Source: Phycisphaeraceae bacterium
GTDB lineage: Bacteria > Planctomycetota > Phycisphaerae > Phycisphaerales > SM1A02
Assembly (NCBI GenBank): GCA_019636755.1
Contig: JAHBWZ010000001.1
Coordinates: forward strand, 496,001-560,000
Direction of reading: 5' to 3'
DNA length: 64,000 bases
A program made the position numbers and the translations under genes. Each line of letters begins with the position of its first letter. The first letter of the stretch is position 1. Below the pieces are notes generated by a model. It saw only the letters and a list, made by a program, of their open reading frames with translations, searched no databases and was not told the DNA's origin. Shown here piece after piece: positions 1 to 64,000 of the stretch.

Positions 1-831
1 CTGCCACATGCCGTTGTAGGCGACGCCGAAGAAGAGATTGATCAGCACCCCGATGAACGAGGCGCCGTAGTCGATCAGGATGAGGTGCTGCCCTGACTGC
101 AGGCAGGAGATCCGGATCTCCCGCTGCATGCCGCGATCGATGAAGGCCCGATTGAACCGCAGCCCGCGGATGTGACGCCGTGCGAGCGCCACCGCCATCG
201 CCGTGTCCGCCAGCGAGGTCACCGCCAGGACGGCGGCATAGATCATGAGTCTCGCCCACATCGGCGCGCCGGGCATGGCCAGTCCGAGGACGACGACCGC
301 GCTCGCCACGTACATCACGCGGTTGACGACCATGAAGATGTTGTCGAGTCCGACGCGCCGGTCGCCGAACAGCGCCTGCCGGTACGGCGCCAGGAAGAGC
401 CGGATCGCGACGGCGACACCATCGGAGATGAAGAGGACGGCGAGCGCCTCGTGCATCCACGCGTGCCCCTCCGGGACGCGGAAAACGCCGATCCACGCCA
501 GGGCCGCGAAGACGGCGGAGAGGCCGACCACGATGAGCGCGCCCTGCAGCGTGACGAGCAGCGCGTTCGTGTGGGTCCGGGACACGAGTTCCGGGTCACC
601 GGACGCGATCGCGGCCGCGAACTCGCGGTTGAGGCTCCCCATGATCGCGTGGTGGATCGCCTGCGAGAACCCGAACGTTCCCACCGCCAGCGAGACGAGA
701 CCGAAGATCTCCAGCCCGATCCGCCCGATGAGGAACCAGGTCAGGAAGATGCCGAGTACGAAGGTCGTGGCGAGCCGGAGGTACGTCGTCCCCGCGTTGA
801 CGATGAGCCGTGTCGAGAGCCGCTTCGGCAT
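1..831 (-). CDS. Polysaccharide flippase-like membrane protein (C-terminus cut off by window edge)
   Basis: The 277 visible codons start at an ATG at 831 and stay open to the window edge. The product has a short basic N-terminus (MPKRLSTRL) followed by several hydrophobic helices (for example TTFVLGIFLTWFLIG and ALIVVGLSAVFAALAWIGVF), as in the MATE/Wzx-type flippases that move lipid-linked saccharides across the inner membrane. The start lies 11 bp behind the stop of the GT4 glycosyltransferase upstream, so the two are probably one transcript for exopolysaccharide or lipopolysaccharide production. Family assignment rests on topology and context rather than a diagnostic motif, so another multi-helix exporter is possible. 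Confidence 0.7.
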   Translation of the reverse strand, partial: MPKRLSTRLIVNAGTTYLRLATTFVLGIFLTWFLIGRIGLEIFGLVSLAVGTFGFSQAIHHAIMGSLNREFAAAIASGDPELVSRTHTNALLVTLQGALIVVGLSAVFAALAWIGVFRVPEGHAWMHEALAVLFISDGVAVAIRLFLAPYRQALFGDRRVGLDNIFMVVNRVMYVASAVVVLGLAMPGAPMWARLMIYAAVLAVTSLADTAMAVALARRHIRGLRFNRAFIDRGMQREIRISCLQSGQHLILIDYGASFIGVLINLFFGVAYNGMWQ

Positions 832-842
832 GGACGCTCCGT

Positions 843-2018
843 TCATCCCGCGCGTCGCGCCGCAGGCGCAGACCCGCGCACGATCCGCTCGTAGTGCCCC
901 GCCCAGCGACGGGCGATGGCGCTCCAGTCCCACGTGGCCGCGACGAACGGCCTGGCCCGCGCCGCGGCGGCCGCACGCAGGGCGCCGTCGCGCGTCCACG
1001 CGGCGATCGCGTCCGCGAGTGCGTCCACCTCGCACGGCACCACGGCACCCACCTCGCCGCGGGTGATGTCGTCGTGGATGTTGACCTGGTCGGAGACGAT
1101 GACCGGCAGGCCGGCGGCCAGCGCCTCCACCACCGCGACCCCGAAGTTCTCCTGGTACGACGGCAGGCAGAAGAGATCGCCGTCCACGAATGCCGCCAGC
1201 CGTGCCTCGCCGCGCAGCAGCCCGGTGAAGAGCACGTCGTCCTGCAGGCGTTCCACCTCGACCATCCGACGGATCGCCCCCATCGAGTCCCGATCGTCGG
1301 GACCGGCGATGACCAGCATCCAGCCCGGGGGCCGGACGCGGGCGAAGGCGGGGATGAGCAGATCCAGCCCCTTCTTGGGATGCACCCGTCCGAGGAACAG
1401 CAGGATGGCGCGATCGCCGACCGCGGGATAGAGCGCCCGGAACGTGCCGCGCGGCGGCAGCGCCGCGAACTCGGAGAGATCCACGCCGCCCGGCTCGACG
1501 AGACCCGGAGGCCGGAGACCGAGCGGTGCGACAAGCCGACGCTCGGTCTCGCTCGTGAAGTGCATGGCCGCCGCACCGTTCAGGTTGCGCCGCAGTCGCC
1601 ACGCCATGTAGACCATCTTCCGGATCCGGCTCTGCCGCAGGCACCAGGGATCGAGCATGCCGCAGGGCCGGAAGATGTATGGCACACCGTGCACCCGGCA
1701 CGCGCGCACGGCCTCGTGCTGGATCTGCATCCAGACGCCGTGGATGTGGCAGATGTCCGCATCCGCCACCGCGCGACCGAGGTCCCCGCGCATGGTCGGG
1801 CAGGTCGCGAGCGGACCGCGACACGGTCCGCAGCGGATGATCCGCACCCCGATCCGCGCCAGGGCGTCGGGCAGCTCGGGACTGTCGCCCGGCCGCACGC
1901 CGACGAAACAGGTGACGTCGAGCCCGATGGCGTGCTGCGCCCCGGCCAGCCCGAACAGGGCGAACGTCGGTCCGCCCTGTCGGTGGTCCATGCCCGAGAT
2001 GACGTGAAGGACGCGCAT
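843..2018 (-). CDS. Glycosyltransferase family 4 (GT-B fold)
   Basis: The protein of about 391 residues begins MRVLHVISGM and carries the GT4 signature: a glycine-rich acceptor-side loop (HRQGGPT), LFLGRVHPKKGLDLLIPAF in the second Rossmann domain, and the donor-binding stretch LPSYQENFGVAVVEALAAG with the E-x7-E pattern. Such enzymes transfer a sugar from a nucleotide donor to a growing saccharide at the cytoplasmic membrane face. I prefer the ATG at 2018 because MRVLHVI is the usual family start; an in-frame ATG at 2033 adds five residues. It is followed closely by the flippase-like gene. The substrate cannot be read from the sequence. Confidence 0.88.
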   Translation of the reverse strand: MRVLHVISGMDHRQGGPTFALFGLAGAQHAIGLDVTCFVGVRPGDSPELPDALARIGVRIIRCGPCRGPLATCPTMRGDLGRAVADADICHIHGVWMQIQHEAVRACRVHGVPYIFRPCGMLDPWCLRQSRIRKMVYMAWRLRRNLNGAAAMHFTSETERRLVAPLGLRPPGLVEPGGVDLSEFAALPPRGTFRALYPAVGDRAILLFLGRVHPKKGLDLLIPAFARVRPPGWMLVIAGPDDRDSMGAIRRMVEVERLQDDVLFTGLLRGEARLAAFVDGDLFCLPSYQENFGVAVVEALAAGLPVIVSDQVNIHDDITRGEVGAVVPCEVDALADAIAAWTRDGALRAAAAARARPFVAATWDWSAIARRWAGHYERIVRGSAPAARRAG

Positions 2019-2214
2019 CGTGCCCGCCGGCATCCTCCGCCGACGGGATCGACAGGCTAGCAGCCGGATGCACGTCGTGCCGACGGCGCGCCGGACCGCG
2101 CCGCATCTGGTGCGATCGTCAGCCGGTCGCCTCTCTCCGTTTCCGCGGCACCATGACTGTCGCCGGGACGGAACGCAGGACGGTCGCCGGGACGGGCACC
2201 GTCAGGGAGCGCCG

Positions 2215-3135
2215 TCACGCGGCGTCATCGCCGGCGCGGCCGTCGCGCCGCAGCGGGCGCCTCGGTCGCGCGGGCGGCGGCGCGGCTTCCTCGCCGGTGT
2301 CGGCCCCGGACCGTGGCGCGCGGGCGGGACGCGTTCCGCCGTCGCCGGTCATGCCTTCGCCGGGCATGCCGTCGCCGGGTATGGATGGTCGCGGCCTGGC
2401 ACGCTCGCGCCGCAGCGCGAGTCGGTCACCAAGAACCCGGCGCTGCGCGTCATCCAGCAGCGCCCAGATCCGCGTCTGCGCCTCCGACGGAGACGGCATC
2501 GCCTCGCGCAGCGCCTCCGCGCGCTCCCGCAGCGCCGGCGCCGACTCCGGGGTCATCGTGTCATCGCCGTCGCGCATGGGCGGGCTGGCCGCGCGCGGTC
2601 CGCGCTCCCGCATCGCCTGCACCTGCTGCCGGAGTCGCCTCATCTCGGGACCGTGTGTCTCCATGAAGTCGCGCACACGCTCTTCATGCGCCCGCACGAT
2701 CTCGCGGACGCTCGCCTGCTGCTCGCGGCTCAGTCCCACGCCGCGCAGCGCCGCCAGGAACTCGGGCATCGGGAGAGGCTCTGCCGCGCCCATGCCGGAC
2801 GCGCCGCCCGGCGCAGATGCCGCCACGCCGCGCCGACGGCGGACGGGCGCCTCCGCCTCAGGCTCGACGCGCGGCCCGCGGAGCAGGTCGTCCGGTGGCG
2901 CATCCGCGACGCCGCCCGGCGCTGCGCGGCCATCGCTGCGCCGCGCCCGGCGCCCGGCGGCCGGTGCCGCGCCGGCCGGCGCCGGATCCCCGTCCCGCGC
3001 CGCGGGTGGCGGATCCTGTGACGGCGCGGGCCCCGCGCCGGAGAACGACCACGCCGTGGCGCCGGTCAGGAGGACGGCGGCCACGGCGGCGGCGAGCGAC
3101 ATCGGGCATGAAGGGCGGGTCGGGCATGGGGACAT
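2215..3135 (-). CDS. Secreted low-complexity protein with a Spy/CpxP-like helical segment
   Basis: The start at 3135 is chosen because AGAGGGAG lies about 8 bases upstream on the coding strand. The product has a signal peptide (MSLAAAVAAVLLTGATAWSF), then a long Pro/Ala/Arg-rich linker, a helical region (LSREQQASVREIVRAHEE and following) resembling the LTxxQ-type repeats of Spy/CpxP periplasmic proteins, a second similar helix (PSEAQTRIWALLDDAQRR), and a Pro/Arg-rich tail. It is probably a periplasmic protein with no recognised enzymatic domain. Similarity to Spy/CpxP is a pattern-level impression only. It diverges from the Mrp ATPase gene. Confidence 0.6.
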   Translation of the reverse strand: MSPCPTRPSCPMSLAAAVAAVLLTGATAWSFSGAGPAPSQDPPPAARDGDPAPAGAAPAAGRRARRSDGRAAPGGVADAPPDDLLRGPRVEPEAEAPVRRRRGVAASAPGGASGMGAAEPLPMPEFLAALRGVGLSREQQASVREIVRAHEERVRDFMETHGPEMRRLRQQVQAMRERGPRAASPPMRDGDDTMTPESAPALRERAEALREAMPSPSEAQTRIWALLDDAQRRVLGDRLALRRERARPRPSIPGDGMPGEGMTGDGGTRPARAPRSGADTGEEAAPPPARPRRPLRRDGRAGDDAA

Positions 3136-3452
3136 GTCGGTACTCCCTCTGGGCGACGCGATGCAGGGGCGCCTCGAGCGACGCAATGCGGACGGCATTG
3201 TCGTCGATGCTGCGCCGCACGGACCCGGTCCGTCGCGGAATGGCCGCGCGCGCCGCGCGGGCCCCTACGCCGGGCATCGGCGCGCCATCCCCGGGCCCGA
3301 TGACCCGGATCGTCCCTCCCGCATCGCCGGATCCGGAGAATCGCGCCGGATGGTGGTTCCCGGACCCGCCCGGACCTGGGCGCGCACGGCCACGCGGCCG
3401 CGCCGCCCGGGCTACCATCGCCGTTCACCCCGCGCGGAGATCAACCGACACC
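3136..3452. other. Divergent intergenic region
   Basis: This stretch separates the secreted-protein gene (leftward) from the Mrp gene (rightward) and must hold both promoters. No convincing -35/-10 pair stands out in the very GC-rich sequence. Open frames crossing it in both directions lack a recognisable product. Confidence 0.4.
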
Positions 3453-4550
3453 ATGCCGCTGAATGAGCAACTCGTCCGCGATGCCCTTTCGACCGTCGAG
3501 GATCCGGATCTCAGGAAGGATCTCGTCACCCTGGGCATGGTGCAGGGCATCGACCTCGGGCCCGGACGCGTGACGGTCCGGATCGAACTGACCACCCCGG
3601 CCTGCCCCATGAAGGACCGGATCCGCACGGACATCGAGGGCGCCATTCGAGCGGCGGCGCAGAGCGCCGGTGACGGCCCGCCCGAGATCACCGTGGACTT
3701 CTCCGCGGACGTCCGTCGCCCCAACGAGAAGGTCCGCGACCGCGGCACACCGCTGCCGCAGGTCCGCCACGTCATCGCGGTCGGCGCGGGCAAGGGCGGC
3801 GTCGGCAAGTCGACGATCGCGGTGAACCTCGCCGTCGGCCTGGCCCGGGCCGGCGCGCGGGCAGGCGTCCTGGACGGCGACATCTTCGGTCCGAGCCTGC
3901 CGACGATGCTCGGGCTCGACACCATTCCGGGCCAGGTCGAGGGCAACATGCTGCTGCCCTTCGAAGTCCACGGCATCCGCGCGATGACGATCGGGAAACT
4001 GGTCGAACCGGACAAGGCACTCATCTGGCGCGGCCCGATGGCACACAGTGCATTCCGCCAGCTCGCCACGCAGACGGAATGGGGCGAGCTGGACTACCTC
4101 ATCATCGATCTCCCGCCGGGCACCGGCGATGTCCCGCTGACGATGGCACAACTCCTGCCGCTCAGCGGCGCCGTGGTCGTCTGCACGCCACAGCGCGTGG
4201 CACTCGACGATGCGCGCCGCGCCATCCGCATGTTCCAGCAGCTTGGAATCGATCTGCTCGGCATCGTGGAGAACATGAGCAGCTATGTGGATGACAGCGG
4301 CCGTGAGCACGACCTGTTCGGGCGGGGCGGCGCTGAACTGCTGGCGCAGGAGATGCACGTGCCGTTTCTCGGGGCGGTTCCCCTGGTGCCCGCGCTGCGG
4401 ATCAACAGCGATCTCGGCACGCCGCTGAAGAACTGGACCGGCGGACCGCTGACCGAAGCGCTCGACGGGATGGTCCGCCAGCTTGCCGCGCAGGTGTCGA
4501 TCGCCTCCATGCAGGGACGTTTCGTCCAGCCGACGCTCTCCGTGCACTGA
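3453..4550 (+). CDS. Mrp/NBP35-family P-loop ATPase (iron-sulfur cluster carrier type)
   Basis: The 365-residue protein has an N-terminal MIP18/DUF59 domain (about 1-90, with CPMKD at 51-55), the deviant Walker A GKGGVGKST at 113-121, and the Mrp signature DLPPGTGD. These ATPases bind and pass Fe-S clusters to apoproteins in the cytoplasm. The ATG at 3453 is used because DUF59 starts there; the longer upstream open frame is non-coding in character. The CxxC pair that normally follows ENMS and ligates the bridging cluster is absent here: ENMSSYVDDSGREHDLFG contains no cysteine. Similar cysteine-free forms exist in other lineages as far as I recall. Confidence 0.92.
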   Translation: MPLNEQLVRDALSTVEDPDLRKDLVTLGMVQGIDLGPGRVTVRIELTTPACPMKDRIRTDIEGAIRAAAQSAGDGPPEITVDFSADVRRPNEKVRDRGTPLPQVRHVIAVGAGKGGVGKSTIAVNLAVGLARAGARAGVLDGDIFGPSLPTMLGLDTIPGQVEGNMLLPFEVHGIRAMTIGKLVEPDKALIWRGPMAHSAFRQLATQTEWGELDYLIIDLPPGTGDVPLTMAQLLPLSGAVVVCTPQRVALDDARRAIRMFQQLGIDLLGIVENMSSYVDDSGREHDLFGRGGAELLAQEMHVPFLGAVPLVPALRINSDLGTPLKNWTGGPLTEALDGMVRQLAAQVSIASMQGRFVQPTLSVH

Positions 4551-4672
4551 TCCGGACCGCGGGCGCGGTCCCGGGCGCGCCGCGAGTCTCCCGGCGCGGC
4601 ACGTCCGGCTGCCTGCCGGCACGCCAGCGTCCCAGCGCGCCTGCTGCGGCGACCGGACGCGGCGCGGGCGTG

Positions 4673-6139
4673 CTACGACAGCGCGACGCCCATGAAGGAC
4701 AGCACGATGCCGTTCGACATGGCGTGCATGACCATCGGGGCGATCAGGCTGCCGCGTGCCTCGCGGACCAGGGCGAACGCAATGGCCAGGCTCGAGAGCA
4801 CCGGGATCGCCAGGACGCCCTGCGGATGGACCGCGGCGAACACCAGCGCACTGCCGAGCGCCGAAACCAGCACGCTCACCACGCGCGGCGCACGGTGGCT
4901 GGCGGTCCGGAGATGCTGATAGAGAACGCCGCGGAACATCGTCTCCTCGATGACCGGCGCCGCCACCGATCCCACCAGCAGGACGAGCAGGAACGTCCAG
5001 ACCCCGCCGCCCGCCACGACCTCCACGATCGGATGCGCGGGACCCGTCGGATCGTCGGAGAGAAGCCCCGCCTCGACGGGGGCGGAGAAGACCTGGGACA
5101 CCGCCATGAGCAGGAGCGTCATGCCGACGCCGATCGCCAGGAGCGGCAGCGCCGCAAGGTATCCCGCCAGGCCCCAGCCGATCTCGACCAGCACGCCGCG
5201 TCCGCTCGTCAGCCCGGTCTCACGCCGCACCTGCGCGAACGGGACGCCGCGCAGGACCGGCCAGGCGAGCGCGCCAAGACTGAGCGCGAACGCGAGCAGA
5301 CTGCCGAGCAGCGGCGGGATCGCGGCCGGGAGCACGCCGCCGACGCCGATCTGGAGGGCAAGGAAGAGGACCAGCCAGACGGCGAACGTCTCGGCATGGA
5401 TCCCGTGCAGCGCGCGCGGGGAGGCCCCGTCGAAGTGCAGGGCGAGTCGCCCGGTCATGACCCCGAAGAACGCCGCGAGCAGCAGGCCGGCGCCCACGAT
5501 GCCGCCCAGGATCGCGCCGCAGACCAGCGTGATCGCCGCGAGAAACGTGCCGGTCGCCTGCCGCCGCGCCCGTGCCTGGTCGTCGGCGCGGAGCGCGCCG
5601 GTTGCCAGCCGCCCGAACCATCCCAGGCCCGCATGCAGGTCTTCCCGCTCGGCCGGCGCGAGCGCGGCCGGTTCATCGACCAGGAGTCCGGCCAGGATCC
5701 GCACGCGTTCGCGATCGCGCGCCGAGAGCGCGAAGGACCGCTCGGTCCCGCGGGAGCGTTCCTCCTCCAGGTCGACGACGGCCATGAGCACGTCCAGCCG
5801 CTCCCGCGCCGTGGCGCGCCCCTCCATCTCCGCGGCCAGCGCCACGCCGCGAAGCCGCATCCCGAAGGACCCGGACCCGAAGAGCTTGCCAGCCTCCGCG
5901 GCCATCAGCGCGGACTGCGTGCCGAGCACCTGCGCCGCCCCCAGAAGGTACCGCCCCTGCAGTTCGGCCATGGCCTGCGTGATGCCGTCCAGGTCGACCC
6001 GGTCGGGCGTGTCGCCCGGCGCCCGGGGCGGCGCCTCGGGCCGGGCGGCATGGGCTGCCATGACGACCGCCACCACGAGCGCGATGACCAGCCAGGCCAC
6101 GCCCGGACGCGGTCGGCCCGGCCAGCGCAGGCGCGGCAT
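4673..6139 (-). CDS. CPBP-family intramembrane glutamic endopeptidase
   Basis: The 488-residue membrane protein carries the CPBP/Abi (CAAX prenyl protease-like) motif near its C-terminus: EETMFRG gives the EExxxR core, followed by a histidine in FAAVHPQG on the next helix and a further His/Asn in MHAMSN. Start at 6139 is supported by GGGAG a few bases upstream and by an immediately following membrane helix (PGVAWLVIALVVAVVMAAHA). The first 200 residues form a soluble helical domain of unknown role, which is longer than in a minimal family member. It diverges from rplM. Possible roles include cleavage of membrane-bound peptides; the substrate is unknown. Confidence 0.85.
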   Translation of the reverse strand: MPRLRWPGRPRPGVAWLVIALVVAVVMAAHAARPEAPPRAPGDTPDRVDLDGITQAMAELQGRYLLGAAQVLGTQSALMAAEAGKLFGSGSFGMRLRGVALAAEMEGRATARERLDVLMAVVDLEEERSRGTERSFALSARDRERVRILAGLLVDEPAALAPAEREDLHAGLGWFGRLATGALRADDQARARRQATGTFLAAITLVCGAILGGIVGAGLLLAAFFGVMTGRLALHFDGASPRALHGIHAETFAVWLVLFLALQIGVGGVLPAAIPPLLGSLLAFALSLGALAWPVLRGVPFAQVRRETGLTSGRGVLVEIGWGLAGYLAALPLLAIGVGMTLLLMAVSQVFSAPVEAGLLSDDPTGPAHPIVEVVAGGGVWTFLLVLLVGSVAAPVIEETMFRGVLYQHLRTASHRAPRVVSVLVSALGSALVFAAVHPQGVLAIPVLSSLAIAFALVREARGSLIAPMVMHAMSNGIVLSFMGVALS

Positions 6140-6282
6140 CGCGCGCTCCCGGTCGACCGGGTGAACCGGATCATCGATGCCGTCCGGCCCGCGCGCGCCG
6201 CCCGACAGGCATGGATCGGCGGGGCCGGTCACCGCCTGGGGCGGCCGACCGGATGCGCCGGGCGTTGGATCGGGCGGTTGCG

Positions 6283-6310
6283 TTGACACGGCGGGAGAAG
6301 CCTGTATCCT
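6283..6310 (+). promoter_or_regulatory. Probable sigma-70-type promoter of rplM-rpsI
   Basis: TTGACA at 6283-6288 and TATCCT at 6305-6310 are separated by 16 bp and lie about 40 bp before the rplM start. The -35 is a perfect match and the -10 matches four of six consensus bases. Confidence 0.6.
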
Positions 6311-6350
6311 ACCCGACTTCCCATTCCCGGCCGGGCCCTCTCCCGGTTGA

Positions 6351-6797
6351 ATGAGTGCGCTCATGCCCCGCCAGACCACGTTTCGAAAGTCCCCGGAAGT
6401 CACGCGAAACTGGCATCATGTCGATGCGAGCGATCGCGTCCTCGGCCGGCTCGCCGCGCGGATCGCCGTCATCCTGATGGGCAAGCATCGCCCGGACTAC
6501 ACGCCGCACGTCGATACCGGCGACTTCGTCATCGTGACGAACGCGGCGAAGGTCGTGATGACGGGCCGCAAGGCCGAGCATCGCGTGAAGACCAGTTACA
6601 GCGGCTACCCCGGTGGTCTGCGCTCGGTCTCCTACGCCCAGATCCTGGAGAAGCACCCGGAGCGCCTCGTGGAGAACGCGGTCCGCCGGATGCTTCCGAA
6701 GAGTCGCCTCGGCCGGCAGATGTTCCTCAAGCTCAAGGTCTATCGCGGCGCAGAGCATCCGCACCAGGCGCAGCAGCCGGTGCCGCTGTCTCTCTGA
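6351..6797 (+). CDS. rplM: 50S ribosomal protein L13
   Basis: The 148-residue product shows the L13 core: WHHVDASDRVLGRLA at the N-terminus, HRPDYTPHVDTGDFVIV, the YSGYPGGL loop and RMLPKSRLGR near the C-terminus. It is an early-assembling protein of the large subunit that binds 23S rRNA. The start could be 6351 or the in-frame ATG at 6363, as neither has a strong Shine-Dalgarno sequence. rpsI follows 70 bp downstream, the standard bacterial L13-S9 pair, and a probable promoter lies upstream. Confidence 0.97.
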   Translation: MSALMPRQTTFRKSPEVTRNWHHVDASDRVLGRLAARIAVILMGKHRPDYTPHVDTGDFVIVTNAAKVVMTGRKAEHRVKTSYSGYPGGLRSVSYAQILEKHPERLVENAVRRMLPKSRLGRQMFLKLKVYRGAEHPHQAQQPVPLSL

Positions 6798-6867
6798 GAA
6801 CCGCGCACCGTTCCGTCCACCCGGGATATCCCGGCACTCCGCCCGCCACCGCTGAAGATCACCCGTG

Positions 6868-7332
6868 ATGACGCCTGCGACGACCCTCGACTCCGCGACC
6901 GCCACTCCCGCCACGCAGTCCGCCCCGCGGCGCCCCCTTCGCGACGCCAGGTGGTGGTGGGGCGTGGGTCGACGGAAGACCGCCGTCGCCCGCGTCCGTG
7001 TCCGTCCCGGCAGCGGGAACATCACCGTGAACGGGAAGCCGTACGACCGGTTCTTCTGCGTGGAGCGTGACCGCAAGGACATCCTCAACGTCCTCGAGAC
7101 GGCGAAGATGTCGACTGCCGTGGACGTCGAGGTGAATGTCGACGGCGGCGGGACCACGGGCCAGGCGGGCGCCATCGTGCTTGGACTCGCCCGCGCCCTC
7201 AACAACTACGACGCCTCGCTGATCGGGACGCTTCGCGACCATCACCTGCTCACACGGGACCCGCGCAAGGTCGAGCGGAAGAAGTACGGTCAGGCGGGTG
7301 CCCGGCGCCGGTTCCAGTTCTCGAAGCGCTGA
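6868..7332 (+). CDS. rpsI: 30S ribosomal protein S9
   Basis: The 154-residue protein has the S9 motif GVGRRKTAVARVRV preceded by a roughly 30-residue Ala/Thr/Pro-rich extension, and the conserved basic C-terminus ending QFSKR, which contacts P-site tRNA in the 30S head. A GTG one codon upstream (6865) is an alternative start. It is cotranscribed with rplM. The N-terminal extension is longer than in the E. coli protein and is probably disordered. Confidence 0.97.
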   Translation: MTPATTLDSATATPATQSAPRRPLRDARWWWGVGRRKTAVARVRVRPGSGNITVNGKPYDRFFCVERDRKDILNVLETAKMSTAVDVEVNVDGGGTTGQAGAIVLGLARALNNYDASLIGTLRDHHLLTRDPRKVERKKYGQAGARRRFQFSKR

Positions 7333-7390
7333 TCGCGCCGCTCCGCTCATCCAGGGCCGGCTGGCCGCCCCTCGCCCCCGGGGCCCGGGG

Positions 7391-9124
7391 TCAGCCGTCC
7401 GGGCGCTCGTGCCCGGCACCGCCCGGGCGCGATTCGAGCGCCGGTGTCCCCGCGTCGGCGGCGCCACGCGCCGGCGCGGCGTACGGCGCCGCCGACGCCA
7501 TCTGCCGCAGCCGATCCAGCGCACCGTCGATGCGGCGCGTCACCTGGCGTTCCTCCTCCCCCGTCGCACCGGCGATCTCCGCGATCGACTGCGCCGGCCC
7601 GGCGCCGAGTCCGTAGTGCACCTCGATGACCGCGCGCAGCGCCGGCGACAGCGCTGGCACGTACGGTCGAAGCCGGTCCGGAAGGTCCGTCAGGCGCGCC
7701 CATCGCGCCGGCGGTGCCGGCGGATCCGGACGGATCACCCCGGCGACATGCCGTGCGTGGGCCTTGAGCGGGCGCCCGCGCAGACGGTCGGCGACGGCGC
7801 CCGCAAGCCGGTCCGCGGCCAGGACGACGCGACGGACCGGGCGGGCGTGTCCCGCGGGGTCCCCCTCGTCCGCCTCGCGGCAGACCATGCCGATGACGGC
7901 GCCCACCAGTCCCGCAAGCAGTTCTCCGGGCAGGACGGCCGGACGGAGCCCGAGCCCGAGCGGCAGGCGCCCCAGGGCCACCGGCAGGAGCATCGTGATC
8001 GCCCGGGCGCGAAGCTGGCCCGCCCAGCGGAGATCCGTCTCGATCCGGTCCACGGCACGCGCGCCGGGCCAGGTCGCCAGCGCGGCCAGGGCCGTGCGCG
8101 CACGCCAGCGAAGCAGGTGCGACGCCGCGAGCACCTGGTCCAGCGCCGGTTCATCCGGCGCCGCGGCGCGATCCGCCGCATCCAGGAGCACCAGCACGTC
8201 CTCGACCGGAAGCCGTTCATCGAGGTGCTCCGCGACCGACCGCGGGGCCAGGATGATCGTCTCGGCATCGACGAGCGTGAACGTCGGCAGCACGACGCAC
8301 GGAATGTCGATCCGGGCCAGCGCGTGTCCACGGGCCCGCGCATCGGCGCGGCGGATCGTCGCGGTCGTGCGCCGGAAGCGCACCGCCAGCGCCGACACGC
8401 CCACACCGCGCCGGCGGGCGCGGCGGATGAACTCCAGGTCGCGCGCCCGCAGCGGCTTCCCGCCGCCGAAGCAGCCTTCGCGGGCGTCGAGATCGCGCAG
8501 CAGCCGGCGCATCGTCTCGTGCGCGCGCCCCTCGCGCTGCGCGATCCGCAGTGCCGCCTGGTTGAGCGAGAGACCCGCCGCCGCCAGCCGTCGCGCCTCG
8601 CGCCGGACCAGGTCGATCGACTCATCCGACAGTCGCGTGAACCGCGCCGCGGCGCTGAGCCGTGCCTCCGACCGCGCGCGGAAGCGCGCCATCGCATCGC
8701 GGAAGCAGACGACGCGCGATGCGCCGGACACGGGGTCGACGAGGGTGTGGCAGACCAGGCCCTCCCGCCGCAGGCGCTGCACCGTTTTCGCGGAGACGCC
8801 CAGTCGCCGGGCGACCTCGGTCAGCGTCAACGGTTCCCGGTCCCCGATGGCATCCACGCGCGCCCGCGCCGAGAGTCGCAGCACGAGCACGCCGAGGTCG
8901 CGCACCAGCGATCGACCGCCCAGGAGCGCATCGGCGCGGTCGCTTCGGAATCCCGTCAGCCGGAAGACGACCCACCCCGACGGATAGACCTGCGCGGGCT
9001 CGATCGTGGCGATCAGCGACTCGGCATGCTCCGCGATGCGCAGGAGCACGTCGGACGGCGCGTACTGGAGTTCGGCTTCCAGCCGGGCGATCGCCTCCTG
9101 CTCGAAGCGCGCCTGCCGGGCCAT
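7391..9124 (-). CDS. Sigma-70-like / HTH DNA-binding protein
   Basis: The ATG at 9124 overlaps the mqnA stop as TGATG, so the gene is translationally coupled; a longer open frame upstream is only the shadow of mqnA. The 577-residue product has a MerR-like HTH at about 98-125 (LTEVARRLGVSAKTVQRLRREG), a second helical segment resembling sigma region 3 (SIDLVRREARRLAAAG), and a C-terminal sigma region-4-like segment (ALRAVIEVHYGL...EIAGATGEEERQV). It is likely a transcription factor or atypical sigma factor. Region 2, needed for -10 recognition, is not recognisable, so activity as a true sigma factor is uncertain. Confidence 0.65.
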   Translation of the reverse strand: MARQARFEQEAIARLEAELQYAPSDVLLRIAEHAESLIATIEPAQVYPSGWVVFRLTGFRSDRADALLGGRSLVRDLGVLVLRLSARARVDAIGDREPLTLTEVARRLGVSAKTVQRLRREGLVCHTLVDPVSGASRVVCFRDAMARFRARSEARLSAAARFTRLSDESIDLVRREARRLAAAGLSLNQAALRIAQREGRAHETMRRLLRDLDAREGCFGGGKPLRARDLEFIRRARRRGVGVSALAVRFRRTTATIRRADARARGHALARIDIPCVVLPTFTLVDAETIILAPRSVAEHLDERLPVEDVLVLLDAADRAAAPDEPALDQVLAASHLLRWRARTALAALATWPGARAVDRIETDLRWAGQLRARAITMLLPVALGRLPLGLGLRPAVLPGELLAGLVGAVIGMVCREADEGDPAGHARPVRRVVLAADRLAGAVADRLRGRPLKAHARHVAGVIRPDPPAPPARWARLTDLPDRLRPYVPALSPALRAVIEVHYGLGAGPAQSIAEIAGATGEEERQVTRRIDGALDRLRQMASAAPYAAPARGAADAGTPALESRPGGAGHERPDG

Positions 9125-10005
9125 CACACGGACCGGTCGGCCGGCGGCAGCGCGAACTCGAGGGGCCGGGCGTCCGCCACCACCCCGGCTTCGACGAGCT
9201 GCCGGCCGAAGCACGCCAGCGCCTCGATCGACCGGTGATCGAAGACGTACCGGATGTGCTTCGTCAGGTAGACGGAGGCAAGGTCCGCGGGCCAGCCGCG
9301 CGGTACGCCGTGTTCCGCGATGAGCGGCGCGGTGAGCGCCGCGTTCCGCCGTCGTTCCCGGTCGAGCACCAGCGCAAGCCTCCGGACCGGCGCCGCGGGC
9401 AGCCCGGGACGGGTCAGCCAGACGGCGAAGACGAACGGAAGCGAGAACGTCTCGCGCCAGGCATCTCCGAGGTCCAGCTGGAACGGGTATCGCACCGCGG
9501 GCGGCGAGTCCGTCACGACCTTGTCGCCGATGAGCAGCATCGCCGGGGGCCACTCCGCCGGGTGACCGCCCGCCATGCGCTCGCGCGCATCGAACGGGAC
9601 GATCGCCGGCGCCCGCCCGAACCGCGCGCGGAAGAGCACGCGCAGCAGCGCGATGGACGTGTGCGAGTCCGTGTCGGCATGGACCTCGGTGACCTGCGGG
9701 ATCGGCCGCGTGGCGTACACGCGCACGGTGAGCGTGGGCCCGTCGCATCCCAGTTGCCCCACCGGGAGAATCGGACAGGGCACGGGCGCCAGGAAGTAGT
9801 CGACCGACGAGGCGAGCGCGACATCCAGGGCCCCTGCCAGCAGCCGGTCGATCAGCTGGCTGGGGACCATGCGCTCGACGTGCACGCCCGGAAGGGATTC
9901 CACGCCGTCGATGAGCGGGACCGTGTTCAGGAATGACACGGCGCCGATCCGCAGCACCTCGGGCGGGGCGCCCCGTGCGGACGTTGCTTCCATCAGCGGG
10001 CTCAT
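9124..10005 (-). CDS. mqnA: Chorismate dehydratase, menaquinone biosynthesis by the futalosine route
   Basis: The 293-residue protein matches MqnA: the N-terminal RIGAVSFLNTVPLIDG, LLAGALDVALASSVDYF, and the central MLLIGDKVV. MqnA converts chorismate to 3-[(1-carboxyvinyl)oxy]benzoate in the cytosol, the first step of the futalosine menaquinone pathway. The start at 10005 overlaps the alr stop by ATGA, which fixes it. The stop overlaps the next gene, giving a three-gene coupled unit alr-mqnA-sigma-like. No other mqn genes are present in this window, so the rest of the pathway must be encoded elsewhere. Confidence 0.92.
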   Translation of the reverse strand: MSPLMEATSARGAPPEVLRIGAVSFLNTVPLIDGVESLPGVHVERMVPSQLIDRLLAGALDVALASSVDYFLAPVPCPILPVGQLGCDGPTLTVRVYATRPIPQVTEVHADTDSHTSIALLRVLFRARFGRAPAIVPFDARERMAGGHPAEWPPAMLLIGDKVVTDSPPAVRYPFQLDLGDAWRETFSLPFVFAVWLTRPGLPAAPVRRLALVLDRERRRNAALTAPLIAEHGVPRGWPADLASVYLTKHIRYVFDHRSIEALACFGRQLVEAGVVADARPLEFALPPADRSV

Positions 10006-11390
10006 GGCGCGATGGTAGCCCGGACCTGCGGAAGGACCTCGATGTCCGTCGCACCGGGCGCGGGCACCGCGGTCCGCTGCACGCGCGTCGGCCGTGCCTC
10101 GTCCACCATCGGCGACGGCATCCCCCCCGTTGCCATCGCGGTGGGCACGATCACCCGCGGCAGGCGCGGCGAGAGCCGGCAGAGCAGTTCCAGCGCGTTG
10201 GTCCGGGCGGACGCCGCCAGCGCCCCCAGGTGCGTGCAGGCCGCGGGATCGGGGGTGATGAGTTCGACGGCGGTTCCCCGGGCGGCGTGGTCCATGATCG
10301 CACGGCGCTCCGGCGCGGTCAGCGGCGTGGTGCCGTCCGCCTGCACCACGTCGCCGAGGTCGATCGTCATCTGGTCCATGTTGACCGCGCCGACGATGGC
10401 GGCCCATCCGCACAGCCGGCCGCCGCGCACCGCGGTCTCCACCATCACCCGCGCCGCCGGTCGTCCCGGTGTCGTGCCCATCGAGCGCGGCCAGCCGTCG
10501 GCGTACCCGACCGGCACCAGGCCCAGCCGGGTCGCCACCGGCGCGCGCCAGGTCGCGCCGTATCCGACCTGGCATCCCGCGGCCACGTCGCGGACCAGCG
10601 CCAGCTGCGCCCGCCAGCGCACGATCGGTGTGAGCGCCCCCGCGCCGTCGAGGATCGACGGGGTCGCGCTCTGCGCCAGCGGCTCGCGGCCGATGCCGAC
10701 CCAGCCCTGTCCGACCCGCACCATCGACGCGTGGTAGCGCACGCTCCGCAGGGTGCCGCACGTGTTCGCGATATGGATGAGCGCGTCCGGCGGCAGCAGG
10801 CGCGAGATCGACGCGACGGCACCACAGAACCGCCGGTGCTGGGCCTCGGTCCGCTGCGGGTCGCTGTCGGCCGAGGCGAATTGCGACATCACCCCCCGCA
10901 GGGCCAGCCCCGGCGTCCGTAGGACCTCCGCCGCCAGCGCCGCGATCGCGTCCGGCTCGCAGCCGCCCCGCGCCATCCCCGTGTCGACCTCGATGTGAAC
11001 CGGGACCCGGGCATCGGTGGCCGCGGCCAGCCCGGCGAGCGAGCGGATCTGCGACGGTTCGTGAACCACCAGTTCGACCGCGTCCGCCCGGACCAGCGGC
11101 TCCAGCACCGGCTCCGGTCCCGGCGCGGCGAACGGCATGAGCACGATCGCGCGCGCGGCCCCGGCCACCAGCAGGTCGACCAGGTCCAGTGCCTGCTCCG
11201 GGGTGTACACCGCGATGAACCGGACATGCTCATCGAGCATGAGCGGCGTGACGATGCGGGCGCCGAGCCCGTACCCGTCCGCCTTGACGACCGGACAGAG
11301 CCCGGCCCCCGGGGCCAGCAGTCGGCGCAGCAGTCGGAGATTGTGGCGAAGCGCGGCGCGGTCGATTTCGAGTCGGCTGGTCGGTGCCAT
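10002..11390 (-). CDS. alr: Alanine racemase, PLP-dependent
   Basis: The 462-residue protein carries the PLP-lysine motif VVKADGYGLGA near the N-terminus, the catalytic tyrosine in QVGYGATW and the downstream GYADGWPR motif. It interconverts L- and D-alanine for peptidoglycan. The start at 11390 (MAPTSRLEIDR) places the family N-terminus correctly; the open frame extends 42 codons further upstream without family character. It is longer than a typical Alr (about 370) because of a C-terminal extension of roughly 60-80 residues rich in Pro, Thr and Ala whose role is unknown. It overlaps mqnA by 4 bp and diverges from the helicase gene 109 bp away. Confidence 0.93.
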   Translation of the reverse strand: MAPTSRLEIDRAALRHNLRLLRRLLAPGAGLCPVVKADGYGLGARIVTPLMLDEHVRFIAVYTPEQALDLVDLLVAGAARAIVLMPFAAPGPEPVLEPLVRADAVELVVHEPSQIRSLAGLAAATDARVPVHIEVDTGMARGGCEPDAIAALAAEVLRTPGLALRGVMSQFASADSDPQRTEAQHRRFCGAVASISRLLPPDALIHIANTCGTLRSVRYHASMVRVGQGWVGIGREPLAQSATPSILDGAGALTPIVRWRAQLALVRDVAAGCQVGYGATWRAPVATRLGLVPVGYADGWPRSMGTTPGRPAARVMVETAVRGGRLCGWAAIVGAVNMDQMTIDLGDVVQADGTTPLTAPERRAIMDHAARGTAVELITPDPAACTHLGALAASARTNALELLCRLSPRLPRVIVPTAMATGGMPSPMVDEARPTRVQRTAVPAPGATDIEVLPQVRATIAP

Positions 11391-11499
11391 ACGTCGAGGG
11401 TGTGCGGGGCCCGGACGCCCGCGATTCCGGCGTCCGTCGGCCGGAAGCGCGGGCGTGCAGGAAACCGGCATGTTGTATCGACCGGGACGCGATCGTACC

Positions 11500-12864
11500 A
11501 TGACCGGCTTCCCCATGATTCACCCGGACGACATCTTCGACACGACCATCGGATTCGCCGATCTCGCACTCAGTGATCCGGTCCGCCGGGCGATCGACGA
11601 TCTCGGGTTCGTCCATCCGACGCTTGCGCAGGCGCAGATCATTCCGCTTGCCCTCACCGGGCGCGACATCCTCGGCCAGTCCAAGACGGGGACCGGCAAG
11701 ACGCTTGCCTTCGCCGTTCCCGCGATCGAGGCGCTGAAGGACCGCGCGCCGTTCGGCGCGCTCGTGCTCTGCCCGACGCGGGAACTGGCGATCCAGGTCG
11801 CGCAGGAATTCCGCAATCTCACCAAGTACACGGACCTCAAGGTCGCGGCGATCTACGGCGGCCAGCCGATGCGCCAGCAGGGTCCCAAACTGGCGCGGGA
11901 ACCGGACATCATCGTCGGCACGCCCGGCCGCGTCATGGACTTCCATCGCCGCGGCGCTCTGCCCTATGACCGCTTCCGGTTCGTCGTGCTGGACGAGGTG
12001 GACCGGATGCTGGACATCGGCTTCCGCGAGGACATCCGCCGCATCCTCGGCGGCATGACGCAGGCGCACCAGACCATCCTGGTCTCGGCGACCATCTCCG
12101 ACGAGATCGAGCGCCTCGCGCGGAAGTACCTGAAGGACCCGGTGAAGTTCGTCCTGACGGCGAAGAGCCTCACCGTGCAGCAGGTCGAGCAGCGTCACTT
12201 CGCGGTGGAGCCGTGGGACAAGAGCCGGCTCCTCGTGCACCTGCTCACCCACGAGGAACCCGCGCTCACCGTCGTGTTCTGCCGGACGAAGCAGACCGTC
12301 GACGCCCTCACCGAGTTCCTGCGCCGGAAGAAGATCGACGCGCAGGCCATCCACGGGGATCTGCACCAGGGGCAGCGCAACAAGGTGATGGAGAAGCTTC
12401 GCGGCGGCGAACTCAAGGTCCTCATCGCGTCCGACCTGGCCGCGCGCGGCCTGGACGTCGATGACATCTCGCACGTGGTCAACTTCGACCTGCCGGAGGA
12501 CCCGGAGGTCTACGTCCACCGGATCGGGCGCACCGCCCGCGCCGGGCGGAAGGGCATCGCGTGGAGCTTCGTGTCGCCGGGAGACGGCGCCCTGCTGTCG
12601 CAGATCGAGCAGCTGACCAACGTCGAGATCCAGCAGCAGGCGTTCACCGACTTCGAACCGGGGCCGGTTCCGGAGGCGGTCCTGCGGCGGCGTGCCGAGG
12701 AGCAGACGCGGCGTGAGACGCAGGCCGCGCAGTCCAGCCGGATGAAGACCGAACTTCCGCCGGCCGCGTCCGCCGTGGACGCGGCGCGCTTTCCGGATGG
12801 ACTCGTCCCCCGCGCCATGCCGACCCGGCGGCTCGGCGGTCGCCTGCGCACCCGGCGACGGTGA
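11500..12864 (+). CDS. DEAD-box family ATP-dependent RNA helicase (DEVD variant)
   Basis: The 454-residue protein contains, in order, the Q-motif region (GFVHPTLAQAQIIP), Walker A SKTGTGKT, PTRELA, the Walker B written DEVD rather than DEAD, SAT, ARGLDVDD and HRIGRTARAG. These enzymes unwind short RNA duplexes in ribosome assembly or RNA decay. The C-terminal 80 residues are a basic, Arg-rich tail likely to bind RNA. A second possible start at 11515 would remove five residues. Confidence 0.93.
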   Translation: MTGFPMIHPDDIFDTTIGFADLALSDPVRRAIDDLGFVHPTLAQAQIIPLALTGRDILGQSKTGTGKTLAFAVPAIEALKDRAPFGALVLCPTRELAIQVAQEFRNLTKYTDLKVAAIYGGQPMRQQGPKLAREPDIIVGTPGRVMDFHRRGALPYDRFRFVVLDEVDRMLDIGFREDIRRILGGMTQAHQTILVSATISDEIERLARKYLKDPVKFVLTAKSLTVQQVEQRHFAVEPWDKSRLLVHLLTHEEPALTVVFCRTKQTVDALTEFLRRKKIDAQAIHGDLHQGQRNKVMEKLRGGELKVLIASDLAARGLDVDDISHVVNFDLPEDPEVYVHRIGRTARAGRKGIAWSFVSPGDGALLSQIEQLTNVEIQQQAFTDFEPGPVPEAVLRRRAEEQTRRETQAAQSSRMKTELPPAASAVDAARFPDGLVPRAMPTRRLGGRLRTRRR

Positions 12865-13039
12865 TCCGCCGCCCGGAAGCGTTCATCGGCACCGCGCCGG
12901 ACCGCGGTCGAGGGGGGCACATCACGCCGGGACCACGGCGCCCCGGCCGGTGCGCATCGATACTCTGTTCCGCGCGGACCGGCGCCGCGCATCTCACGCC
13001 CTCCGGGCCCCGCCGCCTCCGCCGCAGTCGCCTTCCGTC

Positions 13040-14125
<1,086 letters not shown>

Positions 14126-14238
14126 TCACCGCCCGCACGCCTGATCTCATCCACCTCCACTGCCCCCCGCCGGACCGCTCGTCCGCACGCCGGCGCCCCG
14201 CATCGACCACAGGCTGCCTGCCTCGGAGCCACCGCACC

Positions 14239-15480
14239 ATGCCATCGCCCGCACCGCCCGACGATGACCACCGGGATGAGGATCCGTCGCCGGACCCGGA
14301 CGACGCCGGAACCTCCGAGGACGCCCGCGAGGTCGACGGCTACCTGGAGATCGCATCCGGCGCGGAAGGACGTCTGCGCCGCATCACCGACCGCGTCCTC
14401 CAGTCCCCCGACGACCCCTATGTTCCGCAGTCGCTGATCCAGCGCTTCCGGCTGCGACCGGGCCATCACATCGTCGCGCAGGTCGGCACGCATCAGCCCA
14501 GGCGCCGTCAAGGCCGCAGTCGCGACCCGCGGCCGACCATCGACCGCATCCGGCTCGTCGAGGGCATGACCGTCGACGACTTCCGCAGGCGCAAGCCGTT
14601 CGAGGACCTGACCGCCGTCGATCCGCAGCCGCGCATGGTGCTGGAGCACCCGGGCTGTCCGCCCGCGTGCCGGCTCATCGACATGTTCTGTCCCATCGGC
14701 TTCGGCACGCGCGGCCTCATCGTCGCCCCGCCGAAGGCCGGCAAGACCGTGCTGCTCCAGCAGATCGCCTCGGGCATCCGGCACAACCACCCGCAGGTCC
14801 ATGTCATCGCGCTGCTCATCGACGAGCGCCCGGAGGAGGTGACCGACTTCCAGCGCAACGTGCCCGCCCAGGTCCTCGCGTCCTCCAACGATCTGGACGT
14901 GACCGCGCACACGACGCTCGGCATCCTCGCCATCGAGCGTGCCAAGCGCCTTCTGGAGGCGGGACGCGACGTCGTCGTGCTGCTGGACTCGCTGACGCGC
15001 CTCGGCCGCGCGTTCAACAATGTCCGCAAGTATGCCAGCAGCGGACGCACGATGACCGGCGGCCTCGATGCCCGCGCACTGGAGGTTCCCAAGCAGCTCT
15101 TCGGCTCCGCCCGCCGCGCGGAGGAGGGCGGATCGCTGACGATCGTCGCCACCTGCCTGGTGGACACGGGATCCCGTGCGGACCAGATCATCTTCGAGGA
15201 GTTCAAGGGCACCGGCAACATGGAACTCATCCTCGATCGATCGATCGCCGAGCAGCGGATCTTCCCGGCGATCAACCTCGCGGCATCCGGCACCCGCAAG
15301 GAGCACCTGCTCATGGACGAGATCGAACTGCGCACGGTCACCGCGCTGCGCCGGCGACTCATCAACATGAAGCCGCCCGTCCAGATCGACCAGCTCCTCA
15401 GGGCGATCGCCCGCACGAAGTCCAACGACGAACTGGTCCGCGGTGCCGCCGCGGCAACCGAGGCGGCAGGCCGCGGCTGA
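14239..15480 (+). CDS. rho: Transcription termination factor Rho
   Basis: The 413-residue protein has the Rho Walker A PPKAGKT, the signature LLIDERPEEVTD, the Q-loop region NNVRKYASSGRTMTGG and the R-loop/arginine finger segment (RSIAEQRIFPAINL). Rho is a hexameric RNA translocase that ends transcription. The N-terminus is an acidic, Pro/Asp-rich stretch of about 35 residues and the RNA-binding domain begins at EVDGYLEIAS, so this is a compact Rho. It is preceded 113 bp upstream by psuG and followed by a 540-bp non-coding region. Confidence 0.96.
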   Translation: MPSPAPPDDDHRDEDPSPDPDDAGTSEDAREVDGYLEIASGAEGRLRRITDRVLQSPDDPYVPQSLIQRFRLRPGHHIVAQVGTHQPRRRQGRSRDPRPTIDRIRLVEGMTVDDFRRRKPFEDLTAVDPQPRMVLEHPGCPPACRLIDMFCPIGFGTRGLIVAPPKAGKTVLLQQIASGIRHNHPQVHVIALLIDERPEEVTDFQRNVPAQVLASSNDLDVTAHTTLGILAIERAKRLLEAGRDVVVLLDSLTRLGRAFNNVRKYASSGRTMTGGLDARALEVPKQLFGSARRAEEGGSLTIVATCLVDTGSRADQIIFEEFKGTGNMELILDRSIAEQRIFPAINLAASGTRKEHLLMDEIELRTVTALRRRLINMKPPVQIDQLLRAIARTKSNDELVRGAAAATEAAGRG

Positions 15481-16020
15481 CACGGCCGTCGGTATCCAGG
15501 CGCCTGACGTCCGAGACAGGCATCACGCGTCTCTCTGCCGTCACCTCGCGCGCAAGGGTGCGCGCGCGACCGCGACCGTGTGAGGCTCGATGTGACCGGT
15601 CACACGGTCCTCGCAGACGGCGCGCCCATGTCCCCACCCACCACGCATCGCGCCGTCACGCCAGGGGGGGGTGCGGGGGGACGCAGTCCCCCTGCGCTCG
15701 CGGACCTGGAGTTCCGATCGAGTCAAGCCGAAGCGCAGACGCCGAGTCGGATCTCTGCACATGCGCGCCTGGGCCACGGTGCCGGATCGAACGCAGTCTG
15801 CGCTGGATCGCCGTGTCCCGACCACCGGGAATCTCGAGACCTGTGAAACGCGTGCGCAGGGCTCGAATGCAGCGCCGCCGGCCATCCGCTTCGACTTCTC
15901 GGTTCGCGTGCGCAGGGGGGCTGCGCCCCCCCGCACCCCCCCTCGCGTGGCGGGGGCGTGGTGAACTGCGGTGGTCCCCAAACGGCGGACACTGGCGCGC
16001 CCGCGCCGCTCACCCGCCGG
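15481..16020. other. Non-coding interval with G/C-run repeats
   Basis: No credible gene is seen; short open frames on both strands lack codon character or domains. The interval holds a pair of G/C-run elements in inverted orientation, described separately, and lies between convergent rho and the dockerin-like gene. Confidence 0.5.
15662..15943. repeat. Inverted pair of roughly 35-bp G/C-run elements
   Basis: The left arm is 15662-15697 and the right arm 15910-15943. Each contains runs of six or more G or C and an internal palindrome of the form GGGGGNCTGCGNCCCCC; the right arm is a near reverse complement of the left, 212 bp apart. Each arm could fold as a hairpin and the runs could form quadruplex structures. 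The role is unknown; it may be a MITE-like or REP-like element. Confidence 0.65.
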
Positions 16021-16845
16021 TCATGGGCACGCGCCCCACGCCGCGACCAGGATGAGCAGGTCATCGAAGCCGACGACGCCGTCGCTGTTCACATCGGCGG
16101 AACCGGCGGTGCCCCACTGGCCGAGGAGCGTGAGCAGGTCGCTGAAACCGACGCTGCCGTCGCCGTCCAGGTCGGTCGGACATGGCAGCGAGGTGTCGCG
16201 GATCACGAGCGCCCGCCCCTCGCCGAGCACCTGGAACACCGGGCCGCCGCTTCCATGGAGCCATCGGGCGGTTGCATTGCTTCCACCGCTGCCCCGCGCC
16301 CACTTCCAGGCGGCGGCGTACTGGTGACTCAGGCCGACGATGCCGATGAACCAGCGCACGTTCTCCGGCGTGTTCGCCGGCAGCGTGAACGGCGTCGGGA
16401 CCTCCAGCGTGTACTTCGTCAGGCCGCCCGGACCGGCCGTCTGCGTGATCGCACTGGTCTCGAACATCACCGTCGGCACCGGCCGCGGAACTCCGCCGCC
16501 ATAGTAGAAGAAGCCGAGCGGCTGGTACGCGATCGTGTTCGGATCCTGCCTCCAGATCTCGATGCGGAACCCGACTTCGCACACGCCGCTGCCCCACCAT
16601 TCGATGTGATCGATGGTCCTGGGGGCGGCCAGTGTGAAGTCGGTCCAGCACACGGTGTCGAGGTCGGAGTCGTCCTCATTCGGGCCGGGGTCGCGCCAGA
16701 GATGCGACTCGCGCAGAGTGCCGCCGACAACCGGGGGCTGATCGACAAGGATGCCCGCGCTCGCAACGGCAGCGCACGTCAGGATCGAGATGCAGGTCAG
16801 CACCCGCGTGGCGGTCGGGATTCGAGGCGTCATTGCGGCGTTCAT
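16021..16845 (-). CDS. Secreted protein with C-terminal dockerin-like repeats
   Basis: The start at 16845 has GGAGGA just upstream. The 274-residue protein has a signal peptide ending near VASA, a middle domain of about 170 residues with beta-strand character (IDHIEWWGSGV..FRIEIW), and two calcium-loop repeats at the C-terminus (DLDGDGSVGFSDLLTLLGQWG and DVNSDGVVGFDDLLILVAAWG). Such dockerin-like tails are abundant in planctomycete exported proteins. Partner cohesins are not known here. The middle domain resembles those of other planctomycete secreted proteins but I cannot name it; the PEP-type chimera at 52292 has a similar WWGFHI element. Confidence 0.8.
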   Translation of the reverse strand: MNAAMTPRIPTATRVLTCISILTCAAVASAGILVDQPPVVGGTLRESHLWRDPGPNEDDSDLDTVCWTDFTLAAPRTIDHIEWWGSGVCEVGFRIEIWRQDPNTIAYQPLGFFYYGGGVPRPVPTVMFETSAITQTAGPGGLTKYTLEVPTPFTLPANTPENVRWFIGIVGLSHQYAAAWKWARGSGGSNATARWLHGSGGPVFQVLGEGRALVIRDTSLPCPTDLDGDGSVGFSDLLTLLGQWGTAGSADVNSDGVVGFDDLLILVAAWGACP

Positions 16846-17061
16846 GGTTCCTCCGATGGCGGAGCGGGAGGCGAGGGCGACCGGCCGGTGTGCCGGTCCG
16901 CAGGCCGGGACGCGTGCGGCGGACACACCCGCCGCAGCGATCCCGCCCATCGACCGTGGAAGTGTGGCGTCACCTGCGCGCCGCGGACACCGGGGTTGAC
17001 CCGGATTCCGCAGATCCCGCCACGGGGAAAGCCCGGCACATGGCGCGAGATGGTGCCGCGC

Positions 17062-17715
17062 TCACGGGTCCGACATCAGGCCGAGCTCGTTCGCGAGACG
17101 CACGAGGTCCGATCGGCTCTTCAGGCCCAGCTTCTTCATGAGCCTGGCGCGATACGACTCGATCGTCTTGACGCTGAGACCGACCTCGTCGGCGATCTGC
17201 CGGTTCGTGTAGCCGCGCGCCACCTGTCGCAGGACCTCCCGCTCACGATCGCTCATGCGGTCGACCGGTGCTGCCTCCCGCCGGGCATCGTCCGTCGCGA
17301 GAATGGTCTCGAGGAGAGCAGCGTCGCCGACGTCGATGAAGACGCGTCCGCGCGCAACGGCACGGATGGCCGCGATCAGCTCGCTGTCGGCGGCGCTCTT
17401 GTTGACGTACCCCGCGGCGCCCATCGCGATCGCAGATCGCACGTAGGCGGGATCGTCATGCATCGTGACCACGATGATGCGCGCTCCGGGAACCGCCGTG
17501 CGCAGTCGCTCGACGGAAGCAAGCCCGGATGGCCCGGGCATGGAGAGATCGAGCGTGATGATGGCGGGTGCGAGTCGCGGTGCGATCTCGATTGCTTCCC
17601 TGAGTGTGCCCGCTTCGCCCACGACCCGGATGTCCGGTTCCGCATCGAGCATCATCCGCAGACCCTTGCGGACCATGGCGTGATCGTCGACGATCAGGAC
17701 TTCAATGCGACTCAT
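17062..17715 (-). CDS. NarL/FixJ-type response regulator
   Basis: The 217-residue protein has a receiver domain (VLIVDDHAMVRKGL, phospho-acceptor Asp in TLDLSMP at about 56, conserved Lys in GYVNKSA) and a LuxR-type HTH at the C-terminus (SDREREVLRQVARGYTNRQIADEVGLSVKT). It is a DNA-binding transcription regulator activated by phosphorylation. Its ATG overlaps the stop of the sensor kinase (ATGA at 17712-17715), so the two genes are co-translated partners. Target genes are unknown; secreted dockerin-like genes flank the pair on both sides. Confidence 0.95.
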   Translation of the reverse strand: MSRIEVLIVDDHAMVRKGLRMMLDAEPDIRVVGEAGTLREAIEIAPRLAPAIITLDLSMPGPSGLASVERLRTAVPGARIIVVTMHDDPAYVRSAIAMGAAGYVNKSAADSELIAAIRAVARGRVFIDVGDAALLETILATDDARREAAPVDRMSDREREVLRQVARGYTNRQIADEVGLSVKTIESYRARLMKKLGLKSRSDLVRLANELGLMSDP

Positions 17716-18590
17716 GACGCGGTCCGCTTCCTGGCGTGGGGGAACGTCGCGGAGATGACGGTTCCACCCGCCTGCGACGACATGATCGAGAAGGCCCCGT
17801 CGCGGAGCAGCACGCGCTGGCGCATTCCCTGAATTCCGAAGCCTCCGCCCCGGCTTCCGGAGGGATCCCGCGGCATGCCGACGCCATTGTCGGAGACCGT
17901 GAGCCGCAGCGATCCGCCGGTGTCCTCGAGCACCACCTGCAGGCGAGTGGCCTGCGCGTGCCGGACTGCGTTGTTCAGCGATTCCTGCAGAACGCGGTAC
18001 GCCGCGATTTCGATCTCCGGATCGTATCGCCCGGAGCCCGTTCGAATGGTCCGTTCGATCGCAGTCCCGCTCGCCGACGCGACATCCTCGCAGAGGCGGT
18101 CGGCGGCGACCGCGAGCCCCAGGTCGGTGAGGACGCCGGTCGCGAGTCCGCGGGCCAGTCGGCGCGACGATTCGATCGTCGATGCGGCCATCTGCACGAC
18201 CTTCTCCGCGCCGATCTTCGCATCCGCGAGCGTTGCGGCATTCATGATCGACCGTGCTCCGAGCAGGACGGCGGTCTGCGCCTGCCCGAGTTCGTCGTGG
18301 AGATCGCGGGCCAGCCTGCTTCGCTCCTCCTCCTGGATCGCGAGCGTCCGATCAAGGAACGTCCTGCGTTCCGCGATCGTCGCACGCAGCGGGCGGACGA
18401 CGAAGATCCAGAGCACCGGCCACAGCGCGGCGACGACGAACAGCGCGTCGAGCAGTGAGACGAGGAAGTCGCGGCCACCGGTCGGTCCGTCGCGTTCGGC
18501 AAAGATCATGAACGCCAGTTCGACGCCGAAGGCCACCACGAGCACGATCACCAGGACCCGGATCGGCGAGATTGCTTCAACCGGCTGCAT
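17712..18590 (-). CDS. Membrane sensor histidine kinase (HisKA_3 / HATPase type)
   Basis: The 292-residue protein has two membrane helices (about 10-32 and 44-68) with a very short intervening loop, the HisKA_3 phosphorylation site in RDLHDELGQAQT, the N-box ESLNNAVRHA and the G-boxes DNGVGMP and GGGFGIQGM. It belongs to the NarX/DegS-like class that pairs with LuxR-type regulators. The start at 18590 is the first ATG before the first helix; a longer frame upstream has no family features. With almost no periplasmic domain, the signal may be membrane-borne. Confidence 0.9.
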   Translation of the reverse strand: MQPVEAISPIRVLVIVLVVAFGVELAFMIFAERDGPTGGRDFLVSLLDALFVVAALWPVLWIFVVRPLRATIAERRTFLDRTLAIQEEERSRLARDLHDELGQAQTAVLLGARSIMNAATLADAKIGAEKVVQMAASTIESSRRLARGLATGVLTDLGLAVAADRLCEDVASASGTAIERTIRTGSGRYDPEIEIAAYRVLQESLNNAVRHAQATRLQVVLEDTGGSLRLTVSDNGVGMPRDPSGSRGGGFGIQGMRQRVLLRDGAFSIMSSQAGGTVISATFPHARKRTAS

Positions 18591-18854
18591 GGGGGATTCC
18601 AGGCGGGGCCCTTGGCGCGCTTCAGGGTCTCCGGACGACCGGCCGCGGCCCCGCGGCCAAGCGTACACGCGGCGGATCGAACCGGGGGCAGGCCGCCGGC
18701 CGCAGGCAGGCCGGACCATGGACGCGCGACGACCATCGGGATCCCGGCCCGATGAGCCGGACGGCGCGGGCCGCCGTCCGACCGGCCGCGGAGGTACCCG
18801 GCCGGAGACGGGAACTCGGCCGTCTGCGGGCGGCCGCGCTCGCGCGGATCTCCT
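18591..18854. other. Non-coding interval upstream of the kinase gene
   Basis: No gene or motif is recognised here. It presumably carries the promoter of the two-component operon. Confidence 0.4.
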
Positions 18855-18895
18855 GAAAGAAAGCCCGCGCCAGGCGCTCGTGCGCCGGACGCGGG
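18855..18895 (-). terminator. Intrinsic terminator for the choice-of-anchor L protein gene
   Basis: Arms of 14 bp (18864-18877 and 18882-18895, 12 of 14 paired) enclose a 4-base loop. On the minus strand the stem is followed by CTTTCTTTC. It lies about 65 bp past the stop of the gene ending at 18959. Confidence 0.7.
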
Positions 18896-18958
18896 ACGTG
18901 GGTCGAGGCAGGTCGGATGCGCCCTGCGCCGGCGGTGCGGCGCGAACGGCTCCGCGGC

Positions 18959-19963
18959 TTACGACGCGCAGGCGCCCCACCACGCCAGAAGCATGGTCAG
19001 GTCGGTGAAGTTGACGACATCGTCCTCGTTCAGATCACCGTCCGCATCCTGTCCCCAGTTGCCGAGCAGGATGAGCAGGTCCGCGAAGTCGACGCTGTCG
19101 TCGCTGTTGACGTCTCCCACGCAGTCTTCTGTCGGTTCGGTTCCCTCACTTCCGGAACCGGTTCGAAGGCCCGAGATGAACACGGCGCTGTCCAGGATCT
19201 GATCATTGACGTCGCCGACCTCGAAGATCAGCACATGCCTGCCCTTGCTCAGTTCGGGCGTCGTGGTCGTCAGGTGGTGGATCAGCCCATGAGGATTCGA
19301 GAACGCGCTGTTCACATCGTCGGTGGTCTCGAGGCCCGCGAACGAACTGCCGACCTGCACCGCGCTGCCGCCGGCGTCGAAGGTGATCTGGTTCTCCGGG
19401 CCCGTGCCGTCGAGGAAAACGAGGAACGCGTCCGTGAACTGGCTGGTCCAGTACGGGAACTCGACGGAGCCGAAGATGAAGTCGAACCTGACCTGCGAGT
19501 CCTCGTCGAGCGTGAACTCGACCCTGAGTGCGGCCACGTCGTAGCAGCCGTTGAAGTTCTCGATGTTGCCACCGGAAAACCCGTACGCCTCGAACTCCGG
19601 CGTGCTTCCGGTCTGGGGCCAGGGGAACATCTGCGAATTGACCTGCGCAGGCGGCGATGCGGGGTCATAGCCGGGCAGCGACGCCTCGGGGATCGGCGCG
19701 AGATTCGCGACATTCCCGCTCGAGAGCACGATCCCCCTGGAGATCGTGACCGGGGGCAGCACGAACTGGTGGTAGGTGCCGAACTGCCCGGGCATGCCGT
19801 TCAGGATCGTGACGTCGTCGATGGACAGGCCGCCGCCGGGATTCAATGCGTCCGCGAGAGCCTCGACGTCCATCGTCGGGGTGGTGACCACCGAGCCGAG
19901 GACCGGGACCGACGCCAGCAGAACCAGAGCGGAGCCGAGGGAAACGACGGTTGTGTGTTTCAT
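18959..19963 (-). CDS. Secreted choice-of-anchor L-type protein with dockerin-like repeats
   Basis: The 334-residue protein has a signal peptide (MKHTTVVSLGSALVLLASVPVLG), then a domain starting DVEALADALNPGGGLSIDDV and containing GFSGGNIENFNG, FDFIFGSVEFP and DAFLVFLDG, the pattern of choice-of-anchor L beta-sandwich domains. It ends with two EF-hand-like repeats (DVNSDDSVDFADLLILLGNWG and DLNEDDVVNFTDLTMLLAWWG). It is exported and probably surface attached or secreted. The start at 19963 is placed at the signal peptide; 21 extra upstream codons are unlikely to be used. A terminator follows. Confidence 0.85.
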   Translation of the reverse strand: MKHTTVVSLGSALVLLASVPVLGSVVTTPTMDVEALADALNPGGGLSIDDVTILNGMPGQFGTYHQFVLPPVTISRGIVLSSGNVANLAPIPEASLPGYDPASPPAQVNSQMFPWPQTGSTPEFEAYGFSGGNIENFNGCYDVAALRVEFTLDEDSQVRFDFIFGSVEFPYWTSQFTDAFLVFLDGTGPENQITFDAGGSAVQVGSSFAGLETTDDVNSAFSNPHGLIHHLTTTTPELSKGRHVLIFEVGDVNDQILDSAVFISGLRTGSGSEGTEPTEDCVGDVNSDDSVDFADLLILLGNWGQDADGDLNEDDVVNFTDLTMLLAWWGACAS

Positions 19964-20188
19964 GCCATCATTCTTCCGCAGCGATCGAGCATGTCCACGC
20001 GGGGTTTGTCTGAGAACCGGGCGCACGCTGCCGGGGAATCCCCGGCAGTCGCAGGGATCCCGGGCGCGGGCGCGCAGGGACCGGGGGCATGGACGCCGAC
20101 GGACGGCGCGGATCCGCGCGGGCGGTCCGGGCCTGCCTTCGACGGATGCGGCCCGCGCCGGACCGATCCGGCCGCCGGCCCCGTCCGG

Positions 20189-21199
20189 TCAGATCACCCA
20201 GTTCGTCGCCGGTGACTCCGGATTCGTCCGCAGGCTGACCTCGTGCACCGGTCCGCGCACGACGTGGCCGGCCGGGACGGATGACGTCACGAAGACGCCG
20301 CCGCCGATGACGCAGCCCGCGCCGATGACGGTCTCGCCGCCCAGAATCGTGGCGCCGGCGTAGACGGTGACGTGGTCCTCCAGCGTCGGATGGCGCTTCA
20401 CATCGCGCGCCAGTCGCCCGCGCTCATCGCGGGGGAAACTGCGCGCCCCGAGCGTGACGCCCTGGTAGATCTTGCAGCCGTCGCCGATGACCGTCGTCTC
20501 GCCGATGACCACGCCCGTGCCGTGATCGATGAAGAAACTGCGACCGATCCGGGCGCCGGGATGGATGTCGATCCCGGTTTCCGCGTGAACCAGCTCGCTC
20601 ATGAGCCGGGGCACGATGGGCACGCGCAGGCGCTCGAGTTCATGCGCGACCCGGTGGACCGTGATCGCCCGGAGTCCGGGATAGCAGAGCACGATCTCAT
20701 CGGTGAAGCGCGCGGCGGGATCCCCGTCCATCGCCGCCTGGACGTCCAGGCTGAGCATCGCGCGGACGGACGGCAGGCGATCGATGACCATGAGCGCGAT
20801 CGCCCGCGCCGCCGCGGCGCTGGAGACGGCGCGGTCCTCCGACGGCGTGGTCGCCGCGTCCCCGGCGCCGCCGTCCGCTTCCGCGCGAAGCGACCGCGCG
20901 AACGCGATGGCGCCTTCGACCTCGGATTCGAGAATCGAGCAGACGGCGTCCAGGTCGGTGCGCACGGCCGCGGCGAGATCGAGCGCATCGGTCCTGCCGG
21001 CGGCGGCGAACCCGGGAAAGAGCAGTCGCCGGATCAGGACGAGCAGGTGCGCGATCGCGTCGCGGTCGGGCAGGTGTCCGAGCCTCGGGTGGTGGATCCG
21101 GGGATCCGCGATCGCGGAGCGCACGAGCCGTTCGGTCGACCGGGCAAGCCGATCGTCCCGCTCCAGGTCCAGGTCCGTGGCGAAGGACTCCGGGGGCAT
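20189..21199 (-). CDS. cysE: Serine O-acetyltransferase (EpsC/CysE type)
   Basis: The 336-residue protein has a helical N-terminal region of about 190 residues and a C-terminal left-handed beta-helix of hexapeptide repeats, with the active-site DIHPGARIGRSFFIDHGTGVVIGE and IYQGVTLGA. It acetylates L-serine with acetyl-CoA, the first step of cysteine synthesis. The C-terminal Ile of NWVI resembles the tail that docks into cysteine synthase in other species. The gene is divergent from cysK with only 46 bp between starts, so the two probably share control elements. Confidence 0.92.
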   Translation of the reverse strand: MPPESFATDLDLERDDRLARSTERLVRSAIADPRIHHPRLGHLPDRDAIAHLLVLIRRLLFPGFAAAGRTDALDLAAAVRTDLDAVCSILESEVEGAIAFARSLRAEADGGAGDAATTPSEDRAVSSAAAARAIALMVIDRLPSVRAMLSLDVQAAMDGDPAARFTDEIVLCYPGLRAITVHRVAHELERLRVPIVPRLMSELVHAETGIDIHPGARIGRSFFIDHGTGVVIGETTVIGDGCKIYQGVTLGARSFPRDERGRLARDVKRHPTLEDHVTVYAGATILGGETVIGAGCVIGGGVFVTSSVPAGHVVRGPVHEVSLRTNPESPATNWVI

Positions 21200-21245
21200 C
21201 GACGGTATGCTACCGCGCCCTGCAACGCGGTCGGATCAGCGCCCA

Positions 21246-22187
21246 ATGCCACGCGGCACCGTCTACGACGCCATCTCCCGGACCTGCTTCGACACGCCGC
21301 TCGTGCACCTGCGCCGGCTCTTCAGGGGCTCACCCGCGCGCGTCCTGCTCAAACTCGAGTTCATGAACCCGCTCTCGAGCGTGAAGGACCGGATCGCCCT
21401 GGCGATGATCGAGGATGCCGAGCGCGCCGGACGTCTCAGGCCCGGGGGGCGCGTGGTCGAGCCGACCTCCGGGAACACGGGCATCGCGCTTGCCTTCATC
21501 TGCGCCGAGCGCGGGTATCCGCTCTCGCTGGTCATGCCGGAGTCCATGAGCATGGAGCGGCGCGTCCTGCTCCGCGGCATGGGCGCGGAGGTCATCCTCA
21601 CGCCCGCCGCCGAGGGCATGCCTGGCTCGGTCAGCCGCGCGACGGAGATGCTGGCCGAGCATCCCGGCGCCTTCATGCCGCAGCAGTTCGACAATCCCGC
21701 GAATCCGCGCATCCACGAGGAGACGACGGGACCGGAGATCTGGACCGACACCGGCGGAACCGCGGACATGATCGTCGCCGGCGTCGGGACCGGCGGCACG
21801 ATCACCGGCGTCACGCGGTTCATCCGGCGCCACAACGCCGCGTTCCGCGCCATCGCCGTCGAGCCGGCCGCATCGGCCGTGCTCAGCGGCGGCGCGGCGG
21901 CGCCGCACCGGATCCAGGGCATCGGCGCCGGCTTCATCCCGGCCAATCTGGATCGCACGCTCCTCTCGGGGGTCGAGACCGTCACGAACGAGGAGGCATT
22001 CGAATGGGCGCGCCGTCTCGCGTCCACGGAGGGCATTCCCGCCGGCATCAGCACCGGTGCGAACCTGGCGGCGGCCGCGCGACTGGCGCACGATCCGGCA
22101 CACGCGGGCCGGACGATCGTCACGATCGCGTGTTCGCCCGCCGAGCGCTACCTCTCCACGCAGCTCTTCGACGGACTGTGGTACTGA
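21246..22187 (+). CDS. cysK: Cysteine synthase A (O-acetylserine sulfhydrylase)
   Basis: The 313-residue PLP enzyme has NPLSSVKDR, with the Schiff-base lysine, the PTSGNTGIALAF loop, the phosphate-binding GVGTGGTITG and SAERY-like CSPAERY near the C-terminus. It combines O-acetylserine with sulfide to make cysteine. The start at 21246 (MPRGTVYD) fits the family; the much longer upstream open frame is antisense to cysE. Divergent pairing with cysE supports a joint cysteine pathway. Confidence 0.95.
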   Translation: MPRGTVYDAISRTCFDTPLVHLRRLFRGSPARVLLKLEFMNPLSSVKDRIALAMIEDAERAGRLRPGGRVVEPTSGNTGIALAFICAERGYPLSLVMPESMSMERRVLLRGMGAEVILTPAAEGMPGSVSRATEMLAEHPGAFMPQQFDNPANPRIHEETTGPEIWTDTGGTADMIVAGVGTGGTITGVTRFIRRHNAAFRAIAVEPAASAVLSGGAAAPHRIQGIGAGFIPANLDRTLLSGVETVTNEEAFEWARRLASTEGIPAGISTGANLAAAARLAHDPAHAGRTIVTIACSPAERYLSTQLFDGLWY

Positions 22188-22238
22188 CGACCACGACCCC
22201 GGCCGTGCGGACGGCGCGCTGCATCCCCCCGGCGATCG

Positions 22239-23291
22239 TCACGCACCTTCCGCCAGCGCGATCATCGAGGCCGCCGGCAGATGCACGCGGATCGGCGCGC
22301 CGCCGGTGATGCCCGCCGATGCGACCGACGCCGAGGGCATTGACGCCTCGATCCGACCGCCATCCGCCAGTTCGACGATCACCGTGACGCGGGACCCGGC
22401 GGGGAACAGGTCGACCACCCGGGCGACCAGGCCCGGCCCGCCGTCCGCGCCGCCCGGGCCGTCCCGATCGGTCCGGATCTCGACGTCTTCCGGCCGGATC
22501 GCGACGTGCGCGGGCGGTGCCTGCGGCGGACGTCCCCGCACCAGCGCGGCCGCCGTCTCCGCGGGAATCCGCTCGAGCCGCAGGATGTTCCGGATGTTGA
22601 GAAACCGCGCCGCGTCGACCGTCCGGGGTCCCCGGAAGACCGCCGCGGCCGGCCCGCGCTGCACGATCCGGCCCTGCATCATGAGCAGAATCCCGTCCGC
22701 CAGGAGGAACGCTTCGTCGAACGCGTGCGTCACGAGGAACACCGTCGTCCCGAGCCGCGTCACGATCGCGCGCAGCGAACGCTGCAGGTCGGTCCGCGTC
22801 GCGGCGTCGAGGGACGCGAACGGCTCATCCAGGAAGAGCACGCGCGGGCGCACGACCAGCGCCCGCCCCAGCGCCAGCCGCTGTCGCTCGCCGCCCGAGA
22901 GCGTCGCGACGTCGCGGCGTGCGAGCAGCGGCTCCAGTCCCAGCATGGACACGACTTCCTCGATCGCGCCGGCGGACGCCCGTCGCGCCGCGTGCCCGCG
23001 GAGTCCGAAGCGCAGGTTCTCGAGGACCGTCAGGTGGGGAAAGAGCGCGAGGTCCTGCGGGATGTACGCGATGCGTCGCGCCTCCGGCGGCACGCGCGTC
23101 ATCTCCCGTCCGTCGATGAGCACCCGTCCCCGGTCGGGGCGCCGGGCGCCCATCACGGTCTCCAGCAGCAGTGTCTTCCCGGCGCCGGACGGGCCGAGCA
23201 CGGCCAGGCGTTCTCCGGCGCGGAGCACGAAGGAGACGTCCCGCAGCGCGAAGGTCCCGTAGCGCACGGTCAGGTCCTGCACCTCGATCAT
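22239..23291 (-). CDS. ABC transporter ATPase, molybdate/tungstate-type (ModC-like) with C-terminal TOBE region
   Basis: The 350-residue protein has Walker A GPSGAGKT, Q-loop YIPQDLALFPHLTV, signature LSGGERQRLALGRAL, Walker B VLFLDEPF and H-loop THAFDE. About 100 residues follow with a TOBE-like oxyanion-binding region (HVAIRPEDVEI...). It energises import by the adjacent permease; its ATG overlaps the permease stop (ATGA). Sulfate or another anion is possible, but the regulator and binding protein favour molybdate or tungstate. Confidence 0.85.
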   Translation of the reverse strand: MIEVQDLTVRYGTFALRDVSFVLRAGERLAVLGPSGAGKTLLLETVMGARRPDRGRVLIDGREMTRVPPEARRIAYIPQDLALFPHLTVLENLRFGLRGHAARRASAGAIEEVVSMLGLEPLLARRDVATLSGGERQRLALGRALVVRPRVLFLDEPFASLDAATRTDLQRSLRAIVTRLGTTVFLVTHAFDEAFLLADGILLMMQGRIVQRGPAAAVFRGPRTVDAARFLNIRNILRLERIPAETAAALVRGRPPQAPPAHVAIRPEDVEIRTDRDGPGGADGGPGLVARVVDLFPAGSRVTVIVELADGGRIEASMPSASVASAGITGGAPIRVHLPAASMIALAEGA

Positions 23292-24076
23292 GCCCGGCGC
23301 CCTCCCGCAATCAGCCGGACCGTCAGCAGGACCAGGAGGGCGATCACCGTCAGGACCATCACCAGCGCCACCGCCGCCTCGATCCGGATCGACGTCCAGT
23401 TGAGCACGATGGCGGTCGGAATGGTGTCGGTCTTCCCGCGGACGGTTCCCGCGATCGTCACCGTGGCACCGTAGTCGCCGATGGCGCGGCCCCATCCCAG
23501 CACGAAGGCGGCGATCAGCCCGGGCCGCGCCAGGGGCAGGGTCACGCGTCGGAGCACGCCCCAGGGTCCGCAGCCGAGATAGCGCGCCACGAGTTCGAGC
23601 CGCGGATCGATCGATTCGAACGCGGCCTTGAGCACCCGGATCTGCAGCGCCAGCGCAATGATGAACTGCGCCAGGATGATCCCGGGGACCTCGAACACGA
23701 ACCGCAGGACATGCGACTCGATCCACTGCCCGGGACCCGAACGGAAGACCAGAAGCAGCGTCATGCCGATCGCGACCGGCGAGAGGATGATCGGCACGTC
23801 CAGCAGCGCGTCGATCAGGACGCGCCCGCGGAAGCGCCATCGGGCCAGGACGAACGCGGACGGAATCGCCACCACCATCGCGAGGCCCGCCGCGATCGTG
23901 GCGCAGACCAGGCTGAGGCGGATGGCGGCGCGGACGTCGGGTTCGGCGAGCGCCGCGAGCGGCGCCGCCGTGCCGGCGAACGCCACCTGCGACGCCAGCA
24001 TCGCGAGCACGAGCGCCAGGGCCAGGCCGAGCCCGGCGATCAGCCACGTTGCATGCAGCGCGGCGCCGGGACGCAT
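23288..24076 (-). CDS. ABC transporter permease, ModB/WtpB-like
   Basis: The 262-residue membrane protein has about six helices and the permease EAA-type loop (VARYLGCGPWGVLRRVTLPLARPGLIAA), with LGWGRAIGDYGATVTIAG downstream, typical of molybdate/tungstate permeases. It starts four bases after the binding-protein stop and overlaps the ATPase start, so the genes are coupled as one importer operon. Confidence 0.88.
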   Translation of the reverse strand: MRPGAALHATWLIAGLGLALALVLAMLASQVAFAGTAAPLAALAEPDVRAAIRLSLVCATIAAGLAMVVAIPSAFVLARWRFRGRVLIDALLDVPIILSPVAIGMTLLLVFRSGPGQWIESHVLRFVFEVPGIILAQFIIALALQIRVLKAAFESIDPRLELVARYLGCGPWGVLRRVTLPLARPGLIAAFVLGWGRAIGDYGATVTIAGTVRGKTDTIPTAIVLNWTSIRIEAAVALVMVLTVIALLVLLTVRLIAGGRRA

Positions 24077-24080
24077 CGGT

Positions 24081-24998
24081 TCACCAGCCCTCCGGGAGCC
24101 GCCACTCGCCGCCGACCGGCGCGTCGGGCCGCGTCAGCCGGCGTGCCGCCTCGATCGTGGTCAGGTACTTCCACGCCGCATAGATCGCCTGTCCTTCCTC
24201 CGAAACGAGGAACGCCAGAAATGCCCTGGCCAGGTCGTGATCGCGGCACGTGGTGGTGATCGCCGCGGGCAGGAAGCCGATGCGGGGCACGCGCTCCGGG
24301 GGCAGCAGGATCGTCCGGATCCGCTGCGGATCCCAATGCTCGAACACCTCCCATCCCAGCGCCGCATCCACCTGCCCCAGCGCCACCACCTGCGCGGTCT
24401 TTGCGCACGACTCCGTGTACGTCACGATGTTCGGCCGAACCGCCGAGGCCAGTCCGGCGCGTTCCAGCACCTCGACCGCATACAGCCCCACGCACACCGC
24501 GTCCGGCCGCGCGATCGCCACGCGCACGCCCGGGCGCGCCAGGTCCTCGAGCGTCTCGATCCCGGCGGGATTGCCGGACGGGACCGTGATCGCGGGCACC
24601 AGGCAGGCGACGATCGTTTCCGTCGCGGGATCCACCAGTCCCTCGCGCTTCGCGATCTCCATGTAGTCGGAGGATCCCGGGAAGTAGATGTCACCGACGG
24701 ACGACAGCGTCATCCGCGCGAGCATCTCCCCGGAACCACCGACGTGCATCTCGACCCGCGCGCCGGTCTCCGCCATGAATCGCGCCACGGCCTTCGCGGT
24801 GGGCGGCTGCGACGCCGACCCGACGAACACGACGAGGGTCCGTCCCTCGAACGCCCGCGGATGCGGCGCGGGGAACGCCTCGCGCCGTCCATCGCACCCG
24901 GTCACCGCGGCGAGTGCGGCGAGCAGCAGGCCGCGGATCCCGGTGGCACGGCGCCGCGCCGCGCCACCCGTGCGCCGGCGCCGCCCCTCAGTCGACAT
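24081..24998 (-). CDS. Periplasmic oxyanion-binding lipoprotein (ModA-like)
   Basis: The 305-residue protein has a lipoprotein signal (LLLAALAAVTGC, lipobox VTGC) and the ModA-type fold starting LVVFVGSASQPP, with GSGEMLARM, GDIYFPGSSDYM, and ALGWEVFEHWDP. It should capture the anion and deliver it to the permease. The start at 24998 overlaps the regulator stop by 11 bp, so translation is coupled. The exact ligand (molybdate or tungstate) cannot be decided from the sequence. Confidence 0.83.
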   Translation of the reverse strand: MSTEGRRRRTGGAARRRATGIRGLLLAALAAVTGCDGRREAFPAPHPRAFEGRTLVVFVGSASQPPTAKAVARFMAETGARVEMHVGGSGEMLARMTLSSVGDIYFPGSSDYMEIAKREGLVDPATETIVACLVPAITVPSGNPAGIETLEDLARPGVRVAIARPDAVCVGLYAVEVLERAGLASAVRPNIVTYTESCAKTAQVVALGQVDAALGWEVFEHWDPQRIRTILLPPERVPRIGFLPAAITTTCRDHDLARAFLAFLVSEEGQAIYAAWKYLTTIEAARRLTRPDAPVGGEWRLPEGW

Positions 24999-26127
24999 GG
25001 TCCGGCCCCTCCCCATCCGGCACGCGGGCCATCCCGCCCGCGCCCGGCGCCGCGTCATACCCGGGGATCGCGTCGATCAGCGCCCGCCACGCACGCGATC
25101 GCGCGGTGCGGATCAGGGCCGCGATCGCGGGCTCGCCCGCGTCCGCTGCGCGCAGGCACAGGTCGTACCGCTCGCGCCGGACGGTCACGAACGGAAGTCC
25201 GGCATCCTCGGCCACCATCCGCACGCACGCGCCGGCCTCCGCCCACCCGCCCAGCAGCGCTTCCGCGACCCCGTGATGCGTGGCGGCCAGGCGCCGCGGC
25301 GCCGGTCGCGCCTGCAGCACGACATCCTGGCACTGCCGCGCGCCCGACCCGGCCGGCCGGCCGATCCAGCGCAGGGGCGCCCGCCGCAGGGCGCGCACCG
25401 ACCGGATGCCCCCGCGCGTGACCGCGATGCCTGCATCCCACAGCGTCATCTCCAGCAGGGCGAACGACGGCCCGAACCCGTGCGCCCGCAGCGCCCCGCC
25501 GTTTCCGTCCGGATCGTCCTCCGCGGCCAGGTGCACGCCGGCCAGATGCACGACGCCCTCGCGCAGCAGCCGCAGCGCCTCACCGCTCGTGCGCTGGAAC
25601 GCGAGCATGCGAACCCCGGTCCGTGCACCATGCAGCGAGAGCAGCAGGGACATCGCCGGATCGCATCCGGCGATGACGAGCGTCTGCGCCGACGCCGGCG
25701 GTGCGCACGCCGGGAGCGGCGCCGCCGACGGAAGAACGCGATCATGCGGGAGCAGCCCGAGCACGGTCGGCTCCGCGGGATACCAGACGTCCCGGCCGCA
25801 CACGCGGGCGGCCCAGCAGCGCACCGGCGTCCGCCGCGGCGCCCACGCCCAGCGCGGACCGCGCCCGTGATCCGCGTCCGCATGATCGCCGGGCGTCCCG
25901 GCGCCGGGCGCGCCACCGCGTGCGAAGATGGCCTCGACGGAGTGCGCCAGCGCCTGCGCGATCCGCAGTGCCGCGTCCACCGACGGCGTCATCCGGCACT
26001 GCTCGATGGCGCTGATCGCGGTCCGGGAGATGCCCGTGCGGCCGGCCAGGTCCAGTTGCGTCCAGCCCCGCGCTTCGCGCAGGCGGCGCACCTGGTTGAA
26101 CGATCGCTCCGCCATGGCCGACTCCAT
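24988..26127 (-). CDS. HTH regulator fused to a periplasmic-binding-like sensor domain
   Basis: The 379-residue protein has an XRE-type HTH at about 10-65 (RLREARGWTQLDLAGRTGISRTAISAIEQ) and a C-terminal PBP-like domain (LVIAGCDPAMSLLL...LLREGVVHLAGVHLAAED) of the kind found in Mo/W-dependent regulators. It is the first gene of the importer operon, so it probably senses the same anion and controls the operon. The linker between domains is long and Pro/Ala-rich. In-frame ATGs at 26127 and 26115 are both possible starts. Confidence 0.82.
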   Translation of the reverse strand: MESAMAERSFNQVRRLREARGWTQLDLAGRTGISRTAISAIEQCRMTPSVDAALRIAQALAHSVEAIFARGGAPGAGTPGDHADADHGRGPRWAWAPRRTPVRCWAARVCGRDVWYPAEPTVLGLLPHDRVLPSAAPLPACAPPASAQTLVIAGCDPAMSLLLSLHGARTGVRMLAFQRTSGEALRLLREGVVHLAGVHLAAEDDPDGNGGALRAHGFGPSFALLEMTLWDAGIAVTRGGIRSVRALRRAPLRWIGRPAGSGARQCQDVVLQARPAPRRLAATHHGVAEALLGGWAEAGACVRMVAEDAGLPFVTVRRERYDLCLRAADAGEPAIAALIRTARSRAWRALIDAIPGYDAAPGAGGMARVPDGEGPDHVD

Positions 26128-26267
26128 GATCCTGACGCGCCGGACAGGATACTGGCGTCCGCGCCGGCGCGGCGCCGATCCGCCATCCGGTCGACCCGGT
26201 CGGCCCGGGTCGCGTCATCCGGTCCGTCGATTCCGTGCCCCGCGCCCGCCCGCGGCGGGCACCGGCC

Positions 26268-29117
26268 TCACGGCGCCCGGACCTCGTCGACCCGGCCGGG
26301 TTCCATCGTGTCCGCATCGATCATGGCCCCCGGGAGCCGGGCCCTGAGTTCCGCCAGCCGCGCCTCGAGTTCCTCGTCGATCCCGATCACCACGCCCGCC
26401 TCGCGCATCCGCGCCAGGATCTCCGTCGATCGTGTCACCGCGCCGGCGGCTTCCGTGCGCCATCCCGCGGCGTCCACCTCATCCGCGCCCGGATCGTCCG
26501 CCGCGGCCAGCAGGCACTGCGCGAGATCCTCGAAGGCGATCGCGAGTTCCCTGACGAACGCGGTATCCGCGCCAGGACCGGTGAAGGGCTCCAGCACCGT
26601 CACGCGACGGCGCAGCACGGCCAGCGCCTCGTCGAGGTGCCCCAGGTGCCGCAGGCTGGTGCCGATGCCGCGGAGCGCGATGGCCAGGTCGAGGTGCAGG
26701 AGCGTGTAGTCCGGCGTGCGTGCCAGCCCGCGCTCGCTTGTTTCGGCGAAGGCCTGCCAGTGCGCGAGCCCCGCCTCGTACTGCGCCGATCGCAGGAAGG
26801 CGTGCCCCAGCGCGTAGTGCGCGATACCGAGGTGACGCAAGGCACGGAGATCCTCGGGATCCGCCGCGGCCAGCGCGGCGCGGATCCGCAGGTCCTCCGC
26901 CAGGTGCGTCCGCGCCTCCTCGATCCTGTCCGTGTCCACCAGGAACAGGCCGAGGGCGCGGTGCATGCCGCCCAGCGTGGCCTCCGCGGCGACGCTCCCC
27001 GCGTGGTCCGCGTGCAGCGCCATCGCCGCGTCGAGCGCGGTGCGGAACAGCCGCTCTGCCTCATCCGACCGGCCGAGCCCCTGGTGCATGCGCGCCATCT
27101 GTCCGAGGACCACCACGCGGTTCCGGCGATCGTTCGCGCGGGTGCGGCCCGCCTCGATCCGTCCCTGCACGTATCGCTCGTACTGCGCCAGCGACTCGAT
27201 CGCGTCCGCCAGTCGTCCGGCGTCGGCGTACATCCGCCCCATGTCGGCGAGCGCGAGGACGAGCGACTCCTCGACATCCGGTCGCGCCGGGTGCGCCTGC
27301 GCCAGATCCCGGAGCAGCGCCACCTGCGACGCGTAGAGCGCCATCGCCTCCTCCCGCCGCCCGGCCGACCGCAGCGCGGCCGCGTGCTGGCGTGTCAGAG
27401 ATGCCAGTTCGAGTGCCGCGTCAGGATCGTCCGGCCCGGCCGCGGCGCGCCGCGCCGCCATCCGGACCGCCTTGTCGTAGCTCTCGATCGCACCCGGAAG
27501 GTCGCCGAGATTCCCGCCGGCCATGTCGCCCTGCACGTCCCCCAGGCGGCCGTAGGCGAGCGCGATCTCGCGCATCAGGCCCGGTTCATCGCCCACCTCC
27601 TCCGCGAGCGCGTCGAGATACCGCAGCCCCGTCGACACGAGGAGCTGGCGGGACGCGGTCGCGCCGGGCAGGTCGCGGATGCTCTCCTCGACCTCGAAGA
27701 TGAACGTTCCTGCCAGCGTGCGGACGTCCTCGAACCGCCGCTCCGCGCGGGCCCGCTGGTCGGCCTCGGACCGGCGCGCCGCATCGGCCTGCGCCTCCTG
27801 CCACAGCGCGGCATTCCGCTCGCGGGCAGCGACCAGCGCGAGCCACGAGGTCCCGGCGAGCCCGGCGAGCAGGACCACGAACGCGAGGGCCACGCCGGCC
27901 ACCAGCCCGCGGTTCCGGTGCGCGAACTTCGACAGCCGGTAGAGCGCACTCGGCGGCCGCGCCGAGATCGGCTCGCGGCGGAGATGCCGGCGAAGGTCCC
28001 CGGCGAGCGCGGCCGCGGTCGGGTAGCGCCGCGTGCGGTCCTTCTCGATCGCCGTCTGCACGATCGTCTCGATATCACCGCGCAGGCTGCGCAGCCCCGG
28101 TCGGATCGACGAGAGCGGCGCCGGGTCCTCCTCGCAGATGATCCGCGCCGCCTCCGCGATGCTGCGCCCGCGCACATCGAAGGGAAGCTGCCCGGTGAGC
28201 AGTTCATGCAGCAGGACCCCGATCGCGTACACGTCGCATTGCGCATCGATCCGGCCCGGATCACCGGCGAGCTGCTCGGGACTCATGTAGGGGAGCGTGC
28301 CGATGAGTTCGCCCGCGCCGGTCCGGACGGTGATCGTCTCGAGGTCCGCGGTCGCCCCGGGCAGGAACCGGGCGATGCCGAAGTCGAGCACCTTCACCTG
28401 CCCGTCCGGCTGGACCAGCACGTTCGCGGGCTTGAGATCCCGATGCACGATCCCCTGCTCGTGCGCGTGCTGCACCGCGTCGCACAGCTGCACCGCGAGA
28501 TCCAGCCGTCCCGCCAGGGAGAGATCGTGCCGCGTCGCGTGCCCGGTCAGCGGGAGCCCCTCCACGAGTTCCATGATGGAGAACGGTCGCCCTGGCCCGT
28601 CGACCGCGGAGGCCGCCGTCCGGCCGCGCCGCGGCAGGACGCCCGAGCCGAAGATCGTGGCGATCCCGGGGTGGTGCAGCCGCGCGAGGGCGCGGATCTC
28701 CCGCCGGAACCGTGCCAGCATCGCCCTGGACGCGATCGACTCCAGGATGACCTTCAGCGCGACGCGGCGCGGCGGCTGGAACTGCTGCGCCTCGAACACG
28801 CGCCCCATCCCGCCACGACCGATCAGGCGGATGATCCGGTACTGGCCCAGGATCGTCGCGCCCGGCCTGAGATCCTCGTCGTCGTCGTCGACGTCGTCGT
28901 CCGCCTCTCCGCTCGCCGGGCCGGCGTCGAGCGCGGGTGCACGGCGCAGGAAGTCCGTCGCCTCGTCGCCGTCCAGCGCAAGCAGGCGCTCGACCTCGGC
29001 GCGCAGCGCGGCCTGGCCGGCGCACGCCTCATCCAGCAGGCGGCGTCGCGCCTCGGGGTCCAGGTCCACGGCCGCCTCGAAGAGTTCGTGGACGCGGCGG
29101 TGACCGGACTCATCCAT
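26268..29117 (-). CDS. Serine/threonine protein kinase with TPR repeats, membrane anchored
   Basis: The 949-residue protein has an acidic linker (about 73-82), a Hanks-type kinase domain from about 93 (GRGGMGRVFEAQ, catalytic lysine in VALKVILE, HRDLKPANVL, DFGIARF, GTLPYMSPEQ), a transmembrane helix near residue 400 (GLVAGVALAFVVLLAGLAG) and about 450 residues of TPR-like helices. In planctomycetes such kinases are typically next to ECF sigma factors. Here the start overlaps the sigma stop by 8 bp (29110-29117). The TPR part may act as a partner-binding or sensory region. A 1635-codon open frame on the other strand is a GC-driven shadow. Confidence 0.95.
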   Translation of the reverse strand: MDESGHRRVHELFEAAVDLDPEARRRLLDEACAGQAALRAEVERLLALDGDEATDFLRRAPALDAGPASGEADDDVDDDDEDLRPGATILGQYRIIRLIGRGGMGRVFEAQQFQPPRRVALKVILESIASRAMLARFRREIRALARLHHPGIATIFGSGVLPRRGRTAASAVDGPGRPFSIMELVEGLPLTGHATRHDLSLAGRLDLAVQLCDAVQHAHEQGIVHRDLKPANVLVQPDGQVKVLDFGIARFLPGATADLETITVRTGAGELIGTLPYMSPEQLAGDPGRIDAQCDVYAIGVLLHELLTGQLPFDVRGRSIAEAARIICEEDPAPLSSIRPGLRSLRGDIETIVQTAIEKDRTRRYPTAAALAGDLRRHLRREPISARPPSALYRLSKFAHRNRGLVAGVALAFVVLLAGLAGTSWLALVAARERNAALWQEAQADAARRSEADQRARAERRFEDVRTLAGTFIFEVEESIRDLPGATASRQLLVSTGLRYLDALAEEVGDEPGLMREIALAYGRLGDVQGDMAGGNLGDLPGAIESYDKAVRMAARRAAAGPDDPDAALELASLTRQHAAALRSAGRREEAMALYASQVALLRDLAQAHPARPDVEESLVLALADMGRMYADAGRLADAIESLAQYERYVQGRIEAGRTRANDRRNRVVVLGQMARMHQGLGRSDEAERLFRTALDAAMALHADHAGSVAAEATLGGMHRALGLFLVDTDRIEEARTHLAEDLRIRAALAAADPEDLRALRHLGIAHYALGHAFLRSAQYEAGLAHWQAFAETSERGLARTPDYTLLHLDLAIALRGIGTSLRHLGHLDEALAVLRRRVTVLEPFTGPGADTAFVRELAIAFEDLAQCLLAAADDPGADEVDAAGWRTEAAGAVTRSTEILARMREAGVVIGIDEELEARLAELRARLPGAMIDADTMEPGRVDEVRAP

Positions 29118-29736
29118 GCTTCGGCGCGTCCTGTCCGCGGCTCAACCGATCGCGCAGCCAGGCGCGGGCGAAGCGCCAGTCGCGTTCGACCGTGCGCGTC
29201 GTCACCTGCAGCAGGTCCGCGATCTGAGCGTGCGTCAGCCCGGCGAACCAGGAGAGCATCACGACCTCGCCCGGTCTCGGATGGGTGGCGCGCAGCTCGT
29301 CGATGGCGGCATCGACGGCGAGGACCTCCTCCGCCCCGTCGAGCATGGTCAGTGCCGATCCGTCATCGGATCCGGGCGGCGCATCCTCCAGGGGCACGCG
29401 GGCCCGGTCTCCTCCGTGCCGGAGGCGTGCCTTGCGCCGCGCCTGGTCCACCAGGATGTTCCGCATCGCCTGTGCGGCGGCGCCGAAGAAGTGGGCCCGC
29501 CCCTGCCAGCCCGGATCCTCCGTGCCGACCAGCCGCAGATACGCCTCGTGGACCAGTGCGGTGGCGCTCAGGGTCTGGCCCGGCGGCAGCCGGCGCAGGC
29601 TGGCCTCGGCCAGCCTGCGGAGTTCGGCGTACGCGCGCGGCAGGAGGTCCGCCGACGCCGCCCGGTCCCCCCCGGCGGCCGCACGAAGCAGCAGGGTCAG
29701 GTCGCCGGAGAACGGTGCCGGTCGGTCGTCACCCAT
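29110..29736 (-). CDS. ECF-type RNA polymerase sigma factor
   Basis: The 208-residue protein has region 2 (LLPRAYAELRRLAEASLRRL...TALVHEAYLRL) and region 4 (RPGEVVMLSWFAGLTHAQIADLLQVTTRTVERDW), as in the planctomycete/Acidobacteria ECF group annotated Sig-70_X6. It directs RNA polymerase to a small regulon. Overlap with the kinase gene strongly suggests that phosphorylation or binding by that kinase controls its activity, replacing a classical anti-sigma factor; that is inference from gene order. The upstream neighbour diverges 95 bp away. Confidence 0.92.
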   Translation of the reverse strand: MGDDRPAPFSGDLTLLLRAAAGGDRAASADLLPRAYAELRRLAEASLRRLPPGQTLSATALVHEAYLRLVGTEDPGWQGRAHFFGAAAQAMRNILVDQARRKARLRHGGDRARVPLEDAPPGSDDGSALTMLDGAEEVLAVDAAIDELRATHPRPGEVVMLSWFAGLTHAQIADLLQVTTRTVERDWRFARAWLRDRLSRGQDAPKHG

Positions 29737-29831
29737 CGGTGCGGTCCACGCGCGGAATCATGTCGGGTCCGCCCGGGCGGCGACGGATGTCGTGCAGAGG
29801 CTCTTCACGCACCCTCATCCGGAGAACACAC

Positions 29832-31142
29832 ATGACTCGCTCTCGCATGGTCATCGTACCGCTCATCGCGTCGCTTGGTGCCCTCGCGCTGCCGCGTCCG
29901 GCCCTGGCCGAATGCCTGGACAGGAGTCCGGGCCCCATGGTCCCGGTCCCGGACTCCTCCATCGCGGTCACATTCGACGCCCTCCGCAACGTCCTCGTCT
30001 GCATGGGCGGCTCCGGCACCATCTGTGAACTGGTGAACGGTGCCTGGATCACCGTCCAGCCGGTGGTCCCCCGCACCTGGCCCAGCGTCGTCCGGCCCGG
30101 CGCCACGTACCGCAGCGCCACCGGCGAGTCGATCGTGTTCGCGCTGTCCACCGATATCCACGCATGGAACGGCCAGTCATGGTCCACGCTCCCGCCGCTG
30201 CCGGGACCCCTTCGGATCGACACCGCGCTCGCGTACGACCCGATGGCCGACCTCGTGTACGCCTTCGGCGGCATGGTGCCGGGCGAGTCGCAGGTCATGC
30301 AGGATCTCTGGGCCTTCGACGGCGCGGGCTGGTCGCAGGTCATGACACGGACGGCGCCGCCGCCGCGCCGGCGCGCCGCGCTGGCCTGGGACTCGCATCG
30401 GCAGCGCCTCGTGCTCTTCGGCGGGAACAGCAGCGCGGACATCCTGGGTGACACGTGGGAGTTCGATGGCGTCGACTGGATCGATCGCTCCGGCGCGCCG
30501 GGCCCCGCGCCGACGCCCCGTTCCGAGGCCGTGCTCGTGTTCGAGCCCGACCTCGGCGTCATGCTGCTCCGCGGCGGGTTCGGCGGGAGCGTCCCGCAAC
30601 CGTACGACACCTGGTCGTGGGACGGGACCCGATGGGTGGAGCGGTATCCGACCGGGGCGAATTCGCTCAGCAGCGTCTCGCGTGGTGCACTCGATCCGGT
30701 CGCGGGCATCCTCTACTCCCTGATCCCGGGCGCGCTGTCCGTCGATCGACTGATCATCACCGCGACCGCCCCGACCATCGTGCAGCAGCCGTCGAACACC
30801 TCGGTTCCGCCCGGATTCCCCGCGCAGTTCACCGTCGACGCGGAACCGTCCGCGTCGTTCGACGGGCTCGCGTGGCAGTGGCGGCGCAACGGCACGCCGA
30901 TCCCCGGCGCCACGATGCCGGTTCTCACGCTGCCCGCCGTCGAGCCCGCGGACATGGGCGCGTACGACTGCGTGATCCGCAACGGCGGCGTCGGCGAACT
31001 CAACTGCGGCCGCGTCATCACGACGGCGGCCATGCTGACCGTCGTCCCGGGCGCCACCTGCGCGGGCGACATCACCGGCGACGGCATCGCCGACTTCCAG
31101 GACCTGCTGGTCGTGCTCAGCGCGTGGGGACCGTGCCCGTAG
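29832..31142 (+). CDS. Secreted kelch-like / immunoglobulin-like protein with a dockerin-like tail
   Basis: The 436-residue protein follows GGAG at 29821. It has a signal peptide (VIVPLIASLGALALPRPALA), several kelch-like blades (LVYAFGGMVPGES..DLWAFDGAGW, LVLFGGNSS...DTWEFDG), an Ig-like domain near 320-410 (PTIVQQPSNTSVPPG...YDCVIRNGG) and one dockerin-like repeat (DITGDGIADFQDLLVVLSAWG). Likely an exported or surface adhesion or carbohydrate-binding protein. It diverges from the ECF-kinase operon, so it could be a target of that sigma factor. Confidence 0.88.
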   Translation: MTRSRMVIVPLIASLGALALPRPALAECLDRSPGPMVPVPDSSIAVTFDALRNVLVCMGGSGTICELVNGAWITVQPVVPRTWPSVVRPGATYRSATGESIVFALSTDIHAWNGQSWSTLPPLPGPLRIDTALAYDPMADLVYAFGGMVPGESQVMQDLWAFDGAGWSQVMTRTAPPPRRRAALAWDSHRQRLVLFGGNSSADILGDTWEFDGVDWIDRSGAPGPAPTPRSEAVLVFEPDLGVMLLRGGFGGSVPQPYDTWSWDGTRWVERYPTGANSLSSVSRGALDPVAGILYSLIPGALSVDRLIITATAPTIVQQPSNTSVPPGFPAQFTVDAEPSASFDGLAWQWRRNGTPIPGATMPVLTLPAVEPADMGAYDCVIRNGGVGELNCGRVITTAAMLTVVPGATCAGDITGDGIADFQDLLVVLSAWGPCP

Positions 31143-31197
31143 GTCTCGCCCGCGCCCATCCGGGCACCGTCGATCGGCCGCGCGCCTGATCTGCGGA

Positions 31198-31248
31198 ACC
31201 GCCCCCGGATGCGCCAGACCCTCCCGGTCCCGGCGCCCCGGGGGCGGT
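31198..31248 (+). terminator. Candidate terminator hairpin after the kelch/dockerin gene
   Basis: Perfect 11-bp arms (31198-31208 and 31238-31248) flank a 29-base loop, 55 bp past the stop at 31142. No T-run follows, so it could also be a processing or Rho-assisted site. Confidence 0.35.
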
Positions 31249-31283
31249 GACGCGTGCACGCGCGGTAGCATCACGTGCTCCCC

Positions 31284-32255
31284 ATGCCTGCCGGACCCGT
31301 CCCACCCATCCGCGGCATCCATCACATCACCGCCGTCGCGGGCGACGCGCAGGCGAACCTGGACTTCCACGTCGGCATCCTCGGGCTCCGGCTGGTCAAG
31401 TCCACGGTCAACTTCGACGACCCGGCCACGTACCACTTCTACTTCGCCGATCATGCCGGGTCGCCGGGGACAGTGCTGACGTACTTTCCGCACGGCCCGC
31501 TGCGCCGGCACCGACCGGGCACCGGCGAGGTCTCCGCGATCGGGCTCGCCATCGGCGAGGCATCGATCGGCTGGTGGATCGACCGCCTGCGCCGGCTCGA
31601 CATCCGCCACGCCGCGCCGGTCACGCGGTTCGACGAATCAGTGATCGCGCTGGAGGATCCCGACGGCACGCGCCTGGAACTGATCGCCGGCGGCGCAGAG
31701 GCACCCATCCCCGTCGATGCCGGCAGCGCACTCCCGCCGGCGCATGCGATCCGCGGATTCCATTCCGCCACGCTGACCGTGGCCGCACCGGGCCCGACCG
31801 CGCACCTGCTGGAGGCGATCATGGGCATGCGCGCCGTCTCGGCCGAGGCCGACCGGACGCGTTTCGTCGGCGCCGCCGACGCCGCCGCGCCCGGGCGGAC
31901 CATCGATCTTCGCGCAGCACCCGACCTGCCGCGCGCGCGACCCGGGGCCGGGGGCGTCCACCACATCGCGTTCCGCGTGCCGGACGACGATGCGCTGGCC
32001 CGCTGGCACCAGGCACTCCCGGATGCGGGACACATCACGACGCCGATCGTGGATCGGCGGTACTTCCGCTCGCTCTACTTCCGCGAGCACGGCGGCGTGC
32101 TCTTCGAGTTCGCCACGGACGGTCCCGGGTTCACGCGGGACGAACCGCTCGACGCGCTCGGCTCGGGTCTGCGCCTACCCGAATGGCTCGAGGCGCGCCG
32201 CGAGGCGATCGAGCGCAGCCTGCCCGCGATCGCGCGGCCGCAGCCCCGCCTGTAA
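31284..32255 (+). CDS. VOC-family ring-cleaving dioxygenase-like protein
   Basis: The 323-residue protein has two glyoxalase/VOC domains: IRGIHHITAVAGDAQANLDFH with metal-ligand histidine and LEDPDGTRLELI, then GVHHIAFRVPDDDA and a glutamate in GGVLFEFATDGPGF. It resembles the MhqO/LinE-type hydroquinone dioxygenases. The metal site (His, His, Glu) appears intact. The substrate is unknown. GTG at 31275 is an alternative start. No aromatic-degradation genes are nearby. Confidence 0.85.
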   Translation: MPAGPVPPIRGIHHITAVAGDAQANLDFHVGILGLRLVKSTVNFDDPATYHFYFADHAGSPGTVLTYFPHGPLRRHRPGTGEVSAIGLAIGEASIGWWIDRLRRLDIRHAAPVTRFDESVIALEDPDGTRLELIAGGAEAPIPVDAGSALPPAHAIRGFHSATLTVAAPGPTAHLLEAIMGMRAVSAEADRTRFVGAADAAAPGRTIDLRAAPDLPRARPGAGGVHHIAFRVPDDDALARWHQALPDAGHITTPIVDRRYFRSLYFREHGGVLFEFATDGPGFTRDEPLDALGSGLRLPEWLEARREAIERSLPAIARPQPRL

Positions 32256-32316
32256 GCCCGGACATCGGCCCGGACATCGGCCCGGTCATCGGCCGCGGAC
32301 ACCGGCCGCGGACCTG
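32256..32316. repeat. Short tandem repeat, 12-bp unit
   Basis: Three nearly identical copies of GCCCGGACATCG (32256-32291) are followed by two degenerate 13-bp copies. It starts right after the dioxygenase stop. Confidence 0.75.
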
Positions 32317-32547
32317 GGCCCGGGATGCCAGCCCCGCGTTCCCGGACGGCGCAGAGGCGCGCCGAAGCGCCGGTACGATGCGGCGGATGCCGCTTCGTGC
32401 GGCATGCACCGCCATCCTCTGTCCCTCCCCCGTCCCTTTCTCCGCCTTGAACGGGTGGCGGGGCGCGCCGGTGCCTGCACCCGCCTGACCGGTTCCCGGC
32501 GCGCCGGGATGTCCCGGGACGTGCCCGTGGATCGGAGAGTGACCCGC

Positions 32548-35271
32548 ATGCCCGACCGCCACACGCAGGACGCCGCGCCGAGCATGGCCGACGTCAAGGA
32601 ACTCTTCGGGCTGATGCTCGAGGCGGACGCGCTCGCGCACGTGCCCCCCGGCACCGCGGACGACGCGACCACCGTGCACACGGCGCGCCGCGCATTCGCC
32701 GCGGCCGCGCCGCCGGTGCGCGCCGCGGTCGAACGGCTGCTCGCCGCGCACGGGCGCGCCTCCGGCATGCTGCTCGAAGGCGAAGCGGGCGCCGCCCCTC
32801 CGGGGCTCATCGGCGCGGATCCGCCGCCCGCGCCCGCGCCGCGGATCGCCGGGTACGCGATCGGCCAGGAGATCGGGCGCGGCGGCTTCGGCGTGGTCTA
32901 CCGCGCGCGGCAGATCGAGCCCGTCGAGCGGCCCGTCGCCGTGAAGATCCTGCGCACCGAACTCGCCGGCCCGGACGTCATCGCGCGCTTCCGCGCCGAG
33001 GCGCGCGTCCTGGCGCGGATGAGCCATCCCGGCATCGCCCGGGTGCTCGATGCCGGGCTGGACGACCGGCACCGCCCGTATGTCACCATGGAACTCGTCG
33101 ACGGCGAGCCGATCACCGCGTACGGCGAGCGACGGTCGCTCTCCGTGCGCGAGCGCGTCCGGCTGCTGGCGGAAGTCTGCGACGCCGTCCACCACGCGCA
33201 CCAGCGCGCCGTGATCCACCGCGATCTCAAGCCGGCGAATGTCCTGGTCGAGGAGGCCGACGGCCGGCACCGGCCGCACGTCATCGACTTCGGCATCGCG
33301 AAGATCATCGAGGACGGCGCGGGCGAGGCGCAGACGCAGACCGGCGCCCGCCTGGGAACGCCCAGGTACATGAGCCCGGAACAGGTCGAGGGCAGCGATC
33401 CCGGCGACGTGCGCACGGACGTCTACGCGCTCGGCGTCCTTCTGTGCGAGGTGCTGACCGGGCGCCTGCCGCGATCGATGCCGGACACGGGCGGCACGCC
33501 GGCAGCGCGGCGCAGCACGGTCGCCGAGCGCCCCAGCCGCCTGGCCGCCCGGGGCGGCGCGGACCTCGCCGATCGCACCCGCGAACTGCGCGGCGACCTG
33601 GATCGCATCGTCCTCAAGGCGGTCGCGTTCGACGCGGAGGAACGCTACGACTCCGCCGCGGCGATGGCCGAGGATCTCCATCGCTACCTGGACGGCCGGC
33701 CGGTCCTCGCCACGCCGCCCGGCGTGCTCTACCTCGCCCGGAAGTTCATCGCGCGACGGAAGATGACCAGCGCCGCGATCGCGCTGGCGGTCGTCTCCAT
33801 GGTCGGCGGCACGGCGGCGGCGATGTACGGGCAGTCGCGGGCGCAGGAGAGCCGGATCGCGTCGGAAGTCCAGAAGCGCCGCGCCGAACTGGAAGCGACG
33901 GTCGCCAACGAGATCAACGATTTCTGGATCGACATCATCCAGCGCGGCAGCCCGCAGGAGGCACGCCGACCGGACCTCCAGGTCCGCGACGCCCTGGACC
34001 TCGCGGCACCGCGGCTCGACGCGCAGATCCACGATCCCGGGGTCCGGCGGCGGCTGCACGAGACGTTCGCGCAGGCCTACCACGCGCTCGGTCTCGCGGA
34101 ACCCCAGTTCCATCACGCCCGCCAGGCGTGGTCGCTCCTCGACGCGTCCGAGATCGACGATCCGGCGGACGTCCTGCGGACCCACCGGACCTTCGCACTC
34201 GCGCTCATGGAGGTGCACCGGCTCGATGAAGCGCGCACCGTGCTCCGCGCGGCGCTCGACCTGTGCACCGAGGCGCACGCCGATTCGAGGCGTCAGCGCC
34301 CGCTGGTCCTGCAGCTGCTTGCCGGCGTCGCGGATCGCGACGGCGACTTCGCCCGGGCCGAGCGCCTGTACGCCGACGCGGCGGCATCCGCGCACGAGAT
34401 CCTCGGCGCGGACCACGTCACGACCCTCGCGAGCGAGAGCCGCCGGGCGCTGATCCTCGTGAAGCTCGGCCGCGCGCAGGAGGTCATCGAACGGCTCCCG
34501 GCGCTTCTGGAGACGCAGCGTGTCCGGCTCGGCGCCGACCACCCGGACACGATCAGCACCCTGGCGACCCTGGCCGGTGCACGGCAGCATCTCGGCCAGT
34601 TCGAGCAGGCCGAGCGTGACTACGCGACGGTGCTCGAACTCGCCATTCCCGTGCTCGGCGAGGACCACGCCTCCGTCCTGATGCTGCGGAACAACCTCGC
34701 CAGCCTGCTGCGCGACATGCGCCGGTTCGAGGAGGCGGAGTCCATCTTCCGCGCGGTCCGGGCATCGCATCTGCGCGGCGACGGACCGGATCATCCGAGC
34801 ACGCTCCGGGCGACGGCGAACCTGGCGGCCGCGCTGACGAGTCAGCGCAAATACGAGGAGAGCGAGTCGCTGCTGCTGCAGGCCATCGACGGCCGCCGCC
34901 GGGTTCTCGGACCGGAGCATCCGGACACGATCAACGCGCAGCAGGTCCTGGCCAGCGTCTATCGCAACACGGGCCGGCTGGAGGACGCGCTCGACCTCTA
35001 CGCCGCCCTGCTGGAGCCGCTGCGCCGGTCCGTGCCGCCCGGGCACCTGCGGCTGGCGCCCGTGCTGCGCAACTACGGCGTCGCCCTGTACGACAGCGAA
35101 CGCTTCGAGGAGGCGCTGCACCTCTTCATCGAGAGTTACGGCATCCTGCTGGCCGCGTCCGGGCCGGAGCACCCGCAGACGATCCGCGGCGCGGCGTTCA
35201 TCTGCGACGCGCTCGCCCGGCTGGCGTCCGCGGACGGATTCGAGGACTGGCGGCAGCGCTGCGCCGAGTGA
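32548..35271 (+). CDS. Serine/threonine protein kinase with kinesin-light-chain-type TPRs
   Basis: The 907-residue protein starts at 32548, eight bases after GGAGAG; the much longer upstream open frame has no family character. It has an N-terminal helical region, a kinase domain (GRGGFGVVYRARQ, VAVKILRTEL, IHRDLKPANVLV, DFGIAKI, GTPRYMSPEQ), a membrane helix near residue 415 (AAIALAVVSMVGGTAAAMY) and tandem TPRs with the LGxxHPxT spacing (LGADHPDTISTLATLAGA, LGEDHASVLMLRNNLASLL, LGPEHPDTINAQQVLASV). No sigma factor gene is adjacent, unlike the kinase at 26268. The dockerin-like secreted gene follows 123 bp downstream. Confidence 0.95.
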   Translation: MPDRHTQDAAPSMADVKELFGLMLEADALAHVPPGTADDATTVHTARRAFAAAAPPVRAAVERLLAAHGRASGMLLEGEAGAAPPGLIGADPPPAPAPRIAGYAIGQEIGRGGFGVVYRARQIEPVERPVAVKILRTELAGPDVIARFRAEARVLARMSHPGIARVLDAGLDDRHRPYVTMELVDGEPITAYGERRSLSVRERVRLLAEVCDAVHHAHQRAVIHRDLKPANVLVEEADGRHRPHVIDFGIAKIIEDGAGEAQTQTGARLGTPRYMSPEQVEGSDPGDVRTDVYALGVLLCEVLTGRLPRSMPDTGGTPAARRSTVAERPSRLAARGGADLADRTRELRGDLDRIVLKAVAFDAEERYDSAAAMAEDLHRYLDGRPVLATPPGVLYLARKFIARRKMTSAAIALAVVSMVGGTAAAMYGQSRAQESRIASEVQKRRAELEATVANEINDFWIDIIQRGSPQEARRPDLQVRDALDLAAPRLDAQIHDPGVRRRLHETFAQAYHALGLAEPQFHHARQAWSLLDASEIDDPADVLRTHRTFALALMEVHRLDEARTVLRAALDLCTEAHADSRRQRPLVLQLLAGVADRDGDFARAERLYADAAASAHEILGADHVTTLASESRRALILVKLGRAQEVIERLPALLETQRVRLGADHPDTISTLATLAGARQHLGQFEQAERDYATVLELAIPVLGEDHASVLMLRNNLASLLRDMRRFEEAESIFRAVRASHLRGDGPDHPSTLRATANLAAALTSQRKYEESESLLLQAIDGRRRVLGPEHPDTINAQQVLASVYRNTGRLEDALDLYAALLEPLRRSVPPGHLRLAPVLRNYGVALYDSERFEEALHLFIESYGILLAASGPEHPQTIRGAAFICDALARLASADGFEDWRQRCAE

Positions 35272-35394
35272 CGCGATCGCCGGAATCCATGTCCCCCGCC
35301 GGCGCAGTCGTCCGCCTGTCCACGGAGCGCGGATCGGCCCGGACCTGCCGGGTGCCCGCGCCCATGCACACCCGTTCCGGCACAGGAGATTCCC

Positions 35395-37107
35395 ATGACT
35401 GTCCGCACATCCGTCCTCGCTGCCGCCGCCGCGGCCGGTCTGACCGCCCTCGTCGCCGCGGACTGCTACACGATCCGCCCGGTCGTCCGGACCGGCGACC
35501 CGGTGCCTGAACTCGGCGGCGCTTTCACGCACCTGGGGTATCCGCGCATCAACAGCCACGGACAGGTCGCCTTCTTCGCGCAGCGCACCGGCGAACTCGC
35601 GGTGACCGGACTCTGGTACACGGCCGACGGGGCGCCGGACACGCTGGAGCGCGTCATGGCCTCCGATCTCGCGGTGCCCGGCGCCCCGGGCGGGGCCACG
35701 TTCGGCCTGGTGTCGCCGTTCATGAGTACGCCCTCGATCAATGACGCCGGAAGCATCGCGTTCGCCGCGCCGATCCAGGGCGTTCCCGGCGACTCGCCCA
35801 ACGGGCTCTTCCGGTACATCGACGGCGTGCTGTCAAAGGTCGCGATCGCCGGCGACACGGCGCCGGGCATCGGCGGACAGGTCGTCTTCCGCCGGTTCGC
35901 CCTGGACTTCGGATTCACCGAGGACGACCGCATGTCCTTCGGTGCCCTGCTCTCGGGTCCGGGTGTGACGGCGGCCAACGACTGCACGATCTACATGCAC
36001 TGGTTCGGCGGCCTGAACCTCGTCAAGCGCGAGGGCAGCACGGCGCCGCCCCTGGGCTTCGGCTGGACCTGGGGACCGAACAGCACGTCGAACGCCCCGG
36101 ATGTGCTCAGCCTGGTGCAGATGGCGTCGACCGGCCGCGTGGGCTTCTCCTCCATGGTGAACACCGCGTCCGGTGCCACCGTCAGCCGCTACACCGGCTG
36201 GCCCGGCGCGCTCACCCACGGCACGCTCGGCGGCACGCTCTCGCCGGAGTTCCATCCGTACCTGAACGCGCAGCTCGACGGCCTGTACGGGTTGACGCTG
36301 ACCGCGACGGGGTTCACCTTCACCCACGAAGTCGACGTGAACGGCGATTCCCGGAACGGCCTCTGGCGCCACGCCGGCGGCTCGATCGAGACGATTGCCT
36401 GCGAGGGCGACGCGGGACCGCTGGGGACGTACGCGACCATCCCCCTGCACGCGCCGATCACGTCGTTCGACGGCACCGTGTTCTTCCGGGCGCGATTCGA
36501 CCTCGGCGATCCGTCCGGCGACGACGCGATCGTCCGCGGCACGCCGGGCCAGGGCGCCGTCGTCGTCCTGCGCGACGGTGACGCGGCCCCGGGCTACTGG
36601 GCCGGCGTCACCTTCCGCGACACGTTCCTGCCCCACGCCGTAGACGACGCCAACCGCCTGTACTTCCGCGGGTACGTCCAGGGCCCGGACATCACCGCGG
36701 ACATCCACGCGGGCCTCTGGCGGCTCGACCCGGACGGCTCCCTCCACCGGGTCATCCGCCAGGGCCAGTGGCTCACGCTCGGCGACGGCATCGAGCGGCA
36801 GGTGATCAACTTCTCCCTGTTCCGCGGCGCCGGACTCCAGGCCGGACATCGACCGGGCGTGAACAACCGGGGCGACGTCGCGCTGCTGGTCCAGTTCGGC
36901 GACGGATCCGATGCCATCGTCGTGGCGGCGCCGCCCGGGTGCGCCGGCGATCTCGACGACGACGGCACCGTCGGCTTCATGGACCTGCTCGCACTCCTCG
37001 CGACCTGGGGCGGATGCGACGGCTGCACCGCGGACCTGGACTGCGACGGCACCGTCGGCTTCGCGGACCTGCTTCAGCTGCTCGCGGCGTGGGGACCCTG
37101 CCCCTGA
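35395..37107 (+). CDS. Secreted NxxGxxAF-repeat protein with dockerin-like tail
   Basis: AGGAGA at 35384-35389 supports the ATG at 35395. The 570-residue protein has a signal peptide (VLAAAAAAGLTALVAA) and tandem repeats bearing the NxxGxxAF signature (NSHGQVAF, NDAGSIAF, and looser later copies) plus GDPVP and GDTAPG loops, characteristic of choice-of-anchor tandem-repeat proteins common in planctomycetes. It ends with two dockerin-like loops (DLDDDGTVGFMDLLALLATWGG and DLDCDGTVGFADLLQLLAAWG). Function is unknown; likely extracellular. Confidence 0.85.
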   Translation: MTVRTSVLAAAAAAGLTALVAADCYTIRPVVRTGDPVPELGGAFTHLGYPRINSHGQVAFFAQRTGELAVTGLWYTADGAPDTLERVMASDLAVPGAPGGATFGLVSPFMSTPSINDAGSIAFAAPIQGVPGDSPNGLFRYIDGVLSKVAIAGDTAPGIGGQVVFRRFALDFGFTEDDRMSFGALLSGPGVTAANDCTIYMHWFGGLNLVKREGSTAPPLGFGWTWGPNSTSNAPDVLSLVQMASTGRVGFSSMVNTASGATVSRYTGWPGALTHGTLGGTLSPEFHPYLNAQLDGLYGLTLTATGFTFTHEVDVNGDSRNGLWRHAGGSIETIACEGDAGPLGTYATIPLHAPITSFDGTVFFRARFDLGDPSGDDAIVRGTPGQGAVVVLRDGDAAPGYWAGVTFRDTFLPHAVDDANRLYFRGYVQGPDITADIHAGLWRLDPDGSLHRVIRQGQWLTLGDGIERQVINFSLFRGAGLQAGHRPGVNNRGDVALLVQFGDGSDAIVVAAPPGCAGDLDDDGTVGFMDLLALLATWGGCDGCTADLDCDGTVGFADLLQLLAAWGPCP

Positions 37108-37147
37108 CGCGCTTCCCGCGACGTACCTCGATCGTGGGCGGCGCGCC

Positions 37148-37576
37148 TCACGTGCCGCCCACGATCGAGGCCGTCGAGACCAGCTCCTCCAGCAGGGCCA
37201 GCGCGACCCGGCCCGGGACGCGGAACGGATCCAGCCGCGGGTGTTCCGAGTACTTCAGGACGATCGCCGCATTCACGCGGTCCAGGTCCACGCGGCCCAT
37301 GCGCCACCCGGAGAAGCGGCGCTCGGTGATCTCCGCGTAGTCCAGCAGCGTCACATCGCCGTGACGCTCGTCGCGCAGCACCGTCGCGTAGAGCCGGTTG
37401 ACCTCCTCCCGGCCGCCCTCCAGAACCTGCATGAAGACCTCGCGCCGGCAGACGCACAGGACCCCGGTGATCCCGAGTTCCGCGTTGTTCCGCCGCGACT
37501 GGGTCAGGATGCCCGCGATCACGTCATCGGTGACCGTCCCCTGGGCCCGGCTGGCGTACAGCAGTCGAACCAGCAT
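37148..37576 (-). CDS. BLUF-domain blue-light photoreceptor
   Basis: The 142-residue protein starts at 37576 after GAGGAGC. It has the BLUF residues: Tyr7 in LLYAS, Asn in NNAELGITGVL, Gln50 in FMQVLEG and Trp in FSGWRMG. BLUF domains bind FAD and switch the Tyr-Gln hydrogen-bond network under blue light. It is a single-domain form, so it should act through a partner protein. It lies 10 bp behind folE in the same direction. Confidence 0.92.
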   Translation of the reverse strand: MLVRLLYASRAQGTVTDDVIAGILTQSRRNNAELGITGVLCVCRREVFMQVLEGGREEVNRLYATVLRDERHGDVTLLDYAEITERRFSGWRMGRVDLDRVNAAIVLKYSEHPRLDPFRVPGRVALALLEELVSTASIVGGT

Positions 37577-37586
37577 GCTCTGCTCC

Positions 37587-38321
37587 TCACTTCGATCCGC
37601 TGTCGTGCAGCAGCGACAGGAACTCACGACGGAGATCCGGGTTCTTCAGGAAACTGCCGCGCATGACGCTGTTGACCATCCTGGAATCCATGTCCTTCAC
37701 CCCGCGCCACTGCATGCAGAAGTGATCCGCCCTGAGCACGATCGCCAGGCCGTCCGGACGCATCTTCTCCTGGAGAAGGTCCGCAAGCTGGATGACCGCC
37801 TCCTCCTGGATCTGCGGGCGGGCCATGACCCATTCCACCAGGCGCGCGTACTTCGACAGGCCGATCAGCGCCGAGTGCTCATTGGGCATGACGCCCACCC
37901 ACACCTGCCCGATGATCGGGCAGAGATGGTGTGAGCACGCGCTGCGGACGGTCACCGGCCCCACGATCATGAGTTCATTGAGCCGCTCGATGTTCGGGAA
38001 CTCCGTGACGGCCGGCATCGGCGTGTACCGGCCCCGGAAGACCTCGGTGATGAACATCCGCGCCACGCGGCCCGCCGTGTCCCGCGTGTTGTGATCGCCC
38101 GCCGTGTCGATGACCAGGGCGTCCAGCATCCCCTGGACGTGCGCCTCCACCTCGGCCAGCAGCGCGTCGAGTTCACCGGGCTCGATGAACGCCGCGATGC
38201 TGTCGTTCGCATGGAACCGGTGCTGCGCCTCGAGCAGGCGCCGGCGGATGCGGGCCGAGACAGGCCCGGCGTCTCCCGATGGGTCGTCGTTCGCGCGTGC
38301 GTGCATGGCCACGTCCACCAT
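37587..38321 (-). CDS. folE: GTP cyclohydrolase I
   Basis: The 244-residue protein has the zinc and active-site motif SACSHHLCPIIGQVWVGV, ERLNELMIVGPV upstream and HFCMQWRGVKDMDSRMV downstream. It converts GTP to 7,8-dihydroneopterin triphosphate for folate or pterin. The start at 38321 is an ATG preceded by a G-rich stretch; a shorter start at 38306 is possible. A non-conserved, Glu/Arg-rich N-terminal extension of about 40 residues precedes the core. Close linkage to the BLUF gene is unusual and suggests shared expression. Confidence 0.95.
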   Translation of the reverse strand: MVDVAMHARANDDPSGDAGPVSARIRRRLLEAQHRFHANDSIAAFIEPGELDALLAEVEAHVQGMLDALVIDTAGDHNTRDTAGRVARMFITEVFRGRYTPMPAVTEFPNIERLNELMIVGPVTVRSACSHHLCPIIGQVWVGVMPNEHSALIGLSKYARLVEWVMARPQIQEEAVIQLADLLQEKMRPDGLAIVLRADHFCMQWRGVKDMDSRMVNSVMRGSFLKNPDLRREFLSLLHDSGSK

Positions 38322-38428
38322 CAAGCCCCCCGGAAGCAGCCCCCGGAAGCAACGCGGGAACCAGGCCCGCGCCGGGGTCCGAGTGTACCCGCACGGGTCG
38401 CCCGTCGCGCCGCCGCCCGCGCGCCCCG

Positions 38429-39070
38429 TCACTCCGCGCCGAGCAGCGCAAGCAGCGCCTCCGCGCTGTCGATCGCCGCCTGGATCCGCATGACCACCGT
38501 CCGCGACTCGGGGACCGGGTCCGGCGCCGCGGCCAGCGTCCGGACGGCGCCCGAGCCGGCACCGGCCTGCACCAGGACCGCCTGGTCCCGCAGGGACTCG
38601 ACCACGCGCTGGACGTCCAGGTGCGCCTCGTCCATGTCCTCGAGCGCCCGGACATACCGCGCCCGGTGCAGCGTGCGTCCATCCGGGACGTCCTCGAAGT
38701 ACGTCTCACCCACGTCGCGCACCGACGCGATCCGCCGCCGCAGGTTCCACGCCTCCAGCGCCAGGCGATCGATGCTCCGGATCATCCATGCATGCGCCGC
38801 CGCCGACGGCGCCCCCGCCGCCGCCGCGTTCGCCGCCGTCATCCGGGCCACGCACGCCTCGTACGCGGCCCGTGCGTCCAGCAGCGTCCCGCGCGCCTCC
38901 GAGATCCGCAGAGAGACACGGTCCCGTTCGGATCGCGCCATCTCCTGCATCGTCACGCGGTGCAGCGACGTGCAGCCGGGCGGCAGCGTGAGTGCCGCCA
39001 GCAGCAGCACGAGGATCGGACGATGGTCTGCCCGTGGACGCCGTATCACGCGCGGCCCCTTCCCGGTCAT
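38429..39070 (-). CDS. Helical lipoprotein, DUF2959-like
   Basis: The 213-residue protein has a lipoprotein signal (LVLLLAALTLPPGC, cysteine at about 33) and a helical remainder with RRRIASVRDVGETYFEDV and a final helix (VVMRIQAAIDSAEALLALLGAE). The overall plan (lipobox, coiled helices, about 210 residues) resembles DUF2959 proteins, but I cannot confirm that family. It ends 107 bp before the folE start and diverges from the gene at 39232. Confidence 0.65.
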   Translation of the reverse strand: MTGKGPRVIRRPRADHRPILVLLLAALTLPPGCTSLHRVTMQEMARSERDRVSLRISEARGTLLDARAAYEACVARMTAANAAAAGAPSAAAHAWMIRSIDRLALEAWNLRRRIASVRDVGETYFEDVPDGRTLHRARYVRALEDMDEAHLDVQRVVESLRDQAVLVQAGAGSGAVRTLAAAPDPVPESRTVVMRIQAAIDSAEALLALLGAE

Positions 39071-39231
39071 TCGCCGGCTCTGCGTGTCACAGGGGCCATC
39101 ATATCGCGGGATTCACGGGATATACTCGGGAAACGCACCGGGCCATCCGGCGGGGCGCCCGCGCATCGGCGTGTCACCGGGCATCGTCCACCACGATGCG
39201 CTGCCGAGACGCCTGCAGAGGACGGATCGAC

Positions 39232-40602
39232 ATGTCCGATCGAGTGCTGCGTCTTCTCTGCGGAGTCGTCACCCTCGCGATCGCGATCCAGTGCGGGCGC
39301 GCGTGGTCCGATGAGACCGACCAGTTCATCCTCCCGGACCCGGCGTCGTTCGAGGACATCGGCCCGTACATCGACCTGCTCCACTACCGCGCGCTCGAAC
39401 GCGTCGTCGACGAGATGAACGCCCACGTGGAGCGTGCCCATCGGCTGTCCAGCGACCTCGCGCGCCGGGAACTGCTGGAGAGCCTGCACTCCCCGGAACG
39501 ACTCGCCGGCGCGGTCCGCCGCCATCTCGGTCAGGGCTGGGAGGTCTCATGGGCGCTCCAGACCGCGCTCCGCAGTTCCGCGGCACGCCGCGCGTATCCC
39601 GACCGGCGGCTGCTCTACCGGACCTCGGACTGGATCTACGCCACCTCGCACTTCCCGCTCGATCCCCGCCGGCTCGCGTTCCTCCTTCCCGGGCCCACGG
39701 TCAGGGTGCACGGCGTCCTCCTGGGCGTGGACAAGATCGGCCACGCATCCGATCTCGGCCACCTCTACTTCAGGTCGTACCGACGCCATCTCCGCCTCGG
39801 ACGGGACCCGGACGAAGCGCTCCGGCGCACGCTGAAGACGTACACCACCGGGATCGTCTCGGAGCGCGGCATCATCGGCGCCGTCGGCACCGGCGTGAAC
39901 TCCAACGCCGACCTGGCCTCGAACTACCTGGGCATGAAGTTCTACCTCAACATGACGGAAACGGTGATGCTCAAGGGAACGGCGCATCCCCCGCTGCTGG
40001 TGCGCATCGGTGACTTCTGGGCACTCAACCAGCACGTCCGGCCGGAGTCCGGCTTCATGGCGCCGTTCTACTCGGATCACCTGAACGAGGCGCTGAACCC
40101 GTGCATCTACGAGCGCGGCATGCGCGGGCGGATCGCGAAGCGCCTGCGCGAGGAACGCGACCGCATCCTCGCGCTCTACGCCCACGACGACGGCCGCCCC
40201 CGATCGCGCCGGGACTTCGAACGCATCGCCGCGGAACTGAGCACCTACTACGGCGAGGACTACGGACACGCCGGGATCGATCCCGTCGCCACCATCGCGA
40301 ACAGCTGCTTTCCGGAGGATGGGGAGGATGATGATGAGGCGGAGGAGGTGGAGGAGGAGGTGGATGGCGACGGATCATCCCTGCAGGTATGGAGTCCGCC
40401 GCCAGCGACGCAAGGTCGAGACGCCCGGACCCGCGTCCGGGGGGCCGTCATCACGGTCATGCCTGGACATTGTCGGCTGACCGGCGGGTGGGACGGCTGG
40501 CCAGGTCACCGGAACAGGGTCCTGGCGCACACTTGCTGGTCGATGTCCTCCGTAGCATGGCACGAGGAGCACACCAGTCCGGCATCCACGCGGTCGAAGT
40601 GA
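39232..40602 (+). CDS. Exported protein of unknown family, C-terminus running into the island
   Basis: The start at 39232 opens a signal peptide (MSDRVLRLLCGVVTLAIAIQC). The body is well conserved in character (LLGVDKIGHASDLGHLYFRSYRRHLR, GIVSERGIIGAVGTGVNSNADLASNYLGMKFY), reminiscent of proteins with a DKxxH-type motif, but I do not recognise the family. From about residue 365 the sequence turns into a strongly acidic tract (EDGEDDDEAEEVEEEV) and then a stretch with no protein character that overlaps a decayed GNAT gene in another frame. The true C-terminus therefore probably ended before about 40480 and was replaced when the island joined. Treat the last 60 or more codons as unreliable. Confidence 0.7.
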   Translation: MSDRVLRLLCGVVTLAIAIQCGRAWSDETDQFILPDPASFEDIGPYIDLLHYRALERVVDEMNAHVERAHRLSSDLARRELLESLHSPERLAGAVRRHLGQGWEVSWALQTALRSSAARRAYPDRRLLYRTSDWIYATSHFPLDPRRLAFLLPGPTVRVHGVLLGVDKIGHASDLGHLYFRSYRRHLRLGRDPDEALRRTLKTYTTGIVSERGIIGAVGTGVNSNADLASNYLGMKFYLNMTETVMLKGTAHPPLLVRIGDFWALNQHVRPESGFMAPFYSDHLNEALNPCIYERGMRGRIAKRLREERDRILALYAHDDGRPRSRRDFERIAAELSTYYGEDYGHAGIDPVATIANSCFPEDGEDDDEAEEVEEEVDGDGSSLQVWSPPPATQGRDARTRVRGAVITVMPGHCRLTGGWDGWPGHRNRVLAHTCWSMSSVAWHEEHTSPASTRSK

Positions 40603-41068
40603 TCGCCATTGACGACGCGGCGCAACGGTTCAAGGAGAAGGACACGGCGTTGGGAGGCTGGCGGATGAACCTCGCTGCATGTACCTCTGCTTGAGGGAGA
40701 CTGTGAGCGGGCTCCGGCTGGGGTGAGGTGGTGGTGACTGTGTCCGCCATCAGGGGACCACCGCACGCCTTCACCTTGTCCGGCCTCACCTCCCACCAGA
40801 ACCTCGACGCCAGTTTCGCCAGGTCGTCCTCCGAAGGCGTCTTCCCGGACTGACCAAGCAGAGCGTGGGTCTTCGCCGCGACGGAGAGCCCCATGCAGTC
40901 AATGTCACCGGCGTTCCGAAGCGCCTGTGCGACCTGTGCGATCGCAATCGAGATTCCCTGGTTTGCATTCGCCTTCGCTTTTGCGGCGCTCTCGCCCGCA
41001 TCTGTCAGGCGATAGTCGTACCGGAACCGCTCCTTGCCAGGCCTTCCAGGGTTGCTTCGCCATGCGAT
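40457..41068 (-). pseudogene. Decayed gene with winged-helix-like segment
   Basis: A continuous frame on the minus strand reads AWRSNPGRPGKERFRYDYRLTDAG, a winged-helix wing pattern, then AIAQVAQALRNAGDIDCMGLSVAAKT and SEDDLAKLASRFWWEVRPDKVKAC. It has real-protein character, but a TGA codon lies immediately before ATCGCATGG and no upstream HTH helices are in frame, so the 5' part is lost. The last 80 codons overlap the GNAT fragment antisense and are probably read-through. The family was not identified. Confidence 0.45.
40485..40726 (+). pseudogene. Decayed GNAT acetyltransferase (TacT-like toxin) fragment
   Basis: One frame reads GRLARSPEQGPGAHLLVDVL and continues ...IHAVEVIAIDDAAQRFKEK, matching the acetyl-CoA-binding motif A (QxPGA) and the following helix and strand of GNAT proteins of the TacT/AtaT toxin kind. 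After RFKEK the expected C-terminus continues in a different frame as RLADEPRCMYLCLRETV, so a frameshift has occurred near 40640. The first 70-80 residues of the family are missing. It overlaps the 3' end of the exported-protein gene and is probably a remnant at the island boundary. Confidence 0.65.
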
Positions 41069-41185
41069 TCATCCTTTGTCCTGACGCTGCACTCAAGCCG
41101 CGGTATGCTTCTGCCCGATCGATCCAGTAACCCCGCCGTGTCGAGAGGCACGGCCCGACGCCCGCGAAAGCGGGCGTCTATCTTT

Positions 41186-41430
41186 TCACGACCATTCCGC
41201 GGACCGCTGAAGCACACGTCCAGGCGCCACCCGAACCAGGCCAGGCAGTTGACTGTGCCGGAGCTTCTGCTCGCCGATCCACGAGTGCCCGTGGCACGCC
41301 TTCTTCAGCGCGTCGCTGTATCGATCCGGGGGAAACAAGGCGATCACTCGCTTCTTCGGTATGCGCGATCGCACCATCTGCACCGGCGGCACAAGGTCGC
41401 TGTCGCCGGAAAGCAGGAGCGCTGGTAACC
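41186..41430 (-). pseudogene. NYN-domain nuclease, N-terminally truncated
   Basis: The frame reads LPALLLSGDSDLVPPVQMVRS followed by a strand and helix pattern ending near KLRHSQLPGLVRV. This is the C-terminal half of a NYN/LabA-type PIN-like nuclease, with the metal-ligand SGDSDLV present. The N-terminal half is missing; homology stops at about 41430, exactly where a 23-bp direct repeat begins. It is inactive as it stands. Confidence 0.6.
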
Positions 41431-41476
41431 GGCGCCCAAAACGGACCCACATAGGCGCCGAAGACGGACCCACCTG
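41431..41476. repeat. Two tandem 23-bp repeats, possible IS21-type element end
   Basis: Units 41431-41453 and 41454-41476 share GGCGCC-AA-ACGGACCCAC. In reverse complement they read TGGGTCCG-TTT(C)-GGCGCC, similar to the multiple short repeats at IS21-family ends. They abut the truncation point of the NYN gene. No transposase is present. Confidence 0.5.
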
Positions 41477-41490
41477 GTCCAGTGCGAATC

Positions 41491-41521
41491 CCCGAGAGGA
41501 ACCCTCTTCGGAACGTTGGGA
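41491..41521. repeat. Dispersed island repeat, copy a
   Basis: CCCCGAGAGGAACCCTCTTC continues as GGAACGTTGGG, nearly identical to copy b at 55767-55797. It lies 90 bp past the stop of the NucS-like gene. Confidence 0.7.
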
Positions 41522-41610
41522 AAGACCGAAACGGCCTCGGCGGGGTCTGGAAGGCCCTCTCGGCTGGGCGAGGCGCGGGTTGACAGCCAATTCCGGGCGG
41601 CCGTTCGGGC

Positions 41611-42720
41611 TCACTTCGGATCATCCGCCACCCCGAATCGCTGCTTCAGCCGCTCGACGGTGTGGAGCCACTTCCGGGCCCTCGGCTTCGCCGCTGAGTT
41701 CTGGTTGCCGAAGAACCCCGTCTCCTTGACGGCCTCCGAGATCGGGACGGTCTTCAGCCACTCGACGCGGACGAAGTGCTCGGCCTTCTCGGGATTGGTC
41801 GCGGTCGTTGCGTGCTTCGCCGCCTTGAGCGGAAGCGAGGTGATCGGCACCTGCTTGCCGCTCCCGTCGTCCACTGTGAACTGGTCGATCGGCACGACCG
41901 GCTCCGTGACCCGGCCGACTCCGACGTACCCCGTCTTCGGGATGTTGACCCACACCCGGCTCCCGGGCTCAAGCCGCGCGAGCGTTCGCGAGTACCAGTC
42001 GCCACCTCCAGCTGAGATGAAGCCATACTTCCGAGCCTCCTCCCAATCGCGGTGCTGGTCAGCGCCGAACGACGCGTAGAACTCACCGTTCCACGGCAGC
42101 TTCTCGCGCTTGGCCTCGACCTTCTCATCCACGGCTCCCGGGTCAGCCAGCCAGGCCCGGCTCAGGTACTCGTTGGCTCCGTCACGGAACACGCGAAAGA
42201 ACACGGCGTTGATCGACACGCCGTATTCCTCCGCGAGGTAGGTGATGATCCGCTCCGAGCTGTCGTCGAGTTCCCCGGCGACGAGTACGAGCTTGTGCGA
42301 CTCGTTCAGCTCCGGCATCTCGTCGGCAGCGAATCGTTCACAGAAGGCTTCGTCAAGCGACGCCGACTTGTGCGCCGGGTGATACTTGCCGAGGAACGCA
42401 TCGAAGATGCCCGCGATGTCGTCGTCTTCGAGGCCGCGCACCCACGATCCGTAATCGAGGAGCTGCGCCACAACTTCCCGTGGCGTGCGGTCCTTCTTCA
42501 GCTCGATGACCACAAGCCGACCTTCGGAGTCGAGCGCCAGCAGGTCGATGAACTTGCCGAACGCGGTCGGCACCTGACGTCCGATGAGGAGCAGGTCGGG
42601 ATCGATCACCTTGATGTCGTCGGCGAGCACCGTCTCCAGTCGGTTCTCGCTGTTCATGCGCGTGAACTCAACGGGCTGGAGTCGATCGCCAAGTTTCCAG
42701 AGTCCTACTTCGATGGGCAT
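41611..42720 (-). CDS. NucS-like (DUF91) nuclease, last gene of the restriction operon
   Basis: The 369-residue protein starts at 42720 after GGGAGAG. Its N-terminal half carries a PD-(D/E)xK site (FIDLLALDSEGRLVVIELKK, with TPREVVAQLLDYGSWV following), as in NucS/DUF91 endonuclease domains. The C-terminal half contains GSRVWVNIPKTGYVGVGRV, a small beta-barrel-like segment. It follows hsdR by 16 bp in the same direction and is probably a nuclease effector or accessory of the operon. A standalone anti-phage nuclease is also possible. Confidence 0.78.
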   Translation of the reverse strand: MPIEVGLWKLGDRLQPVEFTRMNSENRLETVLADDIKVIDPDLLLIGRQVPTAFGKFIDLLALDSEGRLVVIELKKDRTPREVVAQLLDYGSWVRGLEDDDIAGIFDAFLGKYHPAHKSASLDEAFCERFAADEMPELNESHKLVLVAGELDDSSERIITYLAEEYGVSINAVFFRVFRDGANEYLSRAWLADPGAVDEKVEAKREKLPWNGEFYASFGADQHRDWEEARKYGFISAGGGDWYSRTLARLEPGSRVWVNIPKTGYVGVGRVTEPVVPIDQFTVDDGSGKQVPITSLPLKAAKHATTATNPEKAEHFVRVEWLKTVPISEAVKETGFFGNQNSAAKPRARKWLHTVERLKQRFGVADDPK

Positions 42721-42736
42721 GGTGCTCTCCCTTCGT

Positions 42737-45822
<3,086 letters not shown>

Positions 45823-45826
<4 letters not shown>

Positions 45827-46581
45827 GCGATCAATCCCTCCGGCGCTGCGGCTGCCTCGGGAGCCGGAGCTTCTGCCGTCGTGTCCGCGGCCACCTCCTT
45901 TGCGTCCTCGTCCGCCTCAAACCCTGCTAACCGATCGCGGTACGCCTCGATATCCACGTTGAACAGCACTTCGCTGGGGCGGTACTCCAAGCCGAAGATG
46001 CGCACCGGCTCGTGAGCCTCGTCGATCAGCGCGTTGAACTCGGGGTTGTCGTCGTACTCCAAGATCGGCGCCGGTGGCCCGGCGATAGCCTGCCGGTGCG
46101 CGCGATAGATGAAGCCGACGATCGCATCGGCGGCCTGCGCGACAAGCAGGGCCTGCATGGCTTCGAGCACCGGCGCCGGCCCATCCTTGCCGTGCGAGGC
46201 GAATCCACAATCGTTGCGCAACTCGCAGACACCGTGCATCGCCGTACTCAGTCCTCCGAGCGTCTTCCCGAGACTCTTGCGGATGTCGCCTTCCACAACG
46301 GCGCCGGGTGGCAAAAATGGCAGCAACCGCGTCACTGCCTTGAACAGCTTTGGCAACTCATCGGTGTCGGTGAATGTCGTCTGGCGCTCAGTCAGAATCG
46401 TCTTGCACGCGCTCTCGACAAGCGTCTTGGCGAGGTCGAAGGTCAGCCCGGCGTTCTCCGCGACGGCCTGCTCGATTGCCTTCACCTGTTCCTCGATGTG
46501 CAACATCCCGCCCGCGATGGCTTCGCGTGAGCCATGCATGGTGAAGGCGACGGGCACGATCGCACGCGCGAGAGGAGTCAC
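45823..46581 (-). CDS. Abortive-infection C-terminal-like protein (Abi-C family)
   Basis: The 252-residue protein starts with GTG directly after the hsdS stop. It shows the Abi-C pattern: a helical region ([23 protein letters not shown]), [16 protein letters not shown], then [29 protein letters not shown]. Members of this family occur in phage-defence loci. Its position between and overlapping hsdS and hsdR suggests that it belongs to the restriction operon. The C-terminal 80 residues are an Ala/Glu-rich tail. An ATG at 46539 is an alternative start. Confidence 0.75.
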
Positions 46582-47930
46582 TCAGACTGCCCTCCCGACG
46601 ATCTGCTCCGCATCCGCGATGCGGAGTTCGCCGGAGATCAGTTTCGGCAGCAGCGTGTCGCGCAGGCCACCGAGCGCCCTCGACTGACCCATCGCTGTAC
46701 TCATCCGAGCAAACAGCGGCTCTACCACTGTCCCGAAGCAGGCGGCAAGGCTGTCGTCGGAGCCGGGAGGGACTGCGATCAGGAAATGCGCAAGGCTGCT
46801 TGCGGACACACGTTGGCGACCGCTCGATCCGGTCATCGCCTGGATGGCGAATGTGCGGAACCCTTCGCTCCGAGCCAGCAAATAGGCGAAGTGCGCCGGA
46901 AGCGGTGGACGGGGGCGAAGCACGATGTACTCGGTGGAGCCCCAAGCGACCTCGCCGTCGGCAAGGAAGTCCACAAACGCGGTCTTGCCGTTCTCGAGGC
47001 ACGGCGTGATTCGAGCGACAAGCGTGTCGCCGTTCATGAATCGCATCCCCGACCCCGCCTCGCGCTGCACCCACTGCGCGGGCGCGTGCCCTTGCGTCGG
47101 CATGTTTGACATGTCCAGGTATGGGGCCGTCTCGCCACGCCTCAGCGTTCGAGTGGGGTTGACCTCGAACGCCTCGGGCAACGGAGCCACGCTCCACCCC
47201 TCCGGCACCTCGCCCATCGGCGAGCCCACGAGACGGTCGGGGAACAGCGCGGCGATCTCATCCGGCAGGCCGGTCGGCTCGCCCGCGGCCTTGCGGCGGA
47301 CGGGGTCGAAGTCCACGAACCACGACCTGAACACCGCCCGCGCGAGTCCCTCCAGCACGCGCACTACTTTGCGGTTGGTCTCGATGCGATCATCGAGTGT
47401 GCCTAGCACACTGGCGATTGCACGCTGCTCTCGAAGGGGCGGAAGTCGAACAGGAAACCTAGGGAACTCAAGCAATGGAATGCGGTCAACTGTGCTCCCC
47501 GTGGTTGTGTGCTTTCGGATGACCTCCTGGAACTCAGCGCCCAGGAACGTGAACAAGAAGTATCGGGGATCGATTTTGGAGCGGTCCGGCCGTGCCAATG
47601 CCATCCTTCGACCGAGACAGCATCGCAGGCCGTGCGGAATGAGAGCAGCAGTCCCCAACCTGGTTTCGTAGGAAAACACGAGATCGCCTTCGCGGGGGAC
47701 CACCCGTCGAGTCCATCGAGGCCAATCAGCCTCGGAAAGGTGTTCGGTCGTGCTGAGATCGAGGCGTCCATTCACAATGTTCCAGATCCCGAGGAACACC
47801 GGCCCGGAGCTGGTCTTCGCAGGGGTGGCGTGGGGGCCGTCAAAAACGCCCTCGCACACGTCAGCGACGGTGACCGTCGGCCACCGTGAACTGGCTTGGG
47901 GCTCTCCCGAACTTCTCGTTGCGCCCGGGT

Positions 47931-47934
<4 letters not shown>
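46582..47934 (-). CDS. hsdS: Type I restriction specificity subunit S
   Basis: The 450-residue protein has two target recognition halves ([20 protein letters not shown] and [20 protein letters not shown]) separated by conserved helical spacers ([26 protein letters not shown] and the C-terminal helix ending [10 protein letters not shown]). It determines the DNA target for methylation and cleavage. It overlaps hsdM by ATGA. The recognition sequence cannot be predicted from sequence alone. Confidence 0.93.
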
Positions 47935-49513
<1,579 letters not shown>

Positions 49514-49517
<4 letters not shown>

Positions 49518-49807
49518 GCCTTCGTTCCTCGCTTGGTGGTCTTCGCGTCGTCGGTCAGCCATCGGTCGATCGTCTCGCGGTGGAACCGCCAATGCCTGCC
49601 CACCTTGTGGCCAGGGACCGTGCCCTCCTGCGCCAGCTTGTAGAGCGTCCGCTTCGGGAGCTTCAGGTAGATCGCCAGTTCGTCGATCGTAAAGACCGCG
49701 TCGGTCGGCACGGCAGCCCGGCCCGCCTTCTCCGTCGAGGGAGCGGGCTTGGCTTTCCGAGGGACTGGCTGACGGCGGGTCGCGGCCATGTGGGCATGAA
49801 AGCCCAT
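49514..49807 (-). CDS. Excisionase-type HTH DNA-binding protein heading the restriction operon
   Basis: The 97-residue protein has an HTH_17/excisionase domain ([24 protein letters not shown], then [13 protein letters not shown]). The N-terminal 30 residues are basic and probably disordered. An ATG at 49789 (MAATRR) is an alternative start. A 7-bp-armed palindrome lies immediately upstream, consistent with autoregulation. It is translationally coupled to hsdM, so it is more likely a transcription regulator of the operon than an excisionase. Confidence 0.85.
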
Positions 49808-49811
49808 CTGG

Positions 49812-49829
49812 CAGTTGCTGTCAACTGCT
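49812..49829. promoter_or_regulatory. Palindrome upstream of the restriction operon, candidate operator
   Basis: GCAGTTG CTGT CAACTGC has perfect 7-bp arms. It lies 5 bp upstream of the first possible ATG of the HTH gene. Confidence 0.45.
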
Positions 49830-49918
49830 CACAGCCCGGCCCCCACCATCAAGATGACGGCAGGCTGTCAGCGGCGACCCCATCCCGGTTCGGCCCGCCC
49901 GCGCACCCACGCCGCCGT

Positions 49919-51081
49919 TCAGCCCTTGTTCGTGAGTCCGACGCTCCCGCTGCTGGCCCCGAAGGTGAAGCTGGACTGGGTGAACTGGGTGAGCACCGGG
50001 GGCCCGCTGCTGCTGCTGCCCGAGAAGCTCGACCCGCTCGACTTGCTCCCGCTGGAGCTGCCGCTGCTGCTCGAACTGCTGCCGGACGTCTGGGTCAGGA
50101 TCGACGGCCCGAAGGTGTTGTGCGTCCACGCGCCGTCGGCAAGGAACGTATTGGTGCCGGGCACGCAGAGGGCGACGGTGCGAACGCGACCGGCGATCCG
50201 TTCGACGGTGACGATCGGCTCCTCGGCAAGGCCGTCGCCTGTCGCCCCGGGCTGGCGGGTGATCAGGATGTCGCCGATTCGCAGCAGCTCCGCGGCGCAG
50301 AAGCCCCATGCGTCCTGCCCCTCGTGCTCGCGGCGGATGAGGAACGGGTGCTCGAAGGTGGCCTTGATGCGGCCGTTGACGAGGTAGAACCCGTCGTGCT
50401 CGCCAAGCTGCACGCTGGCAAGACGCGCGCGGGCTTCATGCTCGCGCCTGCGAGGCCCCAGGTCGACATCCATTCGTACTGGCGACCGAAGGGTACATCG
50501 GTCTTGAGGCCGGGGACGACGAGCGACGCGACGAGCTCGCCGGGCGCGAGCATCTCGATCGGCACGCGGCGGCCGTCGGCCATCGTGACGAGCGTGCCGT
50601 AAAGCAGGCAGTTGGACGAGCCACCGGGGCCCGTTCCGCCAGGGCCAGTGCCCCCCGGTCCCGTTCCGCCAGGGCCAGTGCCTCCCGGTCCCGTTCCGTC
50701 CGGTCCAGTGCCACCTGGTCCTGTTCCACCGGGGCCGGTTCCACCCGGACCAGTACCACCGCTACCACTGGAACCGCCTCCGCCGCTACTGCCGCCACCG
50801 CCACTTGAACCGCCGCCGGACTCGGACGAGAACGGCGTGTCGGTCCCGCCGCTTGATCCAGTAGGACCGGAGGACGACATGGGCGTCTCGGTCCCGCCGG
50901 ACTCTGTAGATGAACTCGGCGGCGGATCGTCGCTGCTCATGACGCTGCTGGCCGACTCGGTGCTCTCGGTCGGCTCCGACTGGCTGGTGCTCTCTCCGGA
51001 GGGGCCACTGCCGGATGGCTGCTGCGTGGTCGCCCAGACGGGGATATAGAGGAAGTACTTGGTGCCTTGGGCGCTGCTCAT
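49919..51081 (-). pseudogene. Ser/Gly-rich surface-type protein with a Hint/intein-like (BIL) domain, frameshifted
   Basis: From ATG 51081 (ATGA overlap with the MAF-like gene) the N-terminal part is Ser/Thr/Gly-rich and includes GGTGPGGTGP tandem repeats. A Hint domain then begins CLLYGTLVTMADG (Cys1). It continues through SMKPARV in one frame and resumes as LASVQLGEHDGFYLVNG...TFEHPF in another, ending NTFLADGAWTHN followed by Thr. The total length of 1163 bp is not a multiple of three, so a single-base frameshift near 50430, in a GCGCGCG run, splits the domain. The C-terminal part after HN is poly-Ser. BIL-A domains can self-cleave or splice. A sequencing error or recoding could restore it. 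Confidence 0.7.
50618..50765. repeat. Collagen-like tandem repeat inside the BIL gene
   Basis: The region encodes repeated GGTGP/GGTGPG units on the minus strand, with about 15-bp periods and stronger 30-bp periods near 50630-50700. Such repeats readily change copy number. Confidence 0.75.
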
Positions 51082-51956
51082 GTCGTGTACCAGCCCTTCG
51101 TGTTGATCGTCTTGCCGCACTCGGCTGAGGCCTTCTCGATCGCCTGCTCGAACGGGATGTGTGGGAACGCGGTGAGCCCACTCTCAGGCGTGCAGTTCAG
51201 GACGGCGAAGCGGTGCTCCATGAAGTGATCGCGCAGCGCCTCGAAGCGACGGTTCAGCGAGTCGTAGAGCACGTTGTTGTGGCGGACGGCCTCGGCGCTT
51301 CTCGCCTCGTCGAAGGCGTAGCCCTGATCGGGCGTCATCCTGAAGTCCGCACCAACGAGGTAGACCGTGCGAAAGCCGAGGTACTGCAGGAGCCGCAGCG
51401 CCGCGAGCATGACCGATCGCTTGACCCAACTTGAAACTGGGATGCCGAGGGAGTCCTTCGTCGCGGTGTGGTTGCCCCAGCAGACGACGTCCTCGTCGAG
51501 GAAGCGGCGATGGTCGAAGTGCTCACTGCGCCGGTAGAGCAGGACCGACGGGATCTGCTTCACGCGGAAGGCGCTCGCAGCCATCGCACCGTTGGGCTTC
51601 TGGATGCGGAGCCGCTCGTTCCACGCCGACATCGGCACGAACTTCAGAATGCCCGGGTCCTTCCAGCCGGTGTCGATGAAGCGGCCCGCGGAGTCGACGC
51701 AGGTCCAGAGGTTCGGGCGATGGACCGCCCACGAGTTGTTCACGCCCATAGTCACGACGCCGCGCCGCGTGAGCTGCGCGAGATCGTGCGTCGCCAGCGA
51801 CGGTCCCGAGAGCACCAGGAACGCGTGCCGACCACGGTAGAAGTCGCACAGCGAGACGCTGTCGAAGTCGGTCGTGTAGAGCCGAAGCCCGTTTCGCGCG
51901 GGCCGGCGCACGTGGAGCCCCGGCCTGCAGCGCCGCGATGTCGGCGTCATGGTCAC
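51078..51956 (-). CDS. MAF/DUF115-like protein
   Basis: The 292-residue protein has FLVLSGPSLATHDLAQL with the GPSL motif, GVNNSWAVHRPNLWTCVD and FRTVYLVGADFRMTPDQGYAF, which resemble the MptE/MAF-like (DUF115) fold. Its stop overlaps the ATG of the BIL gene by ATGA, so it is probably co-expressed with it. MAF-like proteins are linked to glycosylation of surface proteins; a role in modifying the Ser-rich BIL protein is possible but not shown. No signal peptide is seen. Confidence 0.5.
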   Translation of the reverse strand: MTMTPTSRRCRPGLHVRRPARNGLRLYTTDFDSVSLCDFYRGRHAFLVLSGPSLATHDLAQLTRRGVVTMGVNNSWAVHRPNLWTCVDSAGRFIDTGWKDPGILKFVPMSAWNERLRIQKPNGAMAASAFRVKQIPSVLLYRRSEHFDHRRFLDEDVVCWGNHTATKDSLGIPVSSWVKRSVMLAALRLLQYLGFRTVYLVGADFRMTPDQGYAFDEARSAEAVRHNNVLYDSLNRRFEALRDHFMEHRFAVLNCTPESGLTAFPHIPFEQAIEKASAECGKTINTKGWYTT

Positions 51957-52032
51957 GCATGGAACAGCCGGTTCTCGCGAAATGCGCGACGCGAACCCTG
52001 TGTTTCCGACTTGATCTCACCCTGCTCGCGCG

Positions 52033-52203
52033 TCAGCGCGCGACGAGCACGACCAGTGCGCCCACGACTCGTCTCATCCCCCGGCCCGCTGCCGCGGCGA
52101 TCCGGCGTGCGTTCGATCCGATCGCAGTTCCGACGCATGTCTGCTTCTTCCCGACCAGCGCCATCCACTGCTCGATGTCGATGACCTTCTGCAGCCCGGC
52201 CAT
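52033..52203 (-). CDS. Small hypothetical protein
   Basis: A 56-codon frame starting MAGLQKVIDIEQWMALVGKK has protein-like composition and a helical, basic C-terminus. It lies between the MAF-like gene and the BIL fragment. GGAG lies immediately before the ATG, too close to be an ideal ribosome site. No family is recognised, and it could be spurious. Confidence 0.35.
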   Translation of the reverse strand: MAGLQKVIDIEQWMALVGKKQTCVGTAIGSNARRIAAAAGRGMRRVVGALVVLVAR

Positions 52204-52220
52204 CTCCGCTCGTACCGGGC

Positions 52221-52367
52221 TCAAGTCGATGTGAGGCCCTTGTTTCCGAACCTCTGCGCGCCGCCGCTGCTCGAACTGCCAGAGGTCCGACTCAGGATCG
52301 GCGGTCCGAAGGTGCTGTGCGTCCACACCCCACTGGCGAGGAAGGTGTCCGTGTCGGGGACGCAGAG
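52221..52367 (-). pseudogene. C-terminal remnant of a second Hint/BIL protein
   Basis: The frame reads LCVPDTDTFLASGVWTHSTFGPPILS followed by a Ser/Gly tail. This parallels the end of the first BIL gene (LCVPGTNTFLADGAWTHNTFGPSIL). The terminal HN is changed to HS, so cleavage chemistry is probably lost. The 5' part of the gene is missing; homology starts at about 52367, directly abutting the PEP-type gene in a different frame. Confidence 0.65.
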
Positions 52368-52987
52368 CCGGCCCGGCGCCGGCGCCCGGCAGTCATCACT
52401 GCGCCGAGGGCAATCACCGCGGCCCCCGGGGCCGGGACCGCCGGGCCGTAGAGCACGAAGGCGAAGTTGCGGTCGATGGTCATCGGCGGCTCGTCGCCGA
52501 GCCAGAGGAAGCCGCTTCCCTCGCCGCTCGTGTACCACGACCAGTCGTCGTCCGTTCCTGGAGCCGTGTGGTTGAAGATCGAGAGCGCGTAGATGACTCC
52601 CGGATTGAGCGTGAGCGGTGCGATGGCCAGGTCGTACACGTACTCGAGCGGAGCGAGCGCCTCCCGGCGAACGTGGCCGGCGTCAAGTGACCAGACGGGT
52701 GCACCCGACGGGAGTCCGAGGACGACCTCGTGGATCGCAATGGTGAAGCGATCTTCGACCGTCGGCGCGGCGATATGGAATCCCCACCACCGGATTCCGG
52801 TGATCGTGTTCGCGCGGGGGGCGAGGACGAAGTCATCCCCGGCCCGGACGCCCGCGTCTACGTCACTGAGGACGCCACCCGTCGGTGGGTTCGGCCCGCC
52901 GTTGTCGAAGACGACGGTTCGCGCGTCACCCGCGCGGACCAGCGCCAGCACGGTCATTCCCGCGATCGAGGTACGGAGGAACACCAT
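52292..52987 (-). CDS. Exported PEP-CTERM-like protein, C-terminus fused to a BIL remnant
   Basis: AAGGAGAGAGA upstream supports the ATG at 52987. The 231-residue product has a signal peptide, a beta-rich body (GIRWWGFHIAAPTVEDRF...IHEVVLGLPSG) and a sorting-type C-terminus VPAPGAAVIALGAVMTAGRRRR of the kind seen in planctomycetes. After RRRRAG the frame runs on for about 25 unrelated residues overlapping the BIL fragment. Its native stop therefore appears to have been lost at a recombination junction near 52370. The sorting signal may still work if the tail is tolerated. Confidence 0.75.
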   Translation of the reverse strand: MVFLRTSIAGMTVLALVRAGDARTVVFDNGGPNPPTGGVLSDVDAGVRAGDDFVLAPRANTITGIRWWGFHIAAPTVEDRFTIAIHEVVLGLPSGAPVWSLDAGHVRREALAPLEYVYDLAIAPLTLNPGVIYALSIFNHTAPGTDDDWSWYTSGEGSGFLWLGDEPPMTIDRNFAFVLYGPAVPAPGAAVIALGAVMTAGRRRRAGSASPTRTPSSPVGCGRTAPSDRRS

Positions 52988-53125
52988 GGTCTCTCTCTCC
53001 TTTCTGTCGCGGGCGACGCGTCCCCGTCAACGCGTTGCGCGCATCCATCGCGTGAGCCTGTTCGGGATGACACTGATGAGCCGCCGGGGCATTCGTCCGT
53101 CCTGGACACCGAACCATCAGTGCGA

Positions 53126-53407
53126 TCAGGATTCCTCCGCAACTATGAACGGGACACTGAGGCGTGTCAAGACTGCATCCACGACCTCCCGGGAAATCAT
53201 CCGTGCCCGACGGTCCCATCCCTCGGCGTTGGCCTGCACGCGCCACGCCATCCGCCACACCAGGTACGCCTTGTGATACGAGCGCGTCTCCTCGCCGAAG
53301 ACCTCGGCGGAGCGCCGCCGCAGTTCGGTCACCGTCATGCGCTCGAGCTCGCTCATCAGCCGTCCGACGTTCAACGCCACGCATCGCTCCTTTCCGGCTT
53401 CGGACAT
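53126..53407 (-). CDS. DUF2924 protein, truncated copy
   Basis: The N-terminal 56 residues (MSELERMTVTELRRRSAEVFGEE...YLVWRMAWRVQAN) match DUF2924 and are nearly identical to the copy at 57518-58090. After RVQAN the sequence changes to an unrelated 33-residue tail. Full-length DUF2924 proteins are encoded next to large serine recombinases. GGAGA lies before the ATG. Probably a broken duplicate. Confidence 0.7.
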   Translation of the reverse strand: MSEAGKERCVALNVGRLMSELERMTVTELRRRSAEVFGEETRSYHKAYLVWRMAWRVQANAEGWDRRARMISREVVDAVLTRLSVPFIVAEES

Positions 53408-53790
53408 CGCTGCATCTCCGAGCCGTGGACCCCAACACTCGGGTGAGGAGGATCACGGCGTGAGGTGGCGCAGAGATCAAGGCATGTCGGCGCGGACTCG
53501 GCGAGATTCCCTGGCTCGTCAAAGTCGCCAGCGATGCGGCCACGCAGGCGGAGAGTGCCGCGAGCCAGGATGCTCGCGACCTCGTCGCGGCGCTCGGCGG
53601 GCGACATGGCTTCGGGATCGTCGTGATCGAGGCGCAGCGACATCGCGAACTCCTTGCGGGAGCTGTGAACGCGCGACCATCGCGGGGGGCGTGGCCGGTC
53701 GATCGTGCTCGGGGTTCAGGAGCGGCTGTTCACCGCAGCCGCCTGCTGGATACCTACGCGACGGCGGGGCGGAGTTGCGCGAACTCCCCC
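53226..53790. repeat. Duplicated recombinase-associated module, copy A
   Basis: About 565 bp is largely identical to 57909-58470 in the same orientation; it spans the 5' part of DUF2924, the small ORF and its upstream region (shared GGATACCTACGCGACGG). The two copies bracket trkH and the abiE operon. Confidence 0.85.
53371..53643 (-). CDS. Small recombinase-module protein, copy A (run-on)
   Basis: The 90-residue frame starts MSLRLDHDDPEAMSPAERRDE, matching the 68-residue protein at 58109-58315 over about 60 residues. The stop used in the other copy is lost, so it runs on and overlaps the DUF2924 start. Small proteins with this MSLRLxHDDP start accompany DUF2924 genes in recombinase modules. 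Function unknown. Confidence 0.55.
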   Translation of the reverse strand: MSLRLDHDDPEAMSPAERRDEVASILARGTLRLRGRIAGDFDEPGNLAESAPTCLDLCATSRRDPPHPSVGVHGSEMQRCPKPERSDAWR

Positions 53791-54126
53791 TGCGTGGCTC
53801 TGATCCACTATGGCCACCAGCCACCACGCCAAGCGAGCTCCGCCGCTACAATGGACTCGTTGTGCAGCCGAGTCTCCGCCTGGTGGCGGGGATCGGGGGA
53901 CCCATCGCCGCGCCACCGCGCGCGGCAGGGGCGAAGGAGTTCCTGGACTCCAGGCCACTTTCAAGGCCCAGCCCGTCAGCTCACCCCGCAGGCATGTGAA
54001 AGCGCACGGCGCCGAGCTTCCGAGAGGCCGACATCCATCGGCTCCTCGGCCTCCCCGTCGCTGCGATGGCAAGGACCCCGGCTCACCCAGATGCGCCGCC
54101 CGGGTTCGATCCACAGGGTTGGGAGC
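53791..54126. other. Non-coding interval before the TrkH gene
   Basis: No gene or repeat is recognised. A T-loop-like GGTTCGATCC near 54110 lacks a paired stem and is not a tRNA. The TrkH promoter should lie here. Confidence 0.4.
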
Positions 54127-55584
54127 ATGTCCACTCCAGGGCAGTCGGCAGACGAATCGCAGAACATCGCAGAAGACCTGAACACTCCCAGGCCTCGCCT
54201 GCGAGGCTGGCGGCGGATGCTGCTCGCCCTGGGTCGGGTGGCGAGCTGGGCGGTGCTCGCGCCGCCGCGCGCAGGCCTTCGGGCATGGTCCAGGCTGAAT
54301 CCCGTTCAGCAGTTCGTCGCCGGATTCGGTCTCTACGCCGTGATCGGCACGATCCTGCTCTGCATGCCGTTCGCGCAGCAGCAGCACGCGGGAGTGATCG
54401 ACAACGCCTTCAATGCGGTCAGTGCAATCTCCACGACCGGCCTGACGACGATCAGCGTCTCGGACAGCTATACGTTCTTTGGCGAGCTCGTTCTCCTCGT
54501 CCTGTTTCAGGTCGGTGGCGTCGGGTTCATGACGCTGGCGTCGATCCTGCTGCTTGCGCGCGGGCGTTCCCTGAACAAGGCGCATCTCGACGTCCTGAAG
54601 GCCGGCTTCTCGGTTCCGCACTATTTCGTGATGCAGCACTTCATCGTGCAGGTCGTGATCTTCACGACCGCATGCGAGACCATCGGCGCGTTCGTGCTGT
54701 GGTGGCGCTTCGCCGCTGCCGGTGTGGACGAACCCCTGTGGTCGGCGGTGTTTCACTCCGTCTCGGCATTCGCGACCGCCGGATTCAGCCTCAACAGATC
54801 CAGCATGGAGGTGTTCTCGTCGGACTGGGTCGTGAACCTGGTGATCGGTACGCTGTCGTACCTCGGGGCCATCGGCTTCATCGTCGTGCAGGACATCTGG
54901 TACTCGCTGAAGCACCGCGAGAAGATGATCACCTTCACGTCGAAGGTGATCCTCGTCATGACTGCGGGGGTGTTCGCCGGCGGCACGACGCTGCTGTTCT
55001 TCTGCGAACCGTCCGTGCGCGGCCTCCCGGTGAACGAACGCCTTCTCGCCAGCGGATTCCAGATCATGACGGCTTCGAGCACCGCCGGGTTCAACACGAT
55101 TCCGATCGGCAGTATGTCCTCGGCAGGTCTCGTCGTGGTCATGATCGCGATGCTGATCGGTGCTTCGCCGAGCGGAACCGGTGGAGGCATCAAGACCACG
55201 AGCGTCTCGGCAATCTTCGGAAACCTGCTGAGCGTGCTCAGGCGCCGGGAGAAGGTGATCTGGCTTGGACGTGAGATTCCGATGGTCCGCGTTCTCTACG
55301 CGTTCGCGGCCAGCTCGATCTACCTGATCGGACTGTGCGCAGGCGTGCTCGTTCTCTGCCTCACGGAGTCGCAGGAGTTCCTGCCGATCGTGTTCGAGTC
55401 CGCGAGCGCCATCGGCACGGTAGGACTCTCCATGGGTATCACAGGCGAGCTTTCCATTCCTGGAAAGCTCGCGATCATCGCGCTGATGTTCGCAGGTCGC
55501 TGCGGACCGATCACGATCGGCCTCGCGTTGTTGCGACCCGAGGACCAGCCTCCGACCGCATGGGGTGATGATCTCGCCGTGTAG
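54127..55584 (+). CDS. TrkH/KtrB-family potassium transporter
   Basis: The 485-residue membrane protein has four selectivity-filter loops: SAISTTGLTT, SAFATAGFS, TASSTAGFNT and ASAIGTVGLSMG, each with the conserved glycine. It mediates K+ (or Na+-driven K+) uptake. The first 50 residues are hydrophilic and the start at 54127 is the first ATG before them; the longer upstream frame is non-coding. No TrkA/KtrA regulatory gene is adjacent, which is unusual; the regulatory subunit may be elsewhere. It lies inside the island between the two module copies. Confidence 0.92.
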   Translation: MSTPGQSADESQNIAEDLNTPRPRLRGWRRMLLALGRVASWAVLAPPRAGLRAWSRLNPVQQFVAGFGLYAVIGTILLCMPFAQQQHAGVIDNAFNAVSAISTTGLTTISVSDSYTFFGELVLLVLFQVGGVGFMTLASILLLARGRSLNKAHLDVLKAGFSVPHYFVMQHFIVQVVIFTTACETIGAFVLWWRFAAAGVDEPLWSAVFHSVSAFATAGFSLNRSSMEVFSSDWVVNLVIGTLSYLGAIGFIVVQDIWYSLKHREKMITFTSKVILVMTAGVFAGGTTLLFFCEPSVRGLPVNERLLASGFQIMTASSTAGFNTIPIGSMSSAGLVVVMIAMLIGASPSGTGGGIKTTSVSAIFGNLLSVLRRREKVIWLGREIPMVRVLYAFAASSIYLIGLCAGVLVLCLTESQEFLPIVFESASAIGTVGLSMGITGELSIPGKLAIIALMFAGRCGPITIGLALLRPEDQPPTAWGDDLAV

Positions 55585-55638
55585 GTCGCCGCGCTGCCCC
55601 TGATGGCGAACTGAATCGTTCGCGACCGCAAAAGGCCG

Positions 55639-55669
55639 CCGAGAGCGACCCTGCTGTTGAACTCACGCG
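55639..55669. repeat. Dispersed island repeat, copy f (short)
   Basis: CCGAGAGCGACCCTGCTGTT plus GAACTCACGCG matches the start of copy d (59045-59075) at 29 of 31 positions. It lies 55 bp past the TrkH stop. Confidence 0.65.
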
Positions 55670-55720
55670 CAACTGCGGGAGATTGACGCGATCAGCCCGA
55701 TGTCACGGCTCACGCCCGGA

Positions 55721-55767
55721 CCGTAAACCAAACAACCGCCGCAAGTTCGCGGCGGTCGTGAAAGCTC
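55721..55767 (-). terminator. Hairpin element, copy 1, at the end of abiE operon
   Basis: CCGCCGC...GCGGCGG forms a strong stem, followed on the minus strand by TTGTTTGGTTT. The 45-bp element is about 93% identical to 62137-62182. It lies 40 bp past the AbiEii stop. Confidence 0.6.
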
Positions 55768-55797
55768 CCCGAGAGCAACCCTCTTCAGAACGTTGGC
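55767..55797. repeat. Dispersed island repeat, copy b
   Basis: CCCCGAGAGCAACCCTCTTC continues into AGAACGTTGG, nearly identical to copy a at 41491. It abuts the hairpin and lies 10 bp from the AbiEii stop. Confidence 0.7.
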
Positions 55798-55806
55798 TCC
55801 GAGGCG

Positions 55807-56718
55807 TCAGGTCCACGGCCCGCCGGGAGGCCAGGTCCGGTGGAGCATCTGTCCCTCGGCGACCGACTCGATCGCCGGCCGAAGGAACTCCGCGACCCAG
55901 CCGCCCACCTCGGCGAACGTCTCGGGCGCATCGGTGGCCCCGAGTCGCCGGCGGAACGCGGTCCACTGCACGGCCTTCTGCGGATCGGCGAGCGCGTCGG
56001 GCGTGAGTGCGTCGGGCGAGGCGGCCACGGCTGTCCCGCGCTGCTCGCATGTCGCGCGGATCGCGCTCGACAGCACCGGCCCATCGAACGCTCGCGAGCG
56101 GGAGAGCGCCCAGATGTCGAAGAAGTCCTTCATGCGGCTGTTGAGCGTGCCGCGCTGAAGCATCACATGAAGCTTCTCGGCGATGGTGGTCTCCGGGGTG
56201 TAGCCGATGAGGCGAGCACCCGGCGAGCCGAGGACCGACGGGTACTCGATCTCGACCGGCTCGGGCGTCACACGGTCGCCGAAACCGATGTCGATCTGCA
56301 TCGGGATGCGGGCGTTGCCAAGCCGCCCGGCGAACGTGGCGCGGACGCCGTCGTACTCGGCCTCCTCCGCGATGCGGCCGACCTCGACCGTCGCCGGATC
56401 GAACTCGAGCCCGTCGGGATCGACCGTTGCGATGCAGACTTCCCGCACGATCACCGCGATCCGTTCCGGGTCATTGGCCGTGCGCCCCAGCAGGTCGATG
56501 TCACGCGTCGGCCGTATCGCCGCGATCTCCCACACGCGGAGCATCAGCGCTCCCTTCAGGATGAAACGGCCGCGGTGCGGCGATGCCGCGAGTCTGCACA
56601 GGAACCGCTCGAGCGCGTAGTGCTGGAGCAGGTCGTTGAACCGCTCGCCGGACTTGTCCGCGGCGTTCTTGAGTTGCTGGTGGACGGAGGCGGCAGTGTT
56701 GCGCGGTTGCTGCTTCAC
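55807..56718 (-). CDS. AbiEii-type nucleotidyltransferase toxin
   Basis: The 303-residue protein starts at GTG 56718, overlapping the antitoxin stop (GTGA). It has the DUF1814/AbiEii core: FILKGALMLRVW, the catalytic TRDIDLLG, and IAEKLHVMLQRG...SRMKDFFDIWAL. AbiEii is the toxin of type IV toxin-antitoxin systems and can cause abortive infection. The active-site aspartates are present, so it appears intact. Confidence 0.92.
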   Translation of the reverse strand: MKQQPRNTAASVHQQLKNAADKSGERFNDLLQHYALERFLCRLAASPHRGRFILKGALMLRVWEIAAIRPTRDIDLLGRTANDPERIAVIVREVCIATVDPDGLEFDPATVEVGRIAEEAEYDGVRATFAGRLGNARIPMQIDIGFGDRVTPEPVEIEYPSVLGSPGARLIGYTPETTIAEKLHVMLQRGTLNSRMKDFFDIWALSRSRAFDGPVLSSAIRATCEQRGTAVAASPDALTPDALADPQKAVQWTAFRRRLGATDAPETFAEVGGWVAEFLRPAIESVAEGQMLHRTWPPGGPWT

Positions 56719-57332
56719 GAGAACGTCGCCTCCAGGTACGGCCGCATGACCGCATCGACGCGATCGATCTTGGCGTAGCGCATCAGCGCAGGAAGATCCT
56801 GCTTGCGGCGCGATCGGTAGAGACGCAGCGCCTCCAGCGCGATGTCCAGCCCGATCCGGTTGCGGAACTTGAAGCAGTCGGCGATCGTCTTCTCGGCGTT
56901 GAAGAGACGGATCGTGACGCCGTCGGCGATGCGAGACTCGACTCCTTCGGTCATCGATTCGCCGCTGAAGCGATGTACGCAGACTGGCGGGTGCCTGAAG
57001 CGCGGGCCTGAGCCGCCCGGAGGCAGCGCGATGTCCACGGTCCGAGGGATCTGGGTCGTGAGCTCGTGGACCGCCAGCGCCGACGCGAGGCAGATCACCG
57101 CTCGCGGCACCCGCGCCGCAACCGCGAGCAGGTCCGGGTCCACCGACCACTCCGTTTCCGCCAGGCGATAGACACCCCGACTGACGGCCTCGATCACGCC
57201 GGTGTCGCGCAGCTCGTACAGCGTGCGGGGATGAATGCCCGCCGCGATGGCCTCCCGCGTCCGAAGGACACCGCCGCGGCGTCTGAAGACGTCGACGGCT
57301 CGATTGGCGGCCTTGGGGGGCGGGGTCGGCAT
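56715..57332 (-). CDS. AbiEi-type antitoxin
   Basis: The 205-residue protein has a winged-helix N-terminus (VFRRRGGVLRTREAIAAGIHPRTLYELRDTG, then VIEAVSRGVYRLAE) and the AbiEi C-terminal domain (IPRTVDIALPPG, NAEKTIADCFKFRNRIG). AbiEi antagonises the toxin and represses its own promoter in characterised systems. The AT-rich sequence directly upstream holds candidate operator repeats. Confidence 0.92.
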   Translation of the reverse strand: MPTPPPKAANRAVDVFRRRGGVLRTREAIAAGIHPRTLYELRDTGVIEAVSRGVYRLAETEWSVDPDLLAVAARVPRAVICLASALAVHELTTQIPRTVDIALPPGGSGPRFRHPPVCVHRFSGESMTEGVESRIADGVTIRLFNAEKTIADCFKFRNRIGLDIALEALRLYRSRRKQDLPALMRYAKIDRVDAVMRPYLEATFS

Positions 57333-57380
57333 GAGACTCTCATAGGATAAAAACCACTCAGACTATAGATAAATATACCC
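57333..57380 (-). promoter_or_regulatory. abiE promoter/operator region
   Basis: This is by far the most AT-rich stretch of the window. It holds two similar decamers, ATAGGATAAA (57342-57351) and ATAGATAAAT (57365-57374), spaced 23 bp apart, about two helical turns. TATCCTATG on the minus strand could serve as a -10 region. AbiEi binding here is inferred. Confidence 0.5.
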
Positions 57381-57521
57381 GTTTCTATCCACGATCGGGC
57401 GACGCCTCCTCGAGAGGAACCCCTCCTGCTCGAGGCCTTCCTCGCTTGACTTGCGGGTGTAGACCGCGCAGCGGACGGTGGCGGCGGAGGTGCGGGCCGG
57501 GGCCGAGCGGGATCGGCTCAT
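57363..57521 (-). pseudogene. N-terminal fragment of a large serine recombinase
   Basis: The ATG at 57521 overlaps the DUF2924 stop (ATGA), the usual arrangement. The frame reads VRCAVYTRKSSEEGLEQE, containing the Y-x-R-x-S catalytic motif, and then departs from the family (where FNSLDAQREAC is expected) into about 20 unrelated residues before a stop at 57363. The break falls on a CGAGAGGAACCC core shared with the dispersed island repeats. Confidence 0.8.
57407..57428. repeat. Dispersed-repeat core at the recombinase break, copy c
   Basis: TCCTCGAGAGGAACCCCTCC contains the CGAGAGGAACCC core of copies a and e. It coincides with the truncation of the recombinase reading frame. Confidence 0.5.
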
Positions 57522-58090
57522 CGGGTGGCCTCCTCGGACCGCGGCTTCTCAAGACCGATGAAGAGGGAGCCGCTCCAATGCGCCCCGGTCACCGCCTGCG
57601 CGACCGCGGAGAGGGAGCGGTAGATCGTGCCTTCGCAGTCGAAGCCCTTCGGCAGCACCCGCACGAGGATCGTCCGCCCACGGTACTCGCGGGTGAGCAG
57701 AGCACCGGGCATCGGGAGCCGACCGTCGCTGGCGACCGGGATCGCCGTGGTCGCGCTCGCGGGTGGCTGCGACGCGAGGATCGCCGGGCCGGGCGGCCGT
57801 GCGGGGCCGGGTGCCCGCATCCGCAGATCGGCGTCGTCGGCGATCTCCATCGCCCGCTCGCGGAGCCGCCGTGCCCGCTCCGCGAGGTCGCCCTCCCCCT
57901 CCGAGAGTGCGTTGGCCTGCACGCGCCACGCGATCCGCCGGACGAGGTACGCCTTGTGATACGAGCGCGTCTCCTCGCCGAAGACCTCGGCGGAGCGCCG
58001 CCGCAGTTCGGTCACCGTCATGCGCTCGAGCTCGCTCATTGACCGTCCAACGTTCAACGCCACGCATCGCTCCTTTCTGGCTTCGGGCAT
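57518..58090 (-). CDS. DUF2924 protein, full length
   Basis: The 190-residue protein has the DUF2924 N-terminus (VTELRRRSAEVFGEETRSYHKAYLVRRIAWRVQ), a variable linker (PPGPAILASQPPA) and the C-terminal half LLTREYRGRTILVRVLPKGFDCEGTIYRSLSAVAQAVTG. DUF2924 genes sit immediately before large serine recombinase genes in many mobile elements and are thought to assist recombination. Here the downstream recombinase is truncated, but the start-stop overlap is preserved. Confidence 0.88.
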   Translation of the reverse strand: MPEARKERCVALNVGRSMSELERMTVTELRRRSAEVFGEETRSYHKAYLVRRIAWRVQANALSEGEGDLAERARRLRERAMEIADDADLRMRAPGPARPPGPAILASQPPASATTAIPVASDGRLPMPGALLTREYRGRTILVRVLPKGFDCEGTIYRSLSAVAQAVTGAHWSGSLFIGLEKPRSEEATR

Positions 58091-58470
58091 CGCTGCATCT
58101 CCGAGCCGTTAACCAGTGGGACGATCAGGGCGTGAGGTAGCGCAGAGATCAAGGCATGTCGGCGCGGACTCGTGCAGAATCTCTGACTCGTCGAAGTCGC
58201 CAACGATGCGGCCGTGCAGTCGGAGGATGCCGCGAGCGAAGATGCTCGCCACCGCGTCGCGGCGCTCTTCGGGCGACATCGCGTCGGGGTCGTCGTGATT
58301 GAGGCGCAGCGACATCGCGGACTCCTTGCGGAAGCGTTGAACGCGCGACCATCCGTGGTCGGTCGATCGTGCTCTGGTTCAGGTGCGGCTGTTAACCGCG
58401 GCCCTACTGGATACCTACGCGACGGAGGCGCCGAGTTGCGCGCCTCCGTAGCGGTCCAACAGATCCGCCA
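57909..58470. repeat. Duplicated recombinase-associated module, copy B
   Basis: This is the partner of 53226-53790, direct orientation, about 4.7 kb apart. Copy B keeps the complete small ORF and the intact 5' half of DUF2924. Confidence 0.85.
58109..58315 (-). CDS. Small recombinase-module protein, copy B
   Basis: The 68-residue protein begins MSLRLNHDDPDAMSPEERRDA and is followed 18 bp later by DUF2924. It has no known domain. The near-identical reading in copy A (53371-53643) supports it as a real gene. It may be an accessory factor of the recombinase module. Confidence 0.65.
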   Translation of the reverse strand: MSLRLNHDDPDAMSPEERRDAVASIFARGILRLHGRIVGDFDESEILHESAPTCLDLCATSRPDRPTG

Positions 58471-58483
58471 CTAGAGTTTCGCC

Positions 58484-59023
58484 ATGATCTGGGAGTCACA
58501 TCCGTGGCGAGTCGATCTCACGAAGCGTGCCCAATGGCTGCTCGACCGGCAGACGCAGCGGCGCTGGCCTGAGGCCTCATGCGTACGAGTCGAACAGTGC
58601 GTGATGGTGGGCTGCTACTGCGTGAGGAAGCTCATCGAGGCCAAGAAGGTGACCGACCGGGTCGCTCGGCTCCCCCTGAAACTGCGTCGGCATGCATCGA
58701 AGGGCAAGGCCGTGCACTTCATGAACTGGCATCGCTTCGACGAGCTCTATCACCTCGAGCGTTCGACGAAGGAGACACGAACACTCGGGTTCGTCTGCAA
58801 CCAGTTGATTCACAGCTTCGTGTTCGCTCTCTCGTTTGACGAGAAGACCGGCGGGCTGGATGGAGTGTTCTTCTGCTCGGACCGCGACCGGAACAAGCAC
58901 CTCCTCTACCTCGCGGTTACGGACCTCGCAGCTGGGTTTCAGCGGGTTGCCCACGATGACGTAGTTGCGGCTCGGATGACGTGGAACCCGAAGCGGGCCG
59001 ACTACGACTGCTGTCTGGATTGA
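58484..59023 (+). CDS. Hypothetical protein
   Basis: The 179-residue product starts MIWESHPWRVDLTKRAQWLL and contains CVRVEQCVMVGCYCVRKLIE, MNWHRFDELYHLE, and LGFVCNQLIHSFVFALSF, with cysteines and Trp/His that suggest a folded globular protein. No family is recognised. It stands alone between the DUF2924 module and repeat copy d. It has no signal peptide and no clear Shine-Dalgarno sequence. Confidence 0.6.
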   Translation: MIWESHPWRVDLTKRAQWLLDRQTQRRWPEASCVRVEQCVMVGCYCVRKLIEAKKVTDRVARLPLKLRRHASKGKAVHFMNWHRFDELYHLERSTKETRTLGFVCNQLIHSFVFALSFDEKTGGLDGVFFCSDRDRNKHLLYLAVTDLAAGFQRVAHDDVVAARMTWNPKRADYDCCLD

Positions 59024-59042
59024 TCTCTGCCCGGAGAAAGGA

Positions 59043-59189
59043 CCCCGAGAGCAACCCTGCTGTTAAACTCACGCGAGGCGTCAACCAGAGAGCGCGAGAG
59101 ATCGAGAGGGTTGCGCTCGGTGGCCCGAAAGGAACCGTGACGGTTGCGCTCGGACCCCGAGATTCGGCTTCGGAACCGGGAGCGCCGCG
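59043..59189. repeat. Dispersed island repeat, copy d (147 bp)
   Basis: It shares its whole length with copy e at 61910-62056 in the same orientation (landmarks GTCAACCAGAGA, GAGAGGGTTG, CTCGGTGGCCCGA, TGACGGTTGCGCTCG). The pair flanks the antiporter gene. Confidence 0.85.
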
Positions 59190-59256
59190 TCGGGAGAGCA
59201 GACGTCGCCTCGTCCCCGACTCCGGAGATCTGACGCGCGCGGGTCGATGTCGCGCG

Positions 59257-59316
59257 CCCGATCCCGACGGCGACGCCAACGTCGACGGAGACGATCTCGG
59301 GCTCGCGCGCTTCGCG
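59257..59316 (+). pseudogene. Dockerin-like repeat remnant
   Basis: One frame reads PDPDGDANVDGDDLGLARFA, the D-x-D-G-D...DDLxLL pattern of the dockerin-like tails elsewhere in this window. No gene precedes it; it lies just after repeat copy d and before the antiporter 3' end. Confidence 0.45.
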
Positions 59317-59328
59317 AGGGGCCGCCGA

Positions 59329-61836
59329 TCAGCCGACGCCGGCGAGCAGATCATGCAGATCGTCAGGCGACCTCGCCGCGAGGATCTGCTCGGCGGCCTT
59401 CGGGTCGCTCAGCAACCGCGCGATCCGCGCGAGCTGCTGAAGGTGCACGGAGGGCTCGAGGATCAGCGGCGAGAGCAGCACGATCAGGATCCGAGCCGGG
59501 CTCGCCATGCGGCCGAACACCACACCGGACGAGGTCGTCGCGAGGAAGGCCATCGACTGCTGCACATGCGGCGAGCGCGAGTGGATCAGCACAACTCCCG
59601 AGGCGATCTCGATTGGCGCTTCCTCGATCACTCGCATGAGTTCGGTGACGATCAACGCTTGCGTCGTCTCGTGATCACCACACCACGGCTCCAGCAAGCA
59701 CTCAATGATCGCGCGCGGGGAGTCGATCTGAAGTCCGAGGGCAATGCGCTCCGGCCGCAGGAGCATGTGAAGATCGATCGCGCCGATGTTCGTATCGGCC
59801 GCGGCGGCGGTCTCGGTCGATGACCCCTCTGGCGGGTAGACAACGATCATGCTCGTGCGTGCTGTTCGTTTCGCAATCTGCACGGGCAATCGATCGATGC
59901 TCGGTTGCCATGAAATCCGATGCTGGCGCGCTGAGAGCAGCACGAAGAGATCGTCTTCGCGCAATCCCATCTTCAAGGGGTCGAGCCAGTCGCTAATGGA
60001 CGCCACGGGCCGATACTCCGTCGGAACAGAGCCAAGCGTGCGCCGCAGGGTGCGCCTGAGCGGCTCGAGGTCCGCCTCAGCGGCGCAGACGACCAAACCG
60101 AGGCCGGCTCGCGATGCGAGCGTGTGGATCGTTGACATCGCCGCAATGAAGCCGATCTCGCGATCGGCAAAGCGAGGCACGGCGAGAACGATTCGCTTCG
60201 CGGTACTCAGTGGCGCGGTGATGCGACAGACGACGAACTGCTGCGGGCACTGTTCGAGGAGTTGATCGAGCACACTGCCGAAGATGCGGCTCTTCGCCGG
60301 GCTGGCACCGGTCCAGCCCATGACGACCGTGGAGACCCGAATCTCGCGGATCGCGCGGATCACGCCGCCGGCGGCGTTGTTGTCCAGGCGCGTCACCGGC
60401 ACGACCGGCACATTGGCATTCGCGGCATGCATCACCGCCGAGCCGAGCATGCGCTCCGCCACCGCCACCTGCGTCGAGGCGTCATCGTCGTCCTGCACGA
60501 CGGCCAGAGGGTAGAGCGGCTCGTGCGAGTCGCTCTCGTGGACCATGAGCGCGACATCCATGATCGCCTCAGCCGCCTCGGGATTGCGCAGCGGGATGAG
60601 GATTCGCCGCGGCGCCAAGGCGCGGTCCTCAGGCCGGCGCGACTCCGCCAACGCCAGCTCGCGGCCATATCGCTGAGTCGCCCATGGTCCGAGTACGCAC
60701 GTGACCAGGATCATCATGATCGCGCCGTTCAGCACGGCCTCGCCGAAGATACCGATGTCGACGCCGACGACAACAGCCGCAAGCGTCGCTGCGGCTTGGT
60801 TCACGCTCAAGCCGAAAATGACCCGAGTTTCGACCTCCGAGTATCCCAGAATGCGGCTCGTCAGCCATGCCGCCAGGTACTTGGTCACGACCACGGTCAC
60901 GACCATCGCCAGAGAGACCTTCCACGTCTCGGGATCGGTAAGGAGCACCCTTGGGTTCACGAGCATCCCGACCGAGATCATGAACACCGGGATGAAGAAC
61001 CAGTTACCCGCGAACTCGACCCGGCCCATCAGGGCACTCTGCTCCGGGACGAGTCGATTCAGCGCCAATCCACCGAGGAATGCTCCGATGATCGGTTCCA
61101 TCCCGGCCACCGATGCGAGATAGGCGCAGAGATACACCGCTGCGAGCAGGAAGACGAAGTGCGACGTTCCCAGTGCCGGCACAGTGCGAAAGTACCAGCG
61201 CCCGATCCGCGGGAGGATGAGACACATCGCCACGGTGTAGACCGTGATCGACCCGAGGAGGCCGAGCCAGAATCCAGCGTCAAGTTCACCGCGTGCCGAT
61301 CGTGCGACGAGCGCCAGAACCAGCAGCGCCGCAGTGTCGGTGATGATCGTACCGCCGACCGCCGTCGTCACCGCCTGCGCGCGAACGATTCCCAGCCGAC
61401 TTGCGATCGGATAGGAGAGAAGGGTGTGCGAGGCGAACATGCTCGCCAGTAGGATCGAGGCGGCCACGTCGAAGCCGAGCAGAAGGAGAGCCATGACGGT
61501 CCCGACAACCTGTGGCACCAGAAATGTGGCCGCACCGAAGACGAGACTGTGGCTGCGATACCGGCGAAAGCGATGCAGGTCGATCTCCAGACCGGCAATC
61601 ATGAAAATGTAGAGCAGCCCGATCGTTCCCAGCAAACGGATCGACTCCCCCCGCTCGAGGACATTCAAGGCATTTGGGCCGATGATCGCCCCGGCAACGA
61701 TCAGACCGATGACTCCTGGCACGCGCAGCCGCTGCACCAGCATCGGCGCGATCAGAATGACAAGCAGCACGACGGCAAAAACGAGCACGGGATCGTCGAT
61801 TGGCAACGACCACGGGGTGCTCGCGAAGAGAGTCAT
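59329..61836 (-). CDS. CPA2 cation/proton antiporter with USP and PTS EIIA-like domains
   Basis: The 835-residue protein has about 12 membrane helices in the first 390 residues (VPGVIGLIVAGAIIGPNAL, GTIITDTAALLVLALVA, MEPIIGAFLGGLALNRLVP), as in KefB/NhaS-type antiporters. Then come two universal-stress-type regions (RRILIPLRNPEAAEAI, VSTVVMGWTGASPAKSRIFGSVLDQLL, KRIVLAVPRFAD). It ends with a PTS EIIA-2-like domain whose histidine lies in LIHSRSPH. It probably exchanges K+ or Na+ for H+, gated by a nucleotide- or phosphotransfer-sensing tail. It is bracketed by the two 147-bp repeats. Confidence 0.9.
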   Translation of the reverse strand: MTLFASTPWSLPIDDPVLVFAVVLLVILIAPMLVQRLRVPGVIGLIVAGAIIGPNALNVLERGESIRLLGTIGLLYIFMIAGLEIDLHRFRRYRSHSLVFGAATFLVPQVVGTVMALLLLGFDVAASILLASMFASHTLLSYPIASRLGIVRAQAVTTAVGGTIITDTAALLVLALVARSARGELDAGFWLGLLGSITVYTVAMCLILPRIGRWYFRTVPALGTSHFVFLLAAVYLCAYLASVAGMEPIIGAFLGGLALNRLVPEQSALMGRVEFAGNWFFIPVFMISVGMLVNPRVLLTDPETWKVSLAMVVTVVVTKYLAAWLTSRILGYSEVETRVIFGLSVNQAAATLAAVVVGVDIGIFGEAVLNGAIMMILVTCVLGPWATQRYGRELALAESRRPEDRALAPRRILIPLRNPEAAEAIMDVALMVHESDSHEPLYPLAVVQDDDDASTQVAVAERMLGSAVMHAANANVPVVPVTRLDNNAAGGVIRAIREIRVSTVVMGWTGASPAKSRIFGSVLDQLLEQCPQQFVVCRITAPLSTAKRIVLAVPRFADREIGFIAAMSTIHTLASRAGLGLVVCAAEADLEPLRRTLRRTLGSVPTEYRPVASISDWLDPLKMGLREDDLFVLLSARQHRISWQPSIDRLPVQIAKRTARTSMIVVYPPEGSSTETAAAADTNIGAIDLHMLLRPERIALGLQIDSPRAIIECLLEPWCGDHETTQALIVTELMRVIEEAPIEIASGVVLIHSRSPHVQQSMAFLATTSSGVVFGRMASPARILIVLLSPLILEPSVHLQQLARIARLLSDPKAAEQILAARSPDDLHDLLAGVG

Positions 61837-61909
61837 GGGCGACCAGTGTAAATGGCCTGCGGAGCTTTGGCACCGCGAGAGGACGCGCCCGAAGTGGTTG
61901 CTCTCGGCA

Positions 61910-62056
61910 CCCCGAGAGGAACCCTCCCGTTAACCCCATGCGACCCGTCAACCAGAGATCGCGAGAGTTCGAGAGGGTTGGGCTCGGTGGCCCGAGAGGA
62001 ACCATGACGGTTGCGCTCGCACCGCGAGATCGGGCTTCAGAACCGAGAGCGCCGCG
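61910..62056. repeat. Dispersed island repeat, copy e (147 bp)
   Basis: It matches copy d and begins CCCCGAGAGGAACCCTCCCG. A second CCCGAGAGGAACC core occurs inside it near 61991. It lies just upstream of the antiporter start, on the other side from copy d. Confidence 0.85.
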
Positions 62057-62136
62057 GCTCGGGGCAGGTGGTCCGAAACCCGCGACCCGTCAGGGGTTTG
62101 GTCCACTCGGTGCCGGATGCCTCTTGCAGCACGAGC

Positions 62137-62182
62137 CGTAAACCACACGACCGCCGCGAGTTCGCGGCGGTCGTGAAAGCTC
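62137..62182 (-). terminator. Hairpin element, copy 2, at the end of the recombinase gene
   Basis: Arms CACGACCGCCGCGA and TCGCGGCGGTCGTG pair perfectly over 14 bp. On the minus strand the stem is followed by TGGTTTACGG. It lies 15 bp past the recombinase stop and matches 55721-55767. Confidence 0.6.
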
Positions 62183-62196
62183 AAATCCGCCCTGAC

Positions 62197-63531
62197 TCAA
62201 GGCCCACCGGCTGGTTTACTGACGGACGTTGGAAGTGCCGGAAATCGCCCGGAAAACGCATCCAGGAAGCCCTGGGCGAAGGTGACTCGCATCCCCGTGT
62301 TCCGCCGCCGGAACTCGACCGATTCGATGATCCGGGGCAGCAGGCTGCGCCTGGCCGCGGAGTCCAGGCCGCTCCAGATGCCGCGCAGAGCAGCAGGTCC
62401 GCCCTCGAACCCTTGGGGCGATGATTCCGGCAGGGTCGCCCACACCTGCTCATCCTCGGCAAGCAGGTCGCAGATCACCTGCTCGACCTCGTGGGCGGGG
62501 TATTGCACTCCCCGGCATCGGCCTCGGCCGTCCGCCGTCGATCGGCAGCGGTAGTAGCGGTAGCCGATGGTTGCCTGGCCCTTGCGATGCGTCACGGTGT
62601 AGGTGCAGAGGCGCCGCCGACACTCTGGACAGACAATCTTGCCCCGGAGCGGAAAGTCGAGCGGCTGTCGTGAGCGCTGCGCCGGCGGGCGCCGCTGATC
62701 GAGCAGATTCTGCACGCTCCGAAACAGCCCCAACTCCACAATCGCGGCATGGCATCCATCCCGCGCGCGTGCACCATCCGCGAACTTGCCGATGCAGACT
62801 GGATTCCGCAGGAGCGTCAACACCTGCCGGGCAGTCCAGCGGCCTCCGCCGACGTGGTTGCCTGTTCGCTTCGAGCGCCACCGCTTCGTCCGCCAGCCAA
62901 GGTGGTCCACGCATCGGGCGATCTCCGATGGCGTCTGTCCGTTGGCAGCGCGCCTGAACATCGCGCGAACGCGTCGCGCCTCGGTCCTGTTGGGGACCAG
63001 TTGCTTCGTGGCCGGATCGGCGTCGTAGCCGTACGGCGCGGGGCCGGCAAGGCGGCGGCCGTGCTTCTTCAGGTAGGCCCGGGTCTCGGCGATGCGCGAG
63101 ACGATGAGCTCGCGCTCGAAATGCGCGAACGACGCGAGGATGTGGCGCAGCAGCCGGCTCTCCGGTCCGCCGCCCATGTCGGGGATGTTGACGACATGGA
63201 CCCTGACGCCGGCGCGTTCGAACTCCTCGAAGAGGATGGTCGTGTCGCTGAGGGAGCGCGACCAGCGATCGAGCGCGGCGGCAACGACGCAATCGACGGC
63301 CCCGGTCTGAACGCGCTCGCGAAGCCGATTCAACGCGGGCCGATCGAGCGACCTGCCGGAGACTCCTTCGTCGTCGAAGCGCTCACCGATCCACTGGGCC
63401 GATGGGCCGGACTCGCGATGCGCCGCCGCCATGCACAACTCGAACTGCGCGGCGCACGACGAGAGACCATCCTTCGGCTCGTTGGACTGGCGGGTGTAGA
63501 TGGCGAAGGCCACGGGCGGCGGCTCCCGCAA
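62197..63531 (-). CDS. Large serine recombinase
   Basis: The 444-residue protein has the catalytic motif YTRQS (Ser16), DRWSRSL and the resolvase fold (FDDEGVSGRSLDRPALNRL), the recombinase domain (LKKHGRRLAGPAPYGYDAD...RRVRAMFRRAANG) and a zinc ribbon (CPECRRRLC ... YRYYRC). It is shorter than many 500-600-residue relatives but shows no obvious break. It can integrate, excise or invert DNA between att sites. It differs from the truncated recombinase at 57363-57521. A short gap of 17 bp separates it from HepT. Confidence 0.93.
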   Translation of the reverse strand: MREPPPVAFAIYTRQSNEPKDGLSSCAAQFELCMAAAHRESGPSAQWIGERFDDEGVSGRSLDRPALNRLRERVQTGAVDCVVAAALDRWSRSLSDTTILFEEFERAGVRVHVVNIPDMGGGPESRLLRHILASFAHFERELIVSRIAETRAYLKKHGRRLAGPAPYGYDADPATKQLVPNRTEARRVRAMFRRAANGQTPSEIARCVDHLGWRTKRWRSKRTGNHVGGGRWTARQVLTLLRNPVCIGKFADGARARDGCHAAIVELGLFRSVQNLLDQRRPPAQRSRQPLDFPLRGKIVCPECRRRLCTYTVTHRKGQATIGYRYYRCRSTADGRGRCRGVQYPAHEVEQVICDLLAEDEQVWATLPESSPQGFEGGPAALRGIWSGLDSAARRSLLPRIIESVEFRRRNTGMRVTFAQGFLDAFSGRFPALPTSVSKPAGGP

Positions 63532-63548
63532 AACGGGCGATCGCTCGC

Positions 63549-63938
63549 CTATGCGTCCCTGTCGCCCTTCCAGCCGACATCATGCTCCAGCGATGCAATC
63601 AGTGGCGCAAGATGAACGAGCAGGTCGGGGAGATGAACCTTGACCACCTCGTACACCTTGTCGAGCACGACCGTGCCGTACTCGTGGGCGAGCACATGCC
63701 GCATGCCGACGATGAGCGGCCAGGGAATCGATGGCGAGCGGCGCCGCGCCTCGTCCGACACCAGCCGCGCGGCTTCGCCGACGACCTCGATGCAGCGGAT
63801 GACCGCAGCCTGGACGAGATCGTCCTCGAGGAACTCTTCCAGCGTGCGCTCGCCGAGATACTCGCAGGCGCGCTCCGCGTGAATCCGCATGTCCTCGCAC
63901 TTGACGAGGTCGCGCTCGCGCGGATCAAGCGCACTCAT
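63549..63938 (-). CDS. HepT-like ribonuclease toxin of an MNT-HepT module
   Basis: The 129-residue protein is a HEPN/DUF86 protein with the Rx4HxY catalytic motif (Arg80, His85, Tyr87 in GMRHVLAHEYG). These are RNases kept inactive by AMPylation from the MNT partner. Its start overlaps the end of the partner gene by 14 bp. The active-site residues are intact. Confidence 0.92.
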   Translation of the reverse strand: MSALDPRERDLVKCEDMRIHAERACEYLGERTLEEFLEDDLVQAAVIRCIEVVGEAARLVSDEARRRSPSIPWPLIVGMRHVLAHEYGTVVLDKVYEVVKVHLPDLLVHLAPLIASLEHDVGWKGDRDA

Positions 63939-64000
63939 AGAGCGGCTCCGTCCTCCGCAGCGCGAAGCGACGGAAATACTTGTTGGCCGACCGCTCCACG
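63925..64000 (-). CDS. C-terminal end of MNT-type nucleotidyltransferase antitoxin (cut by window edge)
   Basis: Twenty-four codons before the stop at 63925 read ERSANKYFRRFALRRTEPLYECA, the typical tail of an MNT-domain antitoxin, and they overlap the HepT start. The catalytic part lies outside the window. Identity rests mostly on the HepT partner. Confidence 0.65.
   Translation of the reverse strand, partial: VERSANKYFRRFALRRTEPLYECA

What the first reader, a model, noticed from the sequence alone, without database searches (positions are those of the whole stretch)
59043..62056. Antiporter gene bracketed by two 147-bp direct repeats: a possible mobile cassette
Copies at 59043-59189 and 61910-62056 have equal length, the same orientation and high similarity, and enclose one large gene plus a dockerin scrap (period 2867 bp). 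A repeat-gene-repeat unit like this resembles a cassette or a homologous-recombination duplication product. Related shorter copies occur at other gene ends in the island. Nothing in the feature list explains them.
Basis: partly seen in the sequence, partly recalled or inferred. Interest (0 to 1): 0.75.

Follow-up and report, generated by a model that had tools for sequence, protein, structure and literature searches.

The report
tRNA-anchored attachment-site repeats flank antiporter
The two repeats around the antiporter gene look like worn copies of a roughly 290-base docking site that a family of phage-like mobile elements uses beside one tRNA gene in Phycisphaerales bacteria, so the antiporter is probably stranded cargo in a stack of old insertions and not a free gene cassette.

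Summary
The repeats are real: 59042-59189 and 61909-62056, same orientation, 87% identical. They are not a stand-alone cassette border. Each is the left part of a ~290-bp DNA element matched in 43 of 301 genomes of the host's order (Phycisphaerales, inferred from relatives' labels). Complete copies often lie directly 3' of tRNA-Asn(GTT). The element holds a covarying hairpin that looks like the tRNA's terminator, then a 150-bp block conserved as DNA, not as RNA or protein. Some copies away from an intact tRNA carry a tRNA-Asn 3' fragment starting near the anticodon, as an attP-type site would. A third copy in this genome, 273 bp beyond the window, abuts intact tRNA-Asn. DUF2924, followed in several loci by a large serine recombinase, has the same side and strand in 20 of 21 pairs within 10 kb. 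Phage-type genes follow in some relatives.

Best reading: integrative elements entered at tRNA-Asn repeatedly and stacked up; the antiporter, TrkH, AbiE, HepT/MntA-like and type I R-M genes are cargo. Copy A lacks its core and copy B's core is altered, so the antiporter unit is probably a fossil. The recombinase's role and activity are inferred, not shown.

The parts
59038..59199 (+). Element copy A: left 150-bp block only (model positions 2-163 of 284); hairpin and core missing.
   Evidence: the repeat finder; nhmmer
61908..62182 (+). Element copy B: 150-bp block, spacer and hairpin (model 5-279); core altered after ...AAAGCTC.
59329..61836 (-). Cargo: KefB-like Na+/H+ or K+/H+ antiporter (Na_H_Exchanger + Usp + PTS_EIIA_2), 835 aa
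   Evidence: Pfam; matched in 10 of 301 genomes of the order at E<=1e-60, own included (3 candidates scored per genome)
62197..63531 (-). Large serine recombinase, 444 aa (Resolvase + Recombinase + Zn ribbon), between copy B and the tRNA-side copy C
   Evidence: Pfam; same blast cluster as recombinases, some of them stubs or cut, in nine other loci
63549..63938 (-). HepT-like toxin; its partner (NTP_transf_2, MntA-like) ends inside the window near 63925 and starts beyond the window end
   Evidence: Pfam
57518..58090 (-). DUF2924 gene, 190 aa, the recurrent partner of the recombinase in relatives
   Evidence: Pfam
57423..57539 (-). Stub of the serine recombinase that follows DUF2924 in relatives (first 39 residues, 92% identical to the L079 recombinase)
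   Evidence: tblastn
58484..59023 (+). 179-aa ORF between copy A and DUF2924; no Pfam family
55807..57150 (-). AbiEii toxin ORF (cargo); AbiEi antitoxin at 56715-57332
   Evidence: Pfam; PADLOC
55632..55771 (+). Element remnant (w55): model 2-39 and 180-283, the middle deleted; ends in ..AGCTCCCCGAGAGCAACCCT
53623..55584 (+). TrkH K+ transporter ORF next to w55; c-di-AMP riboswitch at 53856-54009 (+), so the true start probably lies downstream of it
   Evidence: Pfam; Rfam
53150..53374 (-). DUF2924 gene fragment (second copy)
   Evidence: tblastn; repeat D2
42737..49592 (-). Type I restriction-modification genes HsdR, HsdS, HsdM (cargo)
   Evidence: Pfam; PADLOC (HsdR)
41489..41520 (+). 32-bp remnant identical to the right end of the C15b copy; possible far end of the array

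Best explanation
The 147-bp repeats are decayed copies of one arm of an attachment site. In the complete form, reading in the tRNA direction, the site is: tRNA-Asn 3' half from the anticodon loop, the tRNA's terminator hairpin, a spacer, then a 150-bp block with regularly spaced motifs. A family of phage-like integrative elements recombines at the tRNA-Asn anticodon region and restores the tRNA from its own 3' half and terminator. It places cargo between the arm and its DUF2924 + large serine recombinase genes. Repeated insertion at the same tRNA, followed by deletion of recombinase genes, left a stack in this genome: tRNA-Asn, copy C, MntA-like/HepT + recombinase, copy B, antiporter, copy A, DUF2924 + AbiE, w55, TrkH, DUF2924 fragment and so on. 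The antiporter is stranded cargo between two such arms, a CIME-like remnant. Shown: element, tRNA anchoring, tRNA 3' fragments, geometry, gene neighbourhood. Inferred: the recombinase as the integrase, the crossover point, the order of events, former mobility.
For: 43 of 301 order genomes match the element at E<=1e-6 (union, counted; 2 candidates scored per genome; some matches only 40-70 bp). It abuts intact tRNA-Asn in 12 of 24 named-record loci and a partial tRNA-Asn in 1, in 9 of 33 other loci, and in the own genome, on the tRNA's 3' side each time. tRNA-Asn fragments starting at position 24-30 lie beside copies without an intact tRNA: L081 E 2e-7, L102 7e-7, L068 1.5e-4, L069 0.08 weak. 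Hairpin, 17 sequences: 7 of 11 pairs with compensatory changes; 150-bp block, 24 sequences: 0 of 32 pairs, no frame open in all. In the five tRNA-abutting copies read the anticodon GTTAAC and the motif after the hairpin are exactly 76 bp apart. Element-DUF2924 pairs within 10 kb: 20 of 21 on the same side and strand; 36 of 43 element-bearing genomes have DUF2924 against 94 of 258 others, Fisher p 7e-9, not corrected for phylogeny. No tyrosine-integrase hit on own contig C1 or G017 contig C17. L119 has tRNA-Asn, 325 bp, DUF2924, recombinase at the prfA site. Phage-type primase, sigma and terminase genes occur further along.
Against: Large serine integrases normally use ~50-bp sites and rarely tRNA genes (recalled; in M. 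abscessus the tRNA-overlapping attB sites listed are of tyrosine integrases, PMC10654092 passages), so the recombinase assignment is unusual. 15 of 26 loci had no DUF2924 cluster member; tblastn adds only fragments in two of them, L071 and L077. Seven of 43 element genomes have no DUF2924, and 94 genomes have DUF2924 without a recognised element. The intact tRNA-Asn of G028 has a diverged element match (E 5e-6) but no DUF2924 hit within ~9.9 kb; one search lists one ~15 kb away. No island was closed at both ends, so no att pair was matched. Many f2 copies have a non-tRNA right side. Tyrosine integrases lie 3-12 kb from some f2 copies (G167, G184, G248).
Confidence: 0.74

Rival explanations
1. 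The element is an ordinary chromosomal 3' flank of tRNA-Asn (terminator plus a conserved regulatory or RNA element), and the extra copies come from segmental duplication within genomes.
For: The hairpin is a covarying terminator-like structure directly after tRNA-Asn. The copies of the own genome do not separate clearly from those of family relatives (weak support).
Against: 21 of 24 judgeable tRNA-Asn loci of the family lack the recognised element, although rpmE/prfA-region matches lie on the 5' side in 22 of 29 relatives. The 150-bp block shows no compensatory pairs and no frame open in all copies. Copies in G028 lie megabases from the tRNA. DUF2924 is linked in fixed orientation.
Confidence: 0.1
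2. A tyrosine integrase, acting in trans or lost from the islands, is the true integrase; the serine recombinase and DUF2924 are linked genes with another role such as excision or inversion.
For: tRNA anticodon-loop targets and long arms with repeated motifs are typical of tyrosine integrases (recalled). Each of the 12 relatives searched and the own genome have PF00589 genes; in G167, G184 and G248 one lies 3-12 kb from a copy.
Against: No PF00589 hit on own contig C1 (734 kb) or G017 contig C17 (210 kb). DUF2924 and serine recombinase are the recurrent neighbours. L119 shows only DUF2924 + recombinase after the tRNA in the 1.5 kb read.
Confidence: 0.22
3. The antiporter was placed between A and B by homologous recombination or deletion between dispersed copies, and was never itself a mobile unit.
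For: A is truncated on the antiporter side and B's core is altered. Recombinase stubs and DUF2924 fragments show deletions in the array.
Against: The cargo position next to the left edge of B matches the place of other cargo beside the element in relatives. This rival is partly a sub-case of the main reading.
Confidence: 0.4
4. Gene-cassette array of an integron, or a transposon with the repeats as its ends.
For: Gene followed by repeat, same polarity, several genes.
Against: No PF00589 hit on the contig. The element is tied to tRNA-Asn. The repeats are direct and the antiporter is the only large ORF between A and B; overlapping small ORFs were not searched.
Confidence: 0.03

Closest known systems
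tRNA-targeting genomic islands / prophages (attP carries the tRNA 3' end)
   Same: Element supplies the tRNA 3' part; 5' side (rpmE, prfA) conserved, 3' side variable; cargo includes defence and transport genes
   Different: Linked recombinase is of the serine type with a DUF2924 partner; ~290 bp of the site are conserved across families
CIME / tandem accretion of ICEs and IMEs at one site (PMC5704250, passages seen)
   Same: Stacked elements at one tRNA, older ones lacking integrase genes but keeping att-like ends
   Different: Phage-type genes in the relatives read (conjugation genes were not searched for); cores here are damaged
Large serine integrases of phages (phiC31, Bxb1, phage WO; names recalled)
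   Same: Resolvase + Recombinase + Zn ribbon; L035's is PHROG 95 integrase; in a Wolbachia phage-like region a recombinase follows a DUF2924 gene (PMC10299305, one passage)
   Different: Site is tRNA-Asn and the conserved stretch is far longer than the ~50 bp that those enzymes need (recalled)
Tycheposons and similar tRNA-anchored cargo elements
   Same: tRNA-anchored, variable cargo (recalled; only a search listing seen)
   Different: They use tyrosine recombinases (recalled); none was found on own contig C1

Membership tests
tRNA-targeting integrative element | Element end abuts intact tRNA and supplies its 3' part | tested here: met
   intact tRNA-Asn abutting; 3' fragments beside some copies elsewhere
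tRNA-targeting integrative element | Relatives with the target tRNA but without the element | tested here: met
   21 of 24 judgeable tRNA-Asn loci (the best-scoring 30, six dropped for short flank) lack the recognised element; one of the 21 (L119) has DUF2924 + recombinase, and L117 has an AbiEi-like hit, so not all are truly empty
tRNA-targeting integrative element | Direct repeat of the tRNA end at the far boundary | tested here: inconclusive
   no significant tRNA-Asn piece in the window; no island closed at both ends
tRNA-targeting integrative element | Integrase gene next to the att site | tested here: inconclusive
   DUF2924 on the same side and strand in 20 of 21 pairs, recombinase after it in several loci; 7 of 43 element genomes lack DUF2924; activity not testable
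CIME (cis-mobilizable element) | No own integrase between the att sites | tested here: met
   the antiporter is the only large ORF between A and B
CIME (cis-mobilizable element) | Intact attL and attR | tested here: not met
   A lacks hairpin and core; B's core altered
Integron cassette array | IntI-type tyrosine recombinase beside the array | tested here: not met
   no PF00589 hit on own contig C1; no IntI-specific model was run
Integron cassette array | attC fold with R'/R'' boxes | not tested
   looked at by eye only
Serine-integrase phage | Phage packaging and replication genes in the same island | tested here: inconclusive
   in relatives only: primase and sigma in L144 (G017); terminase pair in L143 (G019); island ends not mapped, none seen in the window
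Composite transposon | Transposase and inverted or IS ends with target duplication | tested here: not met
   direct repeats, antiporter the only large ORF between them; target duplication not examined

The most novel reading that the evidence does not exclude
A new integration system: a large serine recombinase with a DUF2924 (RAMA-type DNA-binding) partner integrates phage-like elements into the tRNA-Asn anticodon loop. It uses a lambda-like complex attachment arm of ~290 bp with several GTTNAC-like sites and 80-bp-spaced repeats, and a cargo slot between that arm and the integrase genes that is refilled with defence and ion-transport genes.
Probability: 0.35. Interest if true: 0.75.

Novelty: new variant of a known kind. 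Interest (0 to 1): 0.56.

Why it matters
It turns an unexplained repeat pair into a marker, usable by sequence search, for a family of integrative elements across an order of barely cultured Planctomycetota. It points to a slot where defence and transport genes collect. If the serine recombinase really uses this long arm, it would be a complex attachment site for an enzyme class known for simple ones, possibly read by DUF2924, whose role here is unknown. The claim is directly testable by reads, closed genomes and a two-plasmid assay.

Tried and rejected
Integron reading: rejected; no PF00589 hit on the contig and the element is tied to tRNA-Asn. RNA or riboswitch reading: no Rfam match on the repeats in L006, which holds A, B, C and w55; single-strand folds only mildly better than shuffles (z -1.3 and -2.1 on the minus strand, -0.5 and -1.6 on the plus strand); no covariation in the 150-bp block. 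Protein reading: no frame open in all 24 copies, the best being open in 16; clusters 0 and 2 are spurious ORFs over the element. Antiporter as the regular cargo of the element: nine relatives have no element in flanks of up to ~1.5 kb. Tree of copies: own copies neither one group nor clearly several, low support. Papers: no paper in the library held all four terms tRNA-Asn, integrase, genomic island, Planctomycetes; three held DUF2924 with recombinase (passages seen of two); passages of PMC12884075 and the listings showed no description of this element. That is no proof that it is unpublished.

Limits: searches scored only 2 candidates per genome, only 3. The 301 genomes are drawn evenly from the order and are not independent; several of the 21 pairs come from the same genome. 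Six of 30 tRNA-Asn loci had under 200 bp of 3' flank and were dropped, giving 24; the 30 are the best-scoring. In one search copies L056, L065, L066 and L067 were left out of the alignment; L060, L061, L062, L064, L042 and A were left out of the profile; L060, L061, L062 and L064 were left out of the tree.
Full report
Observation. The two repeats exist as described: 59042-59189 and 61909-62056, same orientation, 87% identical, 2867 bp apart, E 2.5e-46. One 835-aa antiporter gene lies between them. The own genome holds five copies of the 150-bp block: A and B in the window, C just beyond its end (C1:560273-560424), and two on contig C15.

The repeat is part of a longer element. Aligning the copies with their flanks shows that the 147-bp repeat is the left part of a ~290-bp unit. 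After the 150-bp block come a spacer, then a hairpin (the 54-nt repeat at 55714 and 62129), then a core AACTCCCCGA. A profile of 28 copies, 284 positions long, finds B nearly complete (positions 5-279), A truncated (2-163), C nearly complete (6-282), and a remnant at 55632-55771 lacking the middle. The element is matched at E<=1e-6 in 43 of 301 genomes of the order; some of these matches are only 40-70 bp long. A scan of named genomes found 24 stretches, 20 of them in records named as planctomycete or Phycisphaerales-type MAGs; four carry other labels (Burkholderiales, Cyanobacteria, Chloroflexi, Deltaproteobacteria). That the window's own order is Phycisphaerales is inferred from these labels. 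Four virus-collection contigs also hold it.

Anchoring at tRNA-Asn. In the own genome copy C touches the 3' end of tRNA-Asn(GTT), with overlap of a few bases (L006:12281-12556 and 12551-12622). The same holds in 12 of 24 named-record loci, with a partial tRNA in one more, and in 9 of 33 other loci. In each of these the element is on the tRNA's 3' side. Beside some copies without an intact tRNA, fragments of tRNA-Asn beginning at position 24-30, near the anticodon, remain: L081, L102 and L068, and weakly L069. In the single-contig genome G028, two element copies lie at 0.78 and 1.58 Mb while the intact tRNA-Asn is at 3.2 Mb. This is the anatomy of an attachment site that carries the 3' part of its target tRNA.

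Sites with and without the element. Of 30 tRNA-Asn loci of the family (the best-scoring), 24 have at least 300 bp of 3' flank; 3 carry the element (own; G173 and G028 with weak matches) and 21 do not. Proteins matching the own rpmE and/or prfA region (identified by Pfam) lie on the 5' side in 22 of 29 relatives. The 3' side varies: an AbiEi-like hit in L117, an HsdM-like hit in L135, and, in one of the 21, L119, DUF2924 with a serine recombinase 325 bp after the tRNA, where the profile does not recognise the element.

What kind of sequence it is. The hairpin after the tRNA covaries: 7 of 11 pairs show compensatory changes in 17 sequences, as expected of a terminator. The 150-bp block does not: 0 of 32 predicted pairs in 24 sequences, and no reading frame is open in all of them, although many columns are invariant. 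Motif spacing is rigid (nine copies read). In five tRNA-abutting copies and in L081 the anticodon GTTAAC and the GGTTNACGG after the hairpin are 76 bp apart; in L071 the distance is 112. The next GGTTGAC follows 190-192 bp later in eight copies and 211 in L078. A GGTT[GC]CTCTC motif recurs 80-81 bp apart in eight of nine copies; L081 has none. I read this as an array of protein-binding sites; no binding was tested.

Linked genes. Near the element, relatives repeatedly carry a DUF2924 gene (11 of 26 loci examined), a large serine recombinase directly after it or its remains (cluster in 10 loci), and a ~140-aa protein (6 loci). tblastn adds DUF2924 fragments in L071 and L077. By coordinates, 20 of 21 element-DUF2924 pairs within 10 kb have the same side and strand; the exception pairs copy C15b with the DUF2924 that belongs to C15a. 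36 of 43 element-bearing genomes have DUF2924 against 94 of 258 without the element (Fisher p 7e-9, not corrected for relatedness). The L035 recombinase is PHROG 95, integrase; further along, other relatives have a primase and sigma factor (L144) and a terminase pair (L143). DUF2924 is described as partly matched by the RAMA DNA-binding domain (PMC11342252, one passage). In a Wolbachia phage-like region a recombinase follows a DUF2924 gene (PMC10299305, one passage). No PF00589 hit lies on own contig C1 or on G017 contig C17, but in G167, G184 and G248 one lies 3-12 kb from a copy.

Cargo slot. Between the element and DUF2924, different loci carry different genes: a SIR2-TPR protein of 1476 aa (L078), an AAA_13 protein and a PD-(D/E)XK protein (L085), nothing large in L079. 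In the window the comparable places hold the 179-aa ORF (beside A) and TrkH with its c-di-AMP riboswitch (beside w55). Reading from the tRNA leftwards the array is: C, MntA-like + HepT + recombinase, B, antiporter, A, ORF179 + DUF2924 + recombinase stub + AbiE, w55, TrkH, DUF2924 fragment, a stretch shared with C15, type I R-M genes, and a 32-bp remnant at 41489.

Mechanism, with status of each step. (1) The element is the conserved arm of an attachment site at tRNA-Asn: shown by anatomy. (2) Crossover lies in the anticodon region: inferred from where tRNA fragments begin. (3) The DUF2924-linked serine recombinase is the integrase: inferred from linkage; unusual, because tRNA targets belong mostly to tyrosine integrases (recalled; M. 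abscessus example in passages of PMC10654092). (4) Repeated insertion at the same tRNA built the stack and deletions removed recombinase genes: inferred from stubs and fragments. (5) The antiporter unit is a remnant: A lacks the hairpin and core and B's core is altered. Tandem accretion and CIMEs are known for ICEs and IMEs (passages of PMC5704250); this looks like their counterpart in phage-like elements.

Verdict. The wider finding, an order-wide tRNA-Asn attachment element tied to DUF2924 and a serine recombinase, is the interesting part. Against it: no island closed at both ends, seven element genomes without DUF2924, 94 genomes with DUF2924 but no recognised element, the G028 tRNA locus without DUF2924 within ~9.9 kb (one is listed ~15 kb away), many f2 copies whose right side is not a tRNA, and no functional data.

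Noticed in passing
53856-54009 (+): c-di-AMP riboswitch (54 bits, gathering 38) at the start of the TrkH K+ transporter gene, inside the island: transporter cargo that seems to carry its own second-messenger switch.
   Followed up: partly
L054 531-602 (+): A tRNA called Ser(gct) sits at the element where tRNA-Asn sits elsewhere; by eye it looks like tRNA-Asn with a one-base anticodon change.
   Followed up: no
L115, L116, L125, L132, L133, L136 3' flanks of tRNA-Asn: In tRNA-Asn loci where the element is weak or absent, a GTTNACAG-type motif still follows the terminator-like hairpin (seen by eye), similar to the GGTTTACGG of the element.
   Followed up: no
53226-53781, 57909-58442, L007 9692-10712: DUF2924 region repeated three times in the genome; in L007 and at 57423 the following recombinase is cut short near the same place and joined to other sequence.
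   Followed up: partly
51017-51723 and L007 10730-11421; 50117-50678 and L007 11685-12223: A stretch with ORFs (no Pfam hit for two of them) is shared between the C1 and C15 islands near DUF2924.
   Followed up: no
L007 7754-8397 and 15870-16525: 650-bp repeat on C15 holding an element copy and the end of a gene; an IS630-like ORF (by eye) ends at 7746 beside one of the two.
   Followed up: no
L070 7678-15184, L072 10846-17103, L068 14556-19286: In some relatives long heavy-metal-efflux-like (RND-type, by eye) operons lie within 20 kb of the element.
   Followed up: no
50620-50754: Five degenerate 30-bp direct repeats, probably coding repeats.
   Followed up: no
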